From Klebsiella pneumoniae (GTDB taxonomy: Bacteria > Pseudomonadota > Gammaproteobacteria > Pseudomonadales > Pseudohongiellaceae): a stretch of 64,000 nt of DNA. The translations under genes and the position numbers were made by a program. Positions 1 through 64,000 of the stretch are shown here, in pieces. Position 1 is the stretch's first letter; the number at the start of each line of letters is the position of its first letter. The stretch covers positions 35,913 to 99,912 of the forward strand of contig CAMDML010000001.1 of NCBI GenBank assembly GCA_945902215.1, read 5' to 3'. The notes under the pieces are model-generated. The model saw nothing but the letters and a program-made list of their open reading frames with translations, was not told the DNA's origin and searched no databases.

Positions 1-12
1 TGCCATCGGCTC

Positions 13-405
13 TCAGTCTGCGCCGAGCACAACACCTATTTCAGTGCCGTCCGGGGTACGCACAGCGGTAACGTAACCGCCGTCTTCAGCATTACGCATC
101 GGCGCGATGCGAATGGTGATGATATCGCCCAGCGTGAACATGTCCGGCTTCAGGCCTTGGCGCATCATGTTGTTGCGGCTGTGCCCTTCGAACTCGATGT
201 TGCGAGTGCCGCGTGCATCGTCGGTAACTTCCAGAATCAGTTTCATGTGGGGGTTGGCGAAGCGGGCTTCCATGACCTTGCCTTCGACCACAACGGTATT
301 GCGGAAATCAAACTGCGCTGCCGAATGGTGGGCAAACGTCGGGGTGGCTGCCAAAACTGTCAACAGCAAGCCGGCTACTGCACTCATTAATTTTTTCACG
401 GTCAT
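13..405 (-). CDS. DUF6152 family secreted protein
   Basis: A signal peptide (about residues 1-25, ending TPTFA) is followed at once by the His-His-Ser of the DUF6152 family. The conserved NPH motif and the late GDxITxR strand are present. At 130 aa this is a normal full-length member, predicted to be a small periplasmic beta-barrel-like protein; its biochemical role is unknown. It is the last gene of a six-gene minus-strand operon with another DUF6152 gene at the other end. Start: an ATG at 405 sits only 2 nt after AGAGG, whereas an in-frame GTG at 399 has ideal 8-nt spacing and gives a cleaner signal peptide (KKLMSAVAG...), so the true start may be 399. Confidence 0.85.
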   Translation of the reverse strand: MTVKKLMSAVAGLLLTVLAATPTFAHHSAAQFDFRNTVVVEGKVMEARFANPHMKLILEVTDDARGTRNIEFEGHSRNNMMRQGLKPDMFTLGDIITIRIAPMRNAEDGGYVTAVRTPDGTEIGVVLGAD

Positions 406-438
406 TACCTCTCGTGGAGTTACTGAAAAATTTACGGG

Positions 439-1224
439 TTATTCCTGCACCATCTTCAGGCCGGCGGCCTCGTACAGCTCTGTCATCTCGTCGAGCCATT
501 TCGGCTCTGAGCATTCGTAGGTCATCACGTGGTAGTCAGACATTCCCTGCCAGCGCTTGGTAGTGGTAAAGGGTTCTTCCAGCCACAGCGGGTCAGTCAG
601 CGTCATTTCCGCAACGAGGACACGCGAGCCGTCTTCGAGTGGCGGATCCAGATAATAATCTTCGCGCACCGTGGCTTGATTGCTGTGTGGGTAACGTGAA
701 TCCACCTGGGTCTTGAGACGTGTGGTCTCGACGATCAGATGGTCGCCTTCCCAATGCGCTGTGGCGTAACCGTTGCGCTCGGGGAAAAAGCTCTGGGGAT
801 CGCGGATTTCGGCGCCGAGGTAGAAGCGGCGGACTTCGGAATGGGCTTCATAGATGACAAAAAGCTGGTCAGGACGCTGGATAATTTCCATCGGATAGCC
901 GCCCGAGCCCAGCATCGAGCCCGGCATGCCGGAGCCAACGCAGGCATTGCCAGCGCCGTAGTTGGTGCCTTCAGTGACAGAGAGGAATTCGGCTTGCGCT
1001 GCCAGCGCTGCGGCCGTCAGTTTGGGTGCTCCGGGTGGTGGGTTAAAACCACCGGGGGCGCCGTTGCCGCGGAAGGTGGTCCAGGCGCCGCTGAAATCAG
1101 GTTGTTCCTGCGCCTGCGTGGTGGGCGCAGTGCCAAGAGTAGTGGCCAGGACGGCCAGCGCCATGAATACTGTGAGACTGCGTTTGGCTGTGAGACCGCG
1201 GTTAAATGTTGTTGTGATGTGCAC
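439..1224 (-). CDS. Secreted protein of the PDFSGxW / HWEGD family
   Basis: A 261-aa exported protein. After a signal peptide (cleavage near TQAQE) it has QPDFSGAW and, mid-protein, TAHWEGDHLIVETTRLK, motifs shared with the products at 2112-3089, 3112-3906, 10600-11361 and the C-terminal half of 6878-7960. The family has no established function that I know of; it resembles a lipocalin-like beta-sandwich, which is inference. The GTG start at 1224 is chosen because GAGGGG lies 6 nt upstream; an in-frame ATG at 1296 would put 24 hydrophilic residues before the signal peptide. It lies in the operon between enoyl-CoA hydratase and DUF6152. Confidence 0.75.
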   Translation of the reverse strand: MHITTTFNRGLTAKRSLTVFMALAVLATTLGTAPTTQAQEQPDFSGAWTTFRGNGAPGGFNPPPGAPKLTAAALAAQAEFLSVTEGTNYGAGNACVGSGMPGSMLGSGGYPMEIIQRPDQLFVIYEAHSEVRRFYLGAEIRDPQSFFPERNGYATAHWEGDHLIVETTRLKTQVDSRYPHSNQATVREDYYLDPPLEDGSRVLVAEMTLTDPLWLEEPFTTTKRWQGMSDYHVMTYECSEPKWLDEMTELYEAAGLKMVQE

Positions 1225-1302
1225 TGGTATCCCCTCATTCGATAAACCGGTAAATGATATCGGGGCTTGGTCTTTCACGCCATGCCCGTGCTGCATGGAA
1301 TC

Positions 1303-2112
1303 TTAATTGTTGCCCTTGAATTGCGGGGGACGTTTTTCATTGAATGCAGTCATGCCTTCGCTGCGATCCGGTGCGTGGATGCAGCGCTTGTAGAGTTCGA
1401 TTTCGCGCTGGTAACCACCGTGTAAATCGTTTCTCAGCGTCGCGTTGAGAGCCTGTTTTACCTGTCTGACAGCGAGCGCTGACGCGGACTGGATGCTGCT
1501 TGCGACCTCCAGCACGGTGGTGAGCAGGCTGGACTGAGGCACTACTTTATTGAGTAGTCCCCAGGCCAATGCCTCCTCTGCGGAGAATTGTGCACAAGTC
1601 GTGCACAGTTCTTTGGCGCGGGCCAGACCCACCGCGCGTGGCAGCCATTGCGTACCCATTGCACCGGGTATGAAGCCGAGTTTCGGTTCGGGAAACGCGA
1701 AGCGCGCTTCGGGGCAGCCGTAGGCGAAATCGCAATTGAGCACAAGTTCCAGGCCGCCGCCGAAGGCCGCACCATTCACTGCGGCGATCACGGGCGGCGG
1801 GCACTCATGCATCGCCAGCATCATCTGCTCCAGCACGGCGTGCTGTTGCAACCAAAGTTCCGCAGAGATGCCGTGGCGTTCCTTGAGGTCAGCACCGGCG
1901 CAAAAACATTTGAGCCCGGTGCCGGTCAGCACCACTGCACGATACGAGTCAGGGTTTTCCGCCAAGTGTTGCCAGATGTTCAGCAACTCGCGCGTCATTA
2001 TAGTGTCGAGTGCGTTGCTGACTGCGGGACGGTGCAGTTCGATGAGCAGCACACCCTCGTTGACGCGAGACGTGCGCAGGGTTGAATACGCCATGGTGTG
2101 CAACGCAGGCAC
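1303..2112 (-). CDS. Enoyl-CoA hydratase/isomerase family protein (AUH-like)
   Basis: Crotonase-fold protein expected to hydrate a 2-enoyl-CoA in the cytoplasm. The CoA and oxyanion-hole segment GADLKER (73-79), the GGGLELVLNCD segment with Glu122, and FPEPKLGFIPG with Glu142 keep both glutamates of the canonical hydratase pair. GADLKER resembles methylglutaconyl-CoA hydratase (leucine or isoprenoid breakdown), but the exact substrate is not decided by sequence. The usual GTQR is GTQW here. The GTG at 2112 shares one base with the stop of the upstream gene (TAGTG), suggesting translational coupling; an ATG at 2094 is an alternative. It is the only obvious cytoplasmic enzyme in this operon of exported proteins. 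Confidence 0.88.
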   Translation of the reverse strand: MPALHTMAYSTLRTSRVNEGVLLIELHRPAVSNALDTIMTRELLNIWQHLAENPDSYRAVVLTGTGLKCFCAGADLKERHGISAELWLQQHAVLEQMMLAMHECPPPVIAAVNGAAFGGGLELVLNCDFAYGCPEARFAFPEPKLGFIPGAMGTQWLPRAVGLARAKELCTTCAQFSAEEALAWGLLNKVVPQSSLLTTVLEVASSIQSASALAVRQVKQALNATLRNDLHGGYQREIELYKRCIHAPDRSEGMTAFNEKRPPQFKGNN

Positions 2113-3089
2113 TATTCGGCAGCCTGGGCCGCGTCTCGTTCTGCTGCGCGCTGGCCCGACAGGATGTTCGCCATGCCGTAGTTGCCTTCGGTGCAGGCGT
2201 ATTCGAACAAGAGACCGTCGAGAGTGGTCAGTGGATACACTCCGCCCCAGGGTTCGTCCCAGGTCTCGGGGTCCTCGACACGGAAACTGTATTCCACGGT
2301 GTCAGCATCCTGCCGCGTGAGGCGTTCCGTCACGTGCATGTTCTCTGAGCCATTGCGCCACGCGGCATTTGGATGGAAGCCAAGGGTTTCAACCACGAGG
2401 GTGTCGCCTTCCCAGTGGCCAACCGAGGTACCGTTCCATTGCGGCAGGCCATCTTGTGGAGCAGCACCGCCACTGGTGGGGATGATGCGCGGGTCGCCCA
2501 TTTCACCTTGAATGATCACGTAACCGGGACTCTGGAAAATCTGCAGATTACTGTTGTAACCACCGGGCAGAATCGGTGGCAAAGTGCTGGACCACACAAT
2601 GCAGCGTTCGGTGAGTCCGCGCATCTCGGGGCCATCGTATTCATGTCCCAGCCGCACGGCGGCGCGGGCATCACGGCGCGCGATTGCGGTGTCATTCAGT
2701 GGCGGAATGCGCCCATTGGCAGGGAAGGTGATGATCGAGGTGCGCATGTTCTCCGACGTTTTACCTTCGTTTGCGCTTAGTGCATAAGTACCGAAGTCGT
2801 AGTGCACATCTTCAAGGGTGCCAGGTTCTGTTTCGTCGTCCTGATCAACGGTTTCAAGCTGCAGTTGCTGGTATTTCACGGCTTCGTCTGCGGTGAAGAA
2901 TTCTTTTTCGCCGAGTTCGACTGGCCGTTCCAGCGGCGCGAGGGTGAACTCACTAAAGACGCCGGCGATATCCGGTTCGCCCCACGCGGTTTTTGGTTGT
3001 TGGGCATGCGCCGTGAATGATGCAGCGAGCAGCAGCAGGCTCAGCGCAGCATGGGTCTGCAATTTATTGTGTGAAGGTGTGTGTGTCAT
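2112..3089 (-). CDS. Secreted protein of the PDxxGVF / GHWEGDTLVVET family
   Basis: A 325-aa exported protein. The signal peptide ends at SFTAHAQ, followed by WGEPDIAGVFSEF and later SVGHWEGDTLVVETLGFHP, then LTRQDADTVEYSFRVEDPETW near the C-terminus. This is the same unnamed family as the neighbours on both sides. The reading frame stays open upstream to 3605, but ATG 3089 is preceded by GGAGA at proper distance and starts the signal peptide, so the upstream extension (antisense-like, overlapping the next gene) is rejected. The C-terminal tail is Ala/Glu-rich. No catalytic motif is recognised. Confidence 0.78.
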   Translation of the reverse strand: MTHTPSHNKLQTHAALSLLLLAASFTAHAQQPKTAWGEPDIAGVFSEFTLAPLERPVELGEKEFFTADEAVKYQQLQLETVDQDDETEPGTLEDVHYDFGTYALSANEGKTSENMRTSIITFPANGRIPPLNDTAIARRDARAAVRLGHEYDGPEMRGLTERCIVWSSTLPPILPGGYNSNLQIFQSPGYVIIQGEMGDPRIIPTSGGAAPQDGLPQWNGTSVGHWEGDTLVVETLGFHPNAAWRNGSENMHVTERLTRQDADTVEYSFRVEDPETWDEPWGGVYPLTTLDGLLFEYACTEGNYGMANILSGQRAAERDAAQAAE

Positions 3090-3111
3090 GGGCATTCTCC
3101 TCACTCGCTCC

Positions 3112-3906
3112 TCATTCGGCCGCTGGTTTGCGCAGGTGGCCATAGAGTTTTTCTTCGGCGTAGGGTTCACATTTGAATTCGAGCAGACGGTAATTGTCAT
3201 CAACAATGCGATACAGCGGCATGCGCAGCGTCCATGGCTGCGAGTACACGGACGCATCATTGATCGTGGCTTCGTACTCCATGTGGTTCGGACCGAGCAT
3301 GGTGTAGCGTTCGGTGATGCGGGCACCGGCACTCGCATAATTGCCGGCACGGTCCAGCCAGGTTTGGCCATTAAGGCCGCTGACGTCGACAACGAAAGTG
3401 TCCCCCTCCCAGTGTGCGTTCGACCAGCCCAGCCAGCTGTCGAGCGGCGCTTCTTCGGTACGACCCAGCGCGATGCGGCGCAGGCCGGTAGCGTACTGGT
3501 AAACGATGACGACCTCGTTGACGTTCTGGAAAATCTGGAAAGGGTAGGGCATGTACGTGGAGCGCGGCACACCGCCGAGGTAGCACTTGCCTTCGGGGTC
3601 CTCAAGCAGACGGTTGGTGAAATTGCTGTCGCGCTGGGTGAGTGCTTCCGGCAGATACGGAATCTTGCCGCCGTCGACTACGCCGAGGCCTGGTGGCACG
3701 GCAAACTGCGCACCGAGTGCGGACACGACCGGGTATGCGGCCACATGCGGTTCAATATTCCAGTGCGCGGTATTCAGGGATTGCCATACACCACTGAGAT
3801 CAGGGTGACCGTCAGCAGCACGCGGGATTGCGACCAAGGGTTCAGCGCACACCGCGCGTACGACGAGCAGCGTGAGGGGCAATACAGCAGAGAGTATGCG
3901 CTTCAT
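3112..3906 (-). CDS. Secreted protein of the PDLSGVW / HWEGDTFVVD family
   Basis: A 264-aa exported protein with a signal peptide ending near VRAVCAE, then GHPDLSGVWQSLN and, mid-protein, SNAHWEGDTFVVDVSGLNGQ. The C-terminal motif RLLEFKCEPYAEEKLYG resembles the FECxE-type tail common in this family. It is paralogous to the products at 439-1224 and 2112-3089. The ATG at 3906 overlaps the end of the DUF6152 gene by 4 nt (3903-3906), so the pair is translationally coupled. Such pairing with DUF6152 recurs at 10165-11361 and as a fusion at 6878-7960. Function unknown. Confidence 0.8.
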   Translation of the reverse strand: MKRILSAVLPLTLLVVRAVCAEPLVAIPRAADGHPDLSGVWQSLNTAHWNIEPHVAAYPVVSALGAQFAVPPGLGVVDGGKIPYLPEALTQRDSNFTNRLLEDPEGKCYLGGVPRSTYMPYPFQIFQNVNEVVIVYQYATGLRRIALGRTEEAPLDSWLGWSNAHWEGDTFVVDVSGLNGQTWLDRAGNYASAGARITERYTMLGPNHMEYEATINDASVYSQPWTLRMPLYRIVDDNYRLLEFKCEPYAEEKLYGHLRKPAAE

Positions 3907-4325
3907 TGCAGGGGGTCGCCTGGTGCACGCGAGCCATCGAAAAACAGTTCGCGGCCATCAGCAAAAGTGATGTCGCGGCCCACGGCTTTGTTCGAGCCAT
4001 CGCGTGCCTGGTAACCGCTGACGACAAGTTCGGAACCGACAGGAATGGTTGCTTTCGTCACGCCGCGCCGTATCAGCGCATTCGGGCTGCCGCCTTCGAC
4101 CATCCATACGACAGCGGTGCCACTGTCATCTTTGACCTCGACATGAATCCACGAATGCGGATTGATGAGCTCAACCTTGGTCACGGTGCCGTGCAGGGTC
4201 ACCGGTCGGCCGGCGTCGAATTCCATGGAAAAAGCATGATGGGCTAGCACGCCGCTGGTTGTGCCGAATGTGGCAAGCACGAGCATTGCGCAAGAAATAA
4301 GGATACCCAGAGCCGTTGACCGCAT
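3903..4325 (-). CDS. DUF6152 family secreted protein
   Basis: First gene of the six-gene minus-strand operon. The signal peptide (TTSGVLA) is followed by HHAFSMEFD, then the INPHSWIHVEV strand and RRGVTKATIPVGSELVVSGYQARDG, which are the standard landmarks of DUF6152. Length 140 aa, full-length. Start ATG 4325. The opposite-strand PQQ dehydrogenase starts at 4572, so 4326-4571 is a divergent promoter region. No biochemical function is established; genomic pairing with periplasmic PQQ enzymes suggests an envelope accessory role (inference). Confidence 0.85.
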   Translation of the reverse strand: MRSTALGILISCAMLVLATFGTTSGVLAHHAFSMEFDAGRPVTLHGTVTKVELINPHSWIHVEVKDDSGTAVVWMVEGGSPNALIRRGVTKATIPVGSELVVSGYQARDGSNKAVGRDITFADGRELFFDGSRAPGDPLQ

Positions 4326-4571
4326 ACTGCCCCCTTTGCATGTGCGTGAGTTCTGTCCGTAAGTTCCGGTCGTGATCTGCTGTCACTTTGAGTCCGGAAT
4401 GCCAGCTCAGAATGCAGTGGGCGGTGGCGTCTGTCAATGCTGGAAAGGGTGCCTGACAAGTCCGGGCCAGTGGTGCACAATATCAGGTGTACCACGCTTG
4501 CCCATGGCTTGCCAAAAAGTACCTGCCAAATCGCAACGATCCAAAAAACTATTTCCAAAGGGGATAAATCC

Positions 4572-6776
4572 ATGAAACACAGCCGTTTGTTTGCTGCAAC
4601 CGCGCTGGCCTTGGCCGTGTTGTCCGGCTGCCAGCCTGCTGAGCAAGAATCGACCCAAGCCACCGACTCTGCCGCTGCACCCGCCGCCCAAACTGCATCC
4701 ACTGCAGCCAATGTCACTACTGAGCGCCTGCTCAATGCCGACGCCGAGCCAGGCCAATGGATGATGAATGGCGGTACTTATGAAGAAACCCATTACAGCG
4801 CGCTGAATGAGATCTCGCGCGACACCATCGACCGCCTCAGCCTCGGCTGGTTCGCCGACTACGACACCAACCTGTCACAGCAAGGCACACCCCTCTATGT
4901 TGATGGTGTGATCTACGTCTCCACCGCATGGAGCTCGGTCTACGCATACGATGCACGTACCGGCGCGCAGCTCTGGCATTTCGACCCGAAGACACCCAAG
5001 GAAATTGCGATCAAGGTGTGCTGCGGTATCGTCAATCGTGGCATTGCTGCTTATGAAGGCAAAATCTACATCGGCGCACTCGACGGCAACCTGTATGCCA
5101 TCGACGCGGCCACCGGCCAGGAACTCTGGCACAAGCAGACTGTTGACGTGGACAAGCAGTACACCGTTACCAGCGCGCCGCGCATCATCAAAGGCCAGGT
5201 CGTTATCGGCAACTCCGGTAGCGAGTTCGGCGTGCGTGGCTATCTCGGTGCCTACAATGCCACGACCGGGGAAGACCTGTGGCGCGTATACACCGTACCC
5301 GGCAACCCGGAACTTGGTTTTGAAAACCCGACCATGGCTATGGCTGCCAAGACCTGGAGTGGCAACTGGTGGGAACTGGGCGGGGGCGGCACCGTATGGG
5401 ACGCTATCGTGTATGACGAAGTGAACAACCTCATCATGTTCGGCACCGGCAACGGCACTCCGTGGGATCAGCGCGTGCGTGATCCGGAAGGTGGCGACAA
5501 CCTGTTCGTAGCCTCGATTCTCGCAGTGAATGCCGACAGCGGCGAGTACGTCTGGCACTACCAGACTACCCCGGGCGACACGTGGGACTATGATGCGATG
5601 AGCCCGATCATGCTGCTCGATCTCACTTTCGACGGCGTCGAGCGTCGCACCGTGGTACAGCCGAACAAGAACGGCATGATGTATGTGCTTGATGCCGCCA
5701 CGGGTCAGATACTAAAGGGTGATGCGTTCACCGAAGTGAACTGGAACACCGGCATCGACATGGCCACCGGCCGTCCAATTGAAGTGCCGGCTGCCCGTTA
5801 CGATCGCGACAACATCTACAACCTGGCTCCCGGTGTACAGGGTGGTCACGGCTGGCATGCCAATGCCTGGAACCCGGCAACCGGCTTGATCTACATTGCC
5901 GCACAGCGTGCGTACTTCGTCATGCGCACTGCCGAGAACTTCGTTGCCAATCCGCAGGGTACCAACCTTGGTATCGACATGGGCGCAAGCCTCCTCTATT
6001 ACAAGGACAACCCGGATGCACCGCGTGAATTCGTCGGCTACGTGTCGGCGTGGGATCCGGTAGCGGGCAAGGAAGTCTGGCGCAGTGAAGAACTGGGTGG
6101 TCCGACGGGCGGCGTACTGTCCACTGGCGGTGGTCTGGTGTTCTCTGGCGGCGGCAACAACAACAACGTGTTCCGTGCATTCAACACCGAGACTGGCGCG
6201 AAAGTGTGGGAGTTCAACACCCAGACTGGCATGGTTGCCGCGCCGATCACCTATGAACTGGATGGCAAGCAGTACATCGCCGCCAGCGTTGGTATCAATC
6301 AGGCTGGCAACTACTACGCGCCGAACTATTCGCGTTTGCTTGTGTTCACCCTGGATGGCGCTGCAGTGTTGCCAGAACCCGTGAGCTTCACCGCACCACA
6401 GCTGAGCCCGCCGCCGATGACTGCCAGTGCTGAAGTCGTGGCCCATGGTGCTGAGGTCTATAATGCGAACTGCTCGACTTGTCATGGCAACGGTGGTGCG
6501 GCACGTGGCGCCAACTTCCCGAACCTGCTGGTGAGCCCGATGCTGCATTCGCAGGAAGGCTTCGACGCTATCGTACTGGGTGGCGCTCGGCAGCAAAACG
6601 GCATGGTGAGCTTTGCCGACCGCGTTACTGCGGAAGACAGTGCTGCAGTTTTGGCGTATCTGGTTTCGCGCGCCACCGAAGCGCTGGCTGCACAGCAGGC
6701 TCCGCCACCTATCCAGACAGCGCCAGAGCCGGCGGAAGATGTGCATGATGAAACTGAAGCTACCGAAGAAAATTAA
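4572..6776 (+). CDS. PQQ-dependent alcohol dehydrogenase with C-terminal cytochrome c, lipoprotein
   Basis: Quinohemoprotein that should oxidise alcohols in the periplasm and pass electrons through its own heme c. The precursor has a lipobox (LSGC). The eight-bladed propeller begins about residue 45 with repeated Trp-docking blades. Vicinal Cys150-Cys151 (KVCCGIVNRG) form the ring-like disulfide of this family. The active-site segment PGDTWDYDAM gives catalytic Asp339 and an additional Asp341, the DxD pattern known from lanthanide-dependent members. The C-terminal domain has heme motif CSTCH (634-638). Start ATG 4572 is chosen by the AAAGGGG ribosome-binding site and the lipoprotein signal; the frame is open from 4437. 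At 734 aa the length is normal. A terminator hairpin follows. Substrate is not predictable. Confidence 0.93.
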   Translation: MKHSRLFAATALALAVLSGCQPAEQESTQATDSAAAPAAQTASTAANVTTERLLNADAEPGQWMMNGGTYEETHYSALNEISRDTIDRLSLGWFADYDTNLSQQGTPLYVDGVIYVSTAWSSVYAYDARTGAQLWHFDPKTPKEIAIKVCCGIVNRGIAAYEGKIYIGALDGNLYAIDAATGQELWHKQTVDVDKQYTVTSAPRIIKGQVVIGNSGSEFGVRGYLGAYNATTGEDLWRVYTVPGNPELGFENPTMAMAAKTWSGNWWELGGGGTVWDAIVYDEVNNLIMFGTGNGTPWDQRVRDPEGGDNLFVASILAVNADSGEYVWHYQTTPGDTWDYDAMSPIMLLDLTFDGVERRTVVQPNKNGMMYVLDAATGQILKGDAFTEVNWNTGIDMATGRPIEVPAARYDRDNIYNLAPGVQGGHGWHANAWNPATGLIYIAAQRAYFVMRTAENFVANPQGTNLGIDMGASLLYYKDNPDAPREFVGYVSAWDPVAGKEVWRSEELGGPTGGVLSTGGGLVFSGGGNNNNVFRAFNTETGAKVWEFNTQTGMVAAPITYELDGKQYIAASVGINQAGNYYAPNYSRLLVFTLDGAAVLPEPVSFTAPQLSPPPMTASAEVVAHGAEVYNANCSTCHGNGGAARGANFPNLLVSPMLHSQEGFDAIVLGGARQQNGMVSFADRVTAEDSAAVLAYLVSRATEALAAQQAPPPIQTAPEPAEDVHDETEATEEN

Positions 6777-6789
6777 GTAGATGAACAAC

Positions 6790-6837
6790 GGGGTCAGAGT
6801 GGCTTGAACATCTCAAGTTGCCCTGGCCCCTTTTTTT
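6790..6837 (+). terminator. Rho-independent terminator after PQQ dehydrogenase
   Basis: GGGGTCAG (6790-6797) pairs with CTGGCCCC (6823-6830), with a partly paired inner arm (ggcttga / tcaagttgcc), followed directly by seven T residues. The GGGGTCAGAG core is the same as in the hairpin after the second PQQ dehydrogenase (26731) and in the palindrome at 42205. Confidence 0.8.
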
Positions 6838-6877
6838 GCCCCAGATTTATTCAAGTTTCCGCATTGGAGCTCGCGTC

Positions 6878-7960
6878 ATGAAAAAAGCCTTGCTTGCCAC
6901 GCTCGTTGCTGCACTTGCCGTTCCTGCCAGCGCCCACCATTCTGTCACCACCCATTTCGACATGACCCGCAGCATTGAAATCCGCGGCGTAGTCGTTGAT
7001 TTTAAATTGCGCAGCCCGCATGCCTCACTTGTTGTCGATGGCCAAAGCTATATCGACGGCGTACTGCAGGATGAAACCGTGCAGCGCTGGGAGATTGAAT
7101 CTTCCGCCGCGCCGGGCTTGCGCACGATGGGGATTACGCCGGAGACTTTCAAACCCGGCGACGCGATTACTGTTGTTGCGGCTCCCAACCGTCAGCCGGA
7201 CTTCCGCTTCGTCAATTCTTCCAACTTCACCGACAGCAAGGGCACTCGCTACAGCCGCGCCACTGCGGTACGCGCCCAAAATGCAACGGTGGATGCCGTC
7301 TCAGCCCAGCAAGGCCTCGCGCGCATGGCAGGCCGCTGGAACGCCCCCGGCGGTTTTGGCCGCCCCGAGGGTTCGCCGTTGCCGCTGAATGAAACAGGGC
7401 GCGCGGCATGGGAAAGCTATGATGCGAAGTTGTCGCCGGCCAATACTTGCGAGCCGATGAATTTTCCCGACATGTTCAACGCGCCGTATCTGTTTGATGT
7501 CCAGGTGAATGGCAATGAACTCGTGATCCACAACCAGCCCTGGGAAGCAGTACGCACAATTCCCTTGGACAATACCGAAATTACCACTGTGCCTGCCGGC
7601 ATCTTCGGTGTGGTGAAAGGACGTCTGGAAGGGACAACGGTAGTACTGGAAAGTGAACGCTTCCCGCCGTCGCGCTGGGGGCTTGGCAGTGCTACGCAAT
7701 TTCTCGGCAGTGGCGCCGATATGCCTTCGAGTGAACAGAAGAGGCTGATTGAACGTTTTACCTTGAGCGAAGATGGCCTGACGCTGAACTACGACTACAC
7801 GCTCGAAGATTCAACTTACCTCAGTCAGCCCTTCAACGGCCGTCTGCAATTCACCCGCCTGGCGGCCGCTACGCCGATGTATCCCTATGACTGCGTGGTG
7901 GAAGCCGCGTCGATGTTTTCGCGTACTCCGGAAGACGCAGCACTTCAGGTGGGGCAGTGA
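6878..7960 (+). CDS. Fusion of DUF6152 domain with PDLSGVW-partner domain, secreted
   Basis: A 360-aa exported protein. Residues 1-19 form a signal peptide, then His20-His21-Ser and a complete DUF6152 domain to about residue 135 (RSPHASLVV, ETFKPGDAITVVAAPNR). From about 150 on comes a second domain matching the secreted family encoded at 439-3906 and 10600-11361: GLARMAGRWNAPGG replaces PDLSGVW, VVKGRLEGTTVVLESERFPP replaces the HWEGDTLVVET strand, and it ends with a cysteine-bearing tail (YPYDCVVEAA). ATG 6878 has GGAG 8 nt upstream. The stop overlaps the next GTG by 4 nt. The fusion implies that the two families act together. Confidence 0.82.
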   Translation: MKKALLATLVAALAVPASAHHSVTTHFDMTRSIEIRGVVVDFKLRSPHASLVVDGQSYIDGVLQDETVQRWEIESSAAPGLRTMGITPETFKPGDAITVVAAPNRQPDFRFVNSSNFTDSKGTRYSRATAVRAQNATVDAVSAQQGLARMAGRWNAPGGFGRPEGSPLPLNETGRAAWESYDAKLSPANTCEPMNFPDMFNAPYLFDVQVNGNELVIHNQPWEAVRTIPLDNTEITTVPAGIFGVVKGRLEGTTVVLESERFPPSRWGLGSATQFLGSGADMPSSEQKRLIERFTLSEDGLTLNYDYTLEDSTYLSQPFNGRLQFTRLAAATPMYPYDCVVEAASMFSRTPEDAALQVGQ

Positions 7961-8709
7961 GCAGAAAAACGGCCATTGTCACCGGCGCCAGCAGCGGTAT
8001 CGGCAGAGCTTGCGCCATCGGTTTGCTGAGGGCGGGCTGGCAGACGGTGTTTGTCAGTCGTCATGCCGAGGCGCTTGCAGCCGCGATACGGGACGCAGGC
8101 GAAGTGAATGCCGAGGCGCTGGCGCTGACCTGCGATATCAGCAATGCGGAACAGGTAGAGGAACTGTTTGCCAAGGTCATGGCTGCGTTCGGCCGCATCG
8201 ACCTGCTGTTCAACAACGCGGGTATCAGCGGGCCGCGCGGCACGGTGGATGAAATATCGGTGACGGAATGGGAGCGCACTGTTGCGGTCAACATCAACGG
8301 CAGCTTCCTGTGCGCACGCGCGGCGTTTGCTGCGATGAAGCAACAACAACCGCAGGGTGGGCGCATCATCAATAACGGGTCCATTGCAGCCCACACACCA
8401 CGCCCGCACACCTCACCCTACGCCGTCACCAAACACGCCATCATGGGTCTTACCAAATGTCTCGCGCTAGATGGGCGTCCGTTCAATATCGCCTGCGGCC
8501 AAATCGACATAGGCAACGTGCGCACCGAGATGACCGTGCCGATGGCACAGGGAATGTTGCAGGCGAACGGCGCGCAAATGAAGGAGCCGGTGTTCGAGCT
8601 GGCTCATGTGGTGGATGCTGTGCTCTACATGGCGAATTTGCCGCCGGACGCGAACGTTCAGTTCATGACCGTCATGGCAACGAAAATGCCGTATATCGGC
8701 AGGGGTTGA
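7957..8709 (+). CDS. SDR family NAD(P)-dependent oxidoreductase
   Basis: Classical short-chain dehydrogenase of 250 aa, cytoplasmic. Cofactor motif TGASSGIG (9-16), NNAG (86-89), catalytic Ser142 and Tyr155-x3-Lys159 (SPYAVTKHA) are all present. Arg near the end of the second strand (VSRHAEAL) hints at NADP preference, which is inference. GTG start at 7957 overlaps the upstream stop (GTGA), so it is translated with the DUF6152 fusion gene. Substrate unknown; next to an alcohol dehydrogenase it could process the aldehyde or ketone produced there. Confidence 0.92.
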   Translation: MSRKTAIVTGASSGIGRACAIGLLRAGWQTVFVSRHAEALAAAIRDAGEVNAEALALTCDISNAEQVEELFAKVMAAFGRIDLLFNNAGISGPRGTVDEISVTEWERTVAVNINGSFLCARAAFAAMKQQQPQGGRIINNGSIAAHTPRPHTSPYAVTKHAIMGLTKCLALDGRPFNIACGQIDIGNVRTEMTVPMAQGMLQANGAQMKEPVFELAHVVDAVLYMANLPPDANVQFMTVMATKMPYIGRG

Positions 8710-8723
8710 GGGCGGGATTGGAT

Positions 8724-8750
8724 CCGGGACAGTCGGGTGGACTGCCCCGG
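8724..8750. terminator. Hairpin between convergent genes
   Basis: CCGGGACAGTC (8724-8734) and GACTGCCCCGG (8740-8750) form an 11-bp stem with one mismatch and a 5-nt loop between the convergent SDR and amidohydrolase genes. No T tract follows on either strand, so terminator function is only plausible. Confidence 0.4.
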
Positions 8751-8759
8751 GCTCACCCA

Positions 8760-10070
8760 TTACTGCTGGAACACGACCTTGCCTTCCTTGATCGTGGTAA
8801 CGACATTCAGCAATGCAGTGGTGTCCGTCATCGGATCACCGTCAATGATGACGATATCGCCGTACTTGCCGGCTTCCAATGTGCCAAATTCAGCGCCGTG
8901 CAGCGTCGCGATCGCTGCATTCTTGGTGATGATTTCCACGATCTGGCGTGGCGAGAACACCAATCCCAGCGCGCGCAATTCATCGTGCAGTGACTGTTTC
9001 GGCGGCCACTGCGTGTCGGTGCCATAGCCGTACATTTGACCGGCTTCTGCCAACAGGCGTGCATTTACCGGACCTTGGCCTGCGCTGGACAAGGTGTCCC
9101 AGGGGAACGGCCCCGCATCGCGGAACAAGGCCGCACCCGTGTCATCAAAATGCGGTACGAACACAGACAAAGTCGACGTCATCGGAATATTGGCGGCGAT
9201 AATTTTTTGCAGCGCTTCCGGATTTTCATCGAGGCGGCCGACATGTGGTGTGTGCACCAGCATCGCCGGACCTGCGTCGACGGCCAGCGCTGCGTCTTGC
9301 ACGCTCACCGCATGCACGATTGACGGCATACCCACTTTCTTGCCTTCTTCGACAATCAGTTTCAGTGTCTCGATTTCAGGACCGCCCGGCGTCGTGTTGA
9401 CAACGGATTTCAGATAGTCGTAACCGTTGGCCTTTGCCGCTGCGATCATGCCGATGATGACTTCATTGGGTATGGCAGGGGCGGCACGCGTGGCGCCGCC
9501 GATACGCGCCGGATCGGTGCGTGCCGGATCACCCGGCTCTGCCGGGGCTGCGTCAGGATCGGCACCGGCCACCGGGATGAAGGTGCCGGTGAACAAGCGT
9601 GGGCCCTGCAGGGTGCCGCTCGCAATCGCCTGCTTCGCTTCGTTGATCGGCTGGCCATCAATCGCTGAAAGCACGGTGGTGAAACCGGCGTCGAGAAATT
9701 CCTGCATCTGCGCGGGAGCGCGTTCCATCAGCCAGGTATCCGGATTGCCTGTGATCACGTGACGGTGGCCTTCGACAAACCCCGGCATGACGGTTTTGCC
9801 GCCGGCGTCGATCACTTGCACGCCTTCTATGGACTGCGGATCGGCGCCGACAGAAACGATCCTGCCCTCGCGGATGACGACAGTGCCATTCTCGATGACG
9901 CCGCCGTTGCCATCCAGAATACGACCATTGGTGATGATAAGCGCGCCGATTTCGGTTGCCAGCGGTGCTGCGGCGGCGGGAGTGGCGGTGGTCGCCTCGT
10001 CATTACCGCTGCAACCGCCGAGAAGAATGGCCGCAGCGAGAATGGTTGTGAGCCTGTTTAGCATTTTCAT
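8760..10070 (-). CDS. Amidohydrolase family lipoprotein
   Basis: A 436-aa metal-dependent hydrolase exported as a lipoprotein (lipobox LLGGC, residues 16-20). It starts with the urease/imidazolonepropionase-type beta-sandwich (GRILDGNGGVIENGTVVIREGRIVSVG), then PGFVEGHRHV, in which GHRH replaces the more usual D-x-H-x-H metal site; HAVS and HTPHVG supply later histidines. The C-terminal part returns to the sandwich (GTLEAGKYGDIVIIDGDP). Of the two metal-binding His in the first motif, both seem present (GHRH). Substrate unknown; periplasmic members often hydrolyse dipeptides or cyclic amides. Likely transcribed with the DUF6152 pair upstream (gap 94 nt). Confidence 0.85.
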   Translation of the reverse strand: MKMLNRLTTILAAAILLGGCSGNDEATTATPAAAAPLATEIGALIITNGRILDGNGGVIENGTVVIREGRIVSVGADPQSIEGVQVIDAGGKTVMPGFVEGHRHVITGNPDTWLMERAPAQMQEFLDAGFTTVLSAIDGQPINEAKQAIASGTLQGPRLFTGTFIPVAGADPDAAPAEPGDPARTDPARIGGATRAAPAIPNEVIIGMIAAAKANGYDYLKSVVNTTPGGPEIETLKLIVEEGKKVGMPSIVHAVSVQDAALAVDAGPAMLVHTPHVGRLDENPEALQKIIAANIPMTSTLSVFVPHFDDTGAALFRDAGPFPWDTLSSAGQGPVNARLLAEAGQMYGYGTDTQWPPKQSLHDELRALGLVFSPRQIVEIITKNAAIATLHGAEFGTLEAGKYGDIVIIDGDPMTDTTALLNVVTTIKEGKVVFQQ

Positions 10071-10164
10071 CGGAAGTGTCTCATGAGTTTATTGTAGGTA
10101 TTCGGCCCGCATCTGCCAGTGCTGACCGGGAGTATACAGAAAGTGCACTTATACGGGGCTCGAT

Positions 10165-10560
10165 TCAGAGCAGCGGCGTACCGTCGGCGCGCGTGGGATT
10201 GTTGCGCTCCATCAGCAAGCCGTGCGCCCCCTCAAGCAGAGCGGGATGGCCCTTCACCGTGATTGTGTCGCCCGGCTTGAAGGTTTCTGCCGAATAACCG
10301 CGGCGGACCAGGTGCGTCACCGCGGAGCCGCCGTAACTGACATCCCATTGAGCAACCGTGCCGTCAGCGGCGGTCACTTCCAACGTCAGGCTCGGATGCG
10401 GATTGATGAAACGCCAGGCCTGCACCGTACCCGTCAGTTCAATTTCGCGCGCCTCATCGTAAATGCCGTTGGTGCTGTGATGGCCGAAGGCGAGCGCGGC
10501 CGCAAGGCTGAACCCGAGGGCAGTACCGAGTGTAGTACAAAGTTTTTTCAGATTGGTCAT
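10165..10560 (-). CDS. DUF6152 family secreted protein
   Basis: A 131-aa exported protein. Signal peptide to ALAFG, then HHSTNGIYD, FINPHPSLTLEV and LVRRGYSAETFKPGDTITVKGHPAL, all landmarks of DUF6152. It follows the partner-family gene at 10600-11361 by 39 nt in the same direction, repeating the arrangement seen at 3112-4325 but in opposite order. Function unknown. Confidence 0.85.
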   Translation of the reverse strand: MTNLKKLCTTLGTALGFSLAAALAFGHHSTNGIYDEAREIELTGTVQAWRFINPHPSLTLEVTAADGTVAQWDVSYGGSAVTHLVRRGYSAETFKPGDTITVKGHPALLEGAHGLLMERNNPTRADGTPLL

Positions 10561-10599
10561 GGCAAGATCTCCTGGCTAATTATAAATGCAAAGGTCAGG

Positions 10600-11361
10600 T
10601 CAGTATTGGATGCGCTGAATCGGCGGATCGGTGGGATAGTCGCTGGGCATTAGCTTCAGGATCTCGCGCGAACCGTCCAGGTCGCAGGCCCACGGCAGCG
10701 ACAGCGGATTGGGATCGCGTTCGGAGCGCACTTTGTACACCCAGGGTTCCTTCAGGAAAAAGGTGTCGATCGTTGTGACTTCCAGCACGAGGTCGCCTTC
10801 CGTGATCGAGTAACGTTCCGTCACTTCCTTCTGCGTTGATGAGGCGAGTTTGAAATCAGCGTTCAGTCCTTGCGGGTCGAAGGTGAACTTCGTGGTTTCG
10901 ACGATCAGCTCGCCGTTCTCGTAGTGGCCGGTTGAGTGACCAAAATAAGTGAACTCATTGATGGCCGGTTGCGGGTGGCCGTGGCCATCCAGCCAGACGG
11001 TGCGCACCACGTCATCCTTGCCGTAAGTGAAGACAACACGGTCATCAAACTGTTCGATCTGGTGTGAATACGGATCGGTCCACAGATGCGGAATGGAAAT
11101 CGGCGCGCAGTCATACTTCGGTTGGGCGGCCTCCTCGATCGCATCACGGTAGGCTTTGGCGCGCCCGGTCAAACGCGCATCATCTTGCTCCAGCAGCATG
11201 CAACGGAAGCCGTCGGCTCCCACGCACTGGCCCCATTGCCAGACACCGCGCAGATCCGGAATCGCGTCTTCCGCGGCCTGTGCAGAACAGGCACCGGTCA
11301 GCGCCAACGCTGCACATGGAATCACCAGGAATTTTTTTAAGGTAATAGCTGTATGTGTCAC
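10600..11361 (-). CDS. Secreted protein of the PDLRGVW / HYENGELIVET family
   Basis: A 253-aa exported protein. Signal peptide ends near CSAQAAE, followed by AIPDLRGVWQWGQCVG and mid-protein STGHYENGELIVETTKFTF, aligning with GHWEGDTLVVET of the other paralogues here, with Trp to Tyr and Gly to Asn changes. The C-terminal LPWACDLDGSREI resembles the cysteine tail of the family. The GTG at 11361 is preferred (GAGGGG just upstream, as in the gene at 439-1224); the frame stays open to ATG 11379. Forms a pair with the DUF6152 gene downstream. Function unknown. Confidence 0.75.
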   Translation of the reverse strand: MTHTAITLKKFLVIPCAALALTGACSAQAAEDAIPDLRGVWQWGQCVGADGFRCMLLEQDDARLTGRAKAYRDAIEEAAQPKYDCAPISIPHLWTDPYSHQIEQFDDRVVFTYGKDDVVRTVWLDGHGHPQPAINEFTYFGHSTGHYENGELIVETTKFTFDPQGLNADFKLASSTQKEVTERYSITEGDLVLEVTTIDTFFLKEPWVYKVRSERDPNPLSLPWACDLDGSREILKLMPSDYPTDPPIQRIQY

Positions 11362-11654
11362 GTTCCCCTCGCAGAGCACTGGTTAGAAGCTCCATCATTG
11401 CGCCAATTCAGAGTCCGTTCAATCCCCGTCGACAAATAACCGCTGCCACAATTTCTCCACATTCGCAGATGGCGTTATTGCGCAACAAACGCCAGTGTTG
11501 TCATTGCCGGCGTTGGATGAGAGCCGCATGATACAGATCTACATTGGGCCGGCCGACAGCATGCAGCAGCCCCGGAATGAGCATTGCACACAGCAGGTAT
11601 AATTTTTTCAGTGATTGAGTTCCTTCTTTTTCTGGTTTTGCTTGCGAGTGCCCC
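11362..11654. other. Intergenic stretch without recognised gene
   Basis: About 290 nt between divergent or tail-facing genes. One plus-strand frame stays open from about 11386 to 11601 but lacks a start codon and matches nothing I recognise. A promoter for the minus-strand gene starting at 11361 should lie here, but no convincing -35/-10 pair was picked. Confidence 0.4.
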
Positions 11655-12542
11655 TTACTTCACCTTTCTCACCACTCTTTTCCACCACAAAACAAACCCG
11701 GAAATGAACATTACCGTGGGCGCAAAGCTTGCGATGATCCAGCCCCAGTTTGCCCACGGCGTGGTGCCGAAGCGCGCAAAATGTACGCTGCGGAAAAAAC
11801 GCAGCCAACTGGTGGGGCGTTCAAAGTCGGTGAGGTCGTTATCGAACAAGTCGATCAGCGGATCCAGCGCGCGCGGGAAGCCCAGTTGAAAACCTGACAC
11901 GCCCCAGGCCAGCATCAACACCAGGGTCCAGAAACCAAGACAGCTGTGCAACTGCCAGAGCAATGCGCGCTTGCTGCCGGGCCATATCACCAGCCCCTCA
12001 TACCAGCGTGAACGTCCTTGCCACCAGAGGATGAGCCCGCTCAGGCTCATCAGCACAAACAGCAAGCCACCCACACCATTGACCACGCGCCCCCTGTCGC
12101 CCATGAACAGATCGTCGTGTAAATCTGCCAGCCACTCGACGGTTTTAATGGGCCAGGGATTGGCAACGCCAATATCTTCACCGGTGAACTGGTTGAAGTA
12201 GTGGGGGAAATATTCGCCGTCTTTGTTCAATACCACAAAGGCAGCTTGACCGGGTTCAAAGGCAGGAACGGTGAAGCCGAGCTCGTAGCCCACATACACT
12301 TCAGCCATGCGGGCGGTCAAAGCATCGCCTTCCAATGCCACGGCACCGGCGGGTGGCGTATCCACATATTTGGGCTCAAACGTGGAGTAGAACGGGGATT
12401 TCAGCAGAATGGCGCTGCCACTCAGGCTGATAACAAAGACATACAGCCCCAGGCCAATGCCCAGCCACAAATGCACCTGAAACAGCAGCTTGCGGAATCC
12501 GAGGGTTTGCGGGGCCTGTAACCACCGTTGCCAGCCATTCAT
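11655..12542 (-). CDS. PepSY-associated TM helix domain protein
   Basis: Inner-membrane protein of 295 aa with four predicted helices: about 20-48 (VHLWLGIGLGLYVFVISLSG), 158-178 (VVNGVGGLLFVLMSLSGLIL), 196-220 (LHSCLGFWTLVLMLAWGVSG) and 265-290. Periplasmic PepSY-like loop at about 70-130 (VNKDGEYFPHYFNQFTGE type). Histidines at helix ends (VHLWLG, WLADLHDDL, LHSCLG) match the heme- or metal-reductase-like PepSY_TM family often linked to siderophore-iron reduction. No TonB receptor neighbour is present here, so the role is uncertain. Confidence 0.85.
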   Translation of the reverse strand: MNGWQRWLQAPQTLGFRKLLFQVHLWLGIGLGLYVFVISLSGSAILLKSPFYSTFEPKYVDTPPAGAVALEGDALTARMAEVYVGYELGFTVPAFEPGQAAFVVLNKDGEYFPHYFNQFTGEDIGVANPWPIKTVEWLADLHDDLFMGDRGRVVNGVGGLLFVLMSLSGLILWWQGRSRWYEGLVIWPGSKRALLWQLHSCLGFWTLVLMLAWGVSGFQLGFPRALDPLIDLFDNDLTDFERPTSWLRFFRSVHFARFGTTPWANWGWIIASFAPTVMFISGFVLWWKRVVRKVK

Positions 12543-12579
12543 AAACAGGAACTATTTGTCGTCAACACAGTGCGGGCGC

Positions 12580-13506
12580 TCAGCGGCCACCGCGTCCCGG
12601 GCCATATTCCGGTTCCCATCCGGTCGGCTCGGCATCATCAAGGTTGACAAGCACTGCATGGATTTCTGCAATCATGCCGGCCTTCACCGCGAAAAACTCT
12701 GCCACCAGGCGATCGCTGCGCGCGCCCGCCGGCATATCCTGAGGGCCATCCTTCATGCCGAAGCGCACGATCGAGAGCGCAATGCCGCGTTCCTCATCTA
12801 CCACCGGAAACCGTCTATCCCAGATATTGCGACCCTGGAAGCGTCCCTCGTCAAAGGCCGCATTGGCGCTGACCAACGCACCATCACGCACCATACCGGT
12901 GGTTTGCCAGCCGTTTTCGATGCGCTTCACGTCCGGCATCATGTCGGCGCGTTTGTACGCAGGAGTGCCGTTGGTCTGGAATGCGCGCCAGTAACTTTCA
13001 GCGGCGGCTATCAGCCGGTAATACGAATCTCTTTCGGCTTCCGGAATGGAAAGAGTCAGCGCAGGGGACACTTCGGTGAGGGTGTCGATGTCCCACAGAT
13101 TGTCCGCATCCCCCTCGTTGGCCCGGATCACTTCCACTTCAGTGATCCGGCTGTCCTGAACTTTCAGGCGCACCATCAGCATGGTCTTGCTGCTGTCGGC
13201 ATTCAGCACCACGGCAACGGTGGCGGAGTCGCCCAGACGCGGGTTGGCTATATCCCAGCGATAGATAATTTGTTCAGCGCTGTCCCAAAAGGCTTGGTCG
13301 AGGCCGCCGAGCTTGCTGTTGGTGGTTATCCTGGCGTTGGCTGCCATTGGCACCGGGGCCGTATCGTTGGCGGTCAACGCTCTCAGCCAGGTGTCTGCAA
13401 CGCCGCTGAGGCAGGCTCGGTCACAGTCGGCAGACTGCGCCAACGCAGAACCCGTGGGCAACAGGCCAGCAAAAATGGTTAGCAAAGCAAAGCGGATTGG
13501 TTTCAT
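12580..13506 (-). CDS. Secreted protein of unknown function with SnoaL-like C-terminal region
   Basis: A 308-aa exported protein: signal peptide MKPIRFALLTIFAGLL...SALA, then SADCDRACLSGVADTWLRAL, a motif that starts a family of secreted proteins in proteobacteria (some annotated DUF8021). A second region (about 190-300) with DSYYRLIAAAESYWRAFQTN and ends in FFAVKAGMIAEIHAVLVNL, like an NTF2/SnoaL fold. ATG 13506 with GGAG upstream is taken; the frame is open to 13578. Two N-terminal Cys could form a disulfide. No catalytic prediction. Confidence 0.7.
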   Translation of the reverse strand: MKPIRFALLTIFAGLLPTGSALAQSADCDRACLSGVADTWLRALTANDTAPVPMAANARITTNSKLGGLDQAFWDSAEQIIYRWDIANPRLGDSATVAVVLNADSSKTMLMVRLKVQDSRITEVEVIRANEGDADNLWDIDTLTEVSPALTLSIPEAERDSYYRLIAAAESYWRAFQTNGTPAYKRADMMPDVKRIENGWQTTGMVRDGALVSANAAFDEGRFQGRNIWDRRFPVVDEERGIALSIVRFGMKDGPQDMPAGARSDRLVAEFFAVKAGMIAEIHAVLVNLDDAEPTGWEPEYGPGRGGR

Positions 13507-13657
13507 GGGGGTCTCCGGAAGGATTTTTATAGTTGTTATTGGCGTGCCTAGGGGTAAGTATAGAACGAAGTGGGCCAAGTACTTTGCTCATATGAAATAA
13601 AAACCGGCAGGTACGGTCCAGTTTTATCAATCAATGTATGCAAACGCGGAGGTGGGT

Positions 13658-14245
13658 ATGAACCGAATCAAGCTATTGGCTTTAACTGGAGCGGCCGCGA
13701 GCCTCGGTCTTGCCGGCAACTGTGCCGGCGCCGAAATCGTGTTCATTGATGGCGGTTACGCCGAGCTGTGTTCAGAGTTGGCCCACAATACGGACCATAC
13801 TACTGTTGAACTCACCGGTTCGCGTCTCGGCATTCCCACCGTTGATATATGCACACGTGCGATCGAAAACGAGGCTGCCACGCCTGAAGAAATGGCTGGT
13901 GTCTACAACAACCGTGGTGTGCTGCTGTTTGACCAAGGCAGGTTGGAAGAAGCCTTGAGTGATTTCGAGGAAGCAATACGCGTCCAGGATTCACTCGCGG
14001 CGGCGCACATCAACTGTGGCTACACGCTGATTGCACTGCAGCGTTGGGCTGACAGCATCGCGGCCTTCGACAAGGGTATAGCGTTAGGTCCCCCTAATCC
14101 GGCCAAAGCCCACTTCAACCGCGGCATCGCGCGCGAAGAGTTGGGTCAGGTGCGAGAGGCCTATCAGGACTACCTGAAAGCCTCAGAACTCAACCCGGAG
14201 TGGGCTGAGCCGAAGCTGGAGCTGGGACGGTTTGCCGTTCGTTGA
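13658..14245 (+). CDS. TPR repeat protein, secreted
   Basis: A 195-aa exported protein with about three tetratricopeptide repeats from residue 80 to 190: AGVYNNRGVLLFDQGRLEEALSDFEEAIRV, then a repeat starting AAHINCGYTLIALQRWADSI, then KAHFNRGIAREELGQVREAYQDYLKASEL. A cleavable signal peptide precedes it (LGLAGNCAGAE). ATG 13658 has GGAGG 5 nt upstream. Probably a periplasmic scaffold; partner unknown. Single-gene unit between divergent and convergent neighbours. Confidence 0.85.
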   Translation: MNRIKLLALTGAAASLGLAGNCAGAEIVFIDGGYAELCSELAHNTDHTTVELTGSRLGIPTVDICTRAIENEAATPEEMAGVYNNRGVLLFDQGRLEEALSDFEEAIRVQDSLAAAHINCGYTLIALQRWADSIAAFDKGIALGPPNPAKAHFNRGIAREELGQVREAYQDYLKASELNPEWAEPKLELGRFAVR

Positions 14246-14285
14246 TTGCATCCTGGCGGGCAGCCGCAGTCGCCGTCCACCTATC

Positions 14286-14597
14286 TCACTCGTACGAACA
14301 GCAATAATCTGTCACCGTTTGCACCTTGAGTTTAAAGCGGTAGCCGGCCGGTACCTCGAAGCGCGTGCCAGCGGTGAAGTGTTGCCACACTGTGGTGCCA
14401 GGCAACTGCACGTCGAGTTTGCCGGTCAGGATCTCCATGGTTTCCTTCTGGTCGGCACCGAACTCATAGTCGCCCGGCAGCATGATGCCGAGGGTTTTCT
14501 TGCTGCCGTCGGCAAACAGCACGGTGCGGCTGGTAACCTTGCCATCGAAATAAATGTTGGCGGCTTTGACTACGGTGACTTTTTCAAATTGTTGCAT
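14286..14597 (-). CDS. ppnP: Pyrimidine/purine nucleoside phosphorylase
   Basis: A 103-aa cupin-fold protein matching PpnP (YaiE, DUF1255), which phosphorolyses diverse nucleosides to base and ribose-1-phosphate in the cytoplasm. Visible family landmarks: [46 protein letters not shown] and [13 protein letters not shown]. Length is normal (E. coli about 94 aa). ATG 14597 has AGGAAG upstream. Confidence 0.93.
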
Positions 14598-14860
14598 GGG
14601 GCTTCCTGGGTATTGTGAAGGCTGTGTGTAATGACAAGGCTGTGTGTATTGGACAGGCGGTGAGGTTTACAGTGGCTATGCCACCACGGTCGCAGGATTC
14701 TAACGCAGTCTTGTACTCTACCCAACGCGCTCATTACCCCCCCCCCATTTATAGTGGCAATTTCGGGGCCGGGCCTTGCCAAGGCAACGAAATAACTGAT
14801 TTTCCTTGCTGGGAAGCTGGATTTGCGGGGGCTTCCCTGTTTATTCTTGTCCTGCTCGCT

Positions 14861-14924
14861 ATAGCACCAACTACCAATAGCACCAACTACCAATAGCACC
14901 AACAACCAATAGCACCAACAACCG
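14861..14924. repeat. Four tandem 16-bp repeats
   Basis: Four direct copies of ATAGCACCAACTACCA (the last two with CAACA in place of CAACT), in perfect 16-bp register at 14861, 14877, 14893 and 14909, 23 nt before the GFA-family start codon. A run of ten C lies upstream at about 14737. The rest of 14618-14860 holds nothing I can identify. Confidence 0.9.
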
Positions 14925-14946
14925 ATAACTTCAGAGGGTAATTGCA

Positions 14947-15384
14947 ATGGTACAGAAATATGCAGGTGGCTGCGCCCACCACGCCACTGGATCCGACAAG
15001 GATCCGATCGACAACCACACCTGTCATTGTTCCGTGTGCAAACGCGTGACAGGACAGCCCACCACCCACGTGGTGTTCTTCAACCACAAAGATCTGTCCG
15101 TAGCGGGCGCCGGCACGCTGAAACGCGTGCCGTTCAACGACCAGAATCCAAATGGTCCGCTGGAACTGTGCCTGTGCGAAACCTGTGGCACGCCGATCAT
15201 GCTCGACGACAAACAGAAACGCATTCGTGTGATCGTGCCAAACCTGATGGGCTACGACGGCAAAAAACTGCCCGCCACCTATCATGCGTTCTACGATCCC
15301 GCCACTGGGGTACCGAAGCCCAGTGACGGCCGCCCTGTTCAGGCAGGTCTGCGTCCTGAGTTCGTCTGGCCGAAAGGCGCCTGA
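14947..15384 (+). CDS. GFA family protein (glutathione-dependent formaldehyde-activating enzyme fold)
   Basis: A 145-aa cytoplasmic Zn protein of the GFA/CENP-V fold. Zinc ligands are visible as Cys26-x-Cys28-x2-Cys31 (TCHCSVCKRVTG), Cys9 (GGCAHH) and the C-x-C-x2-C of LCLCETCGTPI. The family binds Zn and often glutathione, but many members have no demonstrated activity, so a formaldehyde role should not be assumed. RBS TCAGAGGGTAATTGCA lies just before ATG 14947. Followed by a strong terminator. Confidence 0.85.
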   Translation: MVQKYAGGCAHHATGSDKDPIDNHTCHCSVCKRVTGQPTTHVVFFNHKDLSVAGAGTLKRVPFNDQNPNGPLELCLCETCGTPIMLDDKQKRIRVIVPNLMGYDGKKLPATYHAFYDPATGVPKPSDGRPVQAGLRPEFVWPKGA

Positions 15385-15407
15385 TAAAAAATACAAGGCT
15401 CCAAATG

Positions 15408-15444
15408 AAAATGGCTCAAGGGGTAAACCTTGAGCCATTTTTTA
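15408..15444 (+). terminator. Strong intrinsic terminator
   Basis: A 14-bp perfect stem (15408-15421 with 15428-15441, core TGGCTCAAGG / CCTTGAGCCA) with a 6-nt loop, ending in a T-rich tract. It ends the GFA gene and, because the left arm begins with AAAA, may also act weakly on the convergent gene at 15477. Confidence 0.9.
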
Positions 15445-15476
15445 TGAACCGGCAAAAGTTCGCTTTACTAAGCTGG

Positions 15477-15884
15477 TTATTGAATTTTCTGGTCTGTTGA
15501 ACAACTACACCTGCCGATCTCCATCGCATTGACTTCCTTCAGTGTCGTATTCGGCAGTGCTTGTTGCTGCAGGCTCAGCGTGAAGGTTCCTGCTTCCATC
15601 TCACGCCACTCCCAGGTTTCGGTCATATGCCACTTGATTTCCTTGGCGTCGGCGTCGACGAGCAGCAGGTCGTATTCCAGCGATCCGATGCAAACACCGT
15701 TACAGTCGGCGATATTCACTTCTACTTCCATAGTAATGTCGGTGCCGGTCTGTTGTTGCGAAAGAATGCGCGCTTCGCCGTGGCATACATTGACCCAGAC
15801 TTCCGCTTGGGCAGGCAGGGTCAGGCCAAAGCCAAGACCAAGTACAGTGGCCAGGATCTGGCTGGATTTTTTGAAAGGCAACAT
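15477..15884 (-). CDS. Small secreted cysteine-containing protein, unknown
   Basis: A 135-aa exported protein: signal peptide to LTLPAQA, then EVWVNVCHGEARIL. Mature part has Cys at VCHG, DCNGVC and the C-terminal CSCS, and repeated acidic beta-strand text. I do not recognise a family. ATG 15884 has GGGGAG upstream and lies directly after the stop of the cupin gene, so the two form an operon. Confidence 0.65.
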   Translation of the reverse strand: MLPFKKSSQILATVLGLGFGLTLPAQAEVWVNVCHGEARILSQQQTGTDITMEVEVNIADCNGVCIGSLEYDLLLVDADAKEIKWHMTETWEWREMEAGTFTLSLQQQALPNTTLKEVNAMEIGRCSCSTDQKIQ

Positions 15885-15885
15885 G

Positions 15886-16350
15886 TCACTCCCCTTGCGC
15901 ATTTTTTTGCATCAGAACCGCGAGTTCACGGTAATTGCCCTGCATCTCCCAGGTGCCGGTGTAACCTGCCGGGAGCACGAGTGCTTGCCCTGGTGTGAAT
16001 GCATGCGCAGTGCCATTGGGCTCGGTCAGAATCAGTTTGCCGCTCAGCACCAGCACAAATTCATCACTGTCGTTGGGGCGTGTGCGGTGGTCAGTTGTCG
16101 CAGGCGTCGATTCGAAAATGGAGGCCCTCAATTCGGTTCCGTTAAACAGCGTGGCCACATTCATGTTCAACTCGCCGGCAACCAGAATATCGATGTAGGC
16201 ATCGGGTGGAACTGCGGTAAGGCCAAGGCCGGCCATCTTCTCCGGGTCCAGACGGACCGGGACAGGGGAGGCGCTGTCGGCAGCTTGCGCCAGTGTGCCA
16301 GTTAACAGCAGTATCAATACTGCGATCTTCATTGCAACGGGTCTGCGCAT
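15886..16350 (-). CDS. Secreted cupin-domain protein
   Basis: A cupin of the EutQ/DUF861 type with an N-terminal signal (KIAVLILLLTGTLAQA). The barrel shows RTRPNDSDEFVLVLSGKL, LTEPNGTAHAFTPGQALVLPAGYTGTWEM, but the metal-binding His set of motif 1 (HxH) is replaced by N-D-S-D-E, so metal binding is doubtful. Start is uncertain: ATG 16350 (AAGAAG 5 nt upstream) is used; 16380 or 16440 would add a long hydrophilic N-terminus. Ends adjacent to the small secreted Cys protein. Confidence 0.72.
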   Translation of the reverse strand: MRRPVAMKIAVLILLLTGTLAQAADSASPVPVRLDPEKMAGLGLTAVPPDAYIDILVAGELNMNVATLFNGTELRASIFESTPATTDHRTRPNDSDEFVLVLSGKLILTEPNGTAHAFTPGQALVLPAGYTGTWEMQGNYRELAVLMQKNAQGE

Positions 16351-16536
16351 TAATCTTCTTGTTGGGTTTATTGGTAGCATTTCTCGCTCCATTTTCGGGT
16401 AAGTGTGGGCAATAGTACACACATCACAGTGGGCAGACATAGAGTGGCTTCCCCATCTCTCCGGATCACGTTACCCTGATCCCGTTGCACCCCTTACAAT
16501 TGCCTCGAAGAAGCGTGGAAACGTCAGGAGAAAACT

Positions 16537-17130
16537 ATGCTTGCCCGATTTAAACAGGCTGGACTCGCCGTAGCGCTGGGCCTGGGCGCAATGAGTGCCC
16601 AGGCGCATTTCTCGCTGGAGACGCCGGCCTCGTGGATCGCTCAGGATGAGATGGGCGACCCGCAGAAGCTGGCACCCTGCGGCGGGACTATGGCAGATGG
16701 CGGCACCCGCACCGGCGGGGTGACTGACGTGCAGGGCGGGTCCATGACCGAACTCGCGATTATTGAAACGGTCTTCCACCCCGGCCACTATCGCGTTGCA
16801 CTGGCGCGCCGTGTGAATAGGTTGCCGGCCGATCCGCCCGCGGTGATGCACGATACCGCAAACGGCCCACGCTCAGACTACGCACCGATCGACCCGAACC
16901 CGCAAGCGCCGATACTGCTCGATGGTCTGTGGCAGAACCAGGAGCGTCGTACCGGCCTGCTCGAAACCACGATCCATATTCCGAACATAGACTGTGAAGG
17001 CTGTGTGTTGCAGGTCATCCAGTTCATGGAAGAGCATCCGGGTGTGCGTGAAGGCGGCTTCTCGTACCATCACTGCGCAATGCTGAACATCAAAGCCGAC
17101 ACAAGCCAGCCGCTCGACAGTGGCTGGTGA
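16537..17130 (+). CDS. SCE4755-type polysaccharide-monooxygenase-like secreted protein
   Basis: A 197-aa exported protein whose mature chain begins with His24 (AQA|HFSLETP), the position that provides the first copper ligand in LPMO-like histidine braces. More landmarks: LAPCGG, GHYRVAL, PNIDCEGCVLQVIQFMEEH and the C-terminal FSYHHCAMLNI with His178-His179. This matches the bacterial LPMO-like group that NCBI names SCE4755. Cys pairs suggest disulfides. Oxidative polysaccharide activity is not proven for the group; a copper-binding role is equally possible. Confidence 0.82.
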   Translation: MLARFKQAGLAVALGLGAMSAQAHFSLETPASWIAQDEMGDPQKLAPCGGTMADGGTRTGGVTDVQGGSMTELAIIETVFHPGHYRVALARRVNRLPADPPAVMHDTANGPRSDYAPIDPNPQAPILLDGLWQNQERRTGLLETTIHIPNIDCEGCVLQVIQFMEEHPGVREGGFSYHHCAMLNIKADTSQPLDSGW

Positions 17131-17164
17131 ACACATCACAACCAAAAGAGAAGTGGGAAAAGCA

Positions 17165-17959
17165 ATGAAGAATTTCGACCATGTAGTCACCGTAGACAAA
17201 AATATACACGCCAAACTCCGGGTCAAGCCGAATCCGGATTTCGCACATGCCAAGGGCCTTAATGTGGCGGCAATCTCGCTGAGTGAACTGAGCGGCTGCA
17301 CCGGCAATTTTCCGGTTGTGTTCGTGCAAAGTCCCGACAGCAAGAGTTTTCGCCCGGTCGCACTATTCGGCTTGCGGCCCGGTGAAAATGTGTATTACGG
17401 CGCTGACGGCTGGGATAGCTCCTATGTCCCGATGATCATCCAGGAGCATCCGTTTCTGGTTGGCTTTGATGATCGCCTGGAAGACAGCAAAACGCTGACA
17501 ATCTGCCTCGACACGAAGAGCCCTTTCCTCAGTGAAGAGGAGGGTGTCGCCTTGTATCACGAAGGCGGCGTGGAAACCGATATGCTGAAATACCACAGGC
17601 AGCTGCTCGCACAAATCTTCGAAGGTGAAAAGCGCACGGAGCAGTTCACGCGCAAGCTGGTTGAGATGGATTTGTTGGCGCCTATTGAGCTGATCCTCCA
17701 ATCGCAGCAGGACATGGAGATGCGCAAGATAGCGGGCTTGTTTACTGTGGATGAAGGCAAACTAAGAGGCTTGCGCGCCGAGCAGTTGCTGGAGTTGCAC
17801 CAGCTGGATTTTTTGCCGGCCTGTTACATCATTCTTGCGTCCCAGTTCCAGTTGCACAACTTGATCAAGTTGCGCAACCGGAAAACCGGAGAGGTCGTGA
17901 ATTACCGTATCGATCTGCCACAACCGGGTGCGGCCAATGCGGGAGTTCCCGTCGCCTGA
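17165..17959 (+). CDS. SapC family protein (first copy)
   Basis: A 264-aa SapC-domain protein: HAKLRVKPNPDFAHAKGLNVAAISLSEL, GNFPVVFVQSPDSKSFRPVALFGLRPGENVYY, YVPMIIQEHPFLVG and GLFTVDEGKLRGLRAEQLLELHQLDFL. No signal peptide. SapC was named from a Campylobacter surface-layer locus; in gammaproteobacteria such proteins lie with TonB receptors or PQQ and sugar genes and their job is unknown. ATG 17165 chosen over upstream in-frame start. A diverged paralogue is at 20898. Confidence 0.9.
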   Translation: MKNFDHVVTVDKNIHAKLRVKPNPDFAHAKGLNVAAISLSELSGCTGNFPVVFVQSPDSKSFRPVALFGLRPGENVYYGADGWDSSYVPMIIQEHPFLVGFDDRLEDSKTLTICLDTKSPFLSEEEGVALYHEGGVETDMLKYHRQLLAQIFEGEKRTEQFTRKLVEMDLLAPIELILQSQQDMEMRKIAGLFTVDEGKLRGLRAEQLLELHQLDFLPACYIILASQFQLHNLIKLRNRKTGEVVNYRIDLPQPGAANAGVPVA

Positions 17960-17964
17960 TCAGT

Positions 17965-19596
17965 TCAAGCGCCGAGCGCCAGCCGCTCCTCCCGGTTTGG
18001 GTCATTGCTCAATACCACCTCAGAACCAAACATCATCGTCGGGTATGCGTCCGGGTTGAAGGCCGGCCAGTGAGGCATGTCGGCATGATCGGGATTGCCG
18101 GTTCTGGCGAAGGCAGCCCAGGCTGCGCTCATCACATGGGCAAGCTCATAACGGCCGGGGCCTGCGCCAGTCATGGAGGCGGCAACATCCACATTGTTGA
18201 ACACGAAGGGAATGTCGAGGGTGTGGTAGGAACCCATGCGGTTGTCGTGCACTGGCGAATACCAGTTAAAGTAATAAAGGTACGAAGGCGCGGTTCCCTG
18301 GGCATGTTTCAAGCGGTTCAATAACTGCGCGTTTCGGCGCCGGGTGTTGTCCGACTCGGCCACCAGCCACTGCATGCGGCTTCTCAGTTCCGGATAACGG
18401 CCACGATAGAGGCTCAGCAATTCCTGGCCTTTCGCCGCATCATTGCCCGCAAGGCTCGCCGTGAACAGTGACTGCATCTCGGCATCTTCAAGTTCAAAAG
18501 GCGGCGGCCCCAGCCAGCCGTTTTCAGTGGCAGTGGAGCCGGCCAGCAAGGGCACAGTCGCAGAGAATTCCGGCGCAGTCGGGTCCCACTGATGGCGGGG
18601 GATCACGGTACCGTCGATCACGGGGCCGGAGGCAAAACCGGGGATTGCAGGTTCACTGTACAGCGCTGCTTGTATCTGTTGTGGTGTCACACTTTGCAAG
18701 CGATCCAGCTGCGTGTTGTTGATGCCGAGTTTCCCCAGAAAGCGTTCTGTTGCCGCACTGGCATCCGTGGCAGGAACGCCGCGCAGGGCTGCGCCGCTTT
18801 GCGCAATCGCTCGATGAAAGAGTCCGCTGGCAGAGGGCATGGCCATCATTGTTGTGGTCTTGCCGCCACCGCCCGACTGGCCAAAGATGGTGACACGGTC
18901 AGGGTCGCCGCCGAATGCGGCAATATTGTCTTTTACCCACTGCAGTGCCGCTACCAGATCCTGCACACCAGCGTTGGTGGCACCCGCCCATTGCTCGCCG
19001 CCGATGTCGGCCAGATGCAAGAAGCCGAAAATGTTGAGGCGATGGGTCACCGACACTACAACTACATCTTCTTTTTTCGCCAGATAGGTGCCGTCGTAGA
19101 TCAGGTAGTTGCCGGAACCGGAATTGAAACCACCACCGTGCATCCAGACCAGCACGGGCCGTGCAGCATTGTCGGTGCCGGGGGTGAATACGTTGAGCTT
19201 CAGGCAGTCTTCGCTTTCTTCTTCCAGTCGATTCATCGCCAGTACAACGGGAGCCGGTTCGCCAACGCCCGGTTGCTGGAAGGAGCGGGTGCCAACCTGA
19301 AAATGATCGCGTACACCAGACCAGGCAGCGGGTGGCTGCGGCGGCATGAAACGGTTCGCGCCCGCCGTGGATGCACCATAAGGCAGGTTCCAGAATTGCT
19401 GCACCTCTTCCCGGACCAGGCCGCGTACAGCGCCGTACCTGGTGCTGACCGTGTTGCCGGGGCGAGACAGACGCAGGTCCTGGGAGAACACTCCCGAAGA
19501 CAGTCCGTTCAAGCTGAGAAAAGCAGCTCCGCCAGCCGCTGCTTGCAGAATTGACCGTCTATTCACCATCGCGTTTTTCTTGTTGTTGGTAGTCAT
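17965..19596 (-). CDS. Carboxylesterase, type B, Tat-exported
   Basis: Alpha/beta hydrolase of about 543 aa. A twin-arginine signal (NRRSILQAAAGGAAFLSLNG) opens the protein. Oxyanion motif HGGGFNSGSG and nucleophile elbow FGQSGGGGKT (Ser about residue 241) are present, as are the acidic residue region STATENGW and the His of GSYHTLDIPFVF. The family hydrolyses carboxylic esters. Start ATG 19596 lies 9 nt after the stop of the PQQ sugar dehydrogenase gene (same strand), so the pair is an operon between the two SapC genes. Confidence 0.92.
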   Translation of the reverse strand: MTTNNKKNAMVNRRSILQAAAGGAAFLSLNGLSSGVFSQDLRLSRPGNTVSTRYGAVRGLVREEVQQFWNLPYGASTAGANRFMPPQPPAAWSGVRDHFQVGTRSFQQPGVGEPAPVVLAMNRLEEESEDCLKLNVFTPGTDNAARPVLVWMHGGGFNSGSGNYLIYDGTYLAKKEDVVVVSVTHRLNIFGFLHLADIGGEQWAGATNAGVQDLVAALQWVKDNIAAFGGDPDRVTIFGQSGGGGKTTTMMAMPSASGLFHRAIAQSGAALRGVPATDASAATERFLGKLGINNTQLDRLQSVTPQQIQAALYSEPAIPGFASGPVIDGTVIPRHQWDPTAPEFSATVPLLAGSTATENGWLGPPPFELEDAEMQSLFTASLAGNDAAKGQELLSLYRGRYPELRSRMQWLVAESDNTRRRNAQLLNRLKHAQGTAPSYLYYFNWYSPVHDNRMGSYHTLDIPFVFNNVDVAASMTGAGPGRYELAHVMSAAWAAFARTGNPDHADMPHWPAFNPDAYPTMMFGSEVVLSNDPNREERLALGA

Positions 19597-19604
19597 AAAA
19601 GTTC

Positions 19605-20783
19605 TCACTCAGTAATGGGAGAAATGCGCAGCACCGCTCCCGGGTTGTGATCAGTCAGTACGTATAGCAAGCCATCAGGTCCGGGGCGCACATCGCGAAT
19701 GCGTTGTTGCAGTGCTTGCAACAGCGGTTCCCGGGCCAGTGCCACGCCCTCATCGCTGAAGGCAATGCGTTGCACGTGGCCGGTCCCCGGCGTGCGGCCC
19801 ATCACCATCGAGCCGACAAAGGCATTGCCCTTCCAAAGTGGAAATGCGTCGCCGGTATAAAAGCTGAAGCCGGAAATGGCGATGGACGGAATCCAGATCA
19901 TGAAGGGAGCTTCCAGATCTGCGCGTTCGGTCAGTTCGCTGAGAGTGGCCCCGTCGTAATCGCGACCATAGGTAACAAGCGGCCAGCCATAGTTGGCGCC
20001 GGCGTTGATGATATTCACTTCATCGCCACCGAGCGGGCCGTGTTCGTTTTCCCAGAGCGCGCCACTCACCGGATGCAGCGCCAGACCTTGCGGGCTGCGG
20101 AGTCCGAGTGCATAGATTTCCGGCAGCATGCTGACGTTGCCGATAAAGGGATTGTCGTCCGGCACCGAGCCATCATCACGCAAGCGAATGAGCTTGCCAC
20201 CATGATCGCGGCCATCTTGCGCGCGCTCCTGCTCCTGGCGCTCACCGATGGTCATGTAGAGCATGCCGTCAGTGCCGAAGGTCATGCGGCCGCCGAAGTT
20301 GGTGGGGGAGGTGCTCCAGGATTGCGCAACAAAGAGTTCTTCAAGATCGTTCAGACGTTCGCCATCAAAATGGGCTCGGGCAAGAGCGGTGGTACTGCGA
20401 GTGCCGTCTTCGTGAGCCTTTGCATAACTGAGGTATAGAAGTTGATTGTTTGCAAAATCCGGATGCAGGAGCACATCGAGCAGGCCGCCGAGCACCGTAA
20501 TCTTCACTTCCGGCACACCGGGGATCGGGGTCGGATCAAGCACGCCGTCGTGAATCAGGCGCAAACGTCCGGCGCGTTCAGTGACCAGCAGGTCGCCATT
20601 GGGCAGGAAGGCAATGGACCAGGGATTGGCGAGACCATCGGCTACCTTATCCACTTGAATCTTGTATTCGGTGGTCTGGTAGATAACAGGAAACTCAGGC
20701 AGTGCTGGCGCCGCCGTGAAATCCTGCGCATTGGTAAGCGTGCTGGTCAGAGTGGCCAGAAGAAACAGCAGGGACAGTTTCAT
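19605..20783 (-). CDS. PQQ-dependent aldose sugar dehydrogenase family protein
   Basis: Six-bladed soluble-GDH-like protein of 392 aa with a signal peptide (LATLTSTLTNA). Family motifs: GLANPWSIAFLPNGDLLVTERAGRL, FGGRMTFGTDGMLYMTIGER, ALGLRSPQGLALHPVSGALWENEHGPLGGDEVN, INAGANYGWPLVTYGRDYDG and the C-terminal IRDVRPGPDGLLYVLTD. The catalytic His region and PQQ-contacting Arg of the YliI/Asd group appear kept. It should oxidise aldoses in the periplasm, feeding the quinone pool. Start ATG 20783 defines the signal peptide. Confidence 0.92.
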   Translation of the reverse strand: MKLSLLFLLATLTSTLTNAQDFTAAPALPEFPVIYQTTEYKIQVDKVADGLANPWSIAFLPNGDLLVTERAGRLRLIHDGVLDPTPIPGVPEVKITVLGGLLDVLLHPDFANNQLLYLSYAKAHEDGTRSTTALARAHFDGERLNDLEELFVAQSWSTSPTNFGGRMTFGTDGMLYMTIGERQEQERAQDGRDHGGKLIRLRDDGSVPDDNPFIGNVSMLPEIYALGLRSPQGLALHPVSGALWENEHGPLGGDEVNIINAGANYGWPLVTYGRDYDGATLSELTERADLEAPFMIWIPSIAISGFSFYTGDAFPLWKGNAFVGSMVMGRTPGTGHVQRIAFSDEGVALAREPLLQALQQRIRDVRPGPDGLLYVLTDHNPGAVLRISPITE

Positions 20784-20897
20784 GACAGTGCCTGAGGCTG
20801 ATGGAAGGTGCCACGAAGAATAAAGAGGCAATCCCGCGCTGTCCATGCCGGATTAAGAGATAATGTGGCGATAAACTCAGGCATTAACGGGGAACCC

Positions 20898-21689
20898 ATG
20901 AGTACGCTCAACAAAAATCCAGCCACTATCCAAACTGCCGATTACAGTAAACATGCCAAATTGAAAGTGAAGCCGAATCCGGGGTTTGCCCACGCCAAAA
21001 ACCGTAACCTGGTGGCAGTGAGCGTAGCGGAACTCGGCATTTGTTCGGGCAATTTCCCCCTCGTGTTCGTCAAGGCCCCGGAAGACAAGCGCTATGTGCT
21101 GATGGCAATGCTGGGCTTGAAGGCCGGCGAGAACATGTATTTTGGCGAGCAGTTCTGGGAGTCCACCTATGTGCCGCTGGCGGTCCAGCGTCACCCCTTC
21201 ATTGTGGGCATTGATGAGCGTGTGCAGGATAATGAGCAGCTTGCGACGTGTCTGGAGATGGACAGCCCCTTCCTGAACGAGAAAGAGGGCGTTGCGCTGT
21301 TCAATGAAGACGGCGAGGAAAGCGAGACCCTGCGCAACGCGCACCAGTTGCTCAGCAGCATGTTTGAAGGCGGCAAGTTTACCGGGCAGTTCATCCAGAA
21401 ATTGGTGGAGTTGAATCTGGTGGTAACGCTTGATCTCTCCCTGCAACTGCGCAATGGGGAGATGCACAAGGTCTCAGGGTTGTTTACCGTGGATGAAAAC
21501 GCTTTGAAGGACCTCAGCGCTGAACAGTTGAAGGAGTTGCAGGTGCTTGGCTTCCTGGCGCCCTGCTATCTGATGCTGGTCTCACTGTACCAGTTGAACC
21601 AGTTGATCAGGCAGCGCAACCGCAAGGGTCTGGAGCAGATAACGGGTTTTCGCATCGAATTGAATGGGCAGGTTCGGGCGACTGAGTAA
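20898..21689 (+). CDS. SapC family protein (second copy)
   Basis: A 263-aa paralogue of the product at 17165: HAKLKVKPNPGFAHAKNRNLVAVSVAEL, GNFPLVFVKAPEDKRYVLMAMLGLKAGENMYF, YVPLAVQRHPFIVGIDERVQDNEQL, GLFTVDENALKDLSAEQLKEL. Divergence from the first copy indicates an old duplication. RBS ACGGGGAACCC precedes ATG 20898. It is divergent from the PQQ sugar dehydrogenase, with the shared promoter at 20784-20897. Confidence 0.9.
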   Translation: MSTLNKNPATIQTADYSKHAKLKVKPNPGFAHAKNRNLVAVSVAELGICSGNFPLVFVKAPEDKRYVLMAMLGLKAGENMYFGEQFWESTYVPLAVQRHPFIVGIDERVQDNEQLATCLEMDSPFLNEKEGVALFNEDGEESETLRNAHQLLSSMFEGGKFTGQFIQKLVELNLVVTLDLSLQLRNGEMHKVSGLFTVDENALKDLSAEQLKELQVLGFLAPCYLMLVSLYQLNQLIRQRNRKGLEQITGFRIELNGQVRATE

Positions 21690-21704
21690 GCATTGCCCTG
21701 AATT

Positions 21705-22553
21705 TTATTCCTGCGTGTCCTCTTCGGATTCCTCGGACAGGTCTTCAGGCTGTTCTTCCAGTTCTTCCTCTTCTGCGCTCGCCGGTGTCACTATAGGTTG
21801 TTCAGCTGCAGTCTGGTCTGCTTGTGTCTGCTCTTCCTGGAGCGCAGCTGCGCGCACCACTTCGTCAGTTATCTGGTTCGTGTCGCTTGCTCCCACATAT
21901 ATCGGAAGGTTGGCTGTATTGTCATCGGCCTGCCCTGCAGGGTCCTGAGCGGGTGCCGGGACGTTTGCCGCGGATGAATCCGGATCACGAGTGCGGCGAT
22001 CAGCTCGCTCCCTGTCATCGGAACGCTCACTACGATCACCATCGTGGTCACTATAATACCGATCACGGTCTTGATTCTGGCGGTAACCAGAGCGGCCTGA
22101 CCAGCGTGCTGCATAAGCTGCATCGCGTACTGCAGCAGCCGCGGCCCATGAGGCCTCTGCGGCATCCTGTGTGGCGCGCGTCTGCGCCTGCTGCAGTTCC
22201 AACATTTCAAGCTGCACGGCAAATTCCCTGTCTTCTGCGAGGCCGGGCTGCGAAAAATTCCGGGTGATGAGCGTGCTGGTATAGCCCGTCTCGCACAGCA
22301 GGACAGACCCGATCTCCTCCTCCACGCCACTGACCCAGTGCGCGGTGAGATTGCCGGTTTCGACGCAGTTTGTGGCATTGCCATCGAGTGCGTAGTTGAG
22401 CGCCACCGGCGTAGTACCCAGCAGGCGACCCGACTCATCGGAAATATAGGCGCCTTGCGGCTCCGAATGGATGTGCAGCGTGGCCTGCGAGGCGCAACCG
22501 GTAATGAGCGCCGCGGCAAGCAGGGAGAGCGCCCGTCTTGAGTAGTGGTTCAT
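21705..22553 (-). CDS. Lipoprotein with PEGA-like N-terminus and acidic tail
   Basis: A 282-aa lipoprotein (lipobox LITGC). Residues about 25-55 (ATLHIHSEPQGAYISDESGRLLGTTPVAL) resemble a PEGA-type surface-exposed repeat. About 115-150 is Ala/Gln-rich and likely helical, about 155-195 is a charged Arg/Asp segment (RDRYYSDHDGDRSERSDDRERADR), and the last 40 residues are Glu/Asp-rich. Start ATG 22553 follows GGGGT. Function unknown; probably outer-membrane anchored and intrinsically disordered at its C-terminal half. Confidence 0.78.
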   Translation of the reverse strand: MNHYSRRALSLLAAALITGCASQATLHIHSEPQGAYISDESGRLLGTTPVALNYALDGNATNCVETGNLTAHWVSGVEEEIGSVLLCETGYTSTLITRNFSQPGLAEDREFAVQLEMLELQQAQTRATQDAAEASWAAAAAVRDAAYAARWSGRSGYRQNQDRDRYYSDHDGDRSERSDDRERADRRTRDPDSSAANVPAPAQDPAGQADDNTANLPIYVGASDTNQITDEVVRAAALQEEQTQADQTAAEQPIVTPASAEEEELEEQPEDLSEESEEDTQE

Positions 22554-22646
22554 GAGCATTACCCCGGTGAGCCTTGTGTCTGTTTCGTATGGCTCGCAGC
22601 TTGCCACGCTCTGGCTTAACGCAATCTGAAGCCAGAGAGCCAGCCC

Positions 22647-24233
22647 TTACGCCTGTATGCCCTGGCTCAGCAAATAATCTTCGTAGTTACCTTTGAAGTC
22701 GACTATTCCGGTTGGCTTCATGTCGATAATACGGGTGGCCAGTGATGACACAAATTCACGGTCATGGCTGACGAAAATTTGGGTGCCGGGGAAATTTTCC
22801 AGGGCCAGGTTCAGGGCCTCGATGGATTCCATGTCCAGATGATTGGTGGGCTCATCGAGGAAAAGCAGGTTGGGGTTGGTCAGGCTGAATTTTCCAAACA
22901 ACATGCGGCCGCGTTCTCCACCCGAAATTACCTTTACTGATTTGGCCGAGTCATCCCCCGAAAATAACATGCGGCCCAGCGAACCACGCACCAGTTGGTT
23001 GTCGCCATTTGTCCATTGTTTCATCCAGTCAAACAGCGTCACGTCATCGCCAAATTCGGTTTGATTGTCCTGCGCGTAATACCCGGACTCTGCCTGCTCA
23101 GCCAATTTCACTTTGCCGCTGTCGACCGCCAGTTCGCCCAGCAAGCAGCGCAGCAAAGTAGTCTTGCCCGCACCATTGGGTCCGATAATGGCAACACGCT
23201 CGCCTGCTTCTATCTGCAAGTTGAGTTTTTTGAACAAAGTGCGATCAAACGTTTTGCTGATGTTCTCGGCAGTAAGCGCTTGGCGATGCAGTTTTTTGTT
23301 TTGCTTGAAGCGAATGAAGGGGCTGATACGGCTGGACGGTTTCACATCTTCCAGTTGGATCTTGTCGATCTGCTTTGCGCGCGAGGTCGCCTGTTTGGCT
23401 TTGGACGCATTGGCCGAAAAACGGCTGACAAAACTTTGCAGATCAGCAATTTGTTCCTTTTTCTTGGCATTGTCGCTCAGCAGTTTTTCACGCGCCTGCG
23501 TTGATGCCATCATGTAGTCATCGTAGTTGCCGGGGTAGACCCGGAGCTCGCCGTAATCCATATCGGCAATGTGGGTGCACACCTTGTTCAGAAAATGCCG
23601 GTCGTGCGAAATAATGATGATGGTGCTCTTGCTCTCTTGCAGCACGCCTTCGAGCCAGCGGATGGTATCGATGTCGAGGTTGTTGGTAGGCTCGTCCAGC
23701 AGCAGTACTTCAGGCTCGGAGAACAAGGCCTGGGCCAGCAATACCCGCAGTTTCCAGCCCGGTGCGATACTGCTCATGGGTCCTGCATGCTGATGCAGAG
23801 GAATATCCAGGCCCAGCAACATTTCACCGGCGCGCGATTCGGCGGTATAACCATCCAGCTCGGCAAACCGCACTTCGAGTTCGGCCACCTTCATGCCGTC
23901 CTCTTCGGACATTTCAGCCAGTGCATAAATTCTTTCGCGCTCGGCCTTTACCTGCCACAGTTCTTCATGGCCCATGATGACGGTATCAAGAACGGAAAAC
24001 TCCTCGAAGGCAAACTGGTCCTGGCGCAATTTGCCGAGCCGCACAAAAGGCTCCAGCATTACTTGGCCACCGGTGGGCTTGAGCTCACCTCCCAGAATTT
24101 TCATCAAGGTGGTTTTGCCGCAGCCGTTCGCGCCGATCAGGCCGTAGCGATTGCTGTTGTTGAATTTGACAGAAACGTTTTCAAAAAGGGGTTTCGCCCC
24201 AAATTGAATCGTGAGGTTTGCGGTAGAAATCAT
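22647..24233 (-). CDS. ybiT: ABC-F family ATPase, YbiT type
   Basis: Soluble duplicated ABC ATPase of 528 aa with no membrane domain. Walker A motifs GANGCGKTT (about 36-44) and GPNGAGKTT (about 350); Walker [16 protein letters not shown] and [15 protein letters not shown]; signature SGGERGR in the second half, degenerate SIAPGWKLR in the first, exactly as in YbiT. The inter-domain linker [26 protein letters not shown] is the ABC-F hallmark. Acts on the ribosome, probably helping translation of difficult sequences. Single-gene unit. Confidence 0.95.
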
Positions 24234-24490
24234 GGGGAGTGGTAAACACTGCAGGCGGAAAGAAGGCGCGTATTTTATGCGATAAAGGCGGGCGGTGTAA
24301 CCTTAAAAGGGGGCGCAAATTGGTAGTTTCCGCAGCGGTTGCAAGTGACAGCTATAGTGGGGTCAATAAAGGCCACATTTTGTGCTTGATTGGCGCCATT
24401 CCCTGAGAGCAGAACCCCCTGTAACATCCGCCCGTGTTCAGCAAAGAATGCACAATGAAAATGCGCCACATTCCCCGGGGGGATCCAAAC

Positions 24491-26713
24491 ATGCGTAGCC
24501 CGATTTTAACTGCTTTTTCTGCCCTGACGCTGGTCATGGTCGCAAGCCTTGCCGGCTGTGGCGATGCCACCGTTGACGCGAACAGTGCCGCCGTTGCTGC
24601 GGCTGACCTTGCACCTGAAAGTGCAGCGCCCGCGAACCCGGAAGCCGAATGGACGTCTTACGGTCGCGACTACAGCGAACAACGTTACAGCCCGCTCACC
24701 CAGATTACCCCGGACACCATCAGCCAGCTGAACCTTGCCTGGTTTGGCGATCTTGCCGAACGCGGTGGCAGCTATGAAACGACGCCGGTTGTTGCCAACG
24801 GGCGCATTTTTGTCAGCTCGCCCTGGAGCAAGGTCTATGCCTTCGACGCGAAGACCGGGCAGCAGTTGTGGAAATATGATCCGCGCGTCCCCGGCGCCTT
24901 CGCGGTAAAACTGTGCTGCGGCATCGTGAACCGCGGTGTTTCAACGTACAAAGACATGATCATCTGGGGTACGCTCGATGGCCGCCTCATGGCCGTGAAA
25001 GCAGAGACTGGCGAGCTGGTGTGGGAACGCCAGGTTACCGATCCTGAACAGTGGCACTCCATTACCGGTGCACCACGCATTGCCAATGGCCGCATCTTCA
25101 TCGGTGAAGCAGGTTCCGAATTCCACATGCGCGGCTATATGGCGGCTTATAGCGCGGATAGCGGTGAAGAGTTGTGGCGCTGGTGGGCCGTGCCCGGCAA
25201 TCCTGCGCTGGGCTTCGAACAGCCCGAGCTGGAAATGGCTGCCACCACCTGGAAGGGTGAATGGTGGCTGACCGGCGGTGGCGGAACTCCGTGGGATGGT
25301 ATTGTTTACGATCCGGTCACTGATCTGGTCATCATCGGTACTGGCAACGGTGCGCCGTGGCCGGCAGAAGTGCGTTCACCAGGCGGTGGGGACAACCTGT
25401 TCACCTCGTCGATTGTCGCCCTGGATGCATCCACCGGTGCCTACCGCTGGCACTACCAGGCGACGCCGATGGACAGCTGGGACTTCGACAACACCCAGCA
25501 ACTCGTCACCGCCGACCTCGTGATCAATGGCGAAGAGAAACATGTCGTCATGCAAGCGCCGAAGAACGGTGTGTTCTACGTGATTGAAGCGGCTACCGGC
25601 ACAGTGATTTCCGCAGACCTGTTTGTACCCTCAGCGAACTGGATGACGGGCTTCGACGACAACTGGCGCCCGATCCTCAATCCCGATGCCAACTATGGCG
25701 CGTTCGGCGACCGTGGCTTCCACGTGGTGCCTTCCGCTGGCGGTGCGCACAGTTGGCACCCGATGGCCTTCAATCCCGGCACGGGCCTGATGTACGTTCC
25801 GACCAACTACGGCAGCTTCCCGCTTGTTGCCGAGGCTGGCGCGAAAATGGGTAATCAGCTTTTGTCGATCAATGTCGGCAAGCGTCCGCAGCAGGAAGCG
25901 CCGGTGCTTGAAGGCGCAGGCTCCTACCTGCTGGCCTGGGATCCGGTAAACAGAAAACCCGTCTGGGAACAGCGCATGGGCAGTTCGCGCGCTGGAGTCA
26001 TGACAACGGCTGGCAATCTCGTCTTCCAGTCGTCGGGGCCGATTTTCTCGGCCTTCCGTGCTGATACGGGCGAACAAGTCTGGACCGCGGAAACACAAGC
26101 CGGTGTTGTTGGCGGCGCGGCGAGCTATGAAGTCGATGGCGAGCAGTATGTCGCTGTAGTAGCCGGGCAGGGTGGTGGCCGTGGTGGCTACTGGGCACCG
26201 AACTATGCGCGGTTGCTCGTGTACAAGCTCGGCGGCACTGCGGTGCTGCCTGAGCAGGTGACCTTCACTCCGCCGGAACTCAATCCGCCGGCTGATTTCG
26301 GTGATGCTGCTTTGCTTGCGCAAGGTGAGATGCATTACAACGAACACTGCGCCAGTTGCCACGGCAACAGCGGGCGGGTCAGTAGCTTGTTCCCGGATTT
26401 GAAATACGCCGCGGCACTGGGCAATGCTGATCTGTTCAATGCCATCGTCATCGACGGGGCACTACAGAATAACGGCATGGTGTCGTTTGCTGAATTCCTG
26501 ACTCCCGCAGAGGCCGACTCGATTCGTGCCTATGTGGTGAGTCTGGCGAACATTGCGAAGAACGCACCACCACCGCCAGCGGGCGGTCCCGGTGGCCCGG
26601 GCGCTGCAGCTCCTGCTGCGGCACCGGCGCCAACTCCAACTCCAACTCCAACTCCTGCACCAGCCGTACCCGTAGTAACGCCGGCCGCGCAACCCGAAGT
26701 GCACCAGAATTAA
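24491..26713 (+). CDS. PQQ-dependent alcohol dehydrogenase with C-terminal cytochrome c, lipoprotein (second copy)
   Basis: A 740-aa quinohemoprotein with lipobox (SLAGC), same architecture as the product at 4572. Vicinal Cys142-Cys143 (KLCCGIVNRGV), active-site ATPMDSWDFDNTQ with catalytic Asp331 and extra Asp333 (the DxD pattern of lanthanide-dependent enzymes; the common Ca-type heme-ADH text is WDYTATQ), and heme motif CASCH (620-624). It differs in a low-complexity Pro/Thr/Ala/Gly tail of about 50 residues after the heme domain. ATG 24491 has GGGGGGAT upstream; the frame opens at 24434. A GGGGTCAGAG hairpin follows. Confidence 0.93.
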   Translation: MRSPILTAFSALTLVMVASLAGCGDATVDANSAAVAAADLAPESAAPANPEAEWTSYGRDYSEQRYSPLTQITPDTISQLNLAWFGDLAERGGSYETTPVVANGRIFVSSPWSKVYAFDAKTGQQLWKYDPRVPGAFAVKLCCGIVNRGVSTYKDMIIWGTLDGRLMAVKAETGELVWERQVTDPEQWHSITGAPRIANGRIFIGEAGSEFHMRGYMAAYSADSGEELWRWWAVPGNPALGFEQPELEMAATTWKGEWWLTGGGGTPWDGIVYDPVTDLVIIGTGNGAPWPAEVRSPGGGDNLFTSSIVALDASTGAYRWHYQATPMDSWDFDNTQQLVTADLVINGEEKHVVMQAPKNGVFYVIEAATGTVISADLFVPSANWMTGFDDNWRPILNPDANYGAFGDRGFHVVPSAGGAHSWHPMAFNPGTGLMYVPTNYGSFPLVAEAGAKMGNQLLSINVGKRPQQEAPVLEGAGSYLLAWDPVNRKPVWEQRMGSSRAGVMTTAGNLVFQSSGPIFSAFRADTGEQVWTAETQAGVVGGAASYEVDGEQYVAVVAGQGGGRGGYWAPNYARLLVYKLGGTAVLPEQVTFTPPELNPPADFGDAALLAQGEMHYNEHCASCHGNSGRVSSLFPDLKYAAALGNADLFNAIVIDGALQNNGMVSFAEFLTPAEADSIRAYVVSLANIAKNAPPPPAGGPGGPGAAAPAAAPAPTPTPTPTPAPAVPVVTPAAQPEVHQN

Positions 26714-26730
26714 TATTTCGGAAACAATTC

Positions 26731-26757
26731 GGGGTCAGAGAAAAACTCTCTGGCCCC
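26731..26757 (+). terminator. Perfect hairpin after second PQQ dehydrogenase
   Basis: GGGGTCAGAG (26731-26740) pairs over 10 bp with CTCTGGCCCC (26748-26757, one G-T pair) around a 7-nt loop. No T run follows, so it may be a weak terminator or a 3'-end stabiliser. It shares its arm with the terminator after the first PQQ dehydrogenase. Confidence 0.6.
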
Positions 26758-26794
26758 CAACTAACACGGTCAACAAAAGAGGGAGAACCCCCGC

Positions 26795-27367
26795 ATGAAA
26801 ACGTATAACCTTGCCCGCGCTCTGGCTGTATCGACTGCTTTGCTGCTCATCCCGGTTGCAGAACCGGTGTTGGCGCAGCAGGTGACCATGGAAACGTTGC
26901 TCGACCGCATTCAGATCGAAGATTTCCTCACAAAGTATTATTACGACCTGTCGGAAGGCGAAAGCCATGCCTTGTCAGAGTACTTCACTGAAGATGCGCT
27001 GCTTGACGTTGACGGCACCATTGCCAACGGTCATGCGGAAATCGCCAAGCTGTACGAACGCCCCGCGCCCGACCCCAATGCCCCGCCGGTTGCACCACGC
27101 GGTCGCGGCCATATGCTGCTGACCAATCCGGTTATCGAAATCAACGGTGACGTCGCCATTGCGCACGTAATCTGGACCGGGGTCATGAATCAGGGTGTCG
27201 GGCAGGCGCCCAGTCTTTACGAACAAGGTCGTGAAGACACCGAGCTCGTGAAAGTTGACGGCAAGTGGCTGATCTCCAAACGCTACATCAGTTCCGACAG
27301 CGGCCTGCCGGACAAGTATGACGCCACCTATGAACCCCGCGAGAACCCGCTTGGCCAAACCCGTTAA
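26795..27367 (+). CDS. NTF2/SnoaL-like secreted protein
   Basis: A 190-aa protein with signal peptide (cleaved near PVLAQQ) and a SnoaL-type cone fold: LLDRIQIEDFLTKYYYDLSEGESHALSEYFTEDALLDVDGT, HAEIAKLYER, and the C-terminal TELVKVDGKWLISKRYISSDSG. Such folds may be enzymes or binding proteins; no catalytic residue can be assigned. Follows the PQQ dehydrogenase by about 80 nt and may be co-expressed with it. Confidence 0.82.
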   Translation: MKTYNLARALAVSTALLLIPVAEPVLAQQVTMETLLDRIQIEDFLTKYYYDLSEGESHALSEYFTEDALLDVDGTIANGHAEIAKLYERPAPDPNAPPVAPRGRGHMLLTNPVIEINGDVAIAHVIWTGVMNQGVGQAPSLYEQGREDTELVKVDGKWLISKRYISSDSGLPDKYDATYEPRENPLGQTR

Positions 27368-27370
27368 GTA

Positions 27371-27390
27371 ATTCGGGGCAGTCCCCGAAT
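27371..27390. repeat. Short perfect inverted repeat
   Basis: ATTCGGGG CAGT CCCCGAAT: 8-bp arms around a 4-nt loop, starting 3 nt after the SnoaL-like stop codon and ahead of the DUF475 ribosome-binding site. Without a T tract it is not a standard terminator; it could attenuate or protect transcript ends. Confidence 0.55.
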
Positions 27391-27413
27391 TCGTCGTATC
27401 ACGAGGTATTATT

Positions 27414-28466
27414 TTGCTGCATTTCTACAAAGGCTCAATTCTTTTCACCATCGCCTGTCTCGTGTTGGGCGCTTGGTATGGCTGGTTTCTGACGGGCACC
27501 GTTGTTGGCACGTTGTCACTGTTGTGGATCGTGGTGGTGTTGTCGATTCTTGAGGTATCGCTCTCGTTCGATAACGCGGTGATCAACGCTTCGGTGCTCA
27601 AGGAAATGGATGAGCTCTGGCAACGCCGCTTCCTGACCTGGGGCATGGTCATTGCGGTATTCGGCATGCGCATCGTGTTTCCGCTGGCGATTGTCGCCAT
27701 TGCTGCCGGGCTCGGCCCCGTCGACGCAATTACCCTGTCGCTCAACGAGCCGGAAGAATACGAAGCGATTGTAAGCAGTGCGCATACCGGTATTGCCGGG
27801 TTTGGCGGTGCGTTTCTGGCTATGGTTGGTTTGAGTTTCTTTTTCGATGGTGAAAAAGATGTGCACTGGATTGAATGGCTGGAGGAAAAGCTCAAAACCA
27901 TCTCCAACATCAAGGCGGCGGAAATCGCGCTGTTGCTGGTGTGCCTGTATTTAATTTCGTTGACCCTGCCAATGGATGAGGCGCTGACTTTCATGGTGTC
28001 GGGTTGCCTGGGCCTCGTGACTTTTATTGCCGTGGAAGCCATGGGCACACTGCTCGAGATGCGGGAGCAGACGCTGGCATTACAAGGTGCCGTTGTGCGT
28101 TCGGGTCTGGGCGGGTTTATCTACCTCAACATTCTCGACAGCTCGTTCAGTTTTGATGGTGTAATCGGCGCTTTCGCTCTCTCCAACAACATGATCGTGA
28201 TTGCGCTGGGTCTCAGCATCGGTGCCCTGTTCGTACGTTCGATGACCATCATGCTGGTGAAGAAGGGCACGCTGGCCGAATATCGCTACCTGGAACACGG
28301 TGCGTTCTGGGCGATCATCGCCCTGGGCGCGATCATGTTGCTGTCAGCACGCTTCCACATTCCCGAAACGATCACGGGCTTGATTGGTGCAGTAATGATC
28401 GGCGCATCGCTGTGGTGGTCTGTGCGCCACAAGAGGCGCTACCCGAATGGCGAAATGGAGCACTGA
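27414..28466 (+). CDS. DUF475 integral membrane protein (TerC-like)
   Basis: A 350-aa polytopic protein with about 9 helices and paired acidic motifs SLSFDNAVINASVL and LDSSFSFDGVIGAFALSNN. This is the DUF475/TerC superfamily, thought to handle metal ions (Mn or Ca). Start is TTG 27414, with GAGG 7 nt upstream; no ATG gives the first helix. Its stop overlaps the ATG of the MmgE/PrpD gene (TGATG), opening a six-gene coupled run. Confidence 0.88.
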   Translation: MLHFYKGSILFTIACLVLGAWYGWFLTGTVVGTLSLLWIVVVLSILEVSLSFDNAVINASVLKEMDELWQRRFLTWGMVIAVFGMRIVFPLAIVAIAAGLGPVDAITLSLNEPEEYEAIVSSAHTGIAGFGGAFLAMVGLSFFFDGEKDVHWIEWLEEKLKTISNIKAAEIALLLVCLYLISLTLPMDEALTFMVSGCLGLVTFIAVEAMGTLLEMREQTLALQGAVVRSGLGGFIYLNILDSSFSFDGVIGAFALSNNMIVIALGLSIGALFVRSMTIMLVKKGTLAEYRYLEHGAFWAIIALGAIMLLSARFHIPETITGLIGAVMIGASLWWSVRHKRRYPNGEMEH

Positions 28467-29815
28467 TGGCCCCCACTGAAGCACTCGCAGCATATGTCGT
28501 CGACAGTAACTTCGACGCACTGCCAGCCGATGTCGTTACTGAAGCCAAGCGTGCCTTGCTCAATTATCTGGGCTGCGCGCTGGGCGGCAGCATCGAGCCG
28601 GCACTGTCGGTAGCGATCACCACCCTGGCGGAGTTTTCCGGCAAGGCCACCGCCTGTGTGCTTGGCCGCAGCGAACTTTTCGATCCCTTGCATGCCGCGC
28701 TGCTCAACGGCATCGGCTCGCATGTGCACGAATACGACGACACCACTCCCAAGAATTATGTGCACCCCAGCGTGCCAGTCGCATCGGCGCTGTTTGCTTA
28801 TGCCAGTGCCAATGCTGTTTCCGGGCGTGATTTCGTGCACGCGTTTATTCTCGGCTTCGAAGTTGAATCGCGCATTGCTGATTCCGTATACCCTGCGCAT
28901 TACGCAGCCGGCTGGCATATCACATCAACCGTCGGCGTGTTCGGTGCGGCGGCGGCGATCGGCAAGTTGCTGAAGCTCGACAAGCGCCAGATGGTATGGG
29001 CCTTCGGTCTCGCCGCCACGCAGTCCGCTGGTATCCGCGAAATGTTCGGTTCCATGGCCAAGTCCTTTCAGCCGGGCAGGGCCGCGCAGAATGGTTACAC
29101 CGCGGCTTTGCTGGCACGCGCGGATTTCAGCGCAGGAGAAAAGGCCTTGGAAGGTCCGCGTGGTTTTGCCGAAGTGACCACCGGCACTTTCGATGCCAGC
29201 AAGATCGTTGATGGACTTGGCCGCGACTTCACCCTGCGCGTCAATGCCTACAAGCCCTATGCCTGTGGATTGGTCGTGCATCCCACCATTGATGGCTGCA
29301 GCCGCTTGCGCGCCCAACATCATCCGGATCCGTCTACCATCATTGCCGTGCGCTTGCGCGTGGCGCCGCTGGTGCTGGATCTGTGCAACCAGCGTGATCT
29401 GCAACGCGCCCTGCAAAGCAAATATTCGATCTACCATGCCGCGGCCATCGGTCTGGTGCGAGGCAAGGGCGGTTTGCAGGAGTTCACCGACGCCGCGGTG
29501 CACGATCCCGCTCTGGTACGCATTCGTGCGCTGACCACCGCCATACCGGATAGCTCCATCACCGCAGACCAGGTGCACATAGAAGTGGATATGGCTTCCG
29601 GCAGTACCTTGAAATTGTTCGTCGAGCAATCGCTCGGCAATCTGCTCAATCCCCTCAACAATGCGCAGCTCGAAGACAAGTTCCGTGATCAGGCGGTGCT
29701 GGCACTGCCGCCTGTGGTGGTTGAGCAGCTCATCCAGGCGTGCTGGCGCATCGATACCTTGCCTGATGTTGGGACTCTATGCCGCGCCACTGTACCCCTC
29801 GGCGCCACTGGCTAG
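28466..29815 (+). CDS. MmgE/PrpD family protein
   Basis: A 449-aa member of the 2-methylcitrate dehydratase / aconitate decarboxylase superfamily. Landmarks: LAAYVVDSNFDALPADVVTEAKRALLNYLGCALGGS, HVHEYDDTTPKNYVHPSVPVASALFAYA, HAFILGFEVESRIADSVYPAHYAAGWHITSTVGVFGAAAA and SFQPGRAAQNGYTAALLA. Substrates vary widely in this family, so the actual substrate is open. Because it is coupled to an ABC importer, it may act on the imported compound. ATG 28466 overlaps the upstream stop. Confidence 0.92.
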   Translation: MAPTEALAAYVVDSNFDALPADVVTEAKRALLNYLGCALGGSIEPALSVAITTLAEFSGKATACVLGRSELFDPLHAALLNGIGSHVHEYDDTTPKNYVHPSVPVASALFAYASANAVSGRDFVHAFILGFEVESRIADSVYPAHYAAGWHITSTVGVFGAAAAIGKLLKLDKRQMVWAFGLAATQSAGIREMFGSMAKSFQPGRAAQNGYTAALLARADFSAGEKALEGPRGFAEVTTGTFDASKIVDGLGRDFTLRVNAYKPYACGLVVHPTIDGCSRLRAQHHPDPSTIIAVRLRVAPLVLDLCNQRDLQRALQSKYSIYHAAAIGLVRGKGGLQEFTDAAVHDPALVRIRALTTAIPDSSITADQVHIEVDMASGSTLKLFVEQSLGNLLNPLNNAQLEDKFRDQAVLALPPVVVEQLIQACWRIDTLPDVGTLCRATVPLGATG

Positions 29816-29832
29816 AGCCACGGAGAAACAGC

Positions 29833-30879
29833 ATGCACCAGAGACGAAGAAGAATGTCATGGGTGCTGCTTACGTGCTGCGCTGCCTTGCTGCTGCCCGG
29901 TTGCGGGGAAGACACCACGGATGCTGCAACGAATCCCCAAGCACAGGAAATTCGCATTCCATTGGGCGCCGGTGGCGTGGGTTTTCTGCCGCTGCTGATG
30001 GCACGGGAATACCACCTGATTGAAAAGCATGCCCTCGCAGCCGGCTTGCCGGGCCTCAGCGTGCGCTGGATCGAACTTGGCGGGCCAGCGGTGATGAACG
30101 ATGCCCTGTTGTCCGGTTCAGTTGACTTCATCGCGGCAGGGCCGCCGGCGTTTCTGACCTTGTGGGACAAGAGCCGTGGCACGGCGGATGTGCAAGGAGT
30201 GGCCGCACTGACCTCACTGCCGATGTATCTCAACACGCGGGCCGACCATTTACGCACAGTCGACGATTTGACCAACACCGACAAGGTAGCAGTCACTGCC
30301 ATCAAGGTGTCCATCCCGGCACTCATCATGCAGATGTATGCCGCGCAACAGTATGGCGCCGATGCGGCGGAACGCTTTGACCAGTACACCGTGACAATGA
30401 CGCACCCCGACGCGGTAGTGGCGCTGTTGTCTGGCTCAGGCGCAATTACTGCGCACTTCACCTCGCCGCCGTTTCACCAGCGGGAGTTGCGTGATCCCGC
30501 CATGCGAACCATCATGACTTCGCAAGAGGTGATGGCAGGCAACACCACTTTCGCCATGCTGTCGACCACACGGCGCTTTCACGATGAAAACCTGCTGGCC
30601 TATGGCGCCGTGCTGGCCGCGCTGGAAGAGGCGAACGTCATGATTCGTTCCGACCCAGCCGCCGCTGCCCAAGTGCTGGTCGATACCGAAGAGGGTGGCG
30701 GCTTCACGCGCGACGAATTGGTTGCAGTACTGAGCGACCCCGCCATTGAATTCACCACAACGCCGGCCAATGTCATGCGCTATGCCACCTTCATGCATGA
30801 GATCGGCACGCTGAACCAGTTGCCTGAGCGTTGGCAAGATTTGTTCTTCCCTGAAGTTCACAACCTGTCTGGTAATTGA
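29833..30879 (+). CDS. ABC transporter substrate-binding lipoprotein, NMT1/SsuA-like
   Basis: A 348-aa lipoprotein (LLPGC) of the nitrate/sulfonate/taurine/pyrimidine-precursor type: VGFLPLLMAREYHLIEKHAL, WIELGGPAVMNDALLSGSVDFIAAGPPAFLTLWD, then the second lobe with TAIKVSIPALIMQMYAAQQYG. CGGAG lies 7 nt before ATG 29833. Works with the ATPase and permease that follow. Ligand cannot be read from sequence; a carboxylate or sulfonate is likely for the family. Confidence 0.92.
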   Translation: MHQRRRRMSWVLLTCCAALLLPGCGEDTTDAATNPQAQEIRIPLGAGGVGFLPLLMAREYHLIEKHALAAGLPGLSVRWIELGGPAVMNDALLSGSVDFIAAGPPAFLTLWDKSRGTADVQGVAALTSLPMYLNTRADHLRTVDDLTNTDKVAVTAIKVSIPALIMQMYAAQQYGADAAERFDQYTVTMTHPDAVVALLSGSGAITAHFTSPPFHQRELRDPAMRTIMTSQEVMAGNTTFAMLSTTRRFHDENLLAYGAVLAALEEANVMIRSDPAAAAQVLVDTEEGGGFTRDELVAVLSDPAIEFTTTPANVMRYATFMHEIGTLNQLPERWQDLFFPEVHNLSGN

Positions 30880-30883
30880 AGCC

Positions 30884-31678
30884 ATGGCAGAGCCAATACA
30901 TCAGCCTTCACTGTTGTCCGTTCAGGGATTGACGCTGCAGTACCGCAATGCCGAGCGGCTACTCACCGCCAACTACCGGGTCAGCTTCGATGTGCTGCGC
31001 GCGGATCGCTTTGTGGTGCTGGGTCCTTCCGGCTGTGGCAAATCCACCCTGCTCAAGGCCATTGGCGGTTTCCACCCTGCCACGGAAGGGCGCATCTTGC
31101 TTAATGGCAGCGTGGTGCAGTCACCAGGGCCGGATCGTGCCTTTGTGTTTCAGGAATTTGATCAACTACTGCCGTGGAAGACCGTACGTGCCAACCTCGT
31201 GTTTGCACTAACCGCAGGCGCGCATTTGGCGCAAGGGGAGGCCGCTGAACGCGCGGCGCACTTTATCGACAAGGTTGGCCTGAACAAGTTTGCGGACAAC
31301 TACCCGCACACCTTGTCCGGTGGCATGAAACAACGCGTGGCCATTGCGCGTGCTTTGGCCATGGCGCCGGCCATTCTGTTGATGGATGAACCCTTCGCGG
31401 CGCTCGATGCCATGACTCGGGAAAAAATGCAGGACGAGTTGCTGCAGCTTTGGCATGAACACCACTTCACGCTGCTGTTCGTCACCCATTCGATTCCTGA
31501 AGCGCTGCGCATCGGCAACCGCATTTTGCTGCTCAGCGCACACCCGGGGCAGGTCCGCGCCGAGATCGATAGCCCTGGCCATGACGAGCGCGATGCGCAG
31601 GGCAAGCTGTTGTCGACCCGTATCCAGGAGCTGCTCTTCGACCGCGCCATTGGACCTGGAGGCAACGACCATGGCTGA
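30884..31678 (+). CDS. ABC transporter ATP-binding protein (SsuB/TauB-like)
   Basis: A 264-aa ABC ATPase. Walker A GPSGCGKST (47-55), Q-loop FQEFDQLLPWKT (from 89), signature LSGGMKQR (144-151), Walker B ILLMDEP (164-170), D-loop AALD, H-loop VTHSIPEA. The LPW after the Q-loop is typical of the nitrate/sulfonate subfamily. Starts 4 nt after the binding-protein stop; its last 8 nt overlap the permease gene. Confidence 0.95.
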   Translation: MAEPIHQPSLLSVQGLTLQYRNAERLLTANYRVSFDVLRADRFVVLGPSGCGKSTLLKAIGGFHPATEGRILLNGSVVQSPGPDRAFVFQEFDQLLPWKTVRANLVFALTAGAHLAQGEAAERAAHFIDKVGLNKFADNYPHTLSGGMKQRVAIARALAMAPAILLMDEPFAALDAMTREKMQDELLQLWHEHHFTLLFVTHSIPEALRIGNRILLLSAHPGQVRAEIDSPGHDERDAQGKLLSTRIQELLFDRAIGPGGNDHG

Positions 31679-32528
31679 CAAGCGTCCGGAAATCTTCAAT
31701 AGCCTCAGCGCACACGAATATGCCGTGATTGAAGCCCCTCGCAGCCGCTGGCAGCGACTCTACGCCAGTGGCACCTTCCGCAAATCCCTGCTGCTCATTT
31801 TGCTCATGGTGGCCTGGGAAGTTTACGCACGCGCTTTGGCCAACCCGCTGCTGTTCCCCACGTTTTTCGCCACAGTGAGCGCCATGCTGAACGCACTGCT
31901 GTCCGGTGAATTGCCGCGTGCCGCGCTTACCACGCTCACCCTGCTGTTCAAGGGTTACCTGGCCGGGTTGCTGCTCGCCGCGCTGCTGACCGCATTTGCC
32001 AGCATGACCCGCATCGGCGCGGATATTCTGGAAACCCTCACCGCCATGTTCAATCCACTGCCTTCTATCGCCATGTTGCCACTCGCACTCATCTGGTTCG
32101 GGCTGGGTGACGGCAGCATTATCTTCGTGCTCATCCACGCGGTGGTGTGGGCTGTGGCGCTCAATGCCTTCACGGGCTTCCGCAGTGTGAGCCCGACGCT
32201 GAAGATGGTTGGCCGCAACTACGGCTTGTCGCGCGCGGGCTTCGTGCTGCACATCCTGATCCCGGGCGCGTTTCCCAGCATTCTCACCGGACTCAAAATC
32301 GGCTGGGCCTTTGCCTGGCGCACACTGATTGCGGCCGAACTGGTGTTCGGTGTGAGTTCCGGCAGCGGCGGTTTGGGCTGGTACATTTACCAGAGCAAAA
32401 ACCAACTGGAGATTCCGGACGTGTTTGCGGGGCTGCTGACCGTGATATTGTTTGGACTATGTGTCGAGAATCTGGTGTTCAGGGTTATCGAAAAGCGAAC
32501 GGTGCAGCGTTGGGGTATGGCGAATTGA
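31671..32528 (+). CDS. ABC transporter permease (SsuC/TauC-like)
   Basis: A 285-aa BPD-type permease with about six helices and the EAA loop FRSVSPTLKMVGRNYGLSRAGFVLHILIPGAFPSILTGLKIGWAFAWRTLIAAE. Start ATG 31671 with GGAGG 8 nt upstream; the first 60 residues are cytoplasmic and hydrophilic. Forms the importer with the two preceding gene products. Confidence 0.94.
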   Translation: MADKRPEIFNSLSAHEYAVIEAPRSRWQRLYASGTFRKSLLLILLMVAWEVYARALANPLLFPTFFATVSAMLNALLSGELPRAALTTLTLLFKGYLAGLLLAALLTAFASMTRIGADILETLTAMFNPLPSIAMLPLALIWFGLGDGSIIFVLIHAVVWAVALNAFTGFRSVSPTLKMVGRNYGLSRAGFVLHILIPGAFPSILTGLKIGWAFAWRTLIAAELVFGVSSGSGGLGWYIYQSKNQLEIPDVFAGLLTVILFGLCVENLVFRVIEKRTVQRWGMAN

Positions 32529-33280
32529 AAAATCACACTCTCTTGGAGGGCAGAACTCTCGTTATCGGCGACATCCACGGCGGCTTGCGTGCATTGCAGC
32601 AGGTGCTGGCACGGGCAGAAGTGGCCCCCGAGGATCTTCTGGTGTTTCTGGGTGACTATGTTGATGGCTGGAGTGAGTCGCCTGCCGTGCTGGATTTTCT
32701 CCTCGGATTGAAGGAGCGCCAGCGCTGCATTTTCCTGCGTGGCAACCATGACATGCTGTTGCTCGACTGGTTGCGCAAGGGAGTTGAAAATCCCAACTGG
32801 CTCAAACACGGCGGGCGCAGCACGCTGCTCGCCTACCAGTCAATGCCGCAGTCCGTGAAAGCACAGCATGCTGCCTTCATTGAAAATGAATTGGTAGACT
32901 TTTATCAGGATGCACAGCAACGGCTGTTCGTGCATGCCGGCTTCACCCATATTCGCGGTTTTCAGAATGAATACTTCAAGCCGATGCTCTACTGGGATCG
33001 TTCGCTGTGGGAAACCGCGCTGGCGCTTGATCCGGCACTGCCGAAGGACAGCGTGCGCTATCCGGCGCGCTTGAAGTTGTATCCGGAAGTGTTCATCGGC
33101 CATACCCCGACCACCCAGATTGGCAGCAAGCAACCGCTGCAGGCGGCCTGTGTGTGGAACCTTGACACCGGTGCCGGCTTCACCGGGCCGTTGACGCTGA
33201 TGGATGTGGACAGCAAGCGTTACTGGCAGAGCGATGACGTGCACACGCTGTATCCGGATGAATCCCCCCGTCTTTTATAG
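32525..33280 (+). CDS. Metallophosphoesterase (serine/threonine phosphatase-like)
   Basis: A 251-aa calcineurin-like phosphoesterase: GDIHG (15-19), GDYVDG (43-48), GNHD (73-76), later VHAGF and GHTP. These are the bimetal-site motifs of the PPP/ApaH group; the closest arrangement is bacterial protein phosphatases of the PrpA type. No ATG gives the first strand; TTG 32525 overlaps the permease stop (TTGA), consistent with coupling, and is taken as start. Its link with the importer is unexplained. Confidence 0.85.
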   Translation: MKNHTLLEGRTLVIGDIHGGLRALQQVLARAEVAPEDLLVFLGDYVDGWSESPAVLDFLLGLKERQRCIFLRGNHDMLLLDWLRKGVENPNWLKHGGRSTLLAYQSMPQSVKAQHAAFIENELVDFYQDAQQRLFVHAGFTHIRGFQNEYFKPMLYWDRSLWETALALDPALPKDSVRYPARLKLYPEVFIGHTPTTQIGSKQPLQAACVWNLDTGAGFTGPLTLMDVDSKRYWQSDDVHTLYPDESPRLL

Positions 33281-33296
33281 GCGTGAATAGGTCCAG

Positions 33297-34535
33297 CTAC
33301 CCGCCACTCAGCAACGTTTCCAAGGCCTGCTCGCGCACCCCGTAAAACTGTTTGATCCCGGCAATTTGCTCCAGCAGTTCGCTATGCCGTGCTGCGCTGA
33401 GTGCTTGTGAGCGCTTCACTGCCAGAATCATTTTGTTCTTGCTGGTGTGCTCCAGTGAGACGAATTCAAACACTTGCGTGGCGTAGCCCTCGGCTTCCAG
33501 CAATAGTGCGCGCAGGCCGTCGGTTACCATTTCGGCTTCCTGGCCCAGATGAATGCCATGTTGCAGCAAGGGACGCAACACCGCCGGGCTTGCCATCTGC
33601 GGGCGCAGTTGTTTGTGACAGCACGGCGAGCACATGATGATTTCCGCACCTGCGCGCAGGCCAAGGTGAATGGCAAAGTCAGTCGCGGTATCGCAAGCAT
33701 GCAGGGCGATCATCACGTCGAGGTGCGCAGGTGTATAACTGCGCATATCACCGTGCTCGAAGCGCAGGCCCTGCAGATTGGAACGTGTGGCCGCATCGCT
33801 GCACAGCTTCACCATGTCGGCGCGCAGTTCAACGCCAGTAACCTGAGCCTCTTTGCCTTGCCCGCGCAGCCAATCATGGATGGCAAAGGTCAGATAACCC
33901 TTGCCTGAGCCAAAGTCGGCGACTTGCACTGCAGGGCTGTTGGCCAGCGCAGAACTTTTCAGCGCGGCGCTGAACACGTCAATAAAGTGATTGATCTGCT
34001 TCCACTTGCGCGCCATCGCCGGCACCAGCGTGCGCACACCTTTGAGTTCATGGGTCAGCCCCAGATCATCCCAGAAGGGGCGGTCGAGTTCACACTGCCG
34101 GTGCTTTTCACGGTCGTGGCCGGCTGCCGCTGGCAAGACCGGCGCGGCCAGCTTGCCGACATGCAGGCTGGGCCGGCCTTTGCGGCTGTAGGCCAGTTGC
34201 AACTCTTCGCTTTGGGTCTGCAGATGGGCATGCAGAAAACGTTTGCCCAGCCAAACATGCAGTTCGGCCAGCAGTGCATCGGGTCGGTGGTTCTTGGTGA
34301 TATCTCGCGTTTTGTAGTGCCACAGCAAACTGATCTGCGGCTCGCCCTTGATCATCACCGCACGTGCTGTGACCCGTTCCAGTTGCGCGTCTTCCTCGTG
34401 CTGTGGCTTGCCCAGCACCAACTTGACGAAGTGCCCATCCGCCAGCGCCGTTGCCACGTGGTGCAGAAAGCGCGCAGTGGCGTCGGGGGGTGGCGAAGGC
34501 GTGTTGGTGCCGTCGGGAATCGGCTGGGTGGGCAT
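33297..34535 (-). CDS. SAM-dependent methyltransferase (Methyltransferase_32 / METTL25-like)
   Basis: A 412-aa protein. N-terminal about 170 residues are of unknown fold; then a Rossmann methyltransferase with VADFGSGKGYLTFAIHDWL (motif I), VTGVELRADMVKLC (motif II), the characteristic ALHACDTATDFAIHLGL and the CSPCCHKQL motif, as in the METTL25/RRNAD group, which may act on RNA or protein. ATG immediately follows the stop of the carboxyltransferase gene (TAA ATG), making it the last gene of the carboxylase operon; whether it serves that pathway is unclear. Confidence 0.85.
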   Translation of the reverse strand: MPTQPIPDGTNTPSPPPDATARFLHHVATALADGHFVKLVLGKPQHEEDAQLERVTARAVMIKGEPQISLLWHYKTRDITKNHRPDALLAELHVWLGKRFLHAHLQTQSEELQLAYSRKGRPSLHVGKLAAPVLPAAAGHDREKHRQCELDRPFWDDLGLTHELKGVRTLVPAMARKWKQINHFIDVFSAALKSSALANSPAVQVADFGSGKGYLTFAIHDWLRGQGKEAQVTGVELRADMVKLCSDAATRSNLQGLRFEHGDMRSYTPAHLDVMIALHACDTATDFAIHLGLRAGAEIIMCSPCCHKQLRPQMASPAVLRPLLQHGIHLGQEAEMVTDGLRALLLEAEGYATQVFEFVSLEHTSKNKMILAVKRSQALSAARHSELLEQIAGIKQFYGVREQALETLLSGG

Positions 34536-36005
34536 TTATCTGGCACCCGAGCGTAGTTCAAGAGTAAAACCCGGCTTCTGCACTTTGAAGTCCGACACCG
34601 CCGGCCGCTTCTTCAGCTCAGCGAGCAACTTCAACACCGGACTGAGCTCTGGATTGTAATACAGCTGATCTGGCGCCCGCGTGTTCATGGCATCCACCTG
34701 ATCCGGCGGCATCACTGCCCGCAGCAGAAACTCTTCATCGGACATGCTGGCCGGGAACAGTTTGCGGCGATCCTTCAAGGTCATCTTGGTGGGTTCTTGC
34801 TGGATTTCGGCAGTGCGGGGCAGGGCCATGATGCGGTCCAGCACATTCGGGTCGACTGGTGCGGTGGGGCGGCCAAAGCGGCCGAGTACATAGCGAATTA
34901 CCTGGTCGGGAATGTTGCTGTAGCGTTCCTCCGCCAGCACATTGAACATGGCCTGCGTGGTGACGATCTGCGGGAAGGGTGTGACCATGATCGGCGAACC
35001 CAGTTCAGTCCGCACGCGTTCCACTTCGACCATGACTTCGTCGAAGCGATGTTCAAGTTTTAATTCAGCCAATTGGCGGCGGGTGGTGGTGAGGACGCCA
35101 CCTGCCAGCTGATGGCGCAAGTAAGAGGCGTCGTAGGCTTGCGGTTGGCCTGCGGGCAGCCCTTCGGCACGCGCCAGGGCATGGTAGTACTGCTCCAGTT
35201 TGCGCAGCGCTTGCTCGTCTACGTCAACAGCGTGGCCGTGCGTCTTCAAGTTGGCAATCGTTTGGCTGGCGCAGGGCAGGGACGAGCCATGCGCCAGCGG
35301 CCCCACGGCAACATGCAGTGCAGCAATGCCGAGTTCAGCACCGACCATGTAGTTGAACTGCGACAGACCGATGGTGCAATGCGAATGCAGTTCGAGTGGC
35401 AGCTTGCCGATTTGCTGTTTTATTGCAGGAATCAGGGTGCGTGCACGTTCCGGACTGAGCAGGCCGGATGGGTCTTTCAAATAGAGCAAATCAAAATAGC
35501 CGGATTGCGCCATTTGCCGCGCGCAGTTGGCGTAAAACGCATCATCGTGCACAGCGCTGAGTGTGAAGGTGAGGGCGCCCATGTTCTCAGCTTCGCCTTC
35601 TTCCTTTACCAGTTTAGCCACTTCAATGACGGCATTCATGTCATGCATGGGGTCGAGCAATACGAAGCGGCCAATGCCGGCTTTCATCAGTGTGCGATAG
35701 GCAAGACGCATGAAATCATGGTCGGCCGTTTCCCATGAGATGAAACGAAAGCCGGTGGAAATGAATTGCAGTGGTACTGTTGGCAGTGCGCGATGCATCA
35801 GGCGAATACGTTGCCAGGGATCATCCTTGTTGTACCGAACGCCAACGGCCATGTGGGTGCTGGAGGTGAAATCAATGGCGCGGAAACCCACGCGTTCCAT
35901 CAGCGGCGCGGCCTGTAGCATCTGCGCGGTGTTGATGCCAGTCATGCTCCACAGACTTTGGTTGCCGTCACGGATGCTGACATCAACCAGTTTAAGCGTG
36001 GCCAT
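34536..36005 (-). CDS. Biotin-dependent carboxyltransferase subunit, PycB/OadA-like, altered substrate site
   Basis: A 489-aa TIM-barrel carboxyltransferase. Metal and catalytic motifs are kept: DVSIRDGNQS (8-17, Asp metal ligand and Gln16), YLKDPSGLLSP (the Lys that is carbamylated in pyruvate carboxylase) and LELHSHCTIG (His-x-His metal ligands). The segment DPWQRIRLMHRALPTVPLQF aligns well with pyruvate carboxylase and OadA, but where those have MLLRG, with the Arg that holds the pyruvate carboxylate, this protein has FISTG (Thr84). Also LECWGGATF is replaced by IDFTSSTHM. The substrate is therefore probably not a 2-oxo acid. The C-terminus lacks a biotinyl domain. ATG 36005 has GGAGG upstream and overlaps the BC gene by 14 nt. 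Confidence 0.9.
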   Translation of the reverse strand: MATLKLVDVSIRDGNQSLWSMTGINTAQMLQAAPLMERVGFRAIDFTSSTHMAVGVRYNKDDPWQRIRLMHRALPTVPLQFISTGFRFISWETADHDFMRLAYRTLMKAGIGRFVLLDPMHDMNAVIEVAKLVKEEGEAENMGALTFTLSAVHDDAFYANCARQMAQSGYFDLLYLKDPSGLLSPERARTLIPAIKQQIGKLPLELHSHCTIGLSQFNYMVGAELGIAALHVAVGPLAHGSSLPCASQTIANLKTHGHAVDVDEQALRKLEQYYHALARAEGLPAGQPQAYDASYLRHQLAGGVLTTTRRQLAELKLEHRFDEVMVEVERVRTELGSPIMVTPFPQIVTTQAMFNVLAEERYSNIPDQVIRYVLGRFGRPTAPVDPNVLDRIMALPRTAEIQQEPTKMTLKDRRKLFPASMSDEEFLLRAVMPPDQVDAMNTRAPDQLYYNPELSPVLKLLAELKKRPAVSDFKVQKPGFTLELRSGAR

Positions 36006-37368
36006 CGTTTGCCTCCTGAGGCAATGGATGAGCGGCGAGATGGATTGGCAGAAAGCCGGTATCAACACCGCCTTGCTGAAACGCTGGCGCGGCACACACC
36101 GACTTATGCAGGGCCAGGTTGGTGGGTACGCCTTCAATCTGGCAGTCGGTTAACGCCGCCTGCATGCGCTGCAAGGCTTGCGCACGGTCTTTGCCGTGTA
36201 CGATCAATTTGCCGAGCAGTGAATCATAGTAGGGCGGCACCATGGCGCCCTGTTGAATGTGGGTATCCATGCGAATACCAATACCGGCAGGAAATTGTGC
36301 CTTGGTAATGGTGCCGGGCACGGGGCGGAAATCGGCCGCGCAATCTTCCGCATTGATACGGCACTCGATGGCATGGCCATCAAACTGGATATCCTGCTGG
36401 CGTAGATGCAGCCCTTTGCCTTCAGCAATGCGAATTTGTGCGGCGATCAGGTCTTGATGACAGATGGCTTCGGTAACCGGATGCTCGACCTGGATGCGGG
36501 CGTTCATTTCCAGAAAGTAGAAACTGGCGCGCTCCACATCCACCAGAAATTCCACGGTGCCAGCGCCGAGGTAGCGCAGGTGTTGCCCGAATTTCACAGC
36601 AGCATCATGGATTGCAGTGCGCAAAGCCTCGCTCAAGTTGGGCGCGGGCGCTTCTTCAAGCAGTTTCTGGTAGCGCCGCTGCACGGAGCAGTCACGCGTG
36701 CCTAGATGAATAATGTGGCTGCCATCGCCAAGCAACTGCACTTCCACATGGCGACCGCTGCGCACATAACGTTCGATATAGAGGCGGGAATCCGCAAAAG
36801 CGGCCTGGGCTTCGGCAGTCGCCAACTGCAATGCTGCATGCAGCGCAGCTACATCAGTCACCAACTTCATGCCGCGGCCACCGCCACCACCCACCGCTTT
36901 GATCAGCACCGGCAAGCCGAGGCTTTGCACCAGCGCTTCGGCATCAGCCAGGGTATTTACTTCGCCACCTGGCACCACCGGCAATCCAGCTTGCACGGCA
37001 TTGCCGCGCGCCAACAGCTTGTCGCCAATGGCCAACAATTGCGCTGGCGTAGGGCCAATGAAGATCAGGCCGGCATCCTTACAGGCCTGTGCGAGTCGGG
37101 AATTTTCTGACAGGAAACCATAACCGGGATGAATCGCATCGGCCTTTACTTGCAGTGCAGCGTTGATCACGGCAGTGACGTTCAGATAACTGGCAGCAGC
37201 GGGCGCCGGGCCCAGCACGACGACTTGCTCCGCAAGCCGTGCGGCCATGGAGTCAGTATCGGCACTGGAAGCGGCCAATACCGTGTCAATGCCGAGCTGG
37301 CGACAGGTGCGAATGATGCGAACCGCGATTTCGCCGCGATTGGCGATCAAAATGCGCTGGATATTCAT
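35992..37368 (-). CDS. Biotin carboxylase subunit (AccC-like)
   Basis: A 458-aa ATP-grasp enzyme that carboxylates biotin with bicarbonate and ATP. ILIANRGEIAVRIIRTCRQLG opens the pre-ATP-grasp domain; HPGYGFLSEN, LIKAVGGGGGRGMK (ATP glycine loop), ERYVRSGRHVEVQLLGD and EMNARIQVEHPVTE (catalytic Arg and metal Glu) are all intact. Its ATG shares a base with the BCCP stop (TAATG). Dedicated copy, separate from any fatty-acid ACC genes, in the dikinase/carboxyltransferase operon. Confidence 0.95.
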   Translation of the reverse strand: MNIQRILIANRGEIAVRIIRTCRQLGIDTVLAASSADTDSMAARLAEQVVVLGPAPAAASYLNVTAVINAALQVKADAIHPGYGFLSENSRLAQACKDAGLIFIGPTPAQLLAIGDKLLARGNAVQAGLPVVPGGEVNTLADAEALVQSLGLPVLIKAVGGGGGRGMKLVTDVAALHAALQLATAEAQAAFADSRLYIERYVRSGRHVEVQLLGDGSHIIHLGTRDCSVQRRYQKLLEEAPAPNLSEALRTAIHDAAVKFGQHLRYLGAGTVEFLVDVERASFYFLEMNARIQVEHPVTEAICHQDLIAAQIRIAEGKGLHLRQQDIQFDGHAIECRINAEDCAADFRPVPGTITKAQFPAGIGIRMDTHIQQGAMVPPYYDSLLGKLIVHGKDRAQALQRMQAALTDCQIEGVPTNLALHKSVCAAPAFQQGGVDTGFLPIHLAAHPLPQEANDGHA

Positions 37369-37838
37369 TACTGCGGCCTGACCCGCAACAACAACTGGCC
37401 CTTTTCAACCAGAGTGGCATCGGTAGCCAGAATCTCGACCACAGTACCTTGCTGTTTGGCGGGTACGGAGGTCATCAGCTTCATCGCTTCAATGATACCG
37501 ATCACCGTGTTTGCGCCAACGTTACTGCCGATCTGAATGAACGGTTCGGCGCCGGGCATTGGCGCCCGATACCAGGTGCCTATCATCGGGGCGCGTACAT
37601 CGAGCAAGCCTGCTTCTGTTGGTGGCGGTTCGGCTTCGGTGGCAGTTGCTGTGTCAGCAAGTTTGGTCTGTGCAAGATTGGGCTTGGCGGCCACAGCATT
37701 GCTTTGTTGCCAGCCTGTGCCATCGGGGTTACGCAGCAAGTTCAAGGTAAAGGATTCGGTTTGCAGCGTCAGTTCATTGTAGGGACTTTCATCCAGCAGC
37801 TTGAGCAGCGCCTGCACATCTTGATAATTCAGGCTCAT
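37368..37838 (-). CDS. Biotin carboxyl carrier protein
   Basis: A 156-aa BCCP. N-terminal 35 residues resemble AccB (YQDVQALLKLLDESPYNELTL), then a Pro/Ala/Thr/Glu linker (about 50-78) and a biotinyl domain with the acceptor Lys120 in EAMKLM; the AccB-type thumb region appears as PGAEPFIQIGSNV. The start directly follows the stop of the ATP-binding subunit gene (TAA ATG). It should shuttle carboxyl between the biotin carboxylase and the carboxyltransferase encoded just downstream. Confidence 0.93.
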   Translation of the reverse strand: MSLNYQDVQALLKLLDESPYNELTLQTESFTLNLLRNPDGTGWQQSNAVAAKPNLAQTKLADTATATEAEPPPTEAGLLDVRAPMIGTWYRAPMPGAEPFIQIGSNVGANTVIGIIEAMKLMTSVPAKQQGTVVEILATDATLVEKGQLLLRVRPQ

Positions 37839-38876
37839 TTACTTCTTCACGCCTCCCATTATATTAAAGATGTGGTCAAAGGCGCGGGCCGCCGGCTTGG
37901 CCACCGCGCCATGTTCTTTGCTGGCCCAGACGGTTTCTGGCCGGCTTTGCAGCAAAAAAATAGTGCCGTCCTGATCCAGGGCCCATTCAATGTCTTGCGG
38001 ACTGCCATAGTGTTGTTCGACTTGTTTGCCGAGGGCGACCAAGGCGTGAATTTGCGCATCGCTCAGGCAGCATTGTGTGCGGCGTTCCGCGCTGACTTCC
38101 TGTTCGAGAACGCCACCGCCGTCAGCAGGGACGTGCTCAATGGCTTTGTCAGCCACTACCCGGGTGCGAATTTCGCGGGTAACTTTGTTGATCACAAAGC
38201 GGTCGGGCGTCACTTCACCGCTGACGATGGCCGAACCCAAACCCCAACTGCCTTCGATGGTGATTACCGAACGATCACCCGTGGTGGGACTGCGCGTGAA
38301 CATGACGCCAGAACAACGTGAGTTCACCATACGCTGTACGACCACAGCCATCGCCAGTTGGGCTTCCGGCAAGTTTAAGCGCAGCCGGTAACTCACTGAC
38401 TCAGGACTGTAGAGCGAGGCCCAGCACGAACGAATTTTGCTGATGAGCTCCGCTTCGTTTTTCACCCACAGATAGGTGTCCTGCAAACCGGCAAAGCTTG
38501 CTTCGGCGCTGTCTTCACTGGTGGCACTGGAGCGCACGGCGACTGGATGGGTGGCACCAAGCTCGGCATAGCTGCGCGCAATCGTGGCGAGCAGTTGTGT
38601 TGCCAAGGGTTCATGTTCAATCAGGGCACGAATCGCGGCAGTGCACTGTTGAATCGCGGGCAGATCATCCTTGTTGAGTGCCGTGATACGCGCACGGATG
38701 GCGTGCAATTGATCCAGTGCTTGCAGCCACTCATTGAAAGCCACGGTGCTAATGACGAAGCCGGGCGGAATCGGCAAGCCGGCCCCAGTCATTTCACCAA
38801 GGCTGGCACCTTTGCCGCCGGCGAATGGACGATCATGAATGCCGAGCTCTTTGAACCACAAGACGGGTTGTTGCAT
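37839..38876 (-). CDS. ATP-binding subunit of a split dikinase (PEP-synthase N-domain-like)
   Basis: A 345-aa stand-alone PPDK/PEP-synthase nucleotide-binding domain. FAGGKGASLGEMTGAGLPIPPGFVI, VAVRSSATSEDSAEASFAGLQDTYL (from 112), EGSWGLGSAIVSGEVTPDRFVI and EWALDQDGTIFLLQSRPET are all standard. It lacks the swivelling His domain and the PEP/pyruvate barrel, so it needs a partner; the adjacent upstream gene supplies a His domain. Size matches the 40-kDa subunit of phenylphosphate synthase. Expected reaction: ATP to AMP and Pi with phosphoryl transfer to the partner His. Confidence 0.9.
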   Translation of the reverse strand: MQQPVLWFKELGIHDRPFAGGKGASLGEMTGAGLPIPPGFVISTVAFNEWLQALDQLHAIRARITALNKDDLPAIQQCTAAIRALIEHEPLATQLLATIARSYAELGATHPVAVRSSATSEDSAEASFAGLQDTYLWVKNEAELISKIRSCWASLYSPESVSYRLRLNLPEAQLAMAVVVQRMVNSRCSGVMFTRSPTTGDRSVITIEGSWGLGSAIVSGEVTPDRFVINKVTREIRTRVVADKAIEHVPADGGGVLEQEVSAERRTQCCLSDAQIHALVALGKQVEQHYGSPQDIEWALDQDGTIFLLQSRPETVWASKEHGAVAKPAARAFDHIFNIMGGVKK

Positions 38877-38886
38877 GCGTGTGCGC

Positions 38887-40704
38887 TCAATCCAGAATTG
38901 TTACAACGCCAGTGTCACCATCCACGCGCAGCCGCTGCCCATTCTTGATGCGCTTGGTGGCATCGCCGGTGCCCACTACGGCAGGCATGCCATATTCACG
39001 CGCCACAATGGCCATATGCGACATGGTACCCCCGATGTCCGACACGGCCGCCTTGATCTTGCTGAACAGTGGCCCCCAACTGGGGTGCGTGATGGGGCAC
39101 ACCAGAATGTCGCCTTCTTTGATCTCGCCGAAATCATTGATGCTGCGCAGTACCCGCGCTACCCCTTCGACCACGCCCGCCGATGCGGCGTAGCCACGCA
39201 CTTCGTTTTCATTGCGGCCTGCACCGGCACTCGCCCAGCCATGCAGGGTTTCGGTGGTGATACCCCACAGCATTTGCAAGGCAGGATCTTCAATGTTGCC
39301 CGGCATGGGCCCGATGGCCGGAGGTGCCTGCCACTCGCCCAGCACTTTCAGCATGCGGCGGCGCTCGGTGATGACCGGCTTCCAGTAATCCGGTTGTGAG
39401 GGGGGTGAACCGGCAGCCCAACTGTTCATGATGTTGCTGAGCACAAGGCTGATTTCGCTGTGGTGCAGATGGAAAATGTCTTCCTGCTTGTCGATCAACG
39501 CATAACGCTGCAGCAAATCACCAAACTGGCGCATCTTGTTGAAGAAGGCCGTGGTGAGCCAGTGTTCGCAATAAAACTTGTGGTCTTCGACATACGGAAA
39601 CACCAAATGGGACACGCTGAGCATCTGGTCGAAGGCGGCACGTTCTTCATCGGTGGACAACAGGTTGCGATATTCATCGATGATGCGCTGGCGTTCGATT
39701 TTCAATGCTGCAGTGGGGCGTTCCAGGTTATCGCCCTTGCGCACTTTTTCAATGTAATGCGGTAGCGCCGACAAGGGCACTGTCAGATCGTCGTTCCAGC
39801 TGCGTTCATAGTGGTAGAAACCATCACCAATGGAGATGTTGAACCAGGGATCGCGTGACTCGGCCAGCGCCTTGAGCCAGCGTTGGCCCGCGGCTCCGTG
39901 CTTTGCCACTGCCGGCAGAATGACTTCTGGATTGCCATCTGTGGTGAAACATTTGTCGAGGTTGAGTTCTACTGCCAGTTTGGCCAGTTTTTTCAATTCG
40001 TCGTCCGGGCGGAACATCAACACATCAATGCCGGCGACCATGCGCGCCACCGTCTGGTCAGTGATTTCCGGGAAGGCTTGTTTGCAGAACTGGAAGAACA
40101 CCACATAGGCGCCATAACCCAGCATCAGCATTTCGAAGTGGTGATGCCACATCTGCGAATAGAGTTCGAGGGTGCGGTGGTAGGCCACACGCAGGTAATG
40201 GTTCTGCGCGATGCCGGTGGAGTTGGTGACGACTGCTTCATCTTCATAGTCGGGCAGTTCCGGAATCTTGATCGCGGTCATATCCTTGATCAGTTGGCCC
40301 ATGCGTCCTTCCCACCCGGAATAAATGGTATTCCAGTTTTCGTAGTAGTGGCCGGCGCGGCGCCGGAAAATGTCGAGGCGTTCCTGGATCTCGGCCGGAT
40401 CGCTGGCAACGTTGGCGCTGATGTAGATGCGGCCGTTGATGCAGCGGTAATCAATACCCTTGCCGGTGGGAAACGCGAACACACGATTCACGTAAGCGCC
40501 CATCGCATGGTAGGCGGCTTCAGCCGTGATCATGTCGAAGGCCGACATGGGTTCGGAGAAATGCATGGAGTTATAAAACCAGAAGCGTTTGTCGTCGTCT
40601 GGTTGGACCTTGGTGAAGTACGGGTACATCTCACCCCAGTTTTCGGCTCCTGCTACCGGCCCGATGGAGGTGGGCATTGGAAAAGGATTCAATTTCATGT
40701 TCAT
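38887..40704 (-). CDS. Phospho-histidine subunit of a split dikinase (PEP-utilising mobile domain plus substrate domain)
   Basis: A 605-aa protein, first in its operon. Residues 1 to about 500 are largely helical, resembling the substrate-binding segment of phenylphosphate synthase or rifampin phosphotransferase, with aromatic-rich text (FWFYNSMHFSEPMSAFD, HHHFEMLMLGYGAYVVFF). The C-terminal about 90 residues are the PEP-utilising swivelling domain: EGDILVCPITHPSWGPLFSKIKAAVSDIGG, then SHMAIVAREYGMPAVVG with phospho-acceptor His563. There is no PEP/pyruvate TIM barrel, so it is not PEP synthase or PPDK. Size fits the 70-kDa phenylphosphate synthase subunit. GGGGAG precedes ATG 40704. Phosphoryl acceptor unknown. 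Confidence 0.88.
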   Translation of the reverse strand: MNMKLNPFPMPTSIGPVAGAENWGEMYPYFTKVQPDDDKRFWFYNSMHFSEPMSAFDMITAEAAYHAMGAYVNRVFAFPTGKGIDYRCINGRIYISANVASDPAEIQERLDIFRRRAGHYYENWNTIYSGWEGRMGQLIKDMTAIKIPELPDYEDEAVVTNSTGIAQNHYLRVAYHRTLELYSQMWHHHFEMLMLGYGAYVVFFQFCKQAFPEITDQTVARMVAGIDVLMFRPDDELKKLAKLAVELNLDKCFTTDGNPEVILPAVAKHGAAGQRWLKALAESRDPWFNISIGDGFYHYERSWNDDLTVPLSALPHYIEKVRKGDNLERPTAALKIERQRIIDEYRNLLSTDEERAAFDQMLSVSHLVFPYVEDHKFYCEHWLTTAFFNKMRQFGDLLQRYALIDKQEDIFHLHHSEISLVLSNIMNSWAAGSPPSQPDYWKPVITERRRMLKVLGEWQAPPAIGPMPGNIEDPALQMLWGITTETLHGWASAGAGRNENEVRGYAASAGVVEGVARVLRSINDFGEIKEGDILVCPITHPSWGPLFSKIKAAVSDIGGTMSHMAIVAREYGMPAVVGTGDATKRIKNGQRLRVDGDTGVVTILD

Positions 40705-40769
40705 GCGTGCTCCCCAAATTTAGGAATGGCGGTTCAGTTTTTCGAGCTTGTGAATCCCCGGATGTTAAC

Positions 40770-41240
40770 TCAAGCCGGGGAATTTGCGTGCGATAACTCC
40801 GATTTATGGATGTACCAGGCACCTTTATACAGGCCGCCCCGGTAATAACTGCTTTGGATTCTTGCCAGAGCTCTTTCTTCAGTGATGCCTTCCAGTGTGG
40901 CGAATTCTGCAAGGGGCAGGTGTTCCCCAATGGCGAGTGTAGTTAAGGGTTTCCCGCGCAGTTTTTTATGGCGGAGTGCATATATTCCCCAGCCACAAAC
41001 AGCGCCACCTATGATCACCAGATACAGGGTGAGGATCATCGCGATTATCTGGAACAGGAGATAAATCAGCAGGCCGCTAAACATGAGCCCTGCAATACTG
41101 GCGATGCTGAAAATGGCCGTCAGTATGCCGAGGAAAAGCTTAACCGGCCTCGCCGAACCCGTTGTTGCCGTGAGCAACAAGCCCGAAAAAAAAGCGGCAA
41201 AAACCACAAGCAGGGCAATATCTGCCACCATCTCCATCAT
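40770..41240 (-). CDS. Small membrane protein, unknown
   Basis: About 156 aa with three predicted helices (about 4-26, 34-60 and 60-82) and a soluble C-terminal region (TLAIGEHLPLAEFATLEGITEERALARIQSSYYRGGLYKGAWYIHKSEL), a winged or merR-like text of unknown role. The frame extends to a GTG at 41348, but that extension crosses a dispersed repeat (GGGTCAGAGT at 41251-41260 on the minus strand) and lacks an RBS, so ATG 41240 is preferred with low certainty. Confidence 0.6.
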   Translation of the reverse strand: MMEMVADIALLVVFAAFFSGLLLTATTGSARPVKLFLGILTAIFSIASIAGLMFSGLLIYLLFQIIAMILTLYLVIIGGAVCGWGIYALRHKKLRGKPLTTLAIGEHLPLAEFATLEGITEERALARIQSSYYRGGLYKGAWYIHKSELSHANSPA

Positions 41241-41529
41241 AAGAAGTTCGACTCTGACCCGGGTGATGGAAGCAGGGGGGGTAGGGTCATTATTGGAAAG
41301 CCACGTGCTTTTCTTATTAGGGTCGATACCGAAATTTGACTCTGACACCTATTTAATTATTCTACAACGCAGAAATCGTTGTAGGGAAAGTCCGAGCCCA
41401 GACGCGTCAGCTCGGCCTTAAAATGGGGCAGGCTGAAGTATACTGGATTACCGGACACCCCTAATCAGGGGGCAAAGGGCCGTATGCGTGATCCCTAATA
41501 ATAATAAATCCCAATGGAGAGGTAACCCA

Positions 41530-42195
41530 ATGACCAAGCACCTGCTGTTAAATCTACGTACGGCCTTAATCCTGCTTATCGCAGCAGTGGCTCCCGCCGC
41601 GCTGGCGCAGGAAACTGCAAACCTGCCGGCAGACCTCGACGCCACTTCGCTGGCCCGCATTCCCTACCTGCAAAGAACCGGACTGGATGCAGCAGGCCAG
41701 GAGATTTTCGACCTGCTGCCTGGCCGCAGCCCCGAGGGTGTATTGGGCGGCCCGCTGGCCTTCGCCGCCTACAATCCAGCTGCTGCCAAAGCCCTGTTCG
41801 ATTTGCACAACGCAGCAGTAGCAGGCACTCTGGATGCTTACGCGCGGGAACTGGCGATCATGGTTGCGTGTCGTGAAACCAACTACAACCTGGAATGGAA
41901 TGCCCATGAAGCCAGCGCCTTGCGAGCGGGAATTTCACCCGCAGTGATTGATGTAATCCGCACCAACGGGGCACTTACAGGGCTTGCTGAAAAAGATGCT
42001 GCCGTGATTAGTTTCGGCCGCCAATTGTTTACCGACAAACACGTAGATTCAGCCACGTTCGCAACATTGGTGGAACTGTTCACCAACCGCGGCGTGATGG
42101 ATATTGTCGCAGTGATGAACACGTATGCAGTCAGCGGCTTTTACGCGATCGCCGTTGATGAACACATGCCCGCCGGCGAGCCGGTATTGAAATAA
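41530..42195 (+). CDS. Carboxymuconolactone decarboxylase family protein, secreted
   Basis: A 221-aa AhpD-like helical protein with a signal peptide (APAALAQ). The family core reads ARELAIMVACRETNYNLEWNAHEASALRAG: the Glu and His positions are kept but the redox CxxC of AhpD is absent, as in true decarboxylase-like members. Export is unusual for this family but common in this window. GGAGAGG lies before ATG 41530. Confidence 0.85.
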   Translation: MTKHLLLNLRTALILLIAAVAPAALAQETANLPADLDATSLARIPYLQRTGLDAAGQEIFDLLPGRSPEGVLGGPLAFAAYNPAAAKALFDLHNAAVAGTLDAYARELAIMVACRETNYNLEWNAHEASALRAGISPAVIDVIRTNGALTGLAEKDAAVISFGRQLFTDKHVDSATFATLVELFTNRGVMDIVAVMNTYAVSGFYAIAVDEHMPAGEPVLK

Positions 42196-42197
42196 AT

Positions 42198-42229
42198 GGT
42201 AAATGGGGTCAGAGCCCATGTATTTACTG
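42198..42229. repeat. Dispersed palindrome, GGGGTCAGAG type
   Basis: TAAATGGGGTCAGAGCCCATGTATTTA is a near-palindrome lying just after the decarboxylase-family stop; its GGGGTCAGAG (42205-42214) matches the hairpin arms at 6790 and 26731. The rest of the gap to 42331 shows only an RBS (CTGGAGGGTCTT) for glpQ. Confidence 0.6.
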
Positions 42230-42331
42230 CGGACTCTGCCGCCTATTTACTTTTTACTTTCTGCATGAGCCTCACTTCTTAATTCCACGCTAACAGCGGC
42301 CAACTAGTATCAGCCGCTACTGGAGGGTCTT

Positions 42332-43378
42332 ATGCAACATTTTCAGGTGTATCTGGGCATTATTCTGCTCCTGCCGCTAAGTTCCGTAGTGCAGGGTGCC
42401 GACAAGCTTGTTATCGCCCACCGCGGTGCCAGCGGCTATTTGCCGGAGCACACACTGGAGGCCAAGGTATTGGCTTTCGCGCAGGGAGCCGATTATCTGG
42501 AGCAGGATGTCGTGATGACTCGCGACGATCAACTCGTCGTGTTCCACGATCTGACTCTGGAGCGCATGACAAATGTTGCCTCTCTTTATCCCGAGCGCGC
42601 GCGCGCGGATGGCAGCTACTATGTCATCGATTTCACGCTGGCGGAATTGCGCCGGCTCACGCTGCATGAAGGCAGTGTGTTTCCAGGGCGATTTCCGACT
42701 GAACTGGGCCACTTTTCTCTGCACACGCTGGCGGAAGAACTCGAACTGGTTGCGGGCCTGCAAGCCAGTACCGGCAGACAAGTCGGTATCTATCCCGAAC
42801 TGAAATCGCCATGGTTCCACCATCAGCACGGCAAGGATCTGGCCCTGGCCGTATTCAAAGTGCTGCAAGCCTACGGCTACGACAGCCGCGAGGATGCCAT
42901 TTTTGTGCAGAGTTTTGATCATCATGAGCTCGTCAGAATCAAACGCGAACTGCTACCGTCTCTGGCCATGGATCTGAAACTGGTACAACTAATTGCGCAG
43001 AATGCATGGAATGAAACCATGGCGCGTGATGCCGAGGGGGTTTGGCAAGCCTATGACTATGACTGGATGTTCACGCAAGAGGGAATCAAGCAGTTGGCAG
43101 AAGTCGTTGACGGGCTCGGTCCTGCCTGGGACATGCTGCTGCCAGCCACGTTGAGTGCAAATGAAGTTGAACACCGTGGCAGTGACTTGGTGCAGTGGGC
43201 ACATGCGCGAGAACTGCAAGTACACCCGTACACCTTCCGCCGCGAAGCCAGCCAGCTGCCCGCTTGGGCCGCCAGTATTGAGCAGATGTTGGAGGTGTTC
43301 CTCTACCGGATCGATGTGGATGGCGTGTTCACCGACTTTCCTGATCTGGCGCGCGAGGTCATCGCCAAAAGGCAATAA
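42332..43378 (+). CDS. glpQ: Glycerophosphodiester phosphodiesterase, periplasmic
   Basis: A 348-aa GDPD enzyme with signal peptide (PLSSVVQGA). It hydrolyses glycerophosphodiesters to glycerol-3-phosphate and alcohol. Active-site residues: His30-Arg31 (IAHRGASGYLPEHT), Glu57 and Asp59 (YLEQDV), His72 (VVFHD), Glu in YPELKSP. Length and layout are those of GlpQ. GGAGG lies before the ATG. Confidence 0.93.
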   Translation: MQHFQVYLGIILLLPLSSVVQGADKLVIAHRGASGYLPEHTLEAKVLAFAQGADYLEQDVVMTRDDQLVVFHDLTLERMTNVASLYPERARADGSYYVIDFTLAELRRLTLHEGSVFPGRFPTELGHFSLHTLAEELELVAGLQASTGRQVGIYPELKSPWFHHQHGKDLALAVFKVLQAYGYDSREDAIFVQSFDHHELVRIKRELLPSLAMDLKLVQLIAQNAWNETMARDAEGVWQAYDYDWMFTQEGIKQLAEVVDGLGPAWDMLLPATLSANEVEHRGSDLVQWAHARELQVHPYTFRREASQLPAWAASIEQMLEVFLYRIDVDGVFTDFPDLAREVIAKRQ

Positions 43379-43458
43379 TAGGTTGCACACCCATGGTACG
43401 CCCCGACAAACAATAATTACTACCAACCCTCTGCCGGAGTCACCGGCCAGGAACCAAA

Positions 43459-45105
43459 ATGCTGCGTGTTACCGAACTCTTGCTACCCCTTGACCATCCC
43501 CCAGCCGCGCTACGCGAGGCTCTCGTCACTCGCCTGAAAATCCCCGATAGCGACTTGCTCAACTTCACCGTATTCAAGCGCAGCTACGATGCGCGCAAGA
43601 AAAACAGCACGATACTCTTTGTGTACGTCATCGACTTCGACGTGCGCAACGAAGGCGCTGTGCTGAAACGTTTGGCCGACGATCGCCATATCTCCAGTGC
43701 GCCGGATACGCGTTATCACTACCTGTTTGCCAAGAGTGCGGTACAGGCAGACGAACGACCACTCGTCGTCGGTTTCGGCCCCTGTGGTTTGTTTGCTGCG
43801 TTGTTGCTCGCGCAGATGGGATTGCGCCCCATCGTGCTGGAGCGTGGCCCGGATGTACGGCAACGTACGCAAGATACCTGGGCGCTGTGGCGCAACAAGG
43901 TGCTGACACCCGAGTCCAACGTGCAGTTCGGCGAGGGTGGGGCGGGGCTCTTTTCCGACGGCAAGCTGTACAGTCAGATCAAGGACCCAAAGTTTTACGG
44001 CCGCAAAGTGATGCAGGAATTCGTGCGCGCCGGCGCACCGCCGGAGATTCTGTATGTCAGCAAACCGCATATCGGCACGTTTCGGTTGACCAGTATCGTT
44101 GCAGCGATGCGCGACGAAATCATTGCGCTGGGGGGCGAAGTGCGCTTCGGCAGCAAGGTAGTCGAGCTGTTGCTGGAAGGCGATGTAGACGCAAAACAAA
44201 TTGCAGGTGTGGTGCTCGCCAATGGTGAACAGCTCCTCAGCCGCCATGTTGTATTGGCGCTCGGCCATAGCGCCCGCGACACCTTCCGCATGTTGCACCG
44301 GCAGGGGGTATTCATCGAAGCCAAACCCTTTGCCGTGGGCTTTCGTATTGAACATCCGCAGGGGCAGATCGATCGCGCGCGGCTCGGCAAGTACGCGGGG
44401 CACCCCGAATTGGGTGCGGCGGATTACAAGCTCACGTGGCAGGCGAGCAACGGGCGCGCCGTGTACAGTTTTTGCATGTGTCCCGGTGGCACCGTGGTGG
44501 CGGCCACGTCGGAGGCGGGCCGCGTTGTCACCAATGGCATGAGCCAGTATTCGCGTAACGAGCGCAACGCCAATGCCGGTATCGTGGTGGGGATCTCACC
44601 CGAAAAGGATTATCCGGGTGGACCGCTGGCCGGCATGGAATTGCAGGAACGCTTGGAAGCGCAGGCGTATGTGCTCGGCGGCAGCGACTACACAGCACCG
44701 GGGCAATTGGTCGGTGATTTCCTGCGGGGCGTGCCTTCGACGAGCTTTGGCGAGGTCAAGCCTTCCTATACACCCGGGGTGAAGCCGACCGATCTGGCAA
44801 CAGTGCTGCCGGACTATGCCATCGCTGCCATCCGCGAAGCGCTCCCCCAATTCGGCAAGCAAATGCAGGGCTTCGACCGTGCCGACGCTGTGTTGACTGG
44901 TGTTGAAACCCGCACCTCGTCGCCGCTGCGCATCACGCGCAATGCCGATACCCTGCAAAGCCTGAACGTACGAGGTCTCTATCCTGCCGGTGAAGGCGCC
45001 GGTTATGCCGGTGGCATTTTGTCGGCCGGCGTGGACGGTATCCGCATCGCGGAGGCAGTAGCCAGCGACATGCTCGGCAAGCACATGCAGCCGCAGACTG
45101 CCTGA
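43459..45105 (+). CDS. FAD-dependent oxidoreductase of the YhiN-neighbour/ NAD(FAD)-utilising dehydrogenase family
   Basis: A 548-aa flavoprotein. An N-terminal about 95-residue ferredoxin-like domain (ALREALVTRLKIPDSDLLNFTVFKRSYDARKKNSTILFVYVIDF) precedes the FAD fold: VVGFGPCGLFAALLLAQMG, ERGPDVRQR, FGEGGAGLFSDGKLYSQIKD, AKPFAVGFRIEHPQ and the C-terminal GLYPAGEGAGYAGGILSAGVDGIRIAEAV. The family is widespread and uncharacterised. ATG 43459. Downstream gene is convergent. Confidence 0.88.
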   Translation: MLRVTELLLPLDHPPAALREALVTRLKIPDSDLLNFTVFKRSYDARKKNSTILFVYVIDFDVRNEGAVLKRLADDRHISSAPDTRYHYLFAKSAVQADERPLVVGFGPCGLFAALLLAQMGLRPIVLERGPDVRQRTQDTWALWRNKVLTPESNVQFGEGGAGLFSDGKLYSQIKDPKFYGRKVMQEFVRAGAPPEILYVSKPHIGTFRLTSIVAAMRDEIIALGGEVRFGSKVVELLLEGDVDAKQIAGVVLANGEQLLSRHVVLALGHSARDTFRMLHRQGVFIEAKPFAVGFRIEHPQGQIDRARLGKYAGHPELGAADYKLTWQASNGRAVYSFCMCPGGTVVAATSEAGRVVTNGMSQYSRNERNANAGIVVGISPEKDYPGGPLAGMELQERLEAQAYVLGGSDYTAPGQLVGDFLRGVPSTSFGEVKPSYTPGVKPTDLATVLPDYAIAAIREALPQFGKQMQGFDRADAVLTGVETRTSSPLRITRNADTLQSLNVRGLYPAGEGAGYAGGILSAGVDGIRIAEAVASDMLGKHMQPQTA

Positions 45106-45112
45106 TCCTTCA

Positions 45113-45601
45113 CTACGGAATGTTGCGACTCTGAATCAGCCACTGGCCGTTCTGTTTCGTCACAACATCGTCGTAATAGCCCATGTTGGAGACGGTGAAT
45201 GGCCCCCCAGCAGGCCCCGCAAGCACCTGCCAATACGAGCGGTGCCGTGCTGTGGTGGCGCTGTCAAACTCAATCATGGTGTTGGAGATTGAGTGAAAAC
45301 TTTTTGTTGCGGGTTCAGCCGGTGCGCTTTCTCTGCGCTGCTTTGCACCTGTGATAAAAGCCCTGATCTCCTCCCGCCCATTCAAGGTATTGCCGGTAAA
45401 GCTGAAGACAGCATCTTCAGCAAAGACGCTGACATAACCCTCGACATCAAGCGTGTCGTAGACATGGGCATATTTTACGATCAGTTGCTGAATTGCCACG
45501 GTATCCTGCGCGCGCGTGTCAGTCATGGGTTCTGCGGCGAATACTGAAATGCCAGCCATCACAAACAGTCCAGCGATCGTGTTCTTCAATATATGCAGCA
45601 T
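45113..45601 (-). CDS. NTF2/SnoaL-like secreted protein
   Basis: A 162-aa protein: signal peptide (MAGISVFAA), then DTVAIQQLIVKYAHVYDTLDVEGYVSVFAEDAVFSFTGNTLNGREEI and the C-terminal YYDDVVTKQNGQWLIQSRNIP, a typical SnoaL_4 layout. It is divergent from the Baeyer-Villiger-type monooxygenase with a shared promoter region that carries a 50-bp sequence repeated upstream of 49224-50030. AGGAAGGAG precedes the ATG. Confidence 0.85.
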   Translation of the reverse strand: MLHILKNTIAGLFVMAGISVFAAEPMTDTRAQDTVAIQQLIVKYAHVYDTLDVEGYVSVFAEDAVFSFTGNTLNGREEIRAFITGAKQRRESAPAEPATKSFHSISNTMIEFDSATTARHRSYWQVLAGPAGGPFTVSNMGYYDDVVTKQNGQWLIQSRNIP

Positions 45602-45638
45602 ATGTATCTCCTTCCTCTGTTGTTATTGTTATCGGCTA

Positions 45639-45691
45639 ACGTGGCGTTTGTTGAGTTGAGCTTAGCCGGTGTGCAAGAAGCTTGCAAACAA
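45639..45691. promoter_or_regulatory. Candidate shared promoter/operator, copy 1
   Basis: 45641-45690 is 44/50 identical to 50111-50160, though the neighbouring genes are unrelated. It contains TGCAAGAAGCTTGCA, a 6-3-6 inverted repeat. Reading toward the minus-strand gene, TTGCAA and TAAGCT stand 17 bp apart in both copies, a possible -35/-10 pair. Lies between 45601 and 45771. Confidence 0.6.
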
Positions 45692-45770
45692 TCCTCCGCT
45701 GGTCGCTAAGGGAGCAATCGTTTATTCTCGACATGAACCTTGGCATCCCACTGTTTGCAAGAGTCTGAAG

Positions 45771-47321
45771 ATGAGCACACTGGAGCAATCCGCACCAAAT
45801 GAGAGTTCTGCTTACGCCGGTAGTCCGCTGCAACACCGCCATGTTGAAACCGTCATCATCGGGACCGGGTTCTCCGGGCTGTTGGCGGCCATCCGCTTGC
45901 AGAAGAAGGACTGTAACGACTTTGTGTTGTTGGAACGCAGCATGGAGCTGGGCGGTACTTGGCAGGCTAACTCCTATCCCGGCGCAGAGGTGGACATTCC
46001 TACCAGTCTTTACTGTATCTCGTTCATCCCCTTTCCGTTCAAAAAATCCTTTGCCCCGCAAAGCGAATTGCTCGCCTACATGAACCATATCATCGACAAG
46101 TTCGGTTTGCGCAAGCATGCGCGTACGAACCAAGCGGTGCAGAGGCTGGCTTTTGACGAGCGCGAGTGCCTGTGGCACGTGGAGACCGCGTCAGGCGCAA
46201 GGTATAGCGCCCGCTTCGTAATCGACGCCAGCGGAGTGCTGGCGAATCCGCACACTCCAGCAATCAAAGGTGCGGACACTTTCCAAGGACCGCACTTCCA
46301 CTCCGGGCACTGGGATCACTCGGTTGCCTATGAAGGTAAACGTGTCGGTGTGATCGGCTCGGGATGTTCAGCCGCCCAGATCGTTCCGGCCATTGCCGGC
46401 AAGGTATCTAGATTGACCCTGTTCATGGGCAAGGCGCAGTGGATTCTCCCGCGCTCAGACCGGCAGTACGGTGCGGTAGAACGGGTCGTACGCACGCTGC
46501 CGGGCATACGGCATCTCATCCGTTTTTTTGTCTTTGTGTTCTATGACATCCGGTTTGTAGCGTTCCGGAGATACCCGGGCTTCGCGGGCATCAGTCAGCT
46601 CATGAAGGATCATTACCGCAGACGCTTGCAACAGCATCTGGACAAGTACATCAAGAACGCCAGGTTGCGGCAGCACATGCTGCCCGACTACGAATTGGGT
46701 TGCCGGCGGGTCATCCCGACCAATACGTATCTCCCCGCGCTGGCACTGGATAATGTCGAGGTAGATATCAGCGGGATTGACTGCATCACTGCCGACGGCA
46801 TCAGGACCAAGGATGGCAAGGAGATCCCCTTGGATGTCATCGTCTACGCCACGGGCTATTACGCGTATTCGAACATGAAGAAGGCGCTGACGTTTCAGGT
46901 CACCGGGCTCGGTGGCCGCAACCTCAACAGCGAATGGGAACAAGCCGCGGTCTCCTACAAGGGCATTACCATTTCCGGTTACCCCAACTATTTTAAGGTG
47001 AACGGTCCGAACACCGGCACCGGACACAGCTCGCAGATTTCCTACATGGAAGCGGCAACGGCTTACATTGTGCAGGCCATTTGCGCGGTGAAAGGGGACA
47101 AGAGCATCAAGGCCATCGATGCCAAGCGCGACTTGCAGGATGCCTACGTTGCCGCCATGCGCAGCAAGATGCAAAAGACCGTCTGGCAGAACGCCACCTG
47201 CACCGCCTTTTACCGGAAGAACATGACCGAAGAAGTCACCAGTCTTTCCCCGGAACCGGCGAGCGGGTTCATCCTGTCCCGCATGTGGTTTCGTTTGAGT
47301 GATTATCGTTTGCTGAAGTGA
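45771..47321 (+). CDS. Flavin-containing (Baeyer-Villiger-type) monooxygenase
   Basis: A 516-aa class B flavoprotein monooxygenase using NADPH and O2. FAD motif GTGFSG (31-36), the Baeyer-Villiger fingerprint FxGxxxHxxxW-D matched by FQGPHFHSGHWD (171-182), NADPH motif GSGCSA (196-201) and the ATGYYAYS segment. Likely converts a ketone to an ester or lactone, or acts as an N/S-oxygenase. Start ATG 45771 is preferred because the frame upstream (to 45669) runs through the putative operator. Divergent from the SnoaL-like gene. Confidence 0.9.
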   Translation: MSTLEQSAPNESSAYAGSPLQHRHVETVIIGTGFSGLLAAIRLQKKDCNDFVLLERSMELGGTWQANSYPGAEVDIPTSLYCISFIPFPFKKSFAPQSELLAYMNHIIDKFGLRKHARTNQAVQRLAFDERECLWHVETASGARYSARFVIDASGVLANPHTPAIKGADTFQGPHFHSGHWDHSVAYEGKRVGVIGSGCSAAQIVPAIAGKVSRLTLFMGKAQWILPRSDRQYGAVERVVRTLPGIRHLIRFFVFVFYDIRFVAFRRYPGFAGISQLMKDHYRRRLQQHLDKYIKNARLRQHMLPDYELGCRRVIPTNTYLPALALDNVEVDISGIDCITADGIRTKDGKEIPLDVIVYATGYYAYSNMKKALTFQVTGLGGRNLNSEWEQAAVSYKGITISGYPNYFKVNGPNTGTGHSSQISYMEAATAYIVQAICAVKGDKSIKAIDAKRDLQDAYVAAMRSKMQKTVWQNATCTAFYRKNMTEEVTSLSPEPASGFILSRMWFRLSDYRLLK

Positions 47322-47356
47322 AGCAGAACCCCGTGCAGGTCCAGATCCCTGATGGT

Positions 47357-48826
47357 TCAGCCCAGCGCCGGACTGCGCCGATGCCAGTCTGTGACTCGTT
47401 GGAACGCGGCGCCGAGTGCAAACAGGGTTGCTTCATCGAGATAGGCGCTGCTCAACTGCAGGCCAATCGGCAGGCCGGATGTACTGAAACCGCAGGGTAG
47501 CGAAATCGTCGGAATGCCGTAGAGGTTGAACGGGGCGGTATTGCGGGTGGATGCTTCAGCACTGTTGGCTTCGGCAAGTTGGGCACCGGAGATCAATTCC
47601 GGCAGGCCGGGCGCGGTGGGCGTGATCAGCACATCCACTTCCTCGAACACGGCGGCGATGTTGTGACGCGCCACCTCCATCGCTTGCACGGCGCGGATGT
47701 AGTCCGCGACGGGGGTTTGTCCTGCAGCAAGAATGCGCTCCAGCGTGGATGGATGGTAGAAGTGGTGATTGGACTCATCGTTCAGATACGTTTCGTGCCA
47801 AGCATAACTCTCGGCCAGCAAGGGCACGAAGTTACCGGGGTCCGGCAAGCTGATATCGCGCCGGCTCCCGGTCAAATCTTCCAGCACACGCAACGCTTCT
47901 GTCATTGCCCTTTCAATGTCCGGCTGCAGACGCTCGAAGTAAGGTGTCATCGGAACGCCAAGCCGCAAACCGCGAACAGGGCGTACCAGTGCTTCTAACC
48001 AGGGGCCAACCGGAGCGTTGATGCTCACCGGATCCTGCGGGTCGTAAGCCGCCATCGTGCGCAGCAGCAGGGCGCTGTCCGCCACACACCGTGTTAGTGG
48101 GCCAACATGATCCAGCGATTGCGACACCGGAATGATCCCGCGAATGCTGCACAAGCCATGGGTCGCCTTTAAACCCACCACCCCGCAGTAGGATGCCGGC
48201 AGGCGAATCGAGGCCAGCGTATCGGTGCCCAACGCTGCCGCACACAGACGCGCGGCAACTGCAGCGGCGGAACCACCTGAAGACCCGCCTGGGATGCGCT
48301 CGATATTCCAGGGATTGCGCACCGGCCCGACATGCGAGATCGATGAAGTACCGCCATACGCAAATTCATGCATGTTCAATTTGCCCAGCAAGATGGCACC
48401 GGCCTCCTTGAGACGGATCCAGACCGGGGCATCCGCATCCGGTATGCGCGTGGCCAGCATCGCGTTGGCTGCGGTGGTGGGAATGCCGGCAGTGTCGATG
48501 TTGTCCTTCAGTCCAATCGGTATTCCGTGCAGTGGGCCTCGCCACTGGCCGCGTGCCAGTTCCTCGGTCAGCGCGCGCGCCTGTTCCATGGCAAGGTCGG
48601 CAGTGACGGTGACAAAGGCATTCACTGTGCCTTCCAGCGCCTCGATGCGCGCCAGGTAGGCTTGGGTGAGTTCGAGTGGCGACACCTGGCCGCCCATGAT
48701 CAGGTCGGAAACTTCGTGCAGTTCCAGTGTGGCAAGGTCGGTACGAGGTTGGGCACGCAGCGCGCCCACGCGTGAGAGCAGGGAACTGGAACCCAACATG
48801 GCAAGTATGTGACGGCGCGATGGCAT
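47357..48826 (-). CDS. Amidase signature family hydrolase, Tat-type signal
   Basis: A 489-aa amidase. N-terminus MPSRRHILAMLGSSSLLS is twin-arginine-like. Catalytic Lys107 (GLKDNID), cis-Ser182 (PGGSSGGS) and nucleophile Ser206 (GTDTLASIRLP) keep the 24-residue Ser-Ser spacing of the family. The usual Gly-Gly before the nucleophile (oxyanion hole) is Leu-Ala here. Could hydrolyse amides or aryl-acylamides; specificity unknown. Follows DUF805 and DoxX-like genes on the same strand with 4 nt to the DUF805 stop. Confidence 0.9.
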   Translation of the reverse strand: MPSRRHILAMLGSSSLLSRVGALRAQPRTDLATLELHEVSDLIMGGQVSPLELTQAYLARIEALEGTVNAFVTVTADLAMEQARALTEELARGQWRGPLHGIPIGLKDNIDTAGIPTTAANAMLATRIPDADAPVWIRLKEAGAILLGKLNMHEFAYGGTSSISHVGPVRNPWNIERIPGGSSGGSAAAVAARLCAAALGTDTLASIRLPASYCGVVGLKATHGLCSIRGIIPVSQSLDHVGPLTRCVADSALLLRTMAAYDPQDPVSINAPVGPWLEALVRPVRGLRLGVPMTPYFERLQPDIERAMTEALRVLEDLTGSRRDISLPDPGNFVPLLAESYAWHETYLNDESNHHFYHPSTLERILAAGQTPVADYIRAVQAMEVARHNIAAVFEEVDVLITPTAPGLPELISGAQLAEANSAEASTRNTAPFNLYGIPTISLPCGFSTSGLPIGLQLSSAYLDEATLFALGAAFQRVTDWHRRSPALG

Positions 48827-48830
48827 CGAC

Positions 48831-49208
48831 CTAAACCTTGGAGCGGCCTACGCAAGCCCACAGCCCAAACGCCGCAGACACCGCAAGCCCAACCCAGGGC
48901 AGCGCCCCATCCAGTGCTCCACCCAAACTGAAATACCCCAGCACAACCCCGAAGGTCGCGAGTTGCAGCACTGCGGGTACCAGCGTCAACCAACCTGAGT
49001 AGCCCATGTCCTGTAGCCGGCGGGCGAGCAGCACGAAAGCAGGATAGAGCAGCATCAGCATGCAGAACTGCGCCGTGCGGCCTCCCACCATATACCCGAA
49101 GAAAGCGATCGCCACGAGGATCGTCACGAGCGCAGGCCCAAACTCAGCCTGCGACGTGCGGCCGTTGGGGTTTACGAAGAGAGTGTCGTAGTTCATAGGT
49201 CTTTCCAT
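48831..49208 (-). CDS. DUF805 small membrane protein
   Basis: A 125-aa protein with about four helices. The DUF805 hallmark LARRLQDMGYSGWLTLVPAV is present after the GRTSQAEFGPAL motif. AAGGA precedes ATG 49208 and GGA precedes ATG 49196, so either may start. Between the DoxX-like gene and the amidase in one operon. Confidence 0.82.
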   Translation of the reverse strand: MERPMNYDTLFVNPNGRTSQAEFGPALVTILVAIAFFGYMVGGRTAQFCMLMLLYPAFVLLARRLQDMGYSGWLTLVPAVLQLATFGVVLGYFSLGGALDGALPWVGLAVSAAFGLWACVGRSKV

Positions 49209-49223
49209 ACATTTTCCTTAAGC

Positions 49224-50030
49224 TCAGGCCTCGCCAAGCGCCAATGCGCGTCGTTGCAGTACACCCTTGTAGTAAGGCAGATAAGCCAGCATCAAGAGCC
49301 CGTTGATGGCAAACGCGGCGAGTGCCAGCACCGCAGGTAGAGCCTGATGGTCCAGGATCAGTGCCCAATACACTGCGCAGGTCAAAATGGGCATCAGTAG
49401 GCAGAGCGCAAGGGGCACCAGCAAGCCGGAGAGAATCATGGCCCCTGTCACCAACTGGATCACCATGGCCACATCGAGCAGCCGTGAGTTGACGAGCGAT
49501 GTCATCAGCTGCACCGCGAGCGGTTCACTACCGGTGGGTGCAGCCCAGAGCGACAGAAACAAGTAGTTGGCACTGTTGAGCAGCATCCAGGCGCCAAATG
49601 CCACTCGCGCAACAAGCACGAGCTGCTTTCTCTCAGCAACGGTGGCCTGCAGCGTGAACATCGCCCGGTAGCTTTTGTTATAGGCCAGGAGCAGCAGCAC
49701 GTTGCTGAGCAGCGTGGCGTAGCCGAACAGTGCGGCAATCGAACCCCAGCCTTCGAGCGGCGCATCCCAATAGAACACGCAAAACGACACGGGCAGGCAA
49801 ATCACCAGCATCAGCGGCGTGTAGAACCCGAGCAACAAGCCCAGCCCGGCGATCAGCTCCACGGCCTTCACCAGATCGAAAATATTACTGTCGATCAGGG
49901 CGCTGATCAGTTCCTGGCTCAAGGGCTGCGAGCCCATCGGTTGGGGGAAGAGCGGAATGAAATGGTTCAAGCCTGCGGGAATCATCCATGCCGCAAACAA
50001 GAATCGTATAAACCAGACGGGATATCTCAT
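49224..50030 (-). CDS. Tandem-duplicated DoxX-like membrane protein
   Basis: A 268-aa inner-membrane protein made of two homologous four-helix units: about 5-125 (RFLFAAWMIPAGLNHFIPLFPQPMGSQPLSQELISAL...VKAVELIAGLGLLLGFYTP) and about 138-260 (RVAFGAWMLLNSANYLF...GSEPLAVQLMTSLV...AMVIQLVTGAMILSGLLVP). Normal DoxX proteins have one unit. DoxX relatives act in membrane redox or as membrane partners of oxidoreductases; no specific role here. First gene of the operon, downstream of the second operator copy. Confidence 0.85.
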   Translation of the reverse strand: MRYPVWFIRFLFAAWMIPAGLNHFIPLFPQPMGSQPLSQELISALIDSNIFDLVKAVELIAGLGLLLGFYTPLMLVICLPVSFCVFYWDAPLEGWGSIAALFGYATLLSNVLLLLAYNKSYRAMFTLQATVAERKQLVLVARVAFGAWMLLNSANYLFLSLWAAPTGSEPLAVQLMTSLVNSRLLDVAMVIQLVTGAMILSGLLVPLALCLLMPILTCAVYWALILDHQALPAVLALAAFAINGLLMLAYLPYYKGVLQRRALALGEA

Positions 50031-50108
50031 GAGGACCCCAGCACTTCTTTTGTTGTTATTCGTTATTGGTTGTTATTGTTCTTTTGGTTTCTGCTCTGGG
50101 CCACCTTG

Positions 50109-50160
50109 ACGTGGCCCTTGTTGAGTCGAGCTTAGCCTGTGTGCAACGAGCTTGCAAACA
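50109..50160. promoter_or_regulatory. Candidate shared promoter/operator, copy 2
   Basis: 50111-50160 matches 45641-45690 in 44 of 50 positions, including GTGCAAxxAGCTTGCAAACA and the GCTTAGCC segment. It lies 81 nt upstream of the DoxX-like start at 50030. The inverted repeat is slightly less perfect here (TGCAAC/CTTGCA). Confidence 0.6.
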
Positions 50161-50194
50161 AACCCCTTTGATCGATCTGGCCAGCCCCGACACT

Positions 50195-50353
50195 TCATGC
50201 CAGAAACGTCCTTACCCATTCATGGTTGCCGTCATCGAGGGCCAACATGGGTTTCCCTAGGTCATCAGGTGTTTCCAGTTTCGCCCATTTCGGTGTGGAA
50301 ATAAGGAGCGTGCCATCCATAGGTTTACCTTGCGTTTCCTGACCGGCTTTGAG
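50195..50353 (-). other. Possible gene fragment, 41-52 codons
   Basis: A minus-strand frame bounded by stops encodes LKAGQETQGKPMDGT then LLISTPKWAKLETPDDLG and ends GNHEWVRTFLA before TGA at 50195. Codon pattern looks protein-like, but it is short, has no RBS at its only ATG (50320) and matches no family I recognise. It may be the decayed 3' end of a lost gene. The surrounding 50161-50447 shows nothing else clear. Confidence 0.25.
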
Positions 50354-50447
50354 TTACTAGCACGGCTTCATAACACTCTTGCGCTAGTGCTAGCAGTTTA
50401 GTCAAGGAAGCGACCAATAAAGACACAAATAAACCAAGGATCATGCC

Positions 50448-50822
50448 ATGAAAAGAACTACTCTAATAATTGCCCTGTTCGTATTACCCGGCTGTGCGAC
50501 TCTGATGAATGATCCCATGGTCCCAGTCACGCTTTCTTTCAGTGACAACTCTCCCGGCACATGTACTCTGCAAAACAAGCGAGGCATCTGGACAATACCA
50601 ATGCCGTCCACTGCGTCAGTTCGCAGATCTGACGACACATTGCGAATCAATTGCAAAACATCCGATGGAAGGGAGGCTGTAGCAATGATCGAAAGTGAAA
50701 TGGGAGCCGAAATCGTGGCCAGCGCCGTGTTCCTGGATCTCGGCATTACTGATGCAATAACTGACAAGCACAGGAAGTATGCTCCGAGCCTGGTTATCCC
50801 TATTGCCTCGCGCACGCCGTAA
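50448..50822 (+). CDS. Small lipoprotein, unknown
   Basis: A 124-aa lipoprotein with lipobox VLPGC (13-17). The mature part reads PVTLSFSDNSPGTCTLQNKRGIWTIPMPSTASVRRSDDTLRINCKTSDG, a beta-rich domain with two further Cys, then a short helix-like hydrophobic segment (AEIVASAVFLDLGITDAI). Resembles small outer-membrane lipoproteins of the Blc-neighbour type, but no family is assigned. Single gene; followed by a GGGGTCTGTCCCC palindrome. Confidence 0.72.
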   Translation: MKRTTLIIALFVLPGCATLMNDPMVPVTLSFSDNSPGTCTLQNKRGIWTIPMPSTASVRRSDDTLRINCKTSDGREAVAMIESEMGAEIVASAVFLDLGITDAITDKHRKYAPSLVIPIASRTP

Positions 50823-50850
50823 GTCGCAATTGGCCAAAGGGTCATAGTTA

Positions 50851-50870
50851 AATGGGGTCTGTCCCCAATT
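50851..50870. repeat. Dispersed palindrome, GGGGTCTGTCCCC type
   Basis: AATGGGGTCTGTCCCCAATT is an inverted repeat with GGGG/CCCC arms, related in text to the larger stem-loops at 51709 and 52710 (ATGGGGACAGACC...). It sits 28 nt after the small-lipoprotein stop. Confidence 0.65.
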
Positions 50871-50935
50871 ACTTTTGATTATTCTTGTCGGATCAAATTA
50901 CACTGACCCCTTTGATCTTGTCGTCGGAATCGCGG

Positions 50936-51646
50936 ATGTCCCGGTTTGTAAATTATCTATTGTGCTCGTGCCTGATGCTGGTGGCAGTCAGTATCCCGGA
51001 AGCGGTACGGGCACAGGTTGACGAAGATCAGGTCGGCGGCTGGTACACATTGCAATTGACCGTAAACCGGCCCGGCAGCACCGTCGGTTTCCAGGGCGAT
51101 GTGCAGCATCGTAACTGGGATCTGGCTGGTGACATGGAACAGTTGCTCGCACGCGGTGGTGTTACATGGCAGCCTGCCGGCAGCACCATCAAATACACGC
51201 TTGGTTATGCGCATATTGTTTCAGGAGCATTCGGTACCAGCAGCGCCACAACCAAGGAGCGTCGGCTCTACCAGGAAGCCCTGCTGCCGCAACGGTTGGG
51301 AGCGCGCGGTTTCGTAACCCACCGGCTGCGTTTTGAACAGCGTGATGTACAAAACCAGGATTTGCGCACGCGCTTGCGGTATTTCATCGGGTACAACCGT
51401 CCCTTCAATCAGCCAACAATGGGCCGGGGGGCGCTATATCTTGCTCTAGCCAACGAGCTTTTCCTGAATCTGGAGCAGGGCACCGGTAGAGGTCGGCAGG
51501 TAGACTGGTTCGACCGCAACCGTGCTTCGGTGGGCCTCGGCTACAGTCTCAGTGATACGAGCCGAATGCAATTGGGTTACATGCACCAGCAGCTCGACAC
51601 AGCCAGCAAGGGCCAGTTGCAGTTGAACTGGATAAAAACCTTCTGA
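50936..51646 (+). CDS. DUF2490 outer-membrane-like protein
   Basis: A 236-aa exported protein (signal peptide to AVRAQ) with amphipathic strands typical of DUF2490 beta-barrels: GGWYTLQLTVNRPGSTVGFQGDVQHRNW, KYTLGYAHIV, RLYQEALLPQRLGARGFVTHRLRFEQR, RLRYFIGYNRPF, ALYLALANELFLNL and a final QLQLNWIKTF. ATG 50936 is used; the frame opens at 50885. Function unknown. Confidence 0.85.
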   Translation: MSRFVNYLLCSCLMLVAVSIPEAVRAQVDEDQVGGWYTLQLTVNRPGSTVGFQGDVQHRNWDLAGDMEQLLARGGVTWQPAGSTIKYTLGYAHIVSGAFGTSSATTKERRLYQEALLPQRLGARGFVTHRLRFEQRDVQNQDLRTRLRYFIGYNRPFNQPTMGRGALYLALANELFLNLEQGTGRGRQVDWFDRNRASVGLGYSLSDTSRMQLGYMHQQLDTASKGQLQLNWIKTF

Positions 51647-51702
51647 AAGTGTCACAACACGGCACCGAAAGCACAACAACTAAACAATCTGCTTGAACCC
51701 AA

Positions 51703-51910
51703 AATTAATGGGGACAGACCACAATTTCCTCAAAGATTAATAAATGTGGTCCGTCCCCAATTATTCGCCCAATTATTCCCCAATTATTCAGCCTTTGTTT
51801 TGGCGGGTACCGGTGGCACTAGGGCCATCCGGAGTTCAGGGCGCGCGTGCAGACCCTGCAATACAATCAATCTTTCTGATCAGTCATTGTCAGAGTCGCT
51901 GGCATCGTTG
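51703..51910. repeat. Long direct repeat, copy A
   Basis: Matches 52704-52860 at about 97 percent where aligned, with 51 bp present only in copy A. It starts with a stem-loop (GGGGACAGACCACA / TGTGGTCCGTCCCC) and ends inside the last codons of the secreted protein gene at 51880. Spacing between copies is 1001 bp. Confidence 0.93.
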
Positions 51911-52572
51911 CCGTCATTGTCCCAGTCCGAATCTTCCCAGTCGCGGTTGCGCTGCGGATCGGGAACTGTATCATCATCTGCATGGTTTTCAGCAAAGTAG
52001 CGGGCCTCGCTGTCGTCGTCACCGTAGAAGCCGTCGCGGTCGTAGTCATCATCCCATTCACCATCGCGGTTGGTATCGCGGGCAACCGGCGTTTGCGAGT
52101 AAGTGATTGCGTCATTGTCGAGCAGTCCGCCTATGCCGTTGTACCAGTTGCTCACCAGCTGCGGATTGCCACCGGGTACCGTCATGATCAGCGCCAGCTG
52201 GTAAGTGCCAGCCGAAATGACCGATGTGGATATGTCCTGGATGTAGAACAGGCGTTTGCTGTTGAAGGTTTTATAATCGGTGATACGGGTGAATGCAGCC
52301 TTGCCGGCCGGGTCGAACACACCCAGATACAGATCGACTCCCTGACCCGATACCAATGCCGTGTTGCCGCCAAGGGCCACACGGATGTCGAGCACATCGC
52401 CGGGATAGTACACATGCTGGCGGGTTTCGATGTCGCCGCTGATGTAGCTCACGTCGTTGGTGAGCCGGTAGTCGTCGTTGCGGCCATTGTTGTTGGCATC
52501 AATGGCGGCCATGGCAACTGCCGCCGGCAGTGCTGCAACAAGAAACAGGGCCTTGAGAATTTGTGTTTTCAT
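51880..52572 (-). CDS. Secreted protein with Asp-rich calcium-binding-like tail
   Basis: A 230-aa exported protein (signal peptide to AMAAI). It opens with IDANNNGRNDDY and has a beta-rich middle (YYPGDVLDIRVALGGNTALVSGQGVDLYLGVFDPAG, QLALIMTVPGGNPQ). The last 60 residues are Asp/Asn-rich with dockerin or EF-hand-like loops (DTNRDGEWDDDYDRDGFYGDDD). Ca binding is likely from composition; no enzyme motif. ATG 52572. Its 3' end lies in repeat copy A, and a second copy of its last 31 nt lies at 52830-52860. Confidence 0.78.
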   Translation of the reverse strand: MKTQILKALFLVAALPAAVAMAAIDANNNGRNDDYRLTNDVSYISGDIETRQHVYYPGDVLDIRVALGGNTALVSGQGVDLYLGVFDPAGKAAFTRITDYKTFNSKRLFYIQDISTSVISAGTYQLALIMTVPGGNPQLVSNWYNGIGGLLDNDAITYSQTPVARDTNRDGEWDDDYDRDGFYGDDDSEARYFAENHADDDTVPDPQRNRDWEDSDWDNDGNDASDSDND

Positions 52573-52703
52573 GAAGCAGGTACTCCGTTTGTTTTGGTGA
52601 GTCCATGTGAACACCCCAAAGTTAAGGAATACTTAAAGCAATGGTTTAGAAAATCCCGAACCGTGACTCAGCTCGCACTCTGGCGAGCAGGACAATGCCG
52701 CAG

Positions 52704-52860
52704 AATTAATGGGGACAGACCACAATTTCCTCAAAGATTAATAAATGTGGTACGTCCCCAATTATTCCCCCAATTATTCCGGAGTTCAGGGCGCGCGTGC
52801 AGACCCTGCAATACAATCAATCTTTCTGATCAGTCACTGTCAGAGTCGCTGGCATCATTG
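52704..52860. repeat. Long direct repeat, copy B
   Basis: Contains the same stem-loop as copy A and ends with a duplicate of the terminal codons of the gene at 51880-52572, 10 nt from the regA-like stop codon. Four mismatches and a 51-bp deletion separate it from copy A. Between 52615 and 52703 nothing is recognised. Confidence 0.93.
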
Positions 52861-52870
52861 TGTCCCCGAC

Positions 52871-53416
52871 TTACTGCCGCACAGGCCGCTTGAGCAACTT
52901 ACGTTGCAGGGTGCGTCGATGCATGCCAAGGCTGCGCGCAGTAGCAGAAATGTTGCCGGTGTTATCGGCGAGCACACGTTGAATGTGTTCCCACGCCAAC
53001 CTGTCTACCGAGAGTGGTTCGACGGGTAACGAAGGCGCTGAATTATGCCCCGCAACCAGACCCAGCTTAAGCAAAATATCATCGGCATCAAGTGGTTTGC
53101 AGGCGTAATCAAACGCGCCTGTTTTGATGGCCGCTACTGCCGTTGCAATGCTGGAATAACCGGTCAGAACCAGGATACGCATTAACGGGTTGATGACAAG
53201 CAGTGGCGCAATACAATTTAGCCCGGACTCCTGGGCTATTTTCATATCAACTATGGCATAACGCGGCCGCGCAATAGCCGCATGTGTCAACGCACTCTCG
53301 ATGTTGTGCGTCTGCAAGACCTCGTAACCACGTCTGCGCAATGCTCGTCCCAGCACTTCCACAAACGTGAGGTCATCATCAAGCAGCAGTATGGTGTCAG
53401 CAGCAGTGTCATTCAT
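52871..53416 (-). CDS. regA: RegA/PrrA/ActR-type response regulator
   Basis: A 181-aa regulator. Receiver: acidic pocket Asp13-15 (LLLDDD), phospho-acceptor Asp57 (YAIVDMKI), Thr85 (LTGYSS), Lys107 (ACKPLD). A linker leads to a Fis-type HTH ending GNISATARSLGMHRRTLQRKL, the near-invariant RegA DNA-binding helix. Start taken at ATG 53416, overlapping the kinase gene by 8 nt; ATG 53431 is an alternative. In proteobacteria RegA controls respiration, carbon and energy genes by redox state. Confidence 0.93.
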   Translation of the reverse strand: MNDTAADTILLLDDDLTFVEVLGRALRRRGYEVLQTHNIESALTHAAIARPRYAIVDMKIAQESGLNCIAPLLVINPLMRILVLTGYSSIATAVAAIKTGAFDYACKPLDADDILLKLGLVAGHNSAPSLPVEPLSVDRLAWEHIQRVLADNTGNISATARSLGMHRRTLQRKLLKRPVRQ

Positions 53417-54770
53417 TGCGAGGCGCTTCATGATGGATCACTTTGAATTCAGCGGCAGCCTTATCCAGTGGCAACACTATCTCAGTCAAAGTGCCCTGCA
53501 CTCTGTTGTTTCGCTCGGTGAGTACGAGCGGATACAGACTCACCTTACCGCCGAGCCGATTCACTGTCGCCTGGCTTAGTACCAGGCCCACACCCAGCCC
53601 ATTCGTTTTCGTGCTGATAATCCGCGTGCCCAGCTGTTCCTCAAGTTCAGGATTTATGCCTTCACCAAAGTCCCTTATCTTCAGCGACCAGATTTCTGCA
53701 TCCCAGGCCAACTCACATTCGAGCCCCTGTGCACTGGCATCAGCCGCATTGTTGAGCATGTTGATCAACGCTTGCTGCAAGGTAGTATCCAGCCATAACG
53801 CAGGATCAGCGCCGGTTTGCATCGTCATCGTACATGTCACTTCCGGCCGCAGCAGCTGCCATTGCTGAAGCAATGTCTGCACAAATTCGCGCAAGCCGAT
53901 TGCCCGTGGCTGCTGGTTTTTCAGATCGGCTTTAGCCACAAGTGTCATCAGCGCGGTACGACAGTGGTTCACTTGTTGCTGCAGGACCTGCAGATCCTTC
54001 AGCAATACTGGATTGGCACGATGCTCCAGTTGCAGCTCTTTCAACACCACCGCCATCGTGCCGAGCGGCGTGCCCAGAGCATGCGCAGTGCCGGCAGCTA
54101 GCGTGGCAAGCGCAAGAATCTGCTCATCACGCAAGGTGTCTTCACGATAGCGACCAAGTCGCGCGGCCTGCTCGCGATTTTCCACTGCCATCTTCAGGAC
54201 GAACCATGTGATCAGGCTTGCACTCACCACAAAATTGAACCACATGCCGACAATATGCAGACTGATTGGACTCTGCGCTGCATGCACCATGCCCGGCATG
54301 TTCATGTGCGCATCCATTGGCGTGGTCGGTGAAAAAGCCGACAATGGCTGGTAGAAAAACAGCAGCAGGCTGTAGCACAACAAGGTGAGTGCAACGAGCG
54401 CCGACGTGTAGTGCCAGCTCAGCGTCGCGGCGGCAATCGTAATCGGCACAAGAAAATACGACACAAACGGATTGCTGGCGCCGCCAGTGAAATATAACAA
54501 CAGTGCAAGACCGAGGACATCCACGAGCAAGTGCACAAAAAATTCGTGCACGTCGGGGCTCACATTGGCTTGGAGGCGGAGATAGAGTCCGCCGTTAAGG
54601 ACAGCCAGTAACGCAAATATACTCAGCATCGCGGTGTGGTTCAGGTCCAGGTTCGAACCGAACCATGCATATAACAAGGCGACAACCTGACAGACAAACA
54701 CGATAAGTCGTATCGTGAACAAACGACGCAAGTTGCGTTGAAGGACGGTGGTGATGAGCGGACTGGTCAC
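53409..54770 (-). CDS. regB: RegB/PrrB-type redox sensor histidine kinase
   Basis: About 453 aa. Six membrane helices; the quinone-sensing heptapeptide region reads FTGGASNPFVSY (96-102 core). H-box LATLAAGTAHALGTPLGTM with His230, Cys270 in VNHCRTAL at the position of the redox-active Cys of RegB (about 265), then N-box INMLNNAADAS and G-boxes RDFGEGI and GLGVGLVLS. Start GTG 54770 is chosen because it sits right before the first helix, with CGGA upstream; the frame is open to 54893. Coupled to the response regulator. Confidence 0.92.
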   Translation of the reverse strand: MTSPLITTVLQRNLRRLFTIRLIVFVCQVVALLYAWFGSNLDLNHTAMLSIFALLAVLNGGLYLRLQANVSPDVHEFFVHLLVDVLGLALLLYFTGGASNPFVSYFLVPITIAAATLSWHYTSALVALTLLCYSLLLFFYQPLSAFSPTTPMDAHMNMPGMVHAAQSPISLHIVGMWFNFVVSASLITWFVLKMAVENREQAARLGRYREDTLRDEQILALATLAAGTAHALGTPLGTMAVVLKELQLEHRANPVLLKDLQVLQQQVNHCRTALMTLVAKADLKNQQPRAIGLREFVQTLLQQWQLLRPEVTCTMTMQTGADPALWLDTTLQQALINMLNNAADASAQGLECELAWDAEIWSLKIRDFGEGINPELEEQLGTRIISTKTNGLGVGLVLSQATVNRLGGKVSLYPLVLTERNNRVQGTLTEIVLPLDKAAAEFKVIHHEAPRNE

Positions 54771-55037
54771 AATATATCCGGGGTTATTATGCAGAGCGGG
54801 TTGATACTTACGATCATCTCGGGATATGTTCACAATCGGATCCCGTTGCAAATTAATTCCCGCCATTATCCCGGTTGCTGCCGACACTACCAACAGCGAT
54901 GTGGTTATTCTAAAACCTGCTGGGAACGGGTCAGGTTAAGACCTTCTTCATTAAATTTACGTGTACCACACAAGTATCCCAAGCAGACCCGCCTAATATT
55001 TCAACATCATTACCGGTCAGGAGCGGCGCCGTGCAGC
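54771..55037. other. Intergenic: regB upstream region
   Basis: 267 nt. Minus-strand TTGCAA and CATATC with 17-bp spacing (about 54850-54825) could be a regB promoter, which is weak evidence. From 54931 to 55037 the sequence follows the broken apbE fragment and shows no gene. Confidence 0.35.
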
Positions 55038-55205
55038 CTAGACACGCCCGTGAATCCGTCCCTGGAGGGCTCGAATCGCGACATCCATGTCGCCAACGGT
55101 CTGCACGACTGCCGCCGCGCACGCCGCCGCTTCCGGACTTGCGGCATACAGCTGCGTTTCGCAGCGGGTGCCCATGGCGTGGAAAGTGTGGTTGTAGAGC
55201 TTCAT
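55038..55205 (-). pseudogene. Truncated ApbE (FAD:protein FMN transferase) 5' fragment
   Basis: A 55-codon frame starting 3 nt after the DUF3570 stop reads MKLYNHTFHAMGTRCETQLY then AASPEAAACAAAVVQTVGD, which is the N-terminal strand and helix of ApbE (F-x-AMGT-x-CE-x-LYA). It ends at TAG 55040-55038, whereas ApbE proteins are over 280 aa; the FAD-binding and DxxT regions are missing. ApbE genes often lie in DUF4266/DUF3570 loci, so this is a deletion remnant, not chance. Confidence 0.75.
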
Positions 55206-55208
55206 GCA

Positions 55209-57746
55209 TCAGTAGTTGTACTGCCAGCTTGCCGCCAAGATACCTTGTCGCTGCAATTGAAAGCCATGCACATCGTCATGCACCGGAGCCAACCATTCGA
55301 GCGCCAGCTCACTGCCGGCGATGCTGTAGTTCACCCCGATGCCGAGATCGCCCGAACGGCCGCCGTGGTTGCCGGGAAAATCCATCGGTCCGCTCGCCTG
55401 GTTGTAGGCGGTAAAAGTGCCGTCGATGCTGCCGTTCTGCGTGAATACGGCGCGGATTGAAGCGGACAAGCCGTACGCCAGGGTGTGTGTTGCCCAAGCA
55501 GACACGTGCATTTGGTTGCCGAGGCGGTAACCGGAGTTGTTGCGGTTTTCAAGACGCACGATGCCACCGAGCTGCGCGCCCCAGTGCCATGCGCTGCCGC
55601 TGCCGGTCCAGGTCAATGCGGGCCACAGGTCCCACGTACCGCTGCCGGTCTGCATGTCGTAGTGCATCAATCCGCCGTCGTTCTGGAACTGGCGTCGGTA
55701 CTGCAGGTCAACCTTGCCCGTAGGCACGCTGACGCCGAGGCTGGTGTGCAGTGTCTGCGTTGGAGTCGTGCGCAGGTCAAACAGTCCGGCGACGAGGGTG
55801 TCGCCGACGGCGCCGCTGGCATGGGTGTCGCCACCATGCTCGTGTGGACCAGGTAACGGTGCGGAGCGGCCGGCAAGGTCACGCAAGGTCATGTCCATCG
55901 TCATGAATTGCGGCATCAACATCAGCGTAACGGAGTCGCTGACGGCATACATCAGGTCGAACATGTGCATCGTCATGGTCATGGCGGCTGGTGCGTGGCG
56001 GCAGTGCGCGCCGGTGCTGCAGCCATCGATGATTGCTGCGGAATCGGGGGCGTAGTCCATGTTGTGCAGCAAGGCGCCGTACTGGCGCGCATGATTTACG
56101 CGATAGCCGTTCATGACGCTGCCTTGCGGCGCCGCAGCATGGGCAAACATCACGCCGGCCGGCGCCGGATGCGTTGCATGTTGCGCGTGTCCAGCGTGCA
56201 CCGCGGTGGCGGCCTGCTCGCGTCGCAGCCGGCGCGGTGTTGCCTGCAAGTCAACCGTCAGTGCGACGTTGGCCGTCACGAAATCGAAATCCGCGTAAGC
56301 GCTGTCCGGCCCGCTGCCAGCCTGCAGATCTCCCGCACGTTTGTAGTATTCGACCCCAGCTTCCAGCGTGAAACCGGCGGCGAAGTGGCGCTGCACGGTC
56401 AAACCGGCGCTGAGTGAGCTGAACGCGGCGAGCCGGTGGTCGCTGGAAAAATACGCCGGCAGCAGGCTGGGTGAAAAAGTGTTGAAGCGTGGTGGCAGAC
56501 CGGGATTGGCAGGATCGATGACAGCGCTGCGGTAGGGCTGCCGGGATACCAGCCAGGATGTGTGGAAGTCGGCAGCACCCTGCGTGTAGTACCGCAGGCG
56601 TGGCGTCAGTGTCCACGCAGCCAGCGTTTGTGCCCAGCCGAGTTCGATGCTGTTGGCCTCAATGCCCCAGTCGTCGGTGGAATAAAGGTAGTCGAGCTGC
56701 AGCGTGGCAGCGGCACCTGTGAAATGGCGCGCGTAGTGTGCGTGCAGGGCGCGCTGGCGGCGTGCATCGGGGCGCTGTTCCAGCAGGGCGCGCACATCAC
56801 CACTGGCGCCGGGCCGCGCGGGATCGGCGAACACAACCGTGGTTGCTTTGTAGGGATTTTCCATGAACCCGCGGCTGTGCGTGAAATTGGCGTCGAGGTC
56901 GAGTATGGATGTGGCATCGAGGATGCGCGTGAAACCCAGATCAAAGCTGCGGTCGCGGCGCTCCCCGCGCAGCAGTTCCGAATCATCGCTGCGTTGCAGT
57001 TGCCCGATGTAGGCGCTGCGCGTCAGATATGGCAACAGGTCCGCATCCAGCAGCGCGGAAGTGCTGCTGCGCGTGAAGGACGCGCCGACATCGAGAGTCG
57101 CCAGGCGCTGGTCGAAATCGACGCGGCCACCGATGCGGCCGTAGCGCGAAAAGTAATCAGGTTCGTCGGAAATCCCGGCGCCGAGCGTCAGTGCGCCAGT
57201 GCGGCGCAATGGCTCGACAGGAACATCGAGCGCGATATCCGCCTGTTGCCGCAGTTCCGGCGAGGCCGACGACATGATCAGCACATTGCGGGAATCGTTG
57301 CCTGGCGCCAGTGCGATTTCCAGCGGCAGGCGGGTGTTGACGATCGGCGATGCGCCGGACACGACCACGCCCTGCGCCGCATTCTTCAGGATTGGACGAT
57401 TGCTGTTGGCCGCCAGCGGCGCGACCGCGACCGGCGTAGCGCCGGACCAGGTGTCTTGCGCGAGACCGAACGCCAAACGGATGCTGTCGCGCAACATGAA
57501 GGTGCCGGAGGCATGCAGGGAATCTGCGTACAAGGGCTGCAAGCCACTGTCGCCATTGCCCAGGTCGCGTTGTCCTTCTTCATAGCGTGATGCTTGCAGG
57601 CTGAGGGTATTGGCTTCCGCGGCCCGCGCCGGGTTTGCGAGCATGCCCGGCAGCAGCAGTGCGGCGGCGGTCAGTGCCTGCAGCGCGCCGCGGATTGGGG
57701 TTGCAGCGGGGGTATCAGTAGCAGCCACAACCGCCACCGCCGCCAC
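55209..57746 (-). CDS. DUF3570 outer-membrane protein fused to a transporter-like beta-barrel domain
   Basis: About 845 aa, exported (TAAALLLPGMLANPARAAE). First half: DUF3570 features (LSLQASRYEEGQRDL, RYDDPYFSRYGRIGGRVDF-like EPDYFSRYGRIGG, DFDFVTANVALTVDL). Second half from about 545: His/Met-rich segment (AVHAGHAQHATHPAPAGVMFAHAAAPQ), then a barrel with MTMTMHMFDLMYAVSDSVTLMLMPQFMTMDM and closing strands to WQYNY. Met/His richness suggests metal (copper) contact. Start is uncertain among GTG 57746, 57737 and 57728, all inside the DUF4266 gene's Gly-rich end. Followed by broken apbE. Confidence 0.85.
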   Translation of the reverse strand: MAAVAVVAATDTPAATPIRGALQALTAAALLLPGMLANPARAAEANTLSLQASRYEEGQRDLGNGDSGLQPLYADSLHASGTFMLRDSIRLAFGLAQDTWSGATPVAVAPLAANSNRPILKNAAQGVVVSGASPIVNTRLPLEIALAPGNDSRNVLIMSSASPELRQQADIALDVPVEPLRRTGALTLGAGISDEPDYFSRYGRIGGRVDFDQRLATLDVGASFTRSSTSALLDADLLPYLTRSAYIGQLQRSDDSELLRGERRDRSFDLGFTRILDATSILDLDANFTHSRGFMENPYKATTVVFADPARPGASGDVRALLEQRPDARRQRALHAHYARHFTGAAATLQLDYLYSTDDWGIEANSIELGWAQTLAAWTLTPRLRYYTQGAADFHTSWLVSRQPYRSAVIDPANPGLPPRFNTFSPSLLPAYFSSDHRLAAFSSLSAGLTVQRHFAAGFTLEAGVEYYKRAGDLQAGSGPDSAYADFDFVTANVALTVDLQATPRRLRREQAATAVHAGHAQHATHPAPAGVMFAHAAAPQGSVMNGYRVNHARQYGALLHNMDYAPDSAAIIDGCSTGAHCRHAPAAMTMTMHMFDLMYAVSDSVTLMLMPQFMTMDMTLRDLAGRSAPLPGPHEHGGDTHASGAVGDTLVAGLFDLRTTPTQTLHTSLGVSVPTGKVDLQYRRQFQNDGGLMHYDMQTGSGTWDLWPALTWTGSGSAWHWGAQLGGIVRLENRNNSGYRLGNQMHVSAWATHTLAYGLSASIRAVFTQNGSIDGTFTAYNQASGPMDFPGNHGGRSGDLGIGVNYSIAGSELALEWLAPVHDDVHGFQLQRQGILAASWQYNY

Positions 57747-57951
57747 TGCCAGTTACGCTGGCGGCTGCCTCGCGGCTGGAATACACATGCCGGCGGATGC
57801 GGTTTTGCAGCGGCGCCGGATCGGTCGCCATGTCTGCGCGTGCCAGCACACCGCGTTCCCACGGCTCGACATGGGTACAGGCAGTGAGTGCAGGCAGCAG
57901 GCATACGGCAAGGACGCGCAGCAGGACACTCAACACAAGAATGGGCTTCAT
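57715..57951 (-). CDS. DUF4266 small lipoprotein
   Basis: A 78-aa lipoprotein (LTACTHVEPWERGVLARADM). VEPWERG, the HVYSSREAAASV motif and the C-terminal tail GSGGGGGCGCY are the hallmarks of DUF4266, a family that almost always precedes DUF3570. The tail overlaps the DUF3570 start region by 32 nt. Cys-Gly-Cys end is unusual and conserved. Function unknown; with ApbE in typical loci, a flavin- or redox-linked role is possible. Confidence 0.9.
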   Translation of the reverse strand: MKPILVLSVLLRVLAVCLLPALTACTHVEPWERGVLARADMATDPAPLQNRIRRHVYSSREAAASVTGSGGGGGCGCY

Positions 57952-57955
57952 GGAT

Positions 57956-58432
57956 TTATTTGAACTGCAACACGGAGATGTCGGTACCGGTGTGCACGCT
58001 GCCGGCCGTCATGCAATGCCATTCGATATCGAAGCTGCGTACCCCGATGTCGGTTTTGTTCAGCACCAGCGTGTACTCACCATTACCGCCCGGCAGGACG
58101 ATGGTGTCGCTGTAGCCGGCATCGCCTGAAACCGTGTCAGAGATGCTCAGCGCGGTTGTGCCCTTGAGCAGAACCAGGCTGACCATCAAGCCATGAAGGG
58201 GAGGCGAGTTGTCGCGCACGCGTGCCACCAGCATGGCAGCAGGCCCACTGCCGTCATCAAAGCAGGTAACCCGCGCGAGTCCGGTAAACGTGGCTTTGGT
58301 CCCGGCAGCATCCATGATTGCCCGCGCGCTGTCGGCGAAGGCAGCAGGTGCCACGAGCAAGCAGGCCAGTAATGCGCAAGGCTGTACATACATGCGCATG
58401 CCGGGGCGGGTAGCAGCGATTATTTGGGCCAT
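57956..58432 (-). CDS. Secreted protein, unknown (DUF4266/DUF3570 locus)
   Basis: A 158-aa exported protein: ALLACLLVAPAAFA signal, then ADSARAIMDAAGTKATFTGLARVTCFDDGSGPAAMLVARVRD and an Ig-like beta domain (LHGLMVSLVLLKGTTALSISDTVSGDAGYSDTIVLPGGNGEYTLVL) with one late Cys (EWHCM). ATG 58432 overlaps the preceding stop by 13 nt with AAGGTG upstream. Family not recognised. Confidence 0.7.
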   Translation of the reverse strand: MAQIIAATRPGMRMYVQPCALLACLLVAPAAFADSARAIMDAAGTKATFTGLARVTCFDDGSGPAAMLVARVRDNSPPLHGLMVSLVLLKGTTALSISDTVSGDAGYSDTIVLPGGNGEYTLVLNKTDIGVRSFDIEWHCMTAGSVHTGTDISVLQFK

Positions 58433-59160
58433 ACTCGGACACCTTGGATGCTGATGGGCATGTCACGCACGATCTGCGCGGCAGACGGCCTGACTACAAC
58501 CGTGGAGCCGGCGCCACAACTGGCGGGCAACGGATTGTTCGCGGTGTTGCGCGTGATCGTCAGCTGCGCAGCGCCGTCGTCAGTTGCACTCTTGCGGTCG
58601 TAGATCGTGCCCAGCGCGTTGTGCGTCCAGAATTCGGCGACGCCGTCCTGGTGCAGCTCCGCTTCGCCGGTGATCTTGCAGACATCCACGATATTCACGG
58701 TAAAGCGCACGCTGACGGCGCAGGAGGCCGGCACAATATTTGTCGCATTCACGCGAAACGGCAAGTAGCCCACCATGTGGTTGGGAATGCCCGCGCCACC
58801 GCCGGCCCAGAAACCGACGACGTTGCCGGTGGGCCCGTTCTTCTCATCGTAATTGTTGTAGACCGCGCGACTGACGAGCGGCTGGATGTTGGGGCCCCAG
58901 TTGCTGACGAAATCACTGAGCGGGCCGCTGTACTGCGCGTTGTTGACGAGGATTGTCGAATCCTTGCCATCCGGAAACACCACTGACGTGCCGACCACGC
59001 TGGTGCCGGTGCCGCAGGCATGGCCGATCTGCAGGTTGTTCACGACGCGCACACCTTCGACCACGGTGCTGGTTTCGAGCGTGGTGTGCGCGGAGACCAG
59101 AGCCGGAACAAGAACAAGGGCGAAGGGGATAAAAGCTGAGCGCAAGGTAAATTTTGACAT
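58420..59160 (-). CDS. Secreted protein with N-terminal His, copper-protein-like
   Basis: A 246-aa exported protein cleaved before His25 (LVSA|HTTLETS), followed by NNLQIGHACGTG with His47. An exported protein beginning with His and followed by an internal His is a common copper-site layout (as in YcnI/DUF1775 and related proteins), but family membership here is not certain. Further text: SVVFPDG, VSNWGPNIQPLVSRAVYNNYDEKNGP, FRVNATNIVPASCAVSVRFTVNIVDVC. It heads the four-gene DUF4266/DUF3570 operon. Confidence 0.72.
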   Translation of the reverse strand: MSKFTLRSAFIPFALVLVPALVSAHTTLETSTVVEGVRVVNNLQIGHACGTGTSVVGTSVVFPDGKDSTILVNNAQYSGPLSDFVSNWGPNIQPLVSRAVYNNYDEKNGPTGNVVGFWAGGGAGIPNHMVGYLPFRVNATNIVPASCAVSVRFTVNIVDVCKITGEAELHQDGVAEFWTHNALGTIYDRKSATDDGAAQLTITRNTANNPLPASCGAGSTVVVRPSAAQIVRDMPISIQGVRVWPK

Positions 59161-59360
59161 GGATTTTCCGGGATGCTGGACAAAGGACCGGCGCCATCTT
59201 CGGGCCGTAGCGGCAGCAGTACAATGTGACATATTGCCACACCGGGTATAGGAAAAATAAAGGGCCCTTTGTCGAAGGTTAGCCCGACTTATCGGCGCGT
59301 TTCAATCGCTGAATTCGCCCTGAATTGTCGCCAACCCGTTCGCCAGTTAGGCTGTTCTTT

Positions 59361-59655
59361 CACTTTTTATCCAGCTTTCCTGCCAACATCCCAAGCACCC
59401 CCCCCCTGCAAGTCTCGTCGTCGCATCGTCCGTGATCGCTGTTGGGTGGATTACTCTTCGCTCATCGGCCAAAGCCATTCGCTCTCTGCTGGTGGCGGTG
59501 CGAGTGTTTGGTTTGTTGCCGTTGCCAAGCTGGCCGGGGGTGATGGCTGCGCGATGTGCACTGTTGGGCGCAAACACGCCGTGGTAGCGCGTGAGGTTGC
59601 TGCGCGGCTTTGGCACTAGCGCAGCAAGCCTGTCTTTAAAATCGAGTGGATCAAG
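59361..59655 (-). pseudogene. IS91-family transposase C-terminal remnant
   Basis: Reading the minus strand from 59655: LDPLDFKDRLAALVPKPRSN, then LTRYHGVFAPNSAHRAAITP. This is the diagnostic text of IS91/IS801 transposases (RLAALVPKPR-x-N-L-T-R-[YF]-HGVFAPN). Downstream the text decays and shifts frame (MALADERRVI then, in another frame, LAGKLDKK before a stop), matching the end of the family. Only about 100 of over 400 codons are left and no start exists. It begins 8 nt after the stop codon of the G8-domain gene. Confidence 0.85.
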
Positions 59656-59662
59656 GATTTGC

Positions 59663-62296
59663 TTAGCGGCTTACCGTAATGCTGGCTTGCGTGCCCGATG
59701 GGACAAACTGATCCCTGCCCATGCCCTTGGGAGCGGTCGTGATGACCAGTTTCACCCACACGGCATCCGGGCCTTTGAAATACGACGTCTCGGTTGCGTT
59801 GCGCAGGGCGTCGATGCTGTCCTGCTGCTTGCCGGAAGTGGCGTTGGCGAACCCCGGCAGCTCGAACACCACCCAGGAGTCTTTCGCCATTTCACTCAGG
59901 CTGAGAGAGACTTCAGGCCTTGCGGTCGTCACACGAATCTCGGTGCCGGCACGCACCGTGCTCTGGTTGGCCGTGATGTGAAATTCCTTGCCATTGCGGG
60001 CCAGCGCGATGGGCGGCTGCGGCGCGGGCGGCGCAACTGGAGCGGCCCCAGCGGGCCGCGGGGCCGGACGGACGTATCCGAAGCCGAATCCTCCTCTCAA
60101 TGCCCCTGGAGCGGGAGCCGTTGCGGGTTGACCCGCCCGGAAATACAAGCGTCCGACATCACCCGTGCACACAGAAGCGTTCCAGGTGGGATGAATCTCA
60201 CAGGTGTCGTCGGTGGCGACGCTGTCGTTCTCGCCGTCGTGGATCAGGATGTAGGCGTCAGGCCTGCCACCCACCGAGCCGTCGAGGTCGTGGATGGCTG
60301 CAGTCCGATAAGCCACGCCACCCCGGTTGTCATTATCGAAGCGGGGGTCGATGTTCGGAAAATACACTGGCTTGGCATTGACGAATTCCGCACCGGTGAC
60401 GGTGCTTTCGGTAGTGACTGCCGCGCCCGTGAACAGCAACCAGGAAAGCGCGCCCGTAAGGCGCCGCTCGTTGTCCTGGTAATTCACGAATGTCGTGTTC
60501 ACTATCTCATGACGGTAATCATAAAATTCGTAGGCGCGGATCGGGAAATCCGGTATTGGCGGCTTCGGCAGGCTGCGGCCGTAGGCGACTTCCTCCGGCG
60601 TTCCGGGATTGCCGACATTATCGGTTTCGCCCACGACCAGCGAATCCACCAACCGTGAGGTGAAGCGTTCACTGCCGAAAGTACCGGTTGAATGCGTCAT
60701 GCCAATGGCGTTGTCAGCGAGTTTCGCATTGCTGAATACGTGCAGCTCACCGCGGCCCCAGATACCCCCATTGCGGTTCTTGTAGCTGGTCAGATTCTCG
60801 AAGTGCGCTTCCACCATCTCGCTGTACGGGTCAGCAGGATTTACCAACGGCGTGTACGCGCTGAAGGATAAGTCGAAGGTATTGTCTTCATTGATGTTGC
60901 GGTCGAACATGAAACCGTCGAAGTTGGAATGGGACACGTTAGCCCTGAATTCTTGCAAGGGGGTACGTCTCGGCCAGATGTTGAGGCTGGCTTCCGAGCC
61001 CAGGAAGGCGCCCTGCGGGTGCTCCGGCAGCGAAAACCAGAAGCCGGTCTCATCGGAACCGGCGGCCACGTTGCCCACGAAGCTATTGTCAGGGTTGGTG
61101 ATCCAGTAAGCCGCTACCGTATTGTCGGAAGGCAGCAGGGTATTCTCGCCGGACATGCTGATGCGCCTGAGGGCCTGACGGTTTGCGGCATCAATCTCAC
61201 CGTTTGCAGCGAGGTTGTACGGCACACAGTCCAGAGTGGGATGACACTTGATCTGGATCGCCAAGTTGTTCACGAACTCGTTGCCGGTCTCGATGCCGTC
61301 TTCCATGAAGAAGCAGTGACCGACAATGTTGTAGGTCACGTTGTTTTCGACCCGCAGGTCGTTGGTGCCATGCACGGTCACGCAGCGGTTGAAGGTGTCG
61401 TGGATGGAGGCGTTCTTGATGTACTGGCCTTTGCCGGCATCTCCTACTAAATGCCAGTGAATCGGATAGCGGGCCAGTTCCAGGTGCTGGCCCATGCGGT
61501 TCAGCTCGACGCCTTCGACATACATCTTGCTCGTGACCATTGCCATGATGTGGCCGCCGAAGTACGACTCTGCCGCATCTTCGGACGCCTGAACCTTGAT
61601 ATTGCGCGACAGTAAGCCGACTTCGCCGCGTTCATCCACGTCGAAGGTGATCTGGCCGAAGTGCATGTACTCAAGCGGCTTATCGAGCGTGATGGAGTTG
61701 CCGCTGATGGCGGCAATGGTGCGACGCTCGGCCTGGCGGGGATCAAAGTCTGTCGATGCGAGCACAATCTCGTCACCGACCATCCACTGGGCCGCGTCCA
61801 GTACCTCAATCGAGGTAGCGCCTGCGGCGGCAGTGCTGGAAAGTTTGGTCCAGGTGTTGCTGCGAGAGCCGTGCAGGTTCAGCGTGCCGCCAGAGAGCAT
61901 AATGCCGCGGTCACCCATGCCCATCAGCTGTTCGTCTTTGACGTTATCAGTGAGAGTGATGGTGGCGTTGTGCGTGTGTGGCTGCGCTTCAGTGCCAATC
62001 TGCAGTTCGCCATGCACCATGATCCACTCAGTGCTCAGTGCCAAATCAGAGTTGTCGGCAAAGCTGAGTTTGCCGCTGATCGTCATGCCATTCAGCGCAG
62101 GCGGACTGACGTCGAGTACAACGTCCATGCCTTGGGCAATAGTGACGACATCACCCTGCGCGGGAACCGCACCATCAGCCCAGGTGGACGCATCTGACCA
62201 CAGGCCGCTTTTGATGGCTTCCTGTGCCTGGATGTTGAGGGAAAAGCAGGCTGCAGCAAGTATGGAAAGCTGCAACAAACGCTTGCGCAATCGCAT
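59663..62296 (-). CDS. G8-domain parallel beta-helix secreted protein
   Basis: An 877-aa exported protein (signal to NIQAQE). Residues about 30-150 form a G8 domain (SGLWSDASTWADGAVPAQGDVVTIAQGMDVVLD, ISGKLSFADNSDLALSTEWIMVHGELQIG), then a long right-handed beta-helix (HWHLVGDAGKGQYIKNASIHDTFNRCVTVHGTNDLRVENNVTYNI) of the CEMIP/TMEM2-like kind. A Pro/Ala-rich linker at about 735-775 precedes a C-terminal beta domain. The human relatives bind or cut hyaluronan; bacterial activity is unknown. Tandem with a close paralogue 36 nt upstream. Confidence 0.9.
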   Translation of the reverse strand: MRLRKRLLQLSILAAACFSLNIQAQEAIKSGLWSDASTWADGAVPAQGDVVTIAQGMDVVLDVSPPALNGMTISGKLSFADNSDLALSTEWIMVHGELQIGTEAQPHTHNATITLTDNVKDEQLMGMGDRGIMLSGGTLNLHGSRSNTWTKLSSTAAAGATSIEVLDAAQWMVGDEIVLASTDFDPRQAERRTIAAISGNSITLDKPLEYMHFGQITFDVDERGEVGLLSRNIKVQASEDAAESYFGGHIMAMVTSKMYVEGVELNRMGQHLELARYPIHWHLVGDAGKGQYIKNASIHDTFNRCVTVHGTNDLRVENNVTYNIVGHCFFMEDGIETGNEFVNNLAIQIKCHPTLDCVPYNLAANGEIDAANRQALRRISMSGENTLLPSDNTVAAYWITNPDNSFVGNVAAGSDETGFWFSLPEHPQGAFLGSEASLNIWPRRTPLQEFRANVSHSNFDGFMFDRNINEDNTFDLSFSAYTPLVNPADPYSEMVEAHFENLTSYKNRNGGIWGRGELHVFSNAKLADNAIGMTHSTGTFGSERFTSRLVDSLVVGETDNVGNPGTPEEVAYGRSLPKPPIPDFPIRAYEFYDYRHEIVNTTFVNYQDNERRLTGALSWLLFTGAAVTTESTVTGAEFVNAKPVYFPNIDPRFDNDNRGGVAYRTAAIHDLDGSVGGRPDAYILIHDGENDSVATDDTCEIHPTWNASVCTGDVGRLYFRAGQPATAPAPGALRGGFGFGYVRPAPRPAGAAPVAPPAPQPPIALARNGKEFHITANQSTVRAGTEIRVTTARPEVSLSLSEMAKDSWVVFELPGFANATSGKQQDSIDALRNATETSYFKGPDAVWVKLVITTAPKGMGRDQFVPSGTQASITVSR

Positions 62297-62332
62297 GGTA
62301 ATGGCCCTCTATGTTTTCAGGCGGTCCCTGGC

Positions 62333-64000
62333 CTAGCGGCTGACCGTTATGCTGGCTTGCAGATCCGTTGGACGAATAACCTGCATGACCGGAGCTGCGG
62401 CCACCAGTTTGACCCAAAGGGCTTCCCCGTCCCTGAAATACGAGGTCTCGTCCGCTGCGCGCAATGCGTCCATGCTGCCCGTTTCCAATCCGGAGGCTGC
62501 ATTGGTGAAACCCGGCAGTTCGAACATGACCCATGAGCTCTGGTCCATTTCAGCCAGACTGAGAGTGACTTCAGTTCTTTCGGTAAGGACCTCAATCTCG
62601 GTGCCGGCCTTCACAGTGCTCTGGTCGCCCGCGATCTTGAACTCCTTGCCATTGCGAACAAGCGCGATGGGCGCCTGCGGAGGACGACGCGTGAACAGAG
62701 CGGCACGTTGGGACTGAACGAGGGGATCGTCTTGTCCAATTCCGCCGATCCCCGAGAGCAAAGCGAAGCGGGCGGTCCGCGATTCAAGGTTGACTGCGGC
62801 TGGCATCTCTCCTCTGGCGTCCGAGAGATTGAGTCGGCCGATATCACCCGTGCACACAGAGGCGTTCCAGGTGGGATGAATCTCACAAGTGTCGTCAGTG
62901 ACGACGCTGTCGTTCTCGCCATCGTGCAGCAGGACTTGGGAATCAGGGATACCGGTCACCGAACCGTCCAGGTCGCGGAACGACAGGGTCCGATAGGCGT
63001 TGCCGCCGCGGTTATCATTATCGAACCTGGAATCGAAAAGCGGGAAATAGACCGGCTTGGCGTTGACGAATTCCGCACCGCTGATCGAGCTGCCAGTACT
63101 GAGCCCCGCGCTCGTGAACAGCAGGAAGGACAGCGCGCCTGTTTTGCGCAGCTCATTGTCCTGGTAATTCACGAAGGTCGTGTTCACCACTTCACCGCGA
63201 TAATCGTAGTATTCGTAGCCGCGGATGGGGAAATCCGGAATGCTAGGCTTCGGCAGGCTGCGGCCATAGGCAATTTCCTCCGGCGTCCTTGGGTTGCCGA
63301 TATTGTCGGTCTCGCCCACGACCAGCGAATCGACCAGTCGGGCATGAAACGGCAGGCTGCCGACGTCGCCAGCGGCCTGCGTCATGCCTATGGCGTTGTC
63401 TGCGAATTTCGCGTTGCTGTAGACGTACATGTCGCCCCGGCCCCAGAGACCACCATTGCGATTCTTGTAGGAAGTCAGGTCCTCGAAGTGCGTCTCCATC
63501 ACTTCGCTCTCCAGATCGTTGGGATCTGCCAACGCCAGCAACGGAATGGAGGCCAGACCGAAGGTGTTGTCTTCATTGATGTGCCTGTCAATCATGAACC
63601 CGTCGAAGCTGGAATGGGCCACGTTGCCGCTGAATTTACGCAGCGGCGTTCGGCGCGGCCAAGTATTGAGGCTGTCTTCCGAGCCGAGGAAGGCGCCCTG
63701 CGGATGCATCGGCAGGGAAAACCAGAAGCCGATCGCACCGGAACCTGCTGCCACGTTGTCGATGTAGCTGTTGTCCGGATTGGTGATCCAGTAAGCGGCC
63801 ACCGTGTTGTCTGAGGGCAACAGAGTATGCTCGCCGGAAAAGCTGCTTTCTCTGAGGGCGCGACGATCGCCATCAATCTCGCCGTTGGCGGCCAGATTGT
63901 TTGGAACGCACTCCATGGTGGGATGACACTTGATCTGGATCGCCAGGTTCTTGACGAACTCGTTACCGTGCTCGATACCGTCTTCCATGAAGAAGCAGTG
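62333..64000 (-). CDS. G8-domain parallel beta-helix protein, second copy, 5' end cut by window
   Basis: At least 556 codons of a paralogue of the product at 59663: shared runs include NEFVKNLAIQIKCHPTMECV, VAAYWITNPDNS, FEDLTSYKNRNGGLWGRG, SLVVGETDNIGNP and the ASITVSR end. The start lies beyond base 64000. The C-terminal linker lacks the Pro/Ala run of the other copy and has NLESRTARFALLSGIGGIGQ instead. Same operon orientation, intergenic gap 36 nt. Confidence 0.9.
   Translation of the reverse strand, partial: HCFFMEDGIEHGNEFVKNLAIQIKCHPTMECVPNNLAANGEIDGDRRALRESSFSGEHTLLPSDNTVAAYWITNPDNSYIDNVAAGSGAIGFWFSLPMHPQGAFLGSEDSLNTWPRRTPLRKFSGNVAHSSFDGFMIDRHINEDNTFGLASIPLLALADPNDLESEVMETHFEDLTSYKNRNGGLWGRGDMYVYSNAKFADNAIGMTQAAGDVGSLPFHARLVDSLVVGETDNIGNPRTPEEIAYGRSLPKPSIPDFPIRGYEYYDYRGEVVNTTFVNYQDNELRKTGALSFLLFTSAGLSTGSSISGAEFVNAKPVYFPLFDSRFDNDNRGGNAYRTLSFRDLDGSVTGIPDSQVLLHDGENDSVVTDDTCEIHPTWNASVCTGDIGRLNLSDARGEMPAAVNLESRTARFALLSGIGGIGQDDPLVQSQRAALFTRRPPQAPIALVRNGKEFKIAGDQSTVKAGTEIEVLTERTEVTLSLAEMDQSSWVMFELPGFTNAASGLETGSMDALRAADETSYFRDGEALWVKLVAAAPVMQVIRPTDLQASITVSR

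What the first reader, a model, noticed from the sequence alone, without database searches (positions are those of the whole stretch)
33297..40704. Operon joining a split dikinase to a complete biotin-dependent carboxylase
Six tightly packed minus-strand genes (gaps -14 to 10 nt) encode a phospho-His subunit with a large helical substrate domain (605 aa, His563), an ATP-binding subunit (345 aa), BCCP (Lys120), biotin carboxylase, carboxyltransferase and a methyltransferase. Known logic: phenylphosphate synthase (about 70 and 40 kDa subunits) phosphorylates phenol with ATP giving AMP and Pi, and a separate carboxylase then uses phenylphosphate. Here the carboxylase is biotin-dependent. Inference: an alcohol, enol or phenol-like substrate is phosphorylated and then carboxylated by a biotin enzyme. 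I know of no described pathway with this gene set.
Basis: partly seen in the sequence, partly recalled or inferred. Interest (0 to 1): 0.93.

Follow-up and report, generated by a model that had tools for sequence, protein, structure and literature searches.

The report
Aryl-ketone carboxylation operon, swapped phosphatase
This bacterial operon is homologous to the published hydroxyphenylethanone (Hpe) pathway, so it likely phosphorylates a plant-derived phenolic ketone and then would carboxylate it with a biotin enzyme; that route is already known, but in this genus the usual phosphatase gene was not found and an unrelated phosphatase gene beside the operon is predicted to do its job.

Summary
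In detail: six packed minus-strand genes encode a helical/His-swivel kinase subunit (His563), an ATP-grasp subunit, BCCP (Lys120), biotin carboxylase, carboxyltransferase and a methyltransferase. The inference "phosphorylate, then carboxylate with a biotin enzyme" is very likely correct but not new: it is the Hpe/Acv pathway for 4-hydroxyacetophenone and acetovanillone (PMC9618137, PMC12167813). The best solved match of the 345-aa subunit is HpeI itself (9GOJ). The 605-aa protein sits among carboxylase-linked kinases, apart from phenylphosphate synthases. Kinase and carboxyltransferase occur in the same 10 of 57 related genomes. The methyltransferase is beside the operon in none of 8 relatives compared. 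New: the Hpe-type HAD phosphatase was not found in the six operon-bearing genomes of this genus; a calcineurin-like phosphatase occurs in exactly those six, near the operon, but not in five operon-less congeners (three under 90% complete) or four operon-bearing sister-genus genomes, which have the HAD gene. Substrate probably 4-hydroxyacetophenone: the genome has PobA and LigAB, no VanA match. Verdict: new variant of a known pathway.

The parts
38887..40704 (-). HpeH-like kinase subunit: helical substrate domain plus C-terminal swivel domain with His563 (605 aa)
   Evidence: Pfam PEP-utilizers, NCBIfam PRK08296.1-5 over cut-off; H563 invariant in 10 and in 31 aligned proteins; model matches rifampin phosphotransferase best; tree
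37839..38876 (-). HpeI-like ATP-grasp kinase subunit (345 aa)
   Evidence: PPDK_N; best solved match 9GOJ = HpeI, E 3.7e-78
37368..37838 (-). Biotin carboxyl carrier protein, Lys120 (156 aa)
   Evidence: Biotin_lipoyl; AMKL with K120
35992..37368 (-). Biotin carboxylase subunit (458 aa)
   Evidence: Biotin_carb_N, CPSase_L_D2, Biotin_carb_C
34536..36005 (-). Carboxyltransferase subunit, ATG start at 36005 (489 aa)
   Evidence: HMGL-like and PYC_OADA; TGxRF motif shared with 8 other aligned hpe-type CTs, RGQN in solved pyruvate carboxylase, oxaloacetate decarboxylase and transcarboxylase 5S
32525..33280 (+). Calcineurin-like metallophosphoesterase, predicted replacement of the HAD phosphatase HpeD (251 aa, TTG start); convergent to the operon
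   Evidence: Metallophos; orthologs in exactly the 6 operon-bearing genomes of the genus; 4-nt overlap with the CT gene in 3 of them; PPP motifs
33297..34535 (-). Methyltransf_32 protein abutting the CT gene; probably not a pathway gene (412 aa)
   Evidence: not next to the CT in any of 8 relatives
45113..45601 (-). Small protein (162 aa) whose homologs (71-74% identity) lie near the operon in two relatives; possible accessory, function unknown
   Evidence: the homolog in L076 is SnoaL_4

Best explanation
The first five genes are homologs of the hydroxyphenylethanone (Hpe) pathway's two-component kinase and three-subunit biotin carboxylase; they likely phosphorylate the phenol group of 4-hydroxyacetophenone with ATP and then would carboxylate its methyl ketone, and a calcineurin-like phosphatase encoded beside them is predicted to remove the phosphate in place of the usual HAD enzyme HpeD. 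Inferred mechanism: the ATP-grasp subunit passes a phosphoryl group from ATP to His563 of the swivel domain, which delivers it to the phenol oxygen held in the helical domain, leaving AMP and Pi. Biotin carboxylase charges the carrier protein with bicarbonate and a second ATP. The carboxyltransferase moves the carboxyl group to the ketone's methyl carbon. The phosphatase would release 4-hydroxybenzoylacetate. A CoA ligase and a beta-keto cleaving enzyme encoded elsewhere (not identified) would give 4-hydroxybenzoate, which PobA and LigAB would degrade via protocatechuate. Shown here: the genes, their conservation, co-occurrence and phylogeny, and the presence of PobA, LigA and LigB. Shown by others for homologs: the kinase, carboxylase and HAD phosphatase reactions. 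Not tested: the activities of these proteins, their substrate and the phosphatase replacement.
For: 345-aa subunit's best solved match is HpeI, 9GOJ. Swivel motif S-xx-GG-xxx-H with Met two before the His, as described for HpeH. The 605-aa model's six best PDB matches are all rifampin phosphotransferase. In the tree rooted on Azoarcus phenylphosphate synthase, a 67-row clade (support 95) holds all 53 carboxylase-linked rows, 14 undetermined or unlinked rows and no ppc-linked row; the 40-row clade around the window (99) has 33 carboxylase-linked rows and 7 without, which by the drawn tree are all at contig ends. Kinase and CT in the same 10 of 57 genomes. Complete clusters with HAD, CoA ligase and amidohydrolase in Rhizobium leguminosarum BT01 and Rhodococcus sp. 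JS3073. CT motif TGxRF in 9 of 9 aligned hpe-type CTs. Phosphatase: HAD homolog in 4 of 11 genomes searched, all sister-genus carriers; calcineurin-like ortholog in 6 of 57, all carriers of the window's genus; 4-nt overlap with CT in G001, G007, G009. PobA and LigA/LigB over curated cut-offs in the own genome; no VanA_C match there.
Against: No activity data. The HpeF-type hydrolase and the S. bisphenolicum-type cleavage enzyme have no match in the own genome, and the CoA ligase candidate is acetoacetate-CoA ligase-like and also present in operon-less G010, so the pathway's last two steps are not accounted for. In the window and G004 the phosphatase is convergent to the operon, not in it; its TTG start overlaps the stop of an ABC permease gene. 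Other HAD or unspecific phosphatases could act. The phosphatase pattern spans two genera and may be one event; three of the five operon-less congeners are under 90% complete. GD02, SYK-6 and EbN1 operon sequences were not obtained; only HpeI (9GOJ) was compared directly. Tree: quick method, with long-branch warnings. 8 of 80 fetched loci have the kinase with neither carboxylase nor ppc genes in view.
Confidence: 0.78

Rival explanations
1. Same chemistry, other main substrate: the pair acts on another para-acyl phenol (acetovanillone, acetosyringone, 4-hydroxypropiophenone or similar), with 4-hydroxyacetophenone minor.
For: Homologs differ in preference (GD02 HpeHI against SYK-6 AcvAB, PMC13101465 passages); the other 10 of 11 genomes searched have VanA_C matches; HpeHI itself takes several phenols.
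Against: The own genome, rated 100% complete, has no VanA_C match but has PobA. Tetrahydrofolate-type demethylases were not searched.
Confidence: 0.25
2. The calcineurin-like phosphatase is a signalling or housekeeping enzyme that merely lies nearby; the pathway's phosphate is removed by an unidentified HAD or unspecific phosphatase.
For: The family is annotated as serine/threonine phosphatase by sources; in the window it is on the opposite strand and abuts an ABC permease gene.
Against: Orthologs in exactly the 6 operon-bearing genomes of the genus and none of the 5 operon-less ones (three of these incomplete); 4-nt overlap with CT in 3 genomes; three protein pairs share exact contig lengths with 605-aa homologs.
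Confidence: 0.3
3. PEP synthase plus pyruvate- or acyl-CoA-type carboxylase for central metabolism, or a phenylphosphate synthase.
For: Domain names alone read that way; 45% identity to Azoarcus KH32C phenylphosphate synthase subunit.
Against: Similarity to PEP synthase is confined to the swivel domain; the CT lacks the RGQN of solved pyruvate-type enzymes; no phenylphosphate carboxylase genes were found near it in the relatives' loci scanned for them (L136-L144), nor in the window's annotated ORFs around it; it falls outside the ppc-linked rows in the tree.
Confidence: 0.03

Closest known systems
Hpe pathway of Rhodococcus rhodochrous GD02 (HpeHI, HpeCBA, HpeD, HpeE, HpeF; PMC9618137, PMC12167813)
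   Same: Two-component His-swivel dikinase followed by a three-subunit biotin carboxylase in one operon; best solved match of the ATP subunit is HpeI.
   Different: No HAD phosphatase (HpeD) or HpeF homolog found in the own genome; a calcineurin-like phosphatase gene beside the operon; the last two steps not located.
Acv pathway of Sphingobium lignivorans SYK-6 and XccABC of Aromatoleum aromaticum EbN1 (as described in PMC9618137 and PMC13101465)
   Same: Kinase plus biotin carboxylase for hydroxyphenylethanones; [quoted passage not shown]
   Different: Sequences not obtained, so no identity measured; Acv has its phosphatase in the operon.
Phenylphosphate synthase PpsAB (compared here: Azoarcus sp. 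KH32C)
   Same: Two-component dikinase, 45% identity of the large subunit.
   Different: Followed by phenylphosphate carboxylase genes, not biotin enzymes; separate in the tree.
Rifampin phosphotransferase (RPH)
   Same: Best fold match of the 605-aa model.
   Different: RPH is one chain acting on an antibiotic (PMC12167813); here two chains in a predicted catabolic operon.
Lambda serine/threonine phosphatase, PnkP phosphatase domain, ApaH
   Same: Closest solved relatives of the calcineurin-like protein.
   Different: About 20% identity; linked to a catabolic operon here.

Membership tests
Hpe/Acv pathway | Two-component kinase with S/T-xx-GG-xxx-H and Met two before the His | tested here: met
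   SDIGGTMSH, H563; motif as described in PMC12167813
Hpe/Acv pathway | Kinase groups with carboxylase-linked kinases rather than phenylphosphate synthases | tested here: met
   67-row clade with 53 carboxylase-linked and 0 ppc-linked rows, support 95; GD02 and SYK-6 sequences not included
Hpe/Acv pathway | Three-subunit biotin carboxylase encoded with the kinase | tested here: met
Hpe/Acv pathway | HAD phosphatase HpeD | tested here: not met
   No match in the own genome or 5 other carriers of the genus; present in 4 sister-genus carriers
Hpe/Acv pathway | HpeE-type CoA ligase | tested here: inconclusive
   47% match in the own genome, but acetoacetate-CoA ligase-like and present in 11 of 11 genomes including operon-less G010
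Hpe/Acv pathway | HpeF-type beta-ketoacyl-CoA hydrolase | tested here: not met
   0 in the own genome; 3 of 11 genomes have the amidohydrolase type
Hpe/Acv pathway | Phosphorylation and carboxylation activity on hydroxyphenylethanones | not testable with these tools
   needs enzyme assays
Phenylphosphate synthase / phenylphosphate carboxylase | Followed by ppc carboxylase genes | tested here: not met
   biotin carboxylase genes follow; contrast Azoarcus KH32C
PEP synthase | One chain with ATP, swivel and PEP/pyruvate-binding domains | tested here: not met
   two chains; similarity only at the swivel domain in the 605-aa protein
Pyruvate carboxylase / oxaloacetate decarboxylase | RGQN signature in the CT domain (as seen in the solved members aligned) | tested here: not met
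   STGF there; TGxRF invariant in 9 hpe-type CTs

The most novel reading that the evidence does not exclude
One lineage of gammaproteobacteria has rebuilt the Hpe pathway by replacing its HAD phosphatase with a PPP-family, lambda-phosphatase-like metallophosphoesterase, possibly acquired from Bacteroidota, so that a phosphatase type known from signalling became a catabolic enzyme for an aryl-phosphate intermediate.
Probability: 0.58. Interest if true: 0.45.

Novelty: new variant of a known kind. Interest (0 to 1): 0.36.

Why it matters
It places a costly route for lignin-type phenolic ketones, whose growth phenotype is reported for only four strains or their mutants (PMC13101465, passages), in a further bacterial lineage, and gives a clear test case of non-orthologous replacement of one pathway step. 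For annotators it shows that a 'PEP synthase plus acetyl-CoA carboxylase' run can be a phenolic-ketone operon, with the CT motif TGxRF (against RGQN) as a candidate marker.

Tried and rejected
Rejected: PEP synthase or pyruvate carboxylase readings; phenylphosphate synthase; the methyltransferase as a pathway enzyme; a PcaGH route, because the only intradiol match in the own genome scores below the cut-offs of the catechol and protocatechuate 3,4-dioxygenase models.

Led nowhere: literature searches for the phosphatase replacement (no paper with both 'hydroxyphenylethanone' and 'metallophosphoesterase'; none of the 15 of 164 papers listed holds 'Pseudohongiellaceae'), for lake bacteria and 4-hydroxyacetophenone (only 8 of 192 listed) and for the MarK kinase. 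GD02, SYK-6 and EbN1 operon sequences were not obtained. The first tree (84 rows) had a wrong ORF for L137; it was rebuilt with the right one and without three rows, L194, L207 and L214, dropped by hand for long branches (81 rows); two of these (L194, L207) are among the 8 loci with neither carboxylase nor ppc genes in view, whose role stays unknown.
Full report
Observation. Six minus-strand ORFs at 33297-40704 are as described. With the carboxyltransferase (CT) started at the ATG at 36005, gaps are +10, 0, -1, -14 and 0 nt; His563 and Lys120 are in place. Pfam and NCBIfam give a PEP-utilizing mobile domain, PPDK_N, Biotin_lipoyl, biotin carboxylase, HMGL-like/PYC_OADA and Methyltransf_32. The window is C1:35913-99912 of a 2.85-Mb genome in 107 contigs, rated 100% complete. 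Homologs of the 605-aa protein at 79-94% identity are named as Gammaproteobacteria, Pseudomonadota or Pseudohongiellaceae MAGs where a name is given; the organism itself is not named.

What is known. In Rhodococcus rhodochrous GD02, HpeHI phosphorylates acetovanillone and 4-hydroxyacetophenone, the biotin enzyme HpeCBA carboxylates the phosphorylated ketones and not the free ones, HpeD dephosphorylates the products, and HpeE and HpeF are proposed to cleave them (PMC9618137; parts 1-4 of 6 read). HpeHI makes mainly AMP, its swivel His is essential, and HpeI was solved as 9GOJ (PMC12167813; parts 1-3 of 6 read, plus passages). A homologous Acv pathway exists in SYK-6, and kinase and carboxylase genes lay in one cluster in 52 of 836 cases (PMC13101465; passages only).

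Membership of the core. The best solved match of the 345-aa subunit is HpeI, E 3.7e-78. The 605-aa model (pLDDT 89.7) has rifampin phosphotransferase as its six best PDB matches (TM by query length 0.40-0.62), as PMC12167813 reports for HpeH. The tree has 81 rows: these loci less three, plus the window, R. leguminosarum, Rhodococcus JS3073 and Azoarcus KH32C. Rooted on the last, a 67-row clade (SH-aLRT 95) holds all 53 carboxylase-linked rows and no ppc row, and 14 of neither kind; the 40-row clade around the window (99) holds 33 carboxylase-linked rows and 7 others, which in the drawn tree are all loci cut off by contig ends. Long-branch warnings make deep nodes unsure. Complete clusters with HAD phosphatase, CoA ligase and amidohydrolase are seen in R. 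leguminosarum BT01 and Rhodococcus JS3073.

Co-occurrence. Among 57 genomes (own, 10 same genus, 25 same family, 21 same order) the full-length 605-aa protein is in 10 and the CT in the same 10 (G003's CT match is 142 residues). Other CT matches in the 57 are at most 35% identical, that is, other carboxylases.

Carboxyltransferase. Solved pyruvate carboxylase, oxaloacetate decarboxylase and transcarboxylase 5S chains have RGQN where the window has STGF; TGxRF is invariant in the nine hpe-type CTs aligned. That this Arg binds the carboxylate of pyruvate is recalled, not tested; its absence would fit a substrate without that group.

The phosphatase. The four sister-genus carriers (G011, G018, G027, G032) have a HAD protein, 44-45% identical to that of the Pseudomonas putida YC-AE1 carboxylase cluster, 2-6 kb downstream of the CT with other genes between. 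Searched over 11 genomes it was found in those 4 only, in none of the 6 carriers of the window's genus. Those 6 have a calcineurin-like protein at >=75% identity; it is missing from the 5 operon-less members of the genus (G002, G005, G006, G008, G010; completeness 73, 88, 90, 81, 99%) and from the 4 sister-genus carriers, the other matches in the 57 being weak (best E 4.2e-9). It overlaps the CT gene by 4 nt in G001, G007 and G009, lies 20 nt from the CT match in G003, and is convergent to it at about 3.1 kb in G004 and 1.3 kb in the window. In the window its TTG start overlaps the stop codon of an ABC permease gene. GDIHG, GDYxDGW, GNH and His115, His137, His193 are invariant or nearly so in 33 aligned proteins. 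The model (pLDDT 84.9) matches the PnkP phosphatase domain, lambda phosphatase and ApaH. Of the 120 best homologs listed, 39 are at 69-86% identity and the rest at 62% or less; the four organisms named among the latter are flavobacteria and kin (their class is recalled), one named among the former is labelled Candidatus Acidoferrum. Three pairs share exact longest-contig lengths with 605-aa homologs (155945, 36685, 11038), so both genes probably lie on the same contigs. Of 47 fetched loci with CT and at least one other carboxylase subunit, 38 have a HAD gene, 3 the calcineurin-like gene and 6 neither, 5 of these ending within 739 nt of the CT. The pattern rests on two genera and may be one event.

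Substrate and later steps. The own genome has PobA, and adjacent LigA and LigB over cut-offs with an oxalomesaconate tautomerase nearby, but no VanA_C match, unlike the other 10 of 11. This favours 4-hydroxyacetophenone going to 4-hydroxybenzoate; other demethylases were not searched. The HpeF-type hydrolase is in 3 of 11 genomes, not in the own; the S. bisphenolicum-type enzyme has no match there; the CoA ligase candidate is generic. These two steps stay open.

Methyltransferase. It abuts the CT in the window only among the nine genomes compared; in G004 a sulfotransferase and an unassigned ORF lie between CT and phosphatase.

Verdict. The core is a member of a described pathway; the inferred phosphatase replacement makes it a variant. 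Searches showed no paper on that replacement in the held library, which lacks most subscription journals.

Noticed in passing
28412-33280: MmgE/PrpD-like protein, NMT1-type binding protein, ABC ATPase and permease run into the calcineurin-like phosphatase on the plus strand; none of the first four has a homolog within the stretches fetched around the operon in 8 relatives.
   Followed up: partly
45669-47321: FMO/Baeyer-Villiger-type monooxygenase about 5 kb from the operon; such enzymes are another known route for aryl ketones (AcpA in PMC9618137), so it could be a second entry.
   Followed up: no
L034 8883-10130; L036 8972-10204: In Pseudomonas putida YC-AE1 and Sphingomonas bisphenolicum plasmids a Tm-1-like ATP-binding protein stands where HpeHI would be, before the biotin carboxylase genes; perhaps the one-component kinase type called MarK (identity not checked).
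   Followed up: no
L040, L199, L201, L205: Thermomicrobium and kin carry HpeHI-like kinase pairs without the CT gene in view, next to a divergent biotin carboxylase gene (and, in L040, xanthine dehydrogenase-type genes); substrate unknown.
   Followed up: no
L208 and L209: HpeHI-like kinase pairs in an Acidimicrobiia MAG and an Archaeoglobi MAG with neither biotin carboxylase nor ppc genes recognised nearby.
   Followed up: no
59663-63988: Two adjacent proteins with CEMIP beta-helix domains, one also with a G8 domain.
   Followed up: no
17120-17959 and 20808-21689: Two SapC-family genes flank a carboxylesterase and a glucose/sorbosone dehydrogenase gene; a GSDH gene also lies beside the operon in three sister-genus genomes.
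   Followed up: no
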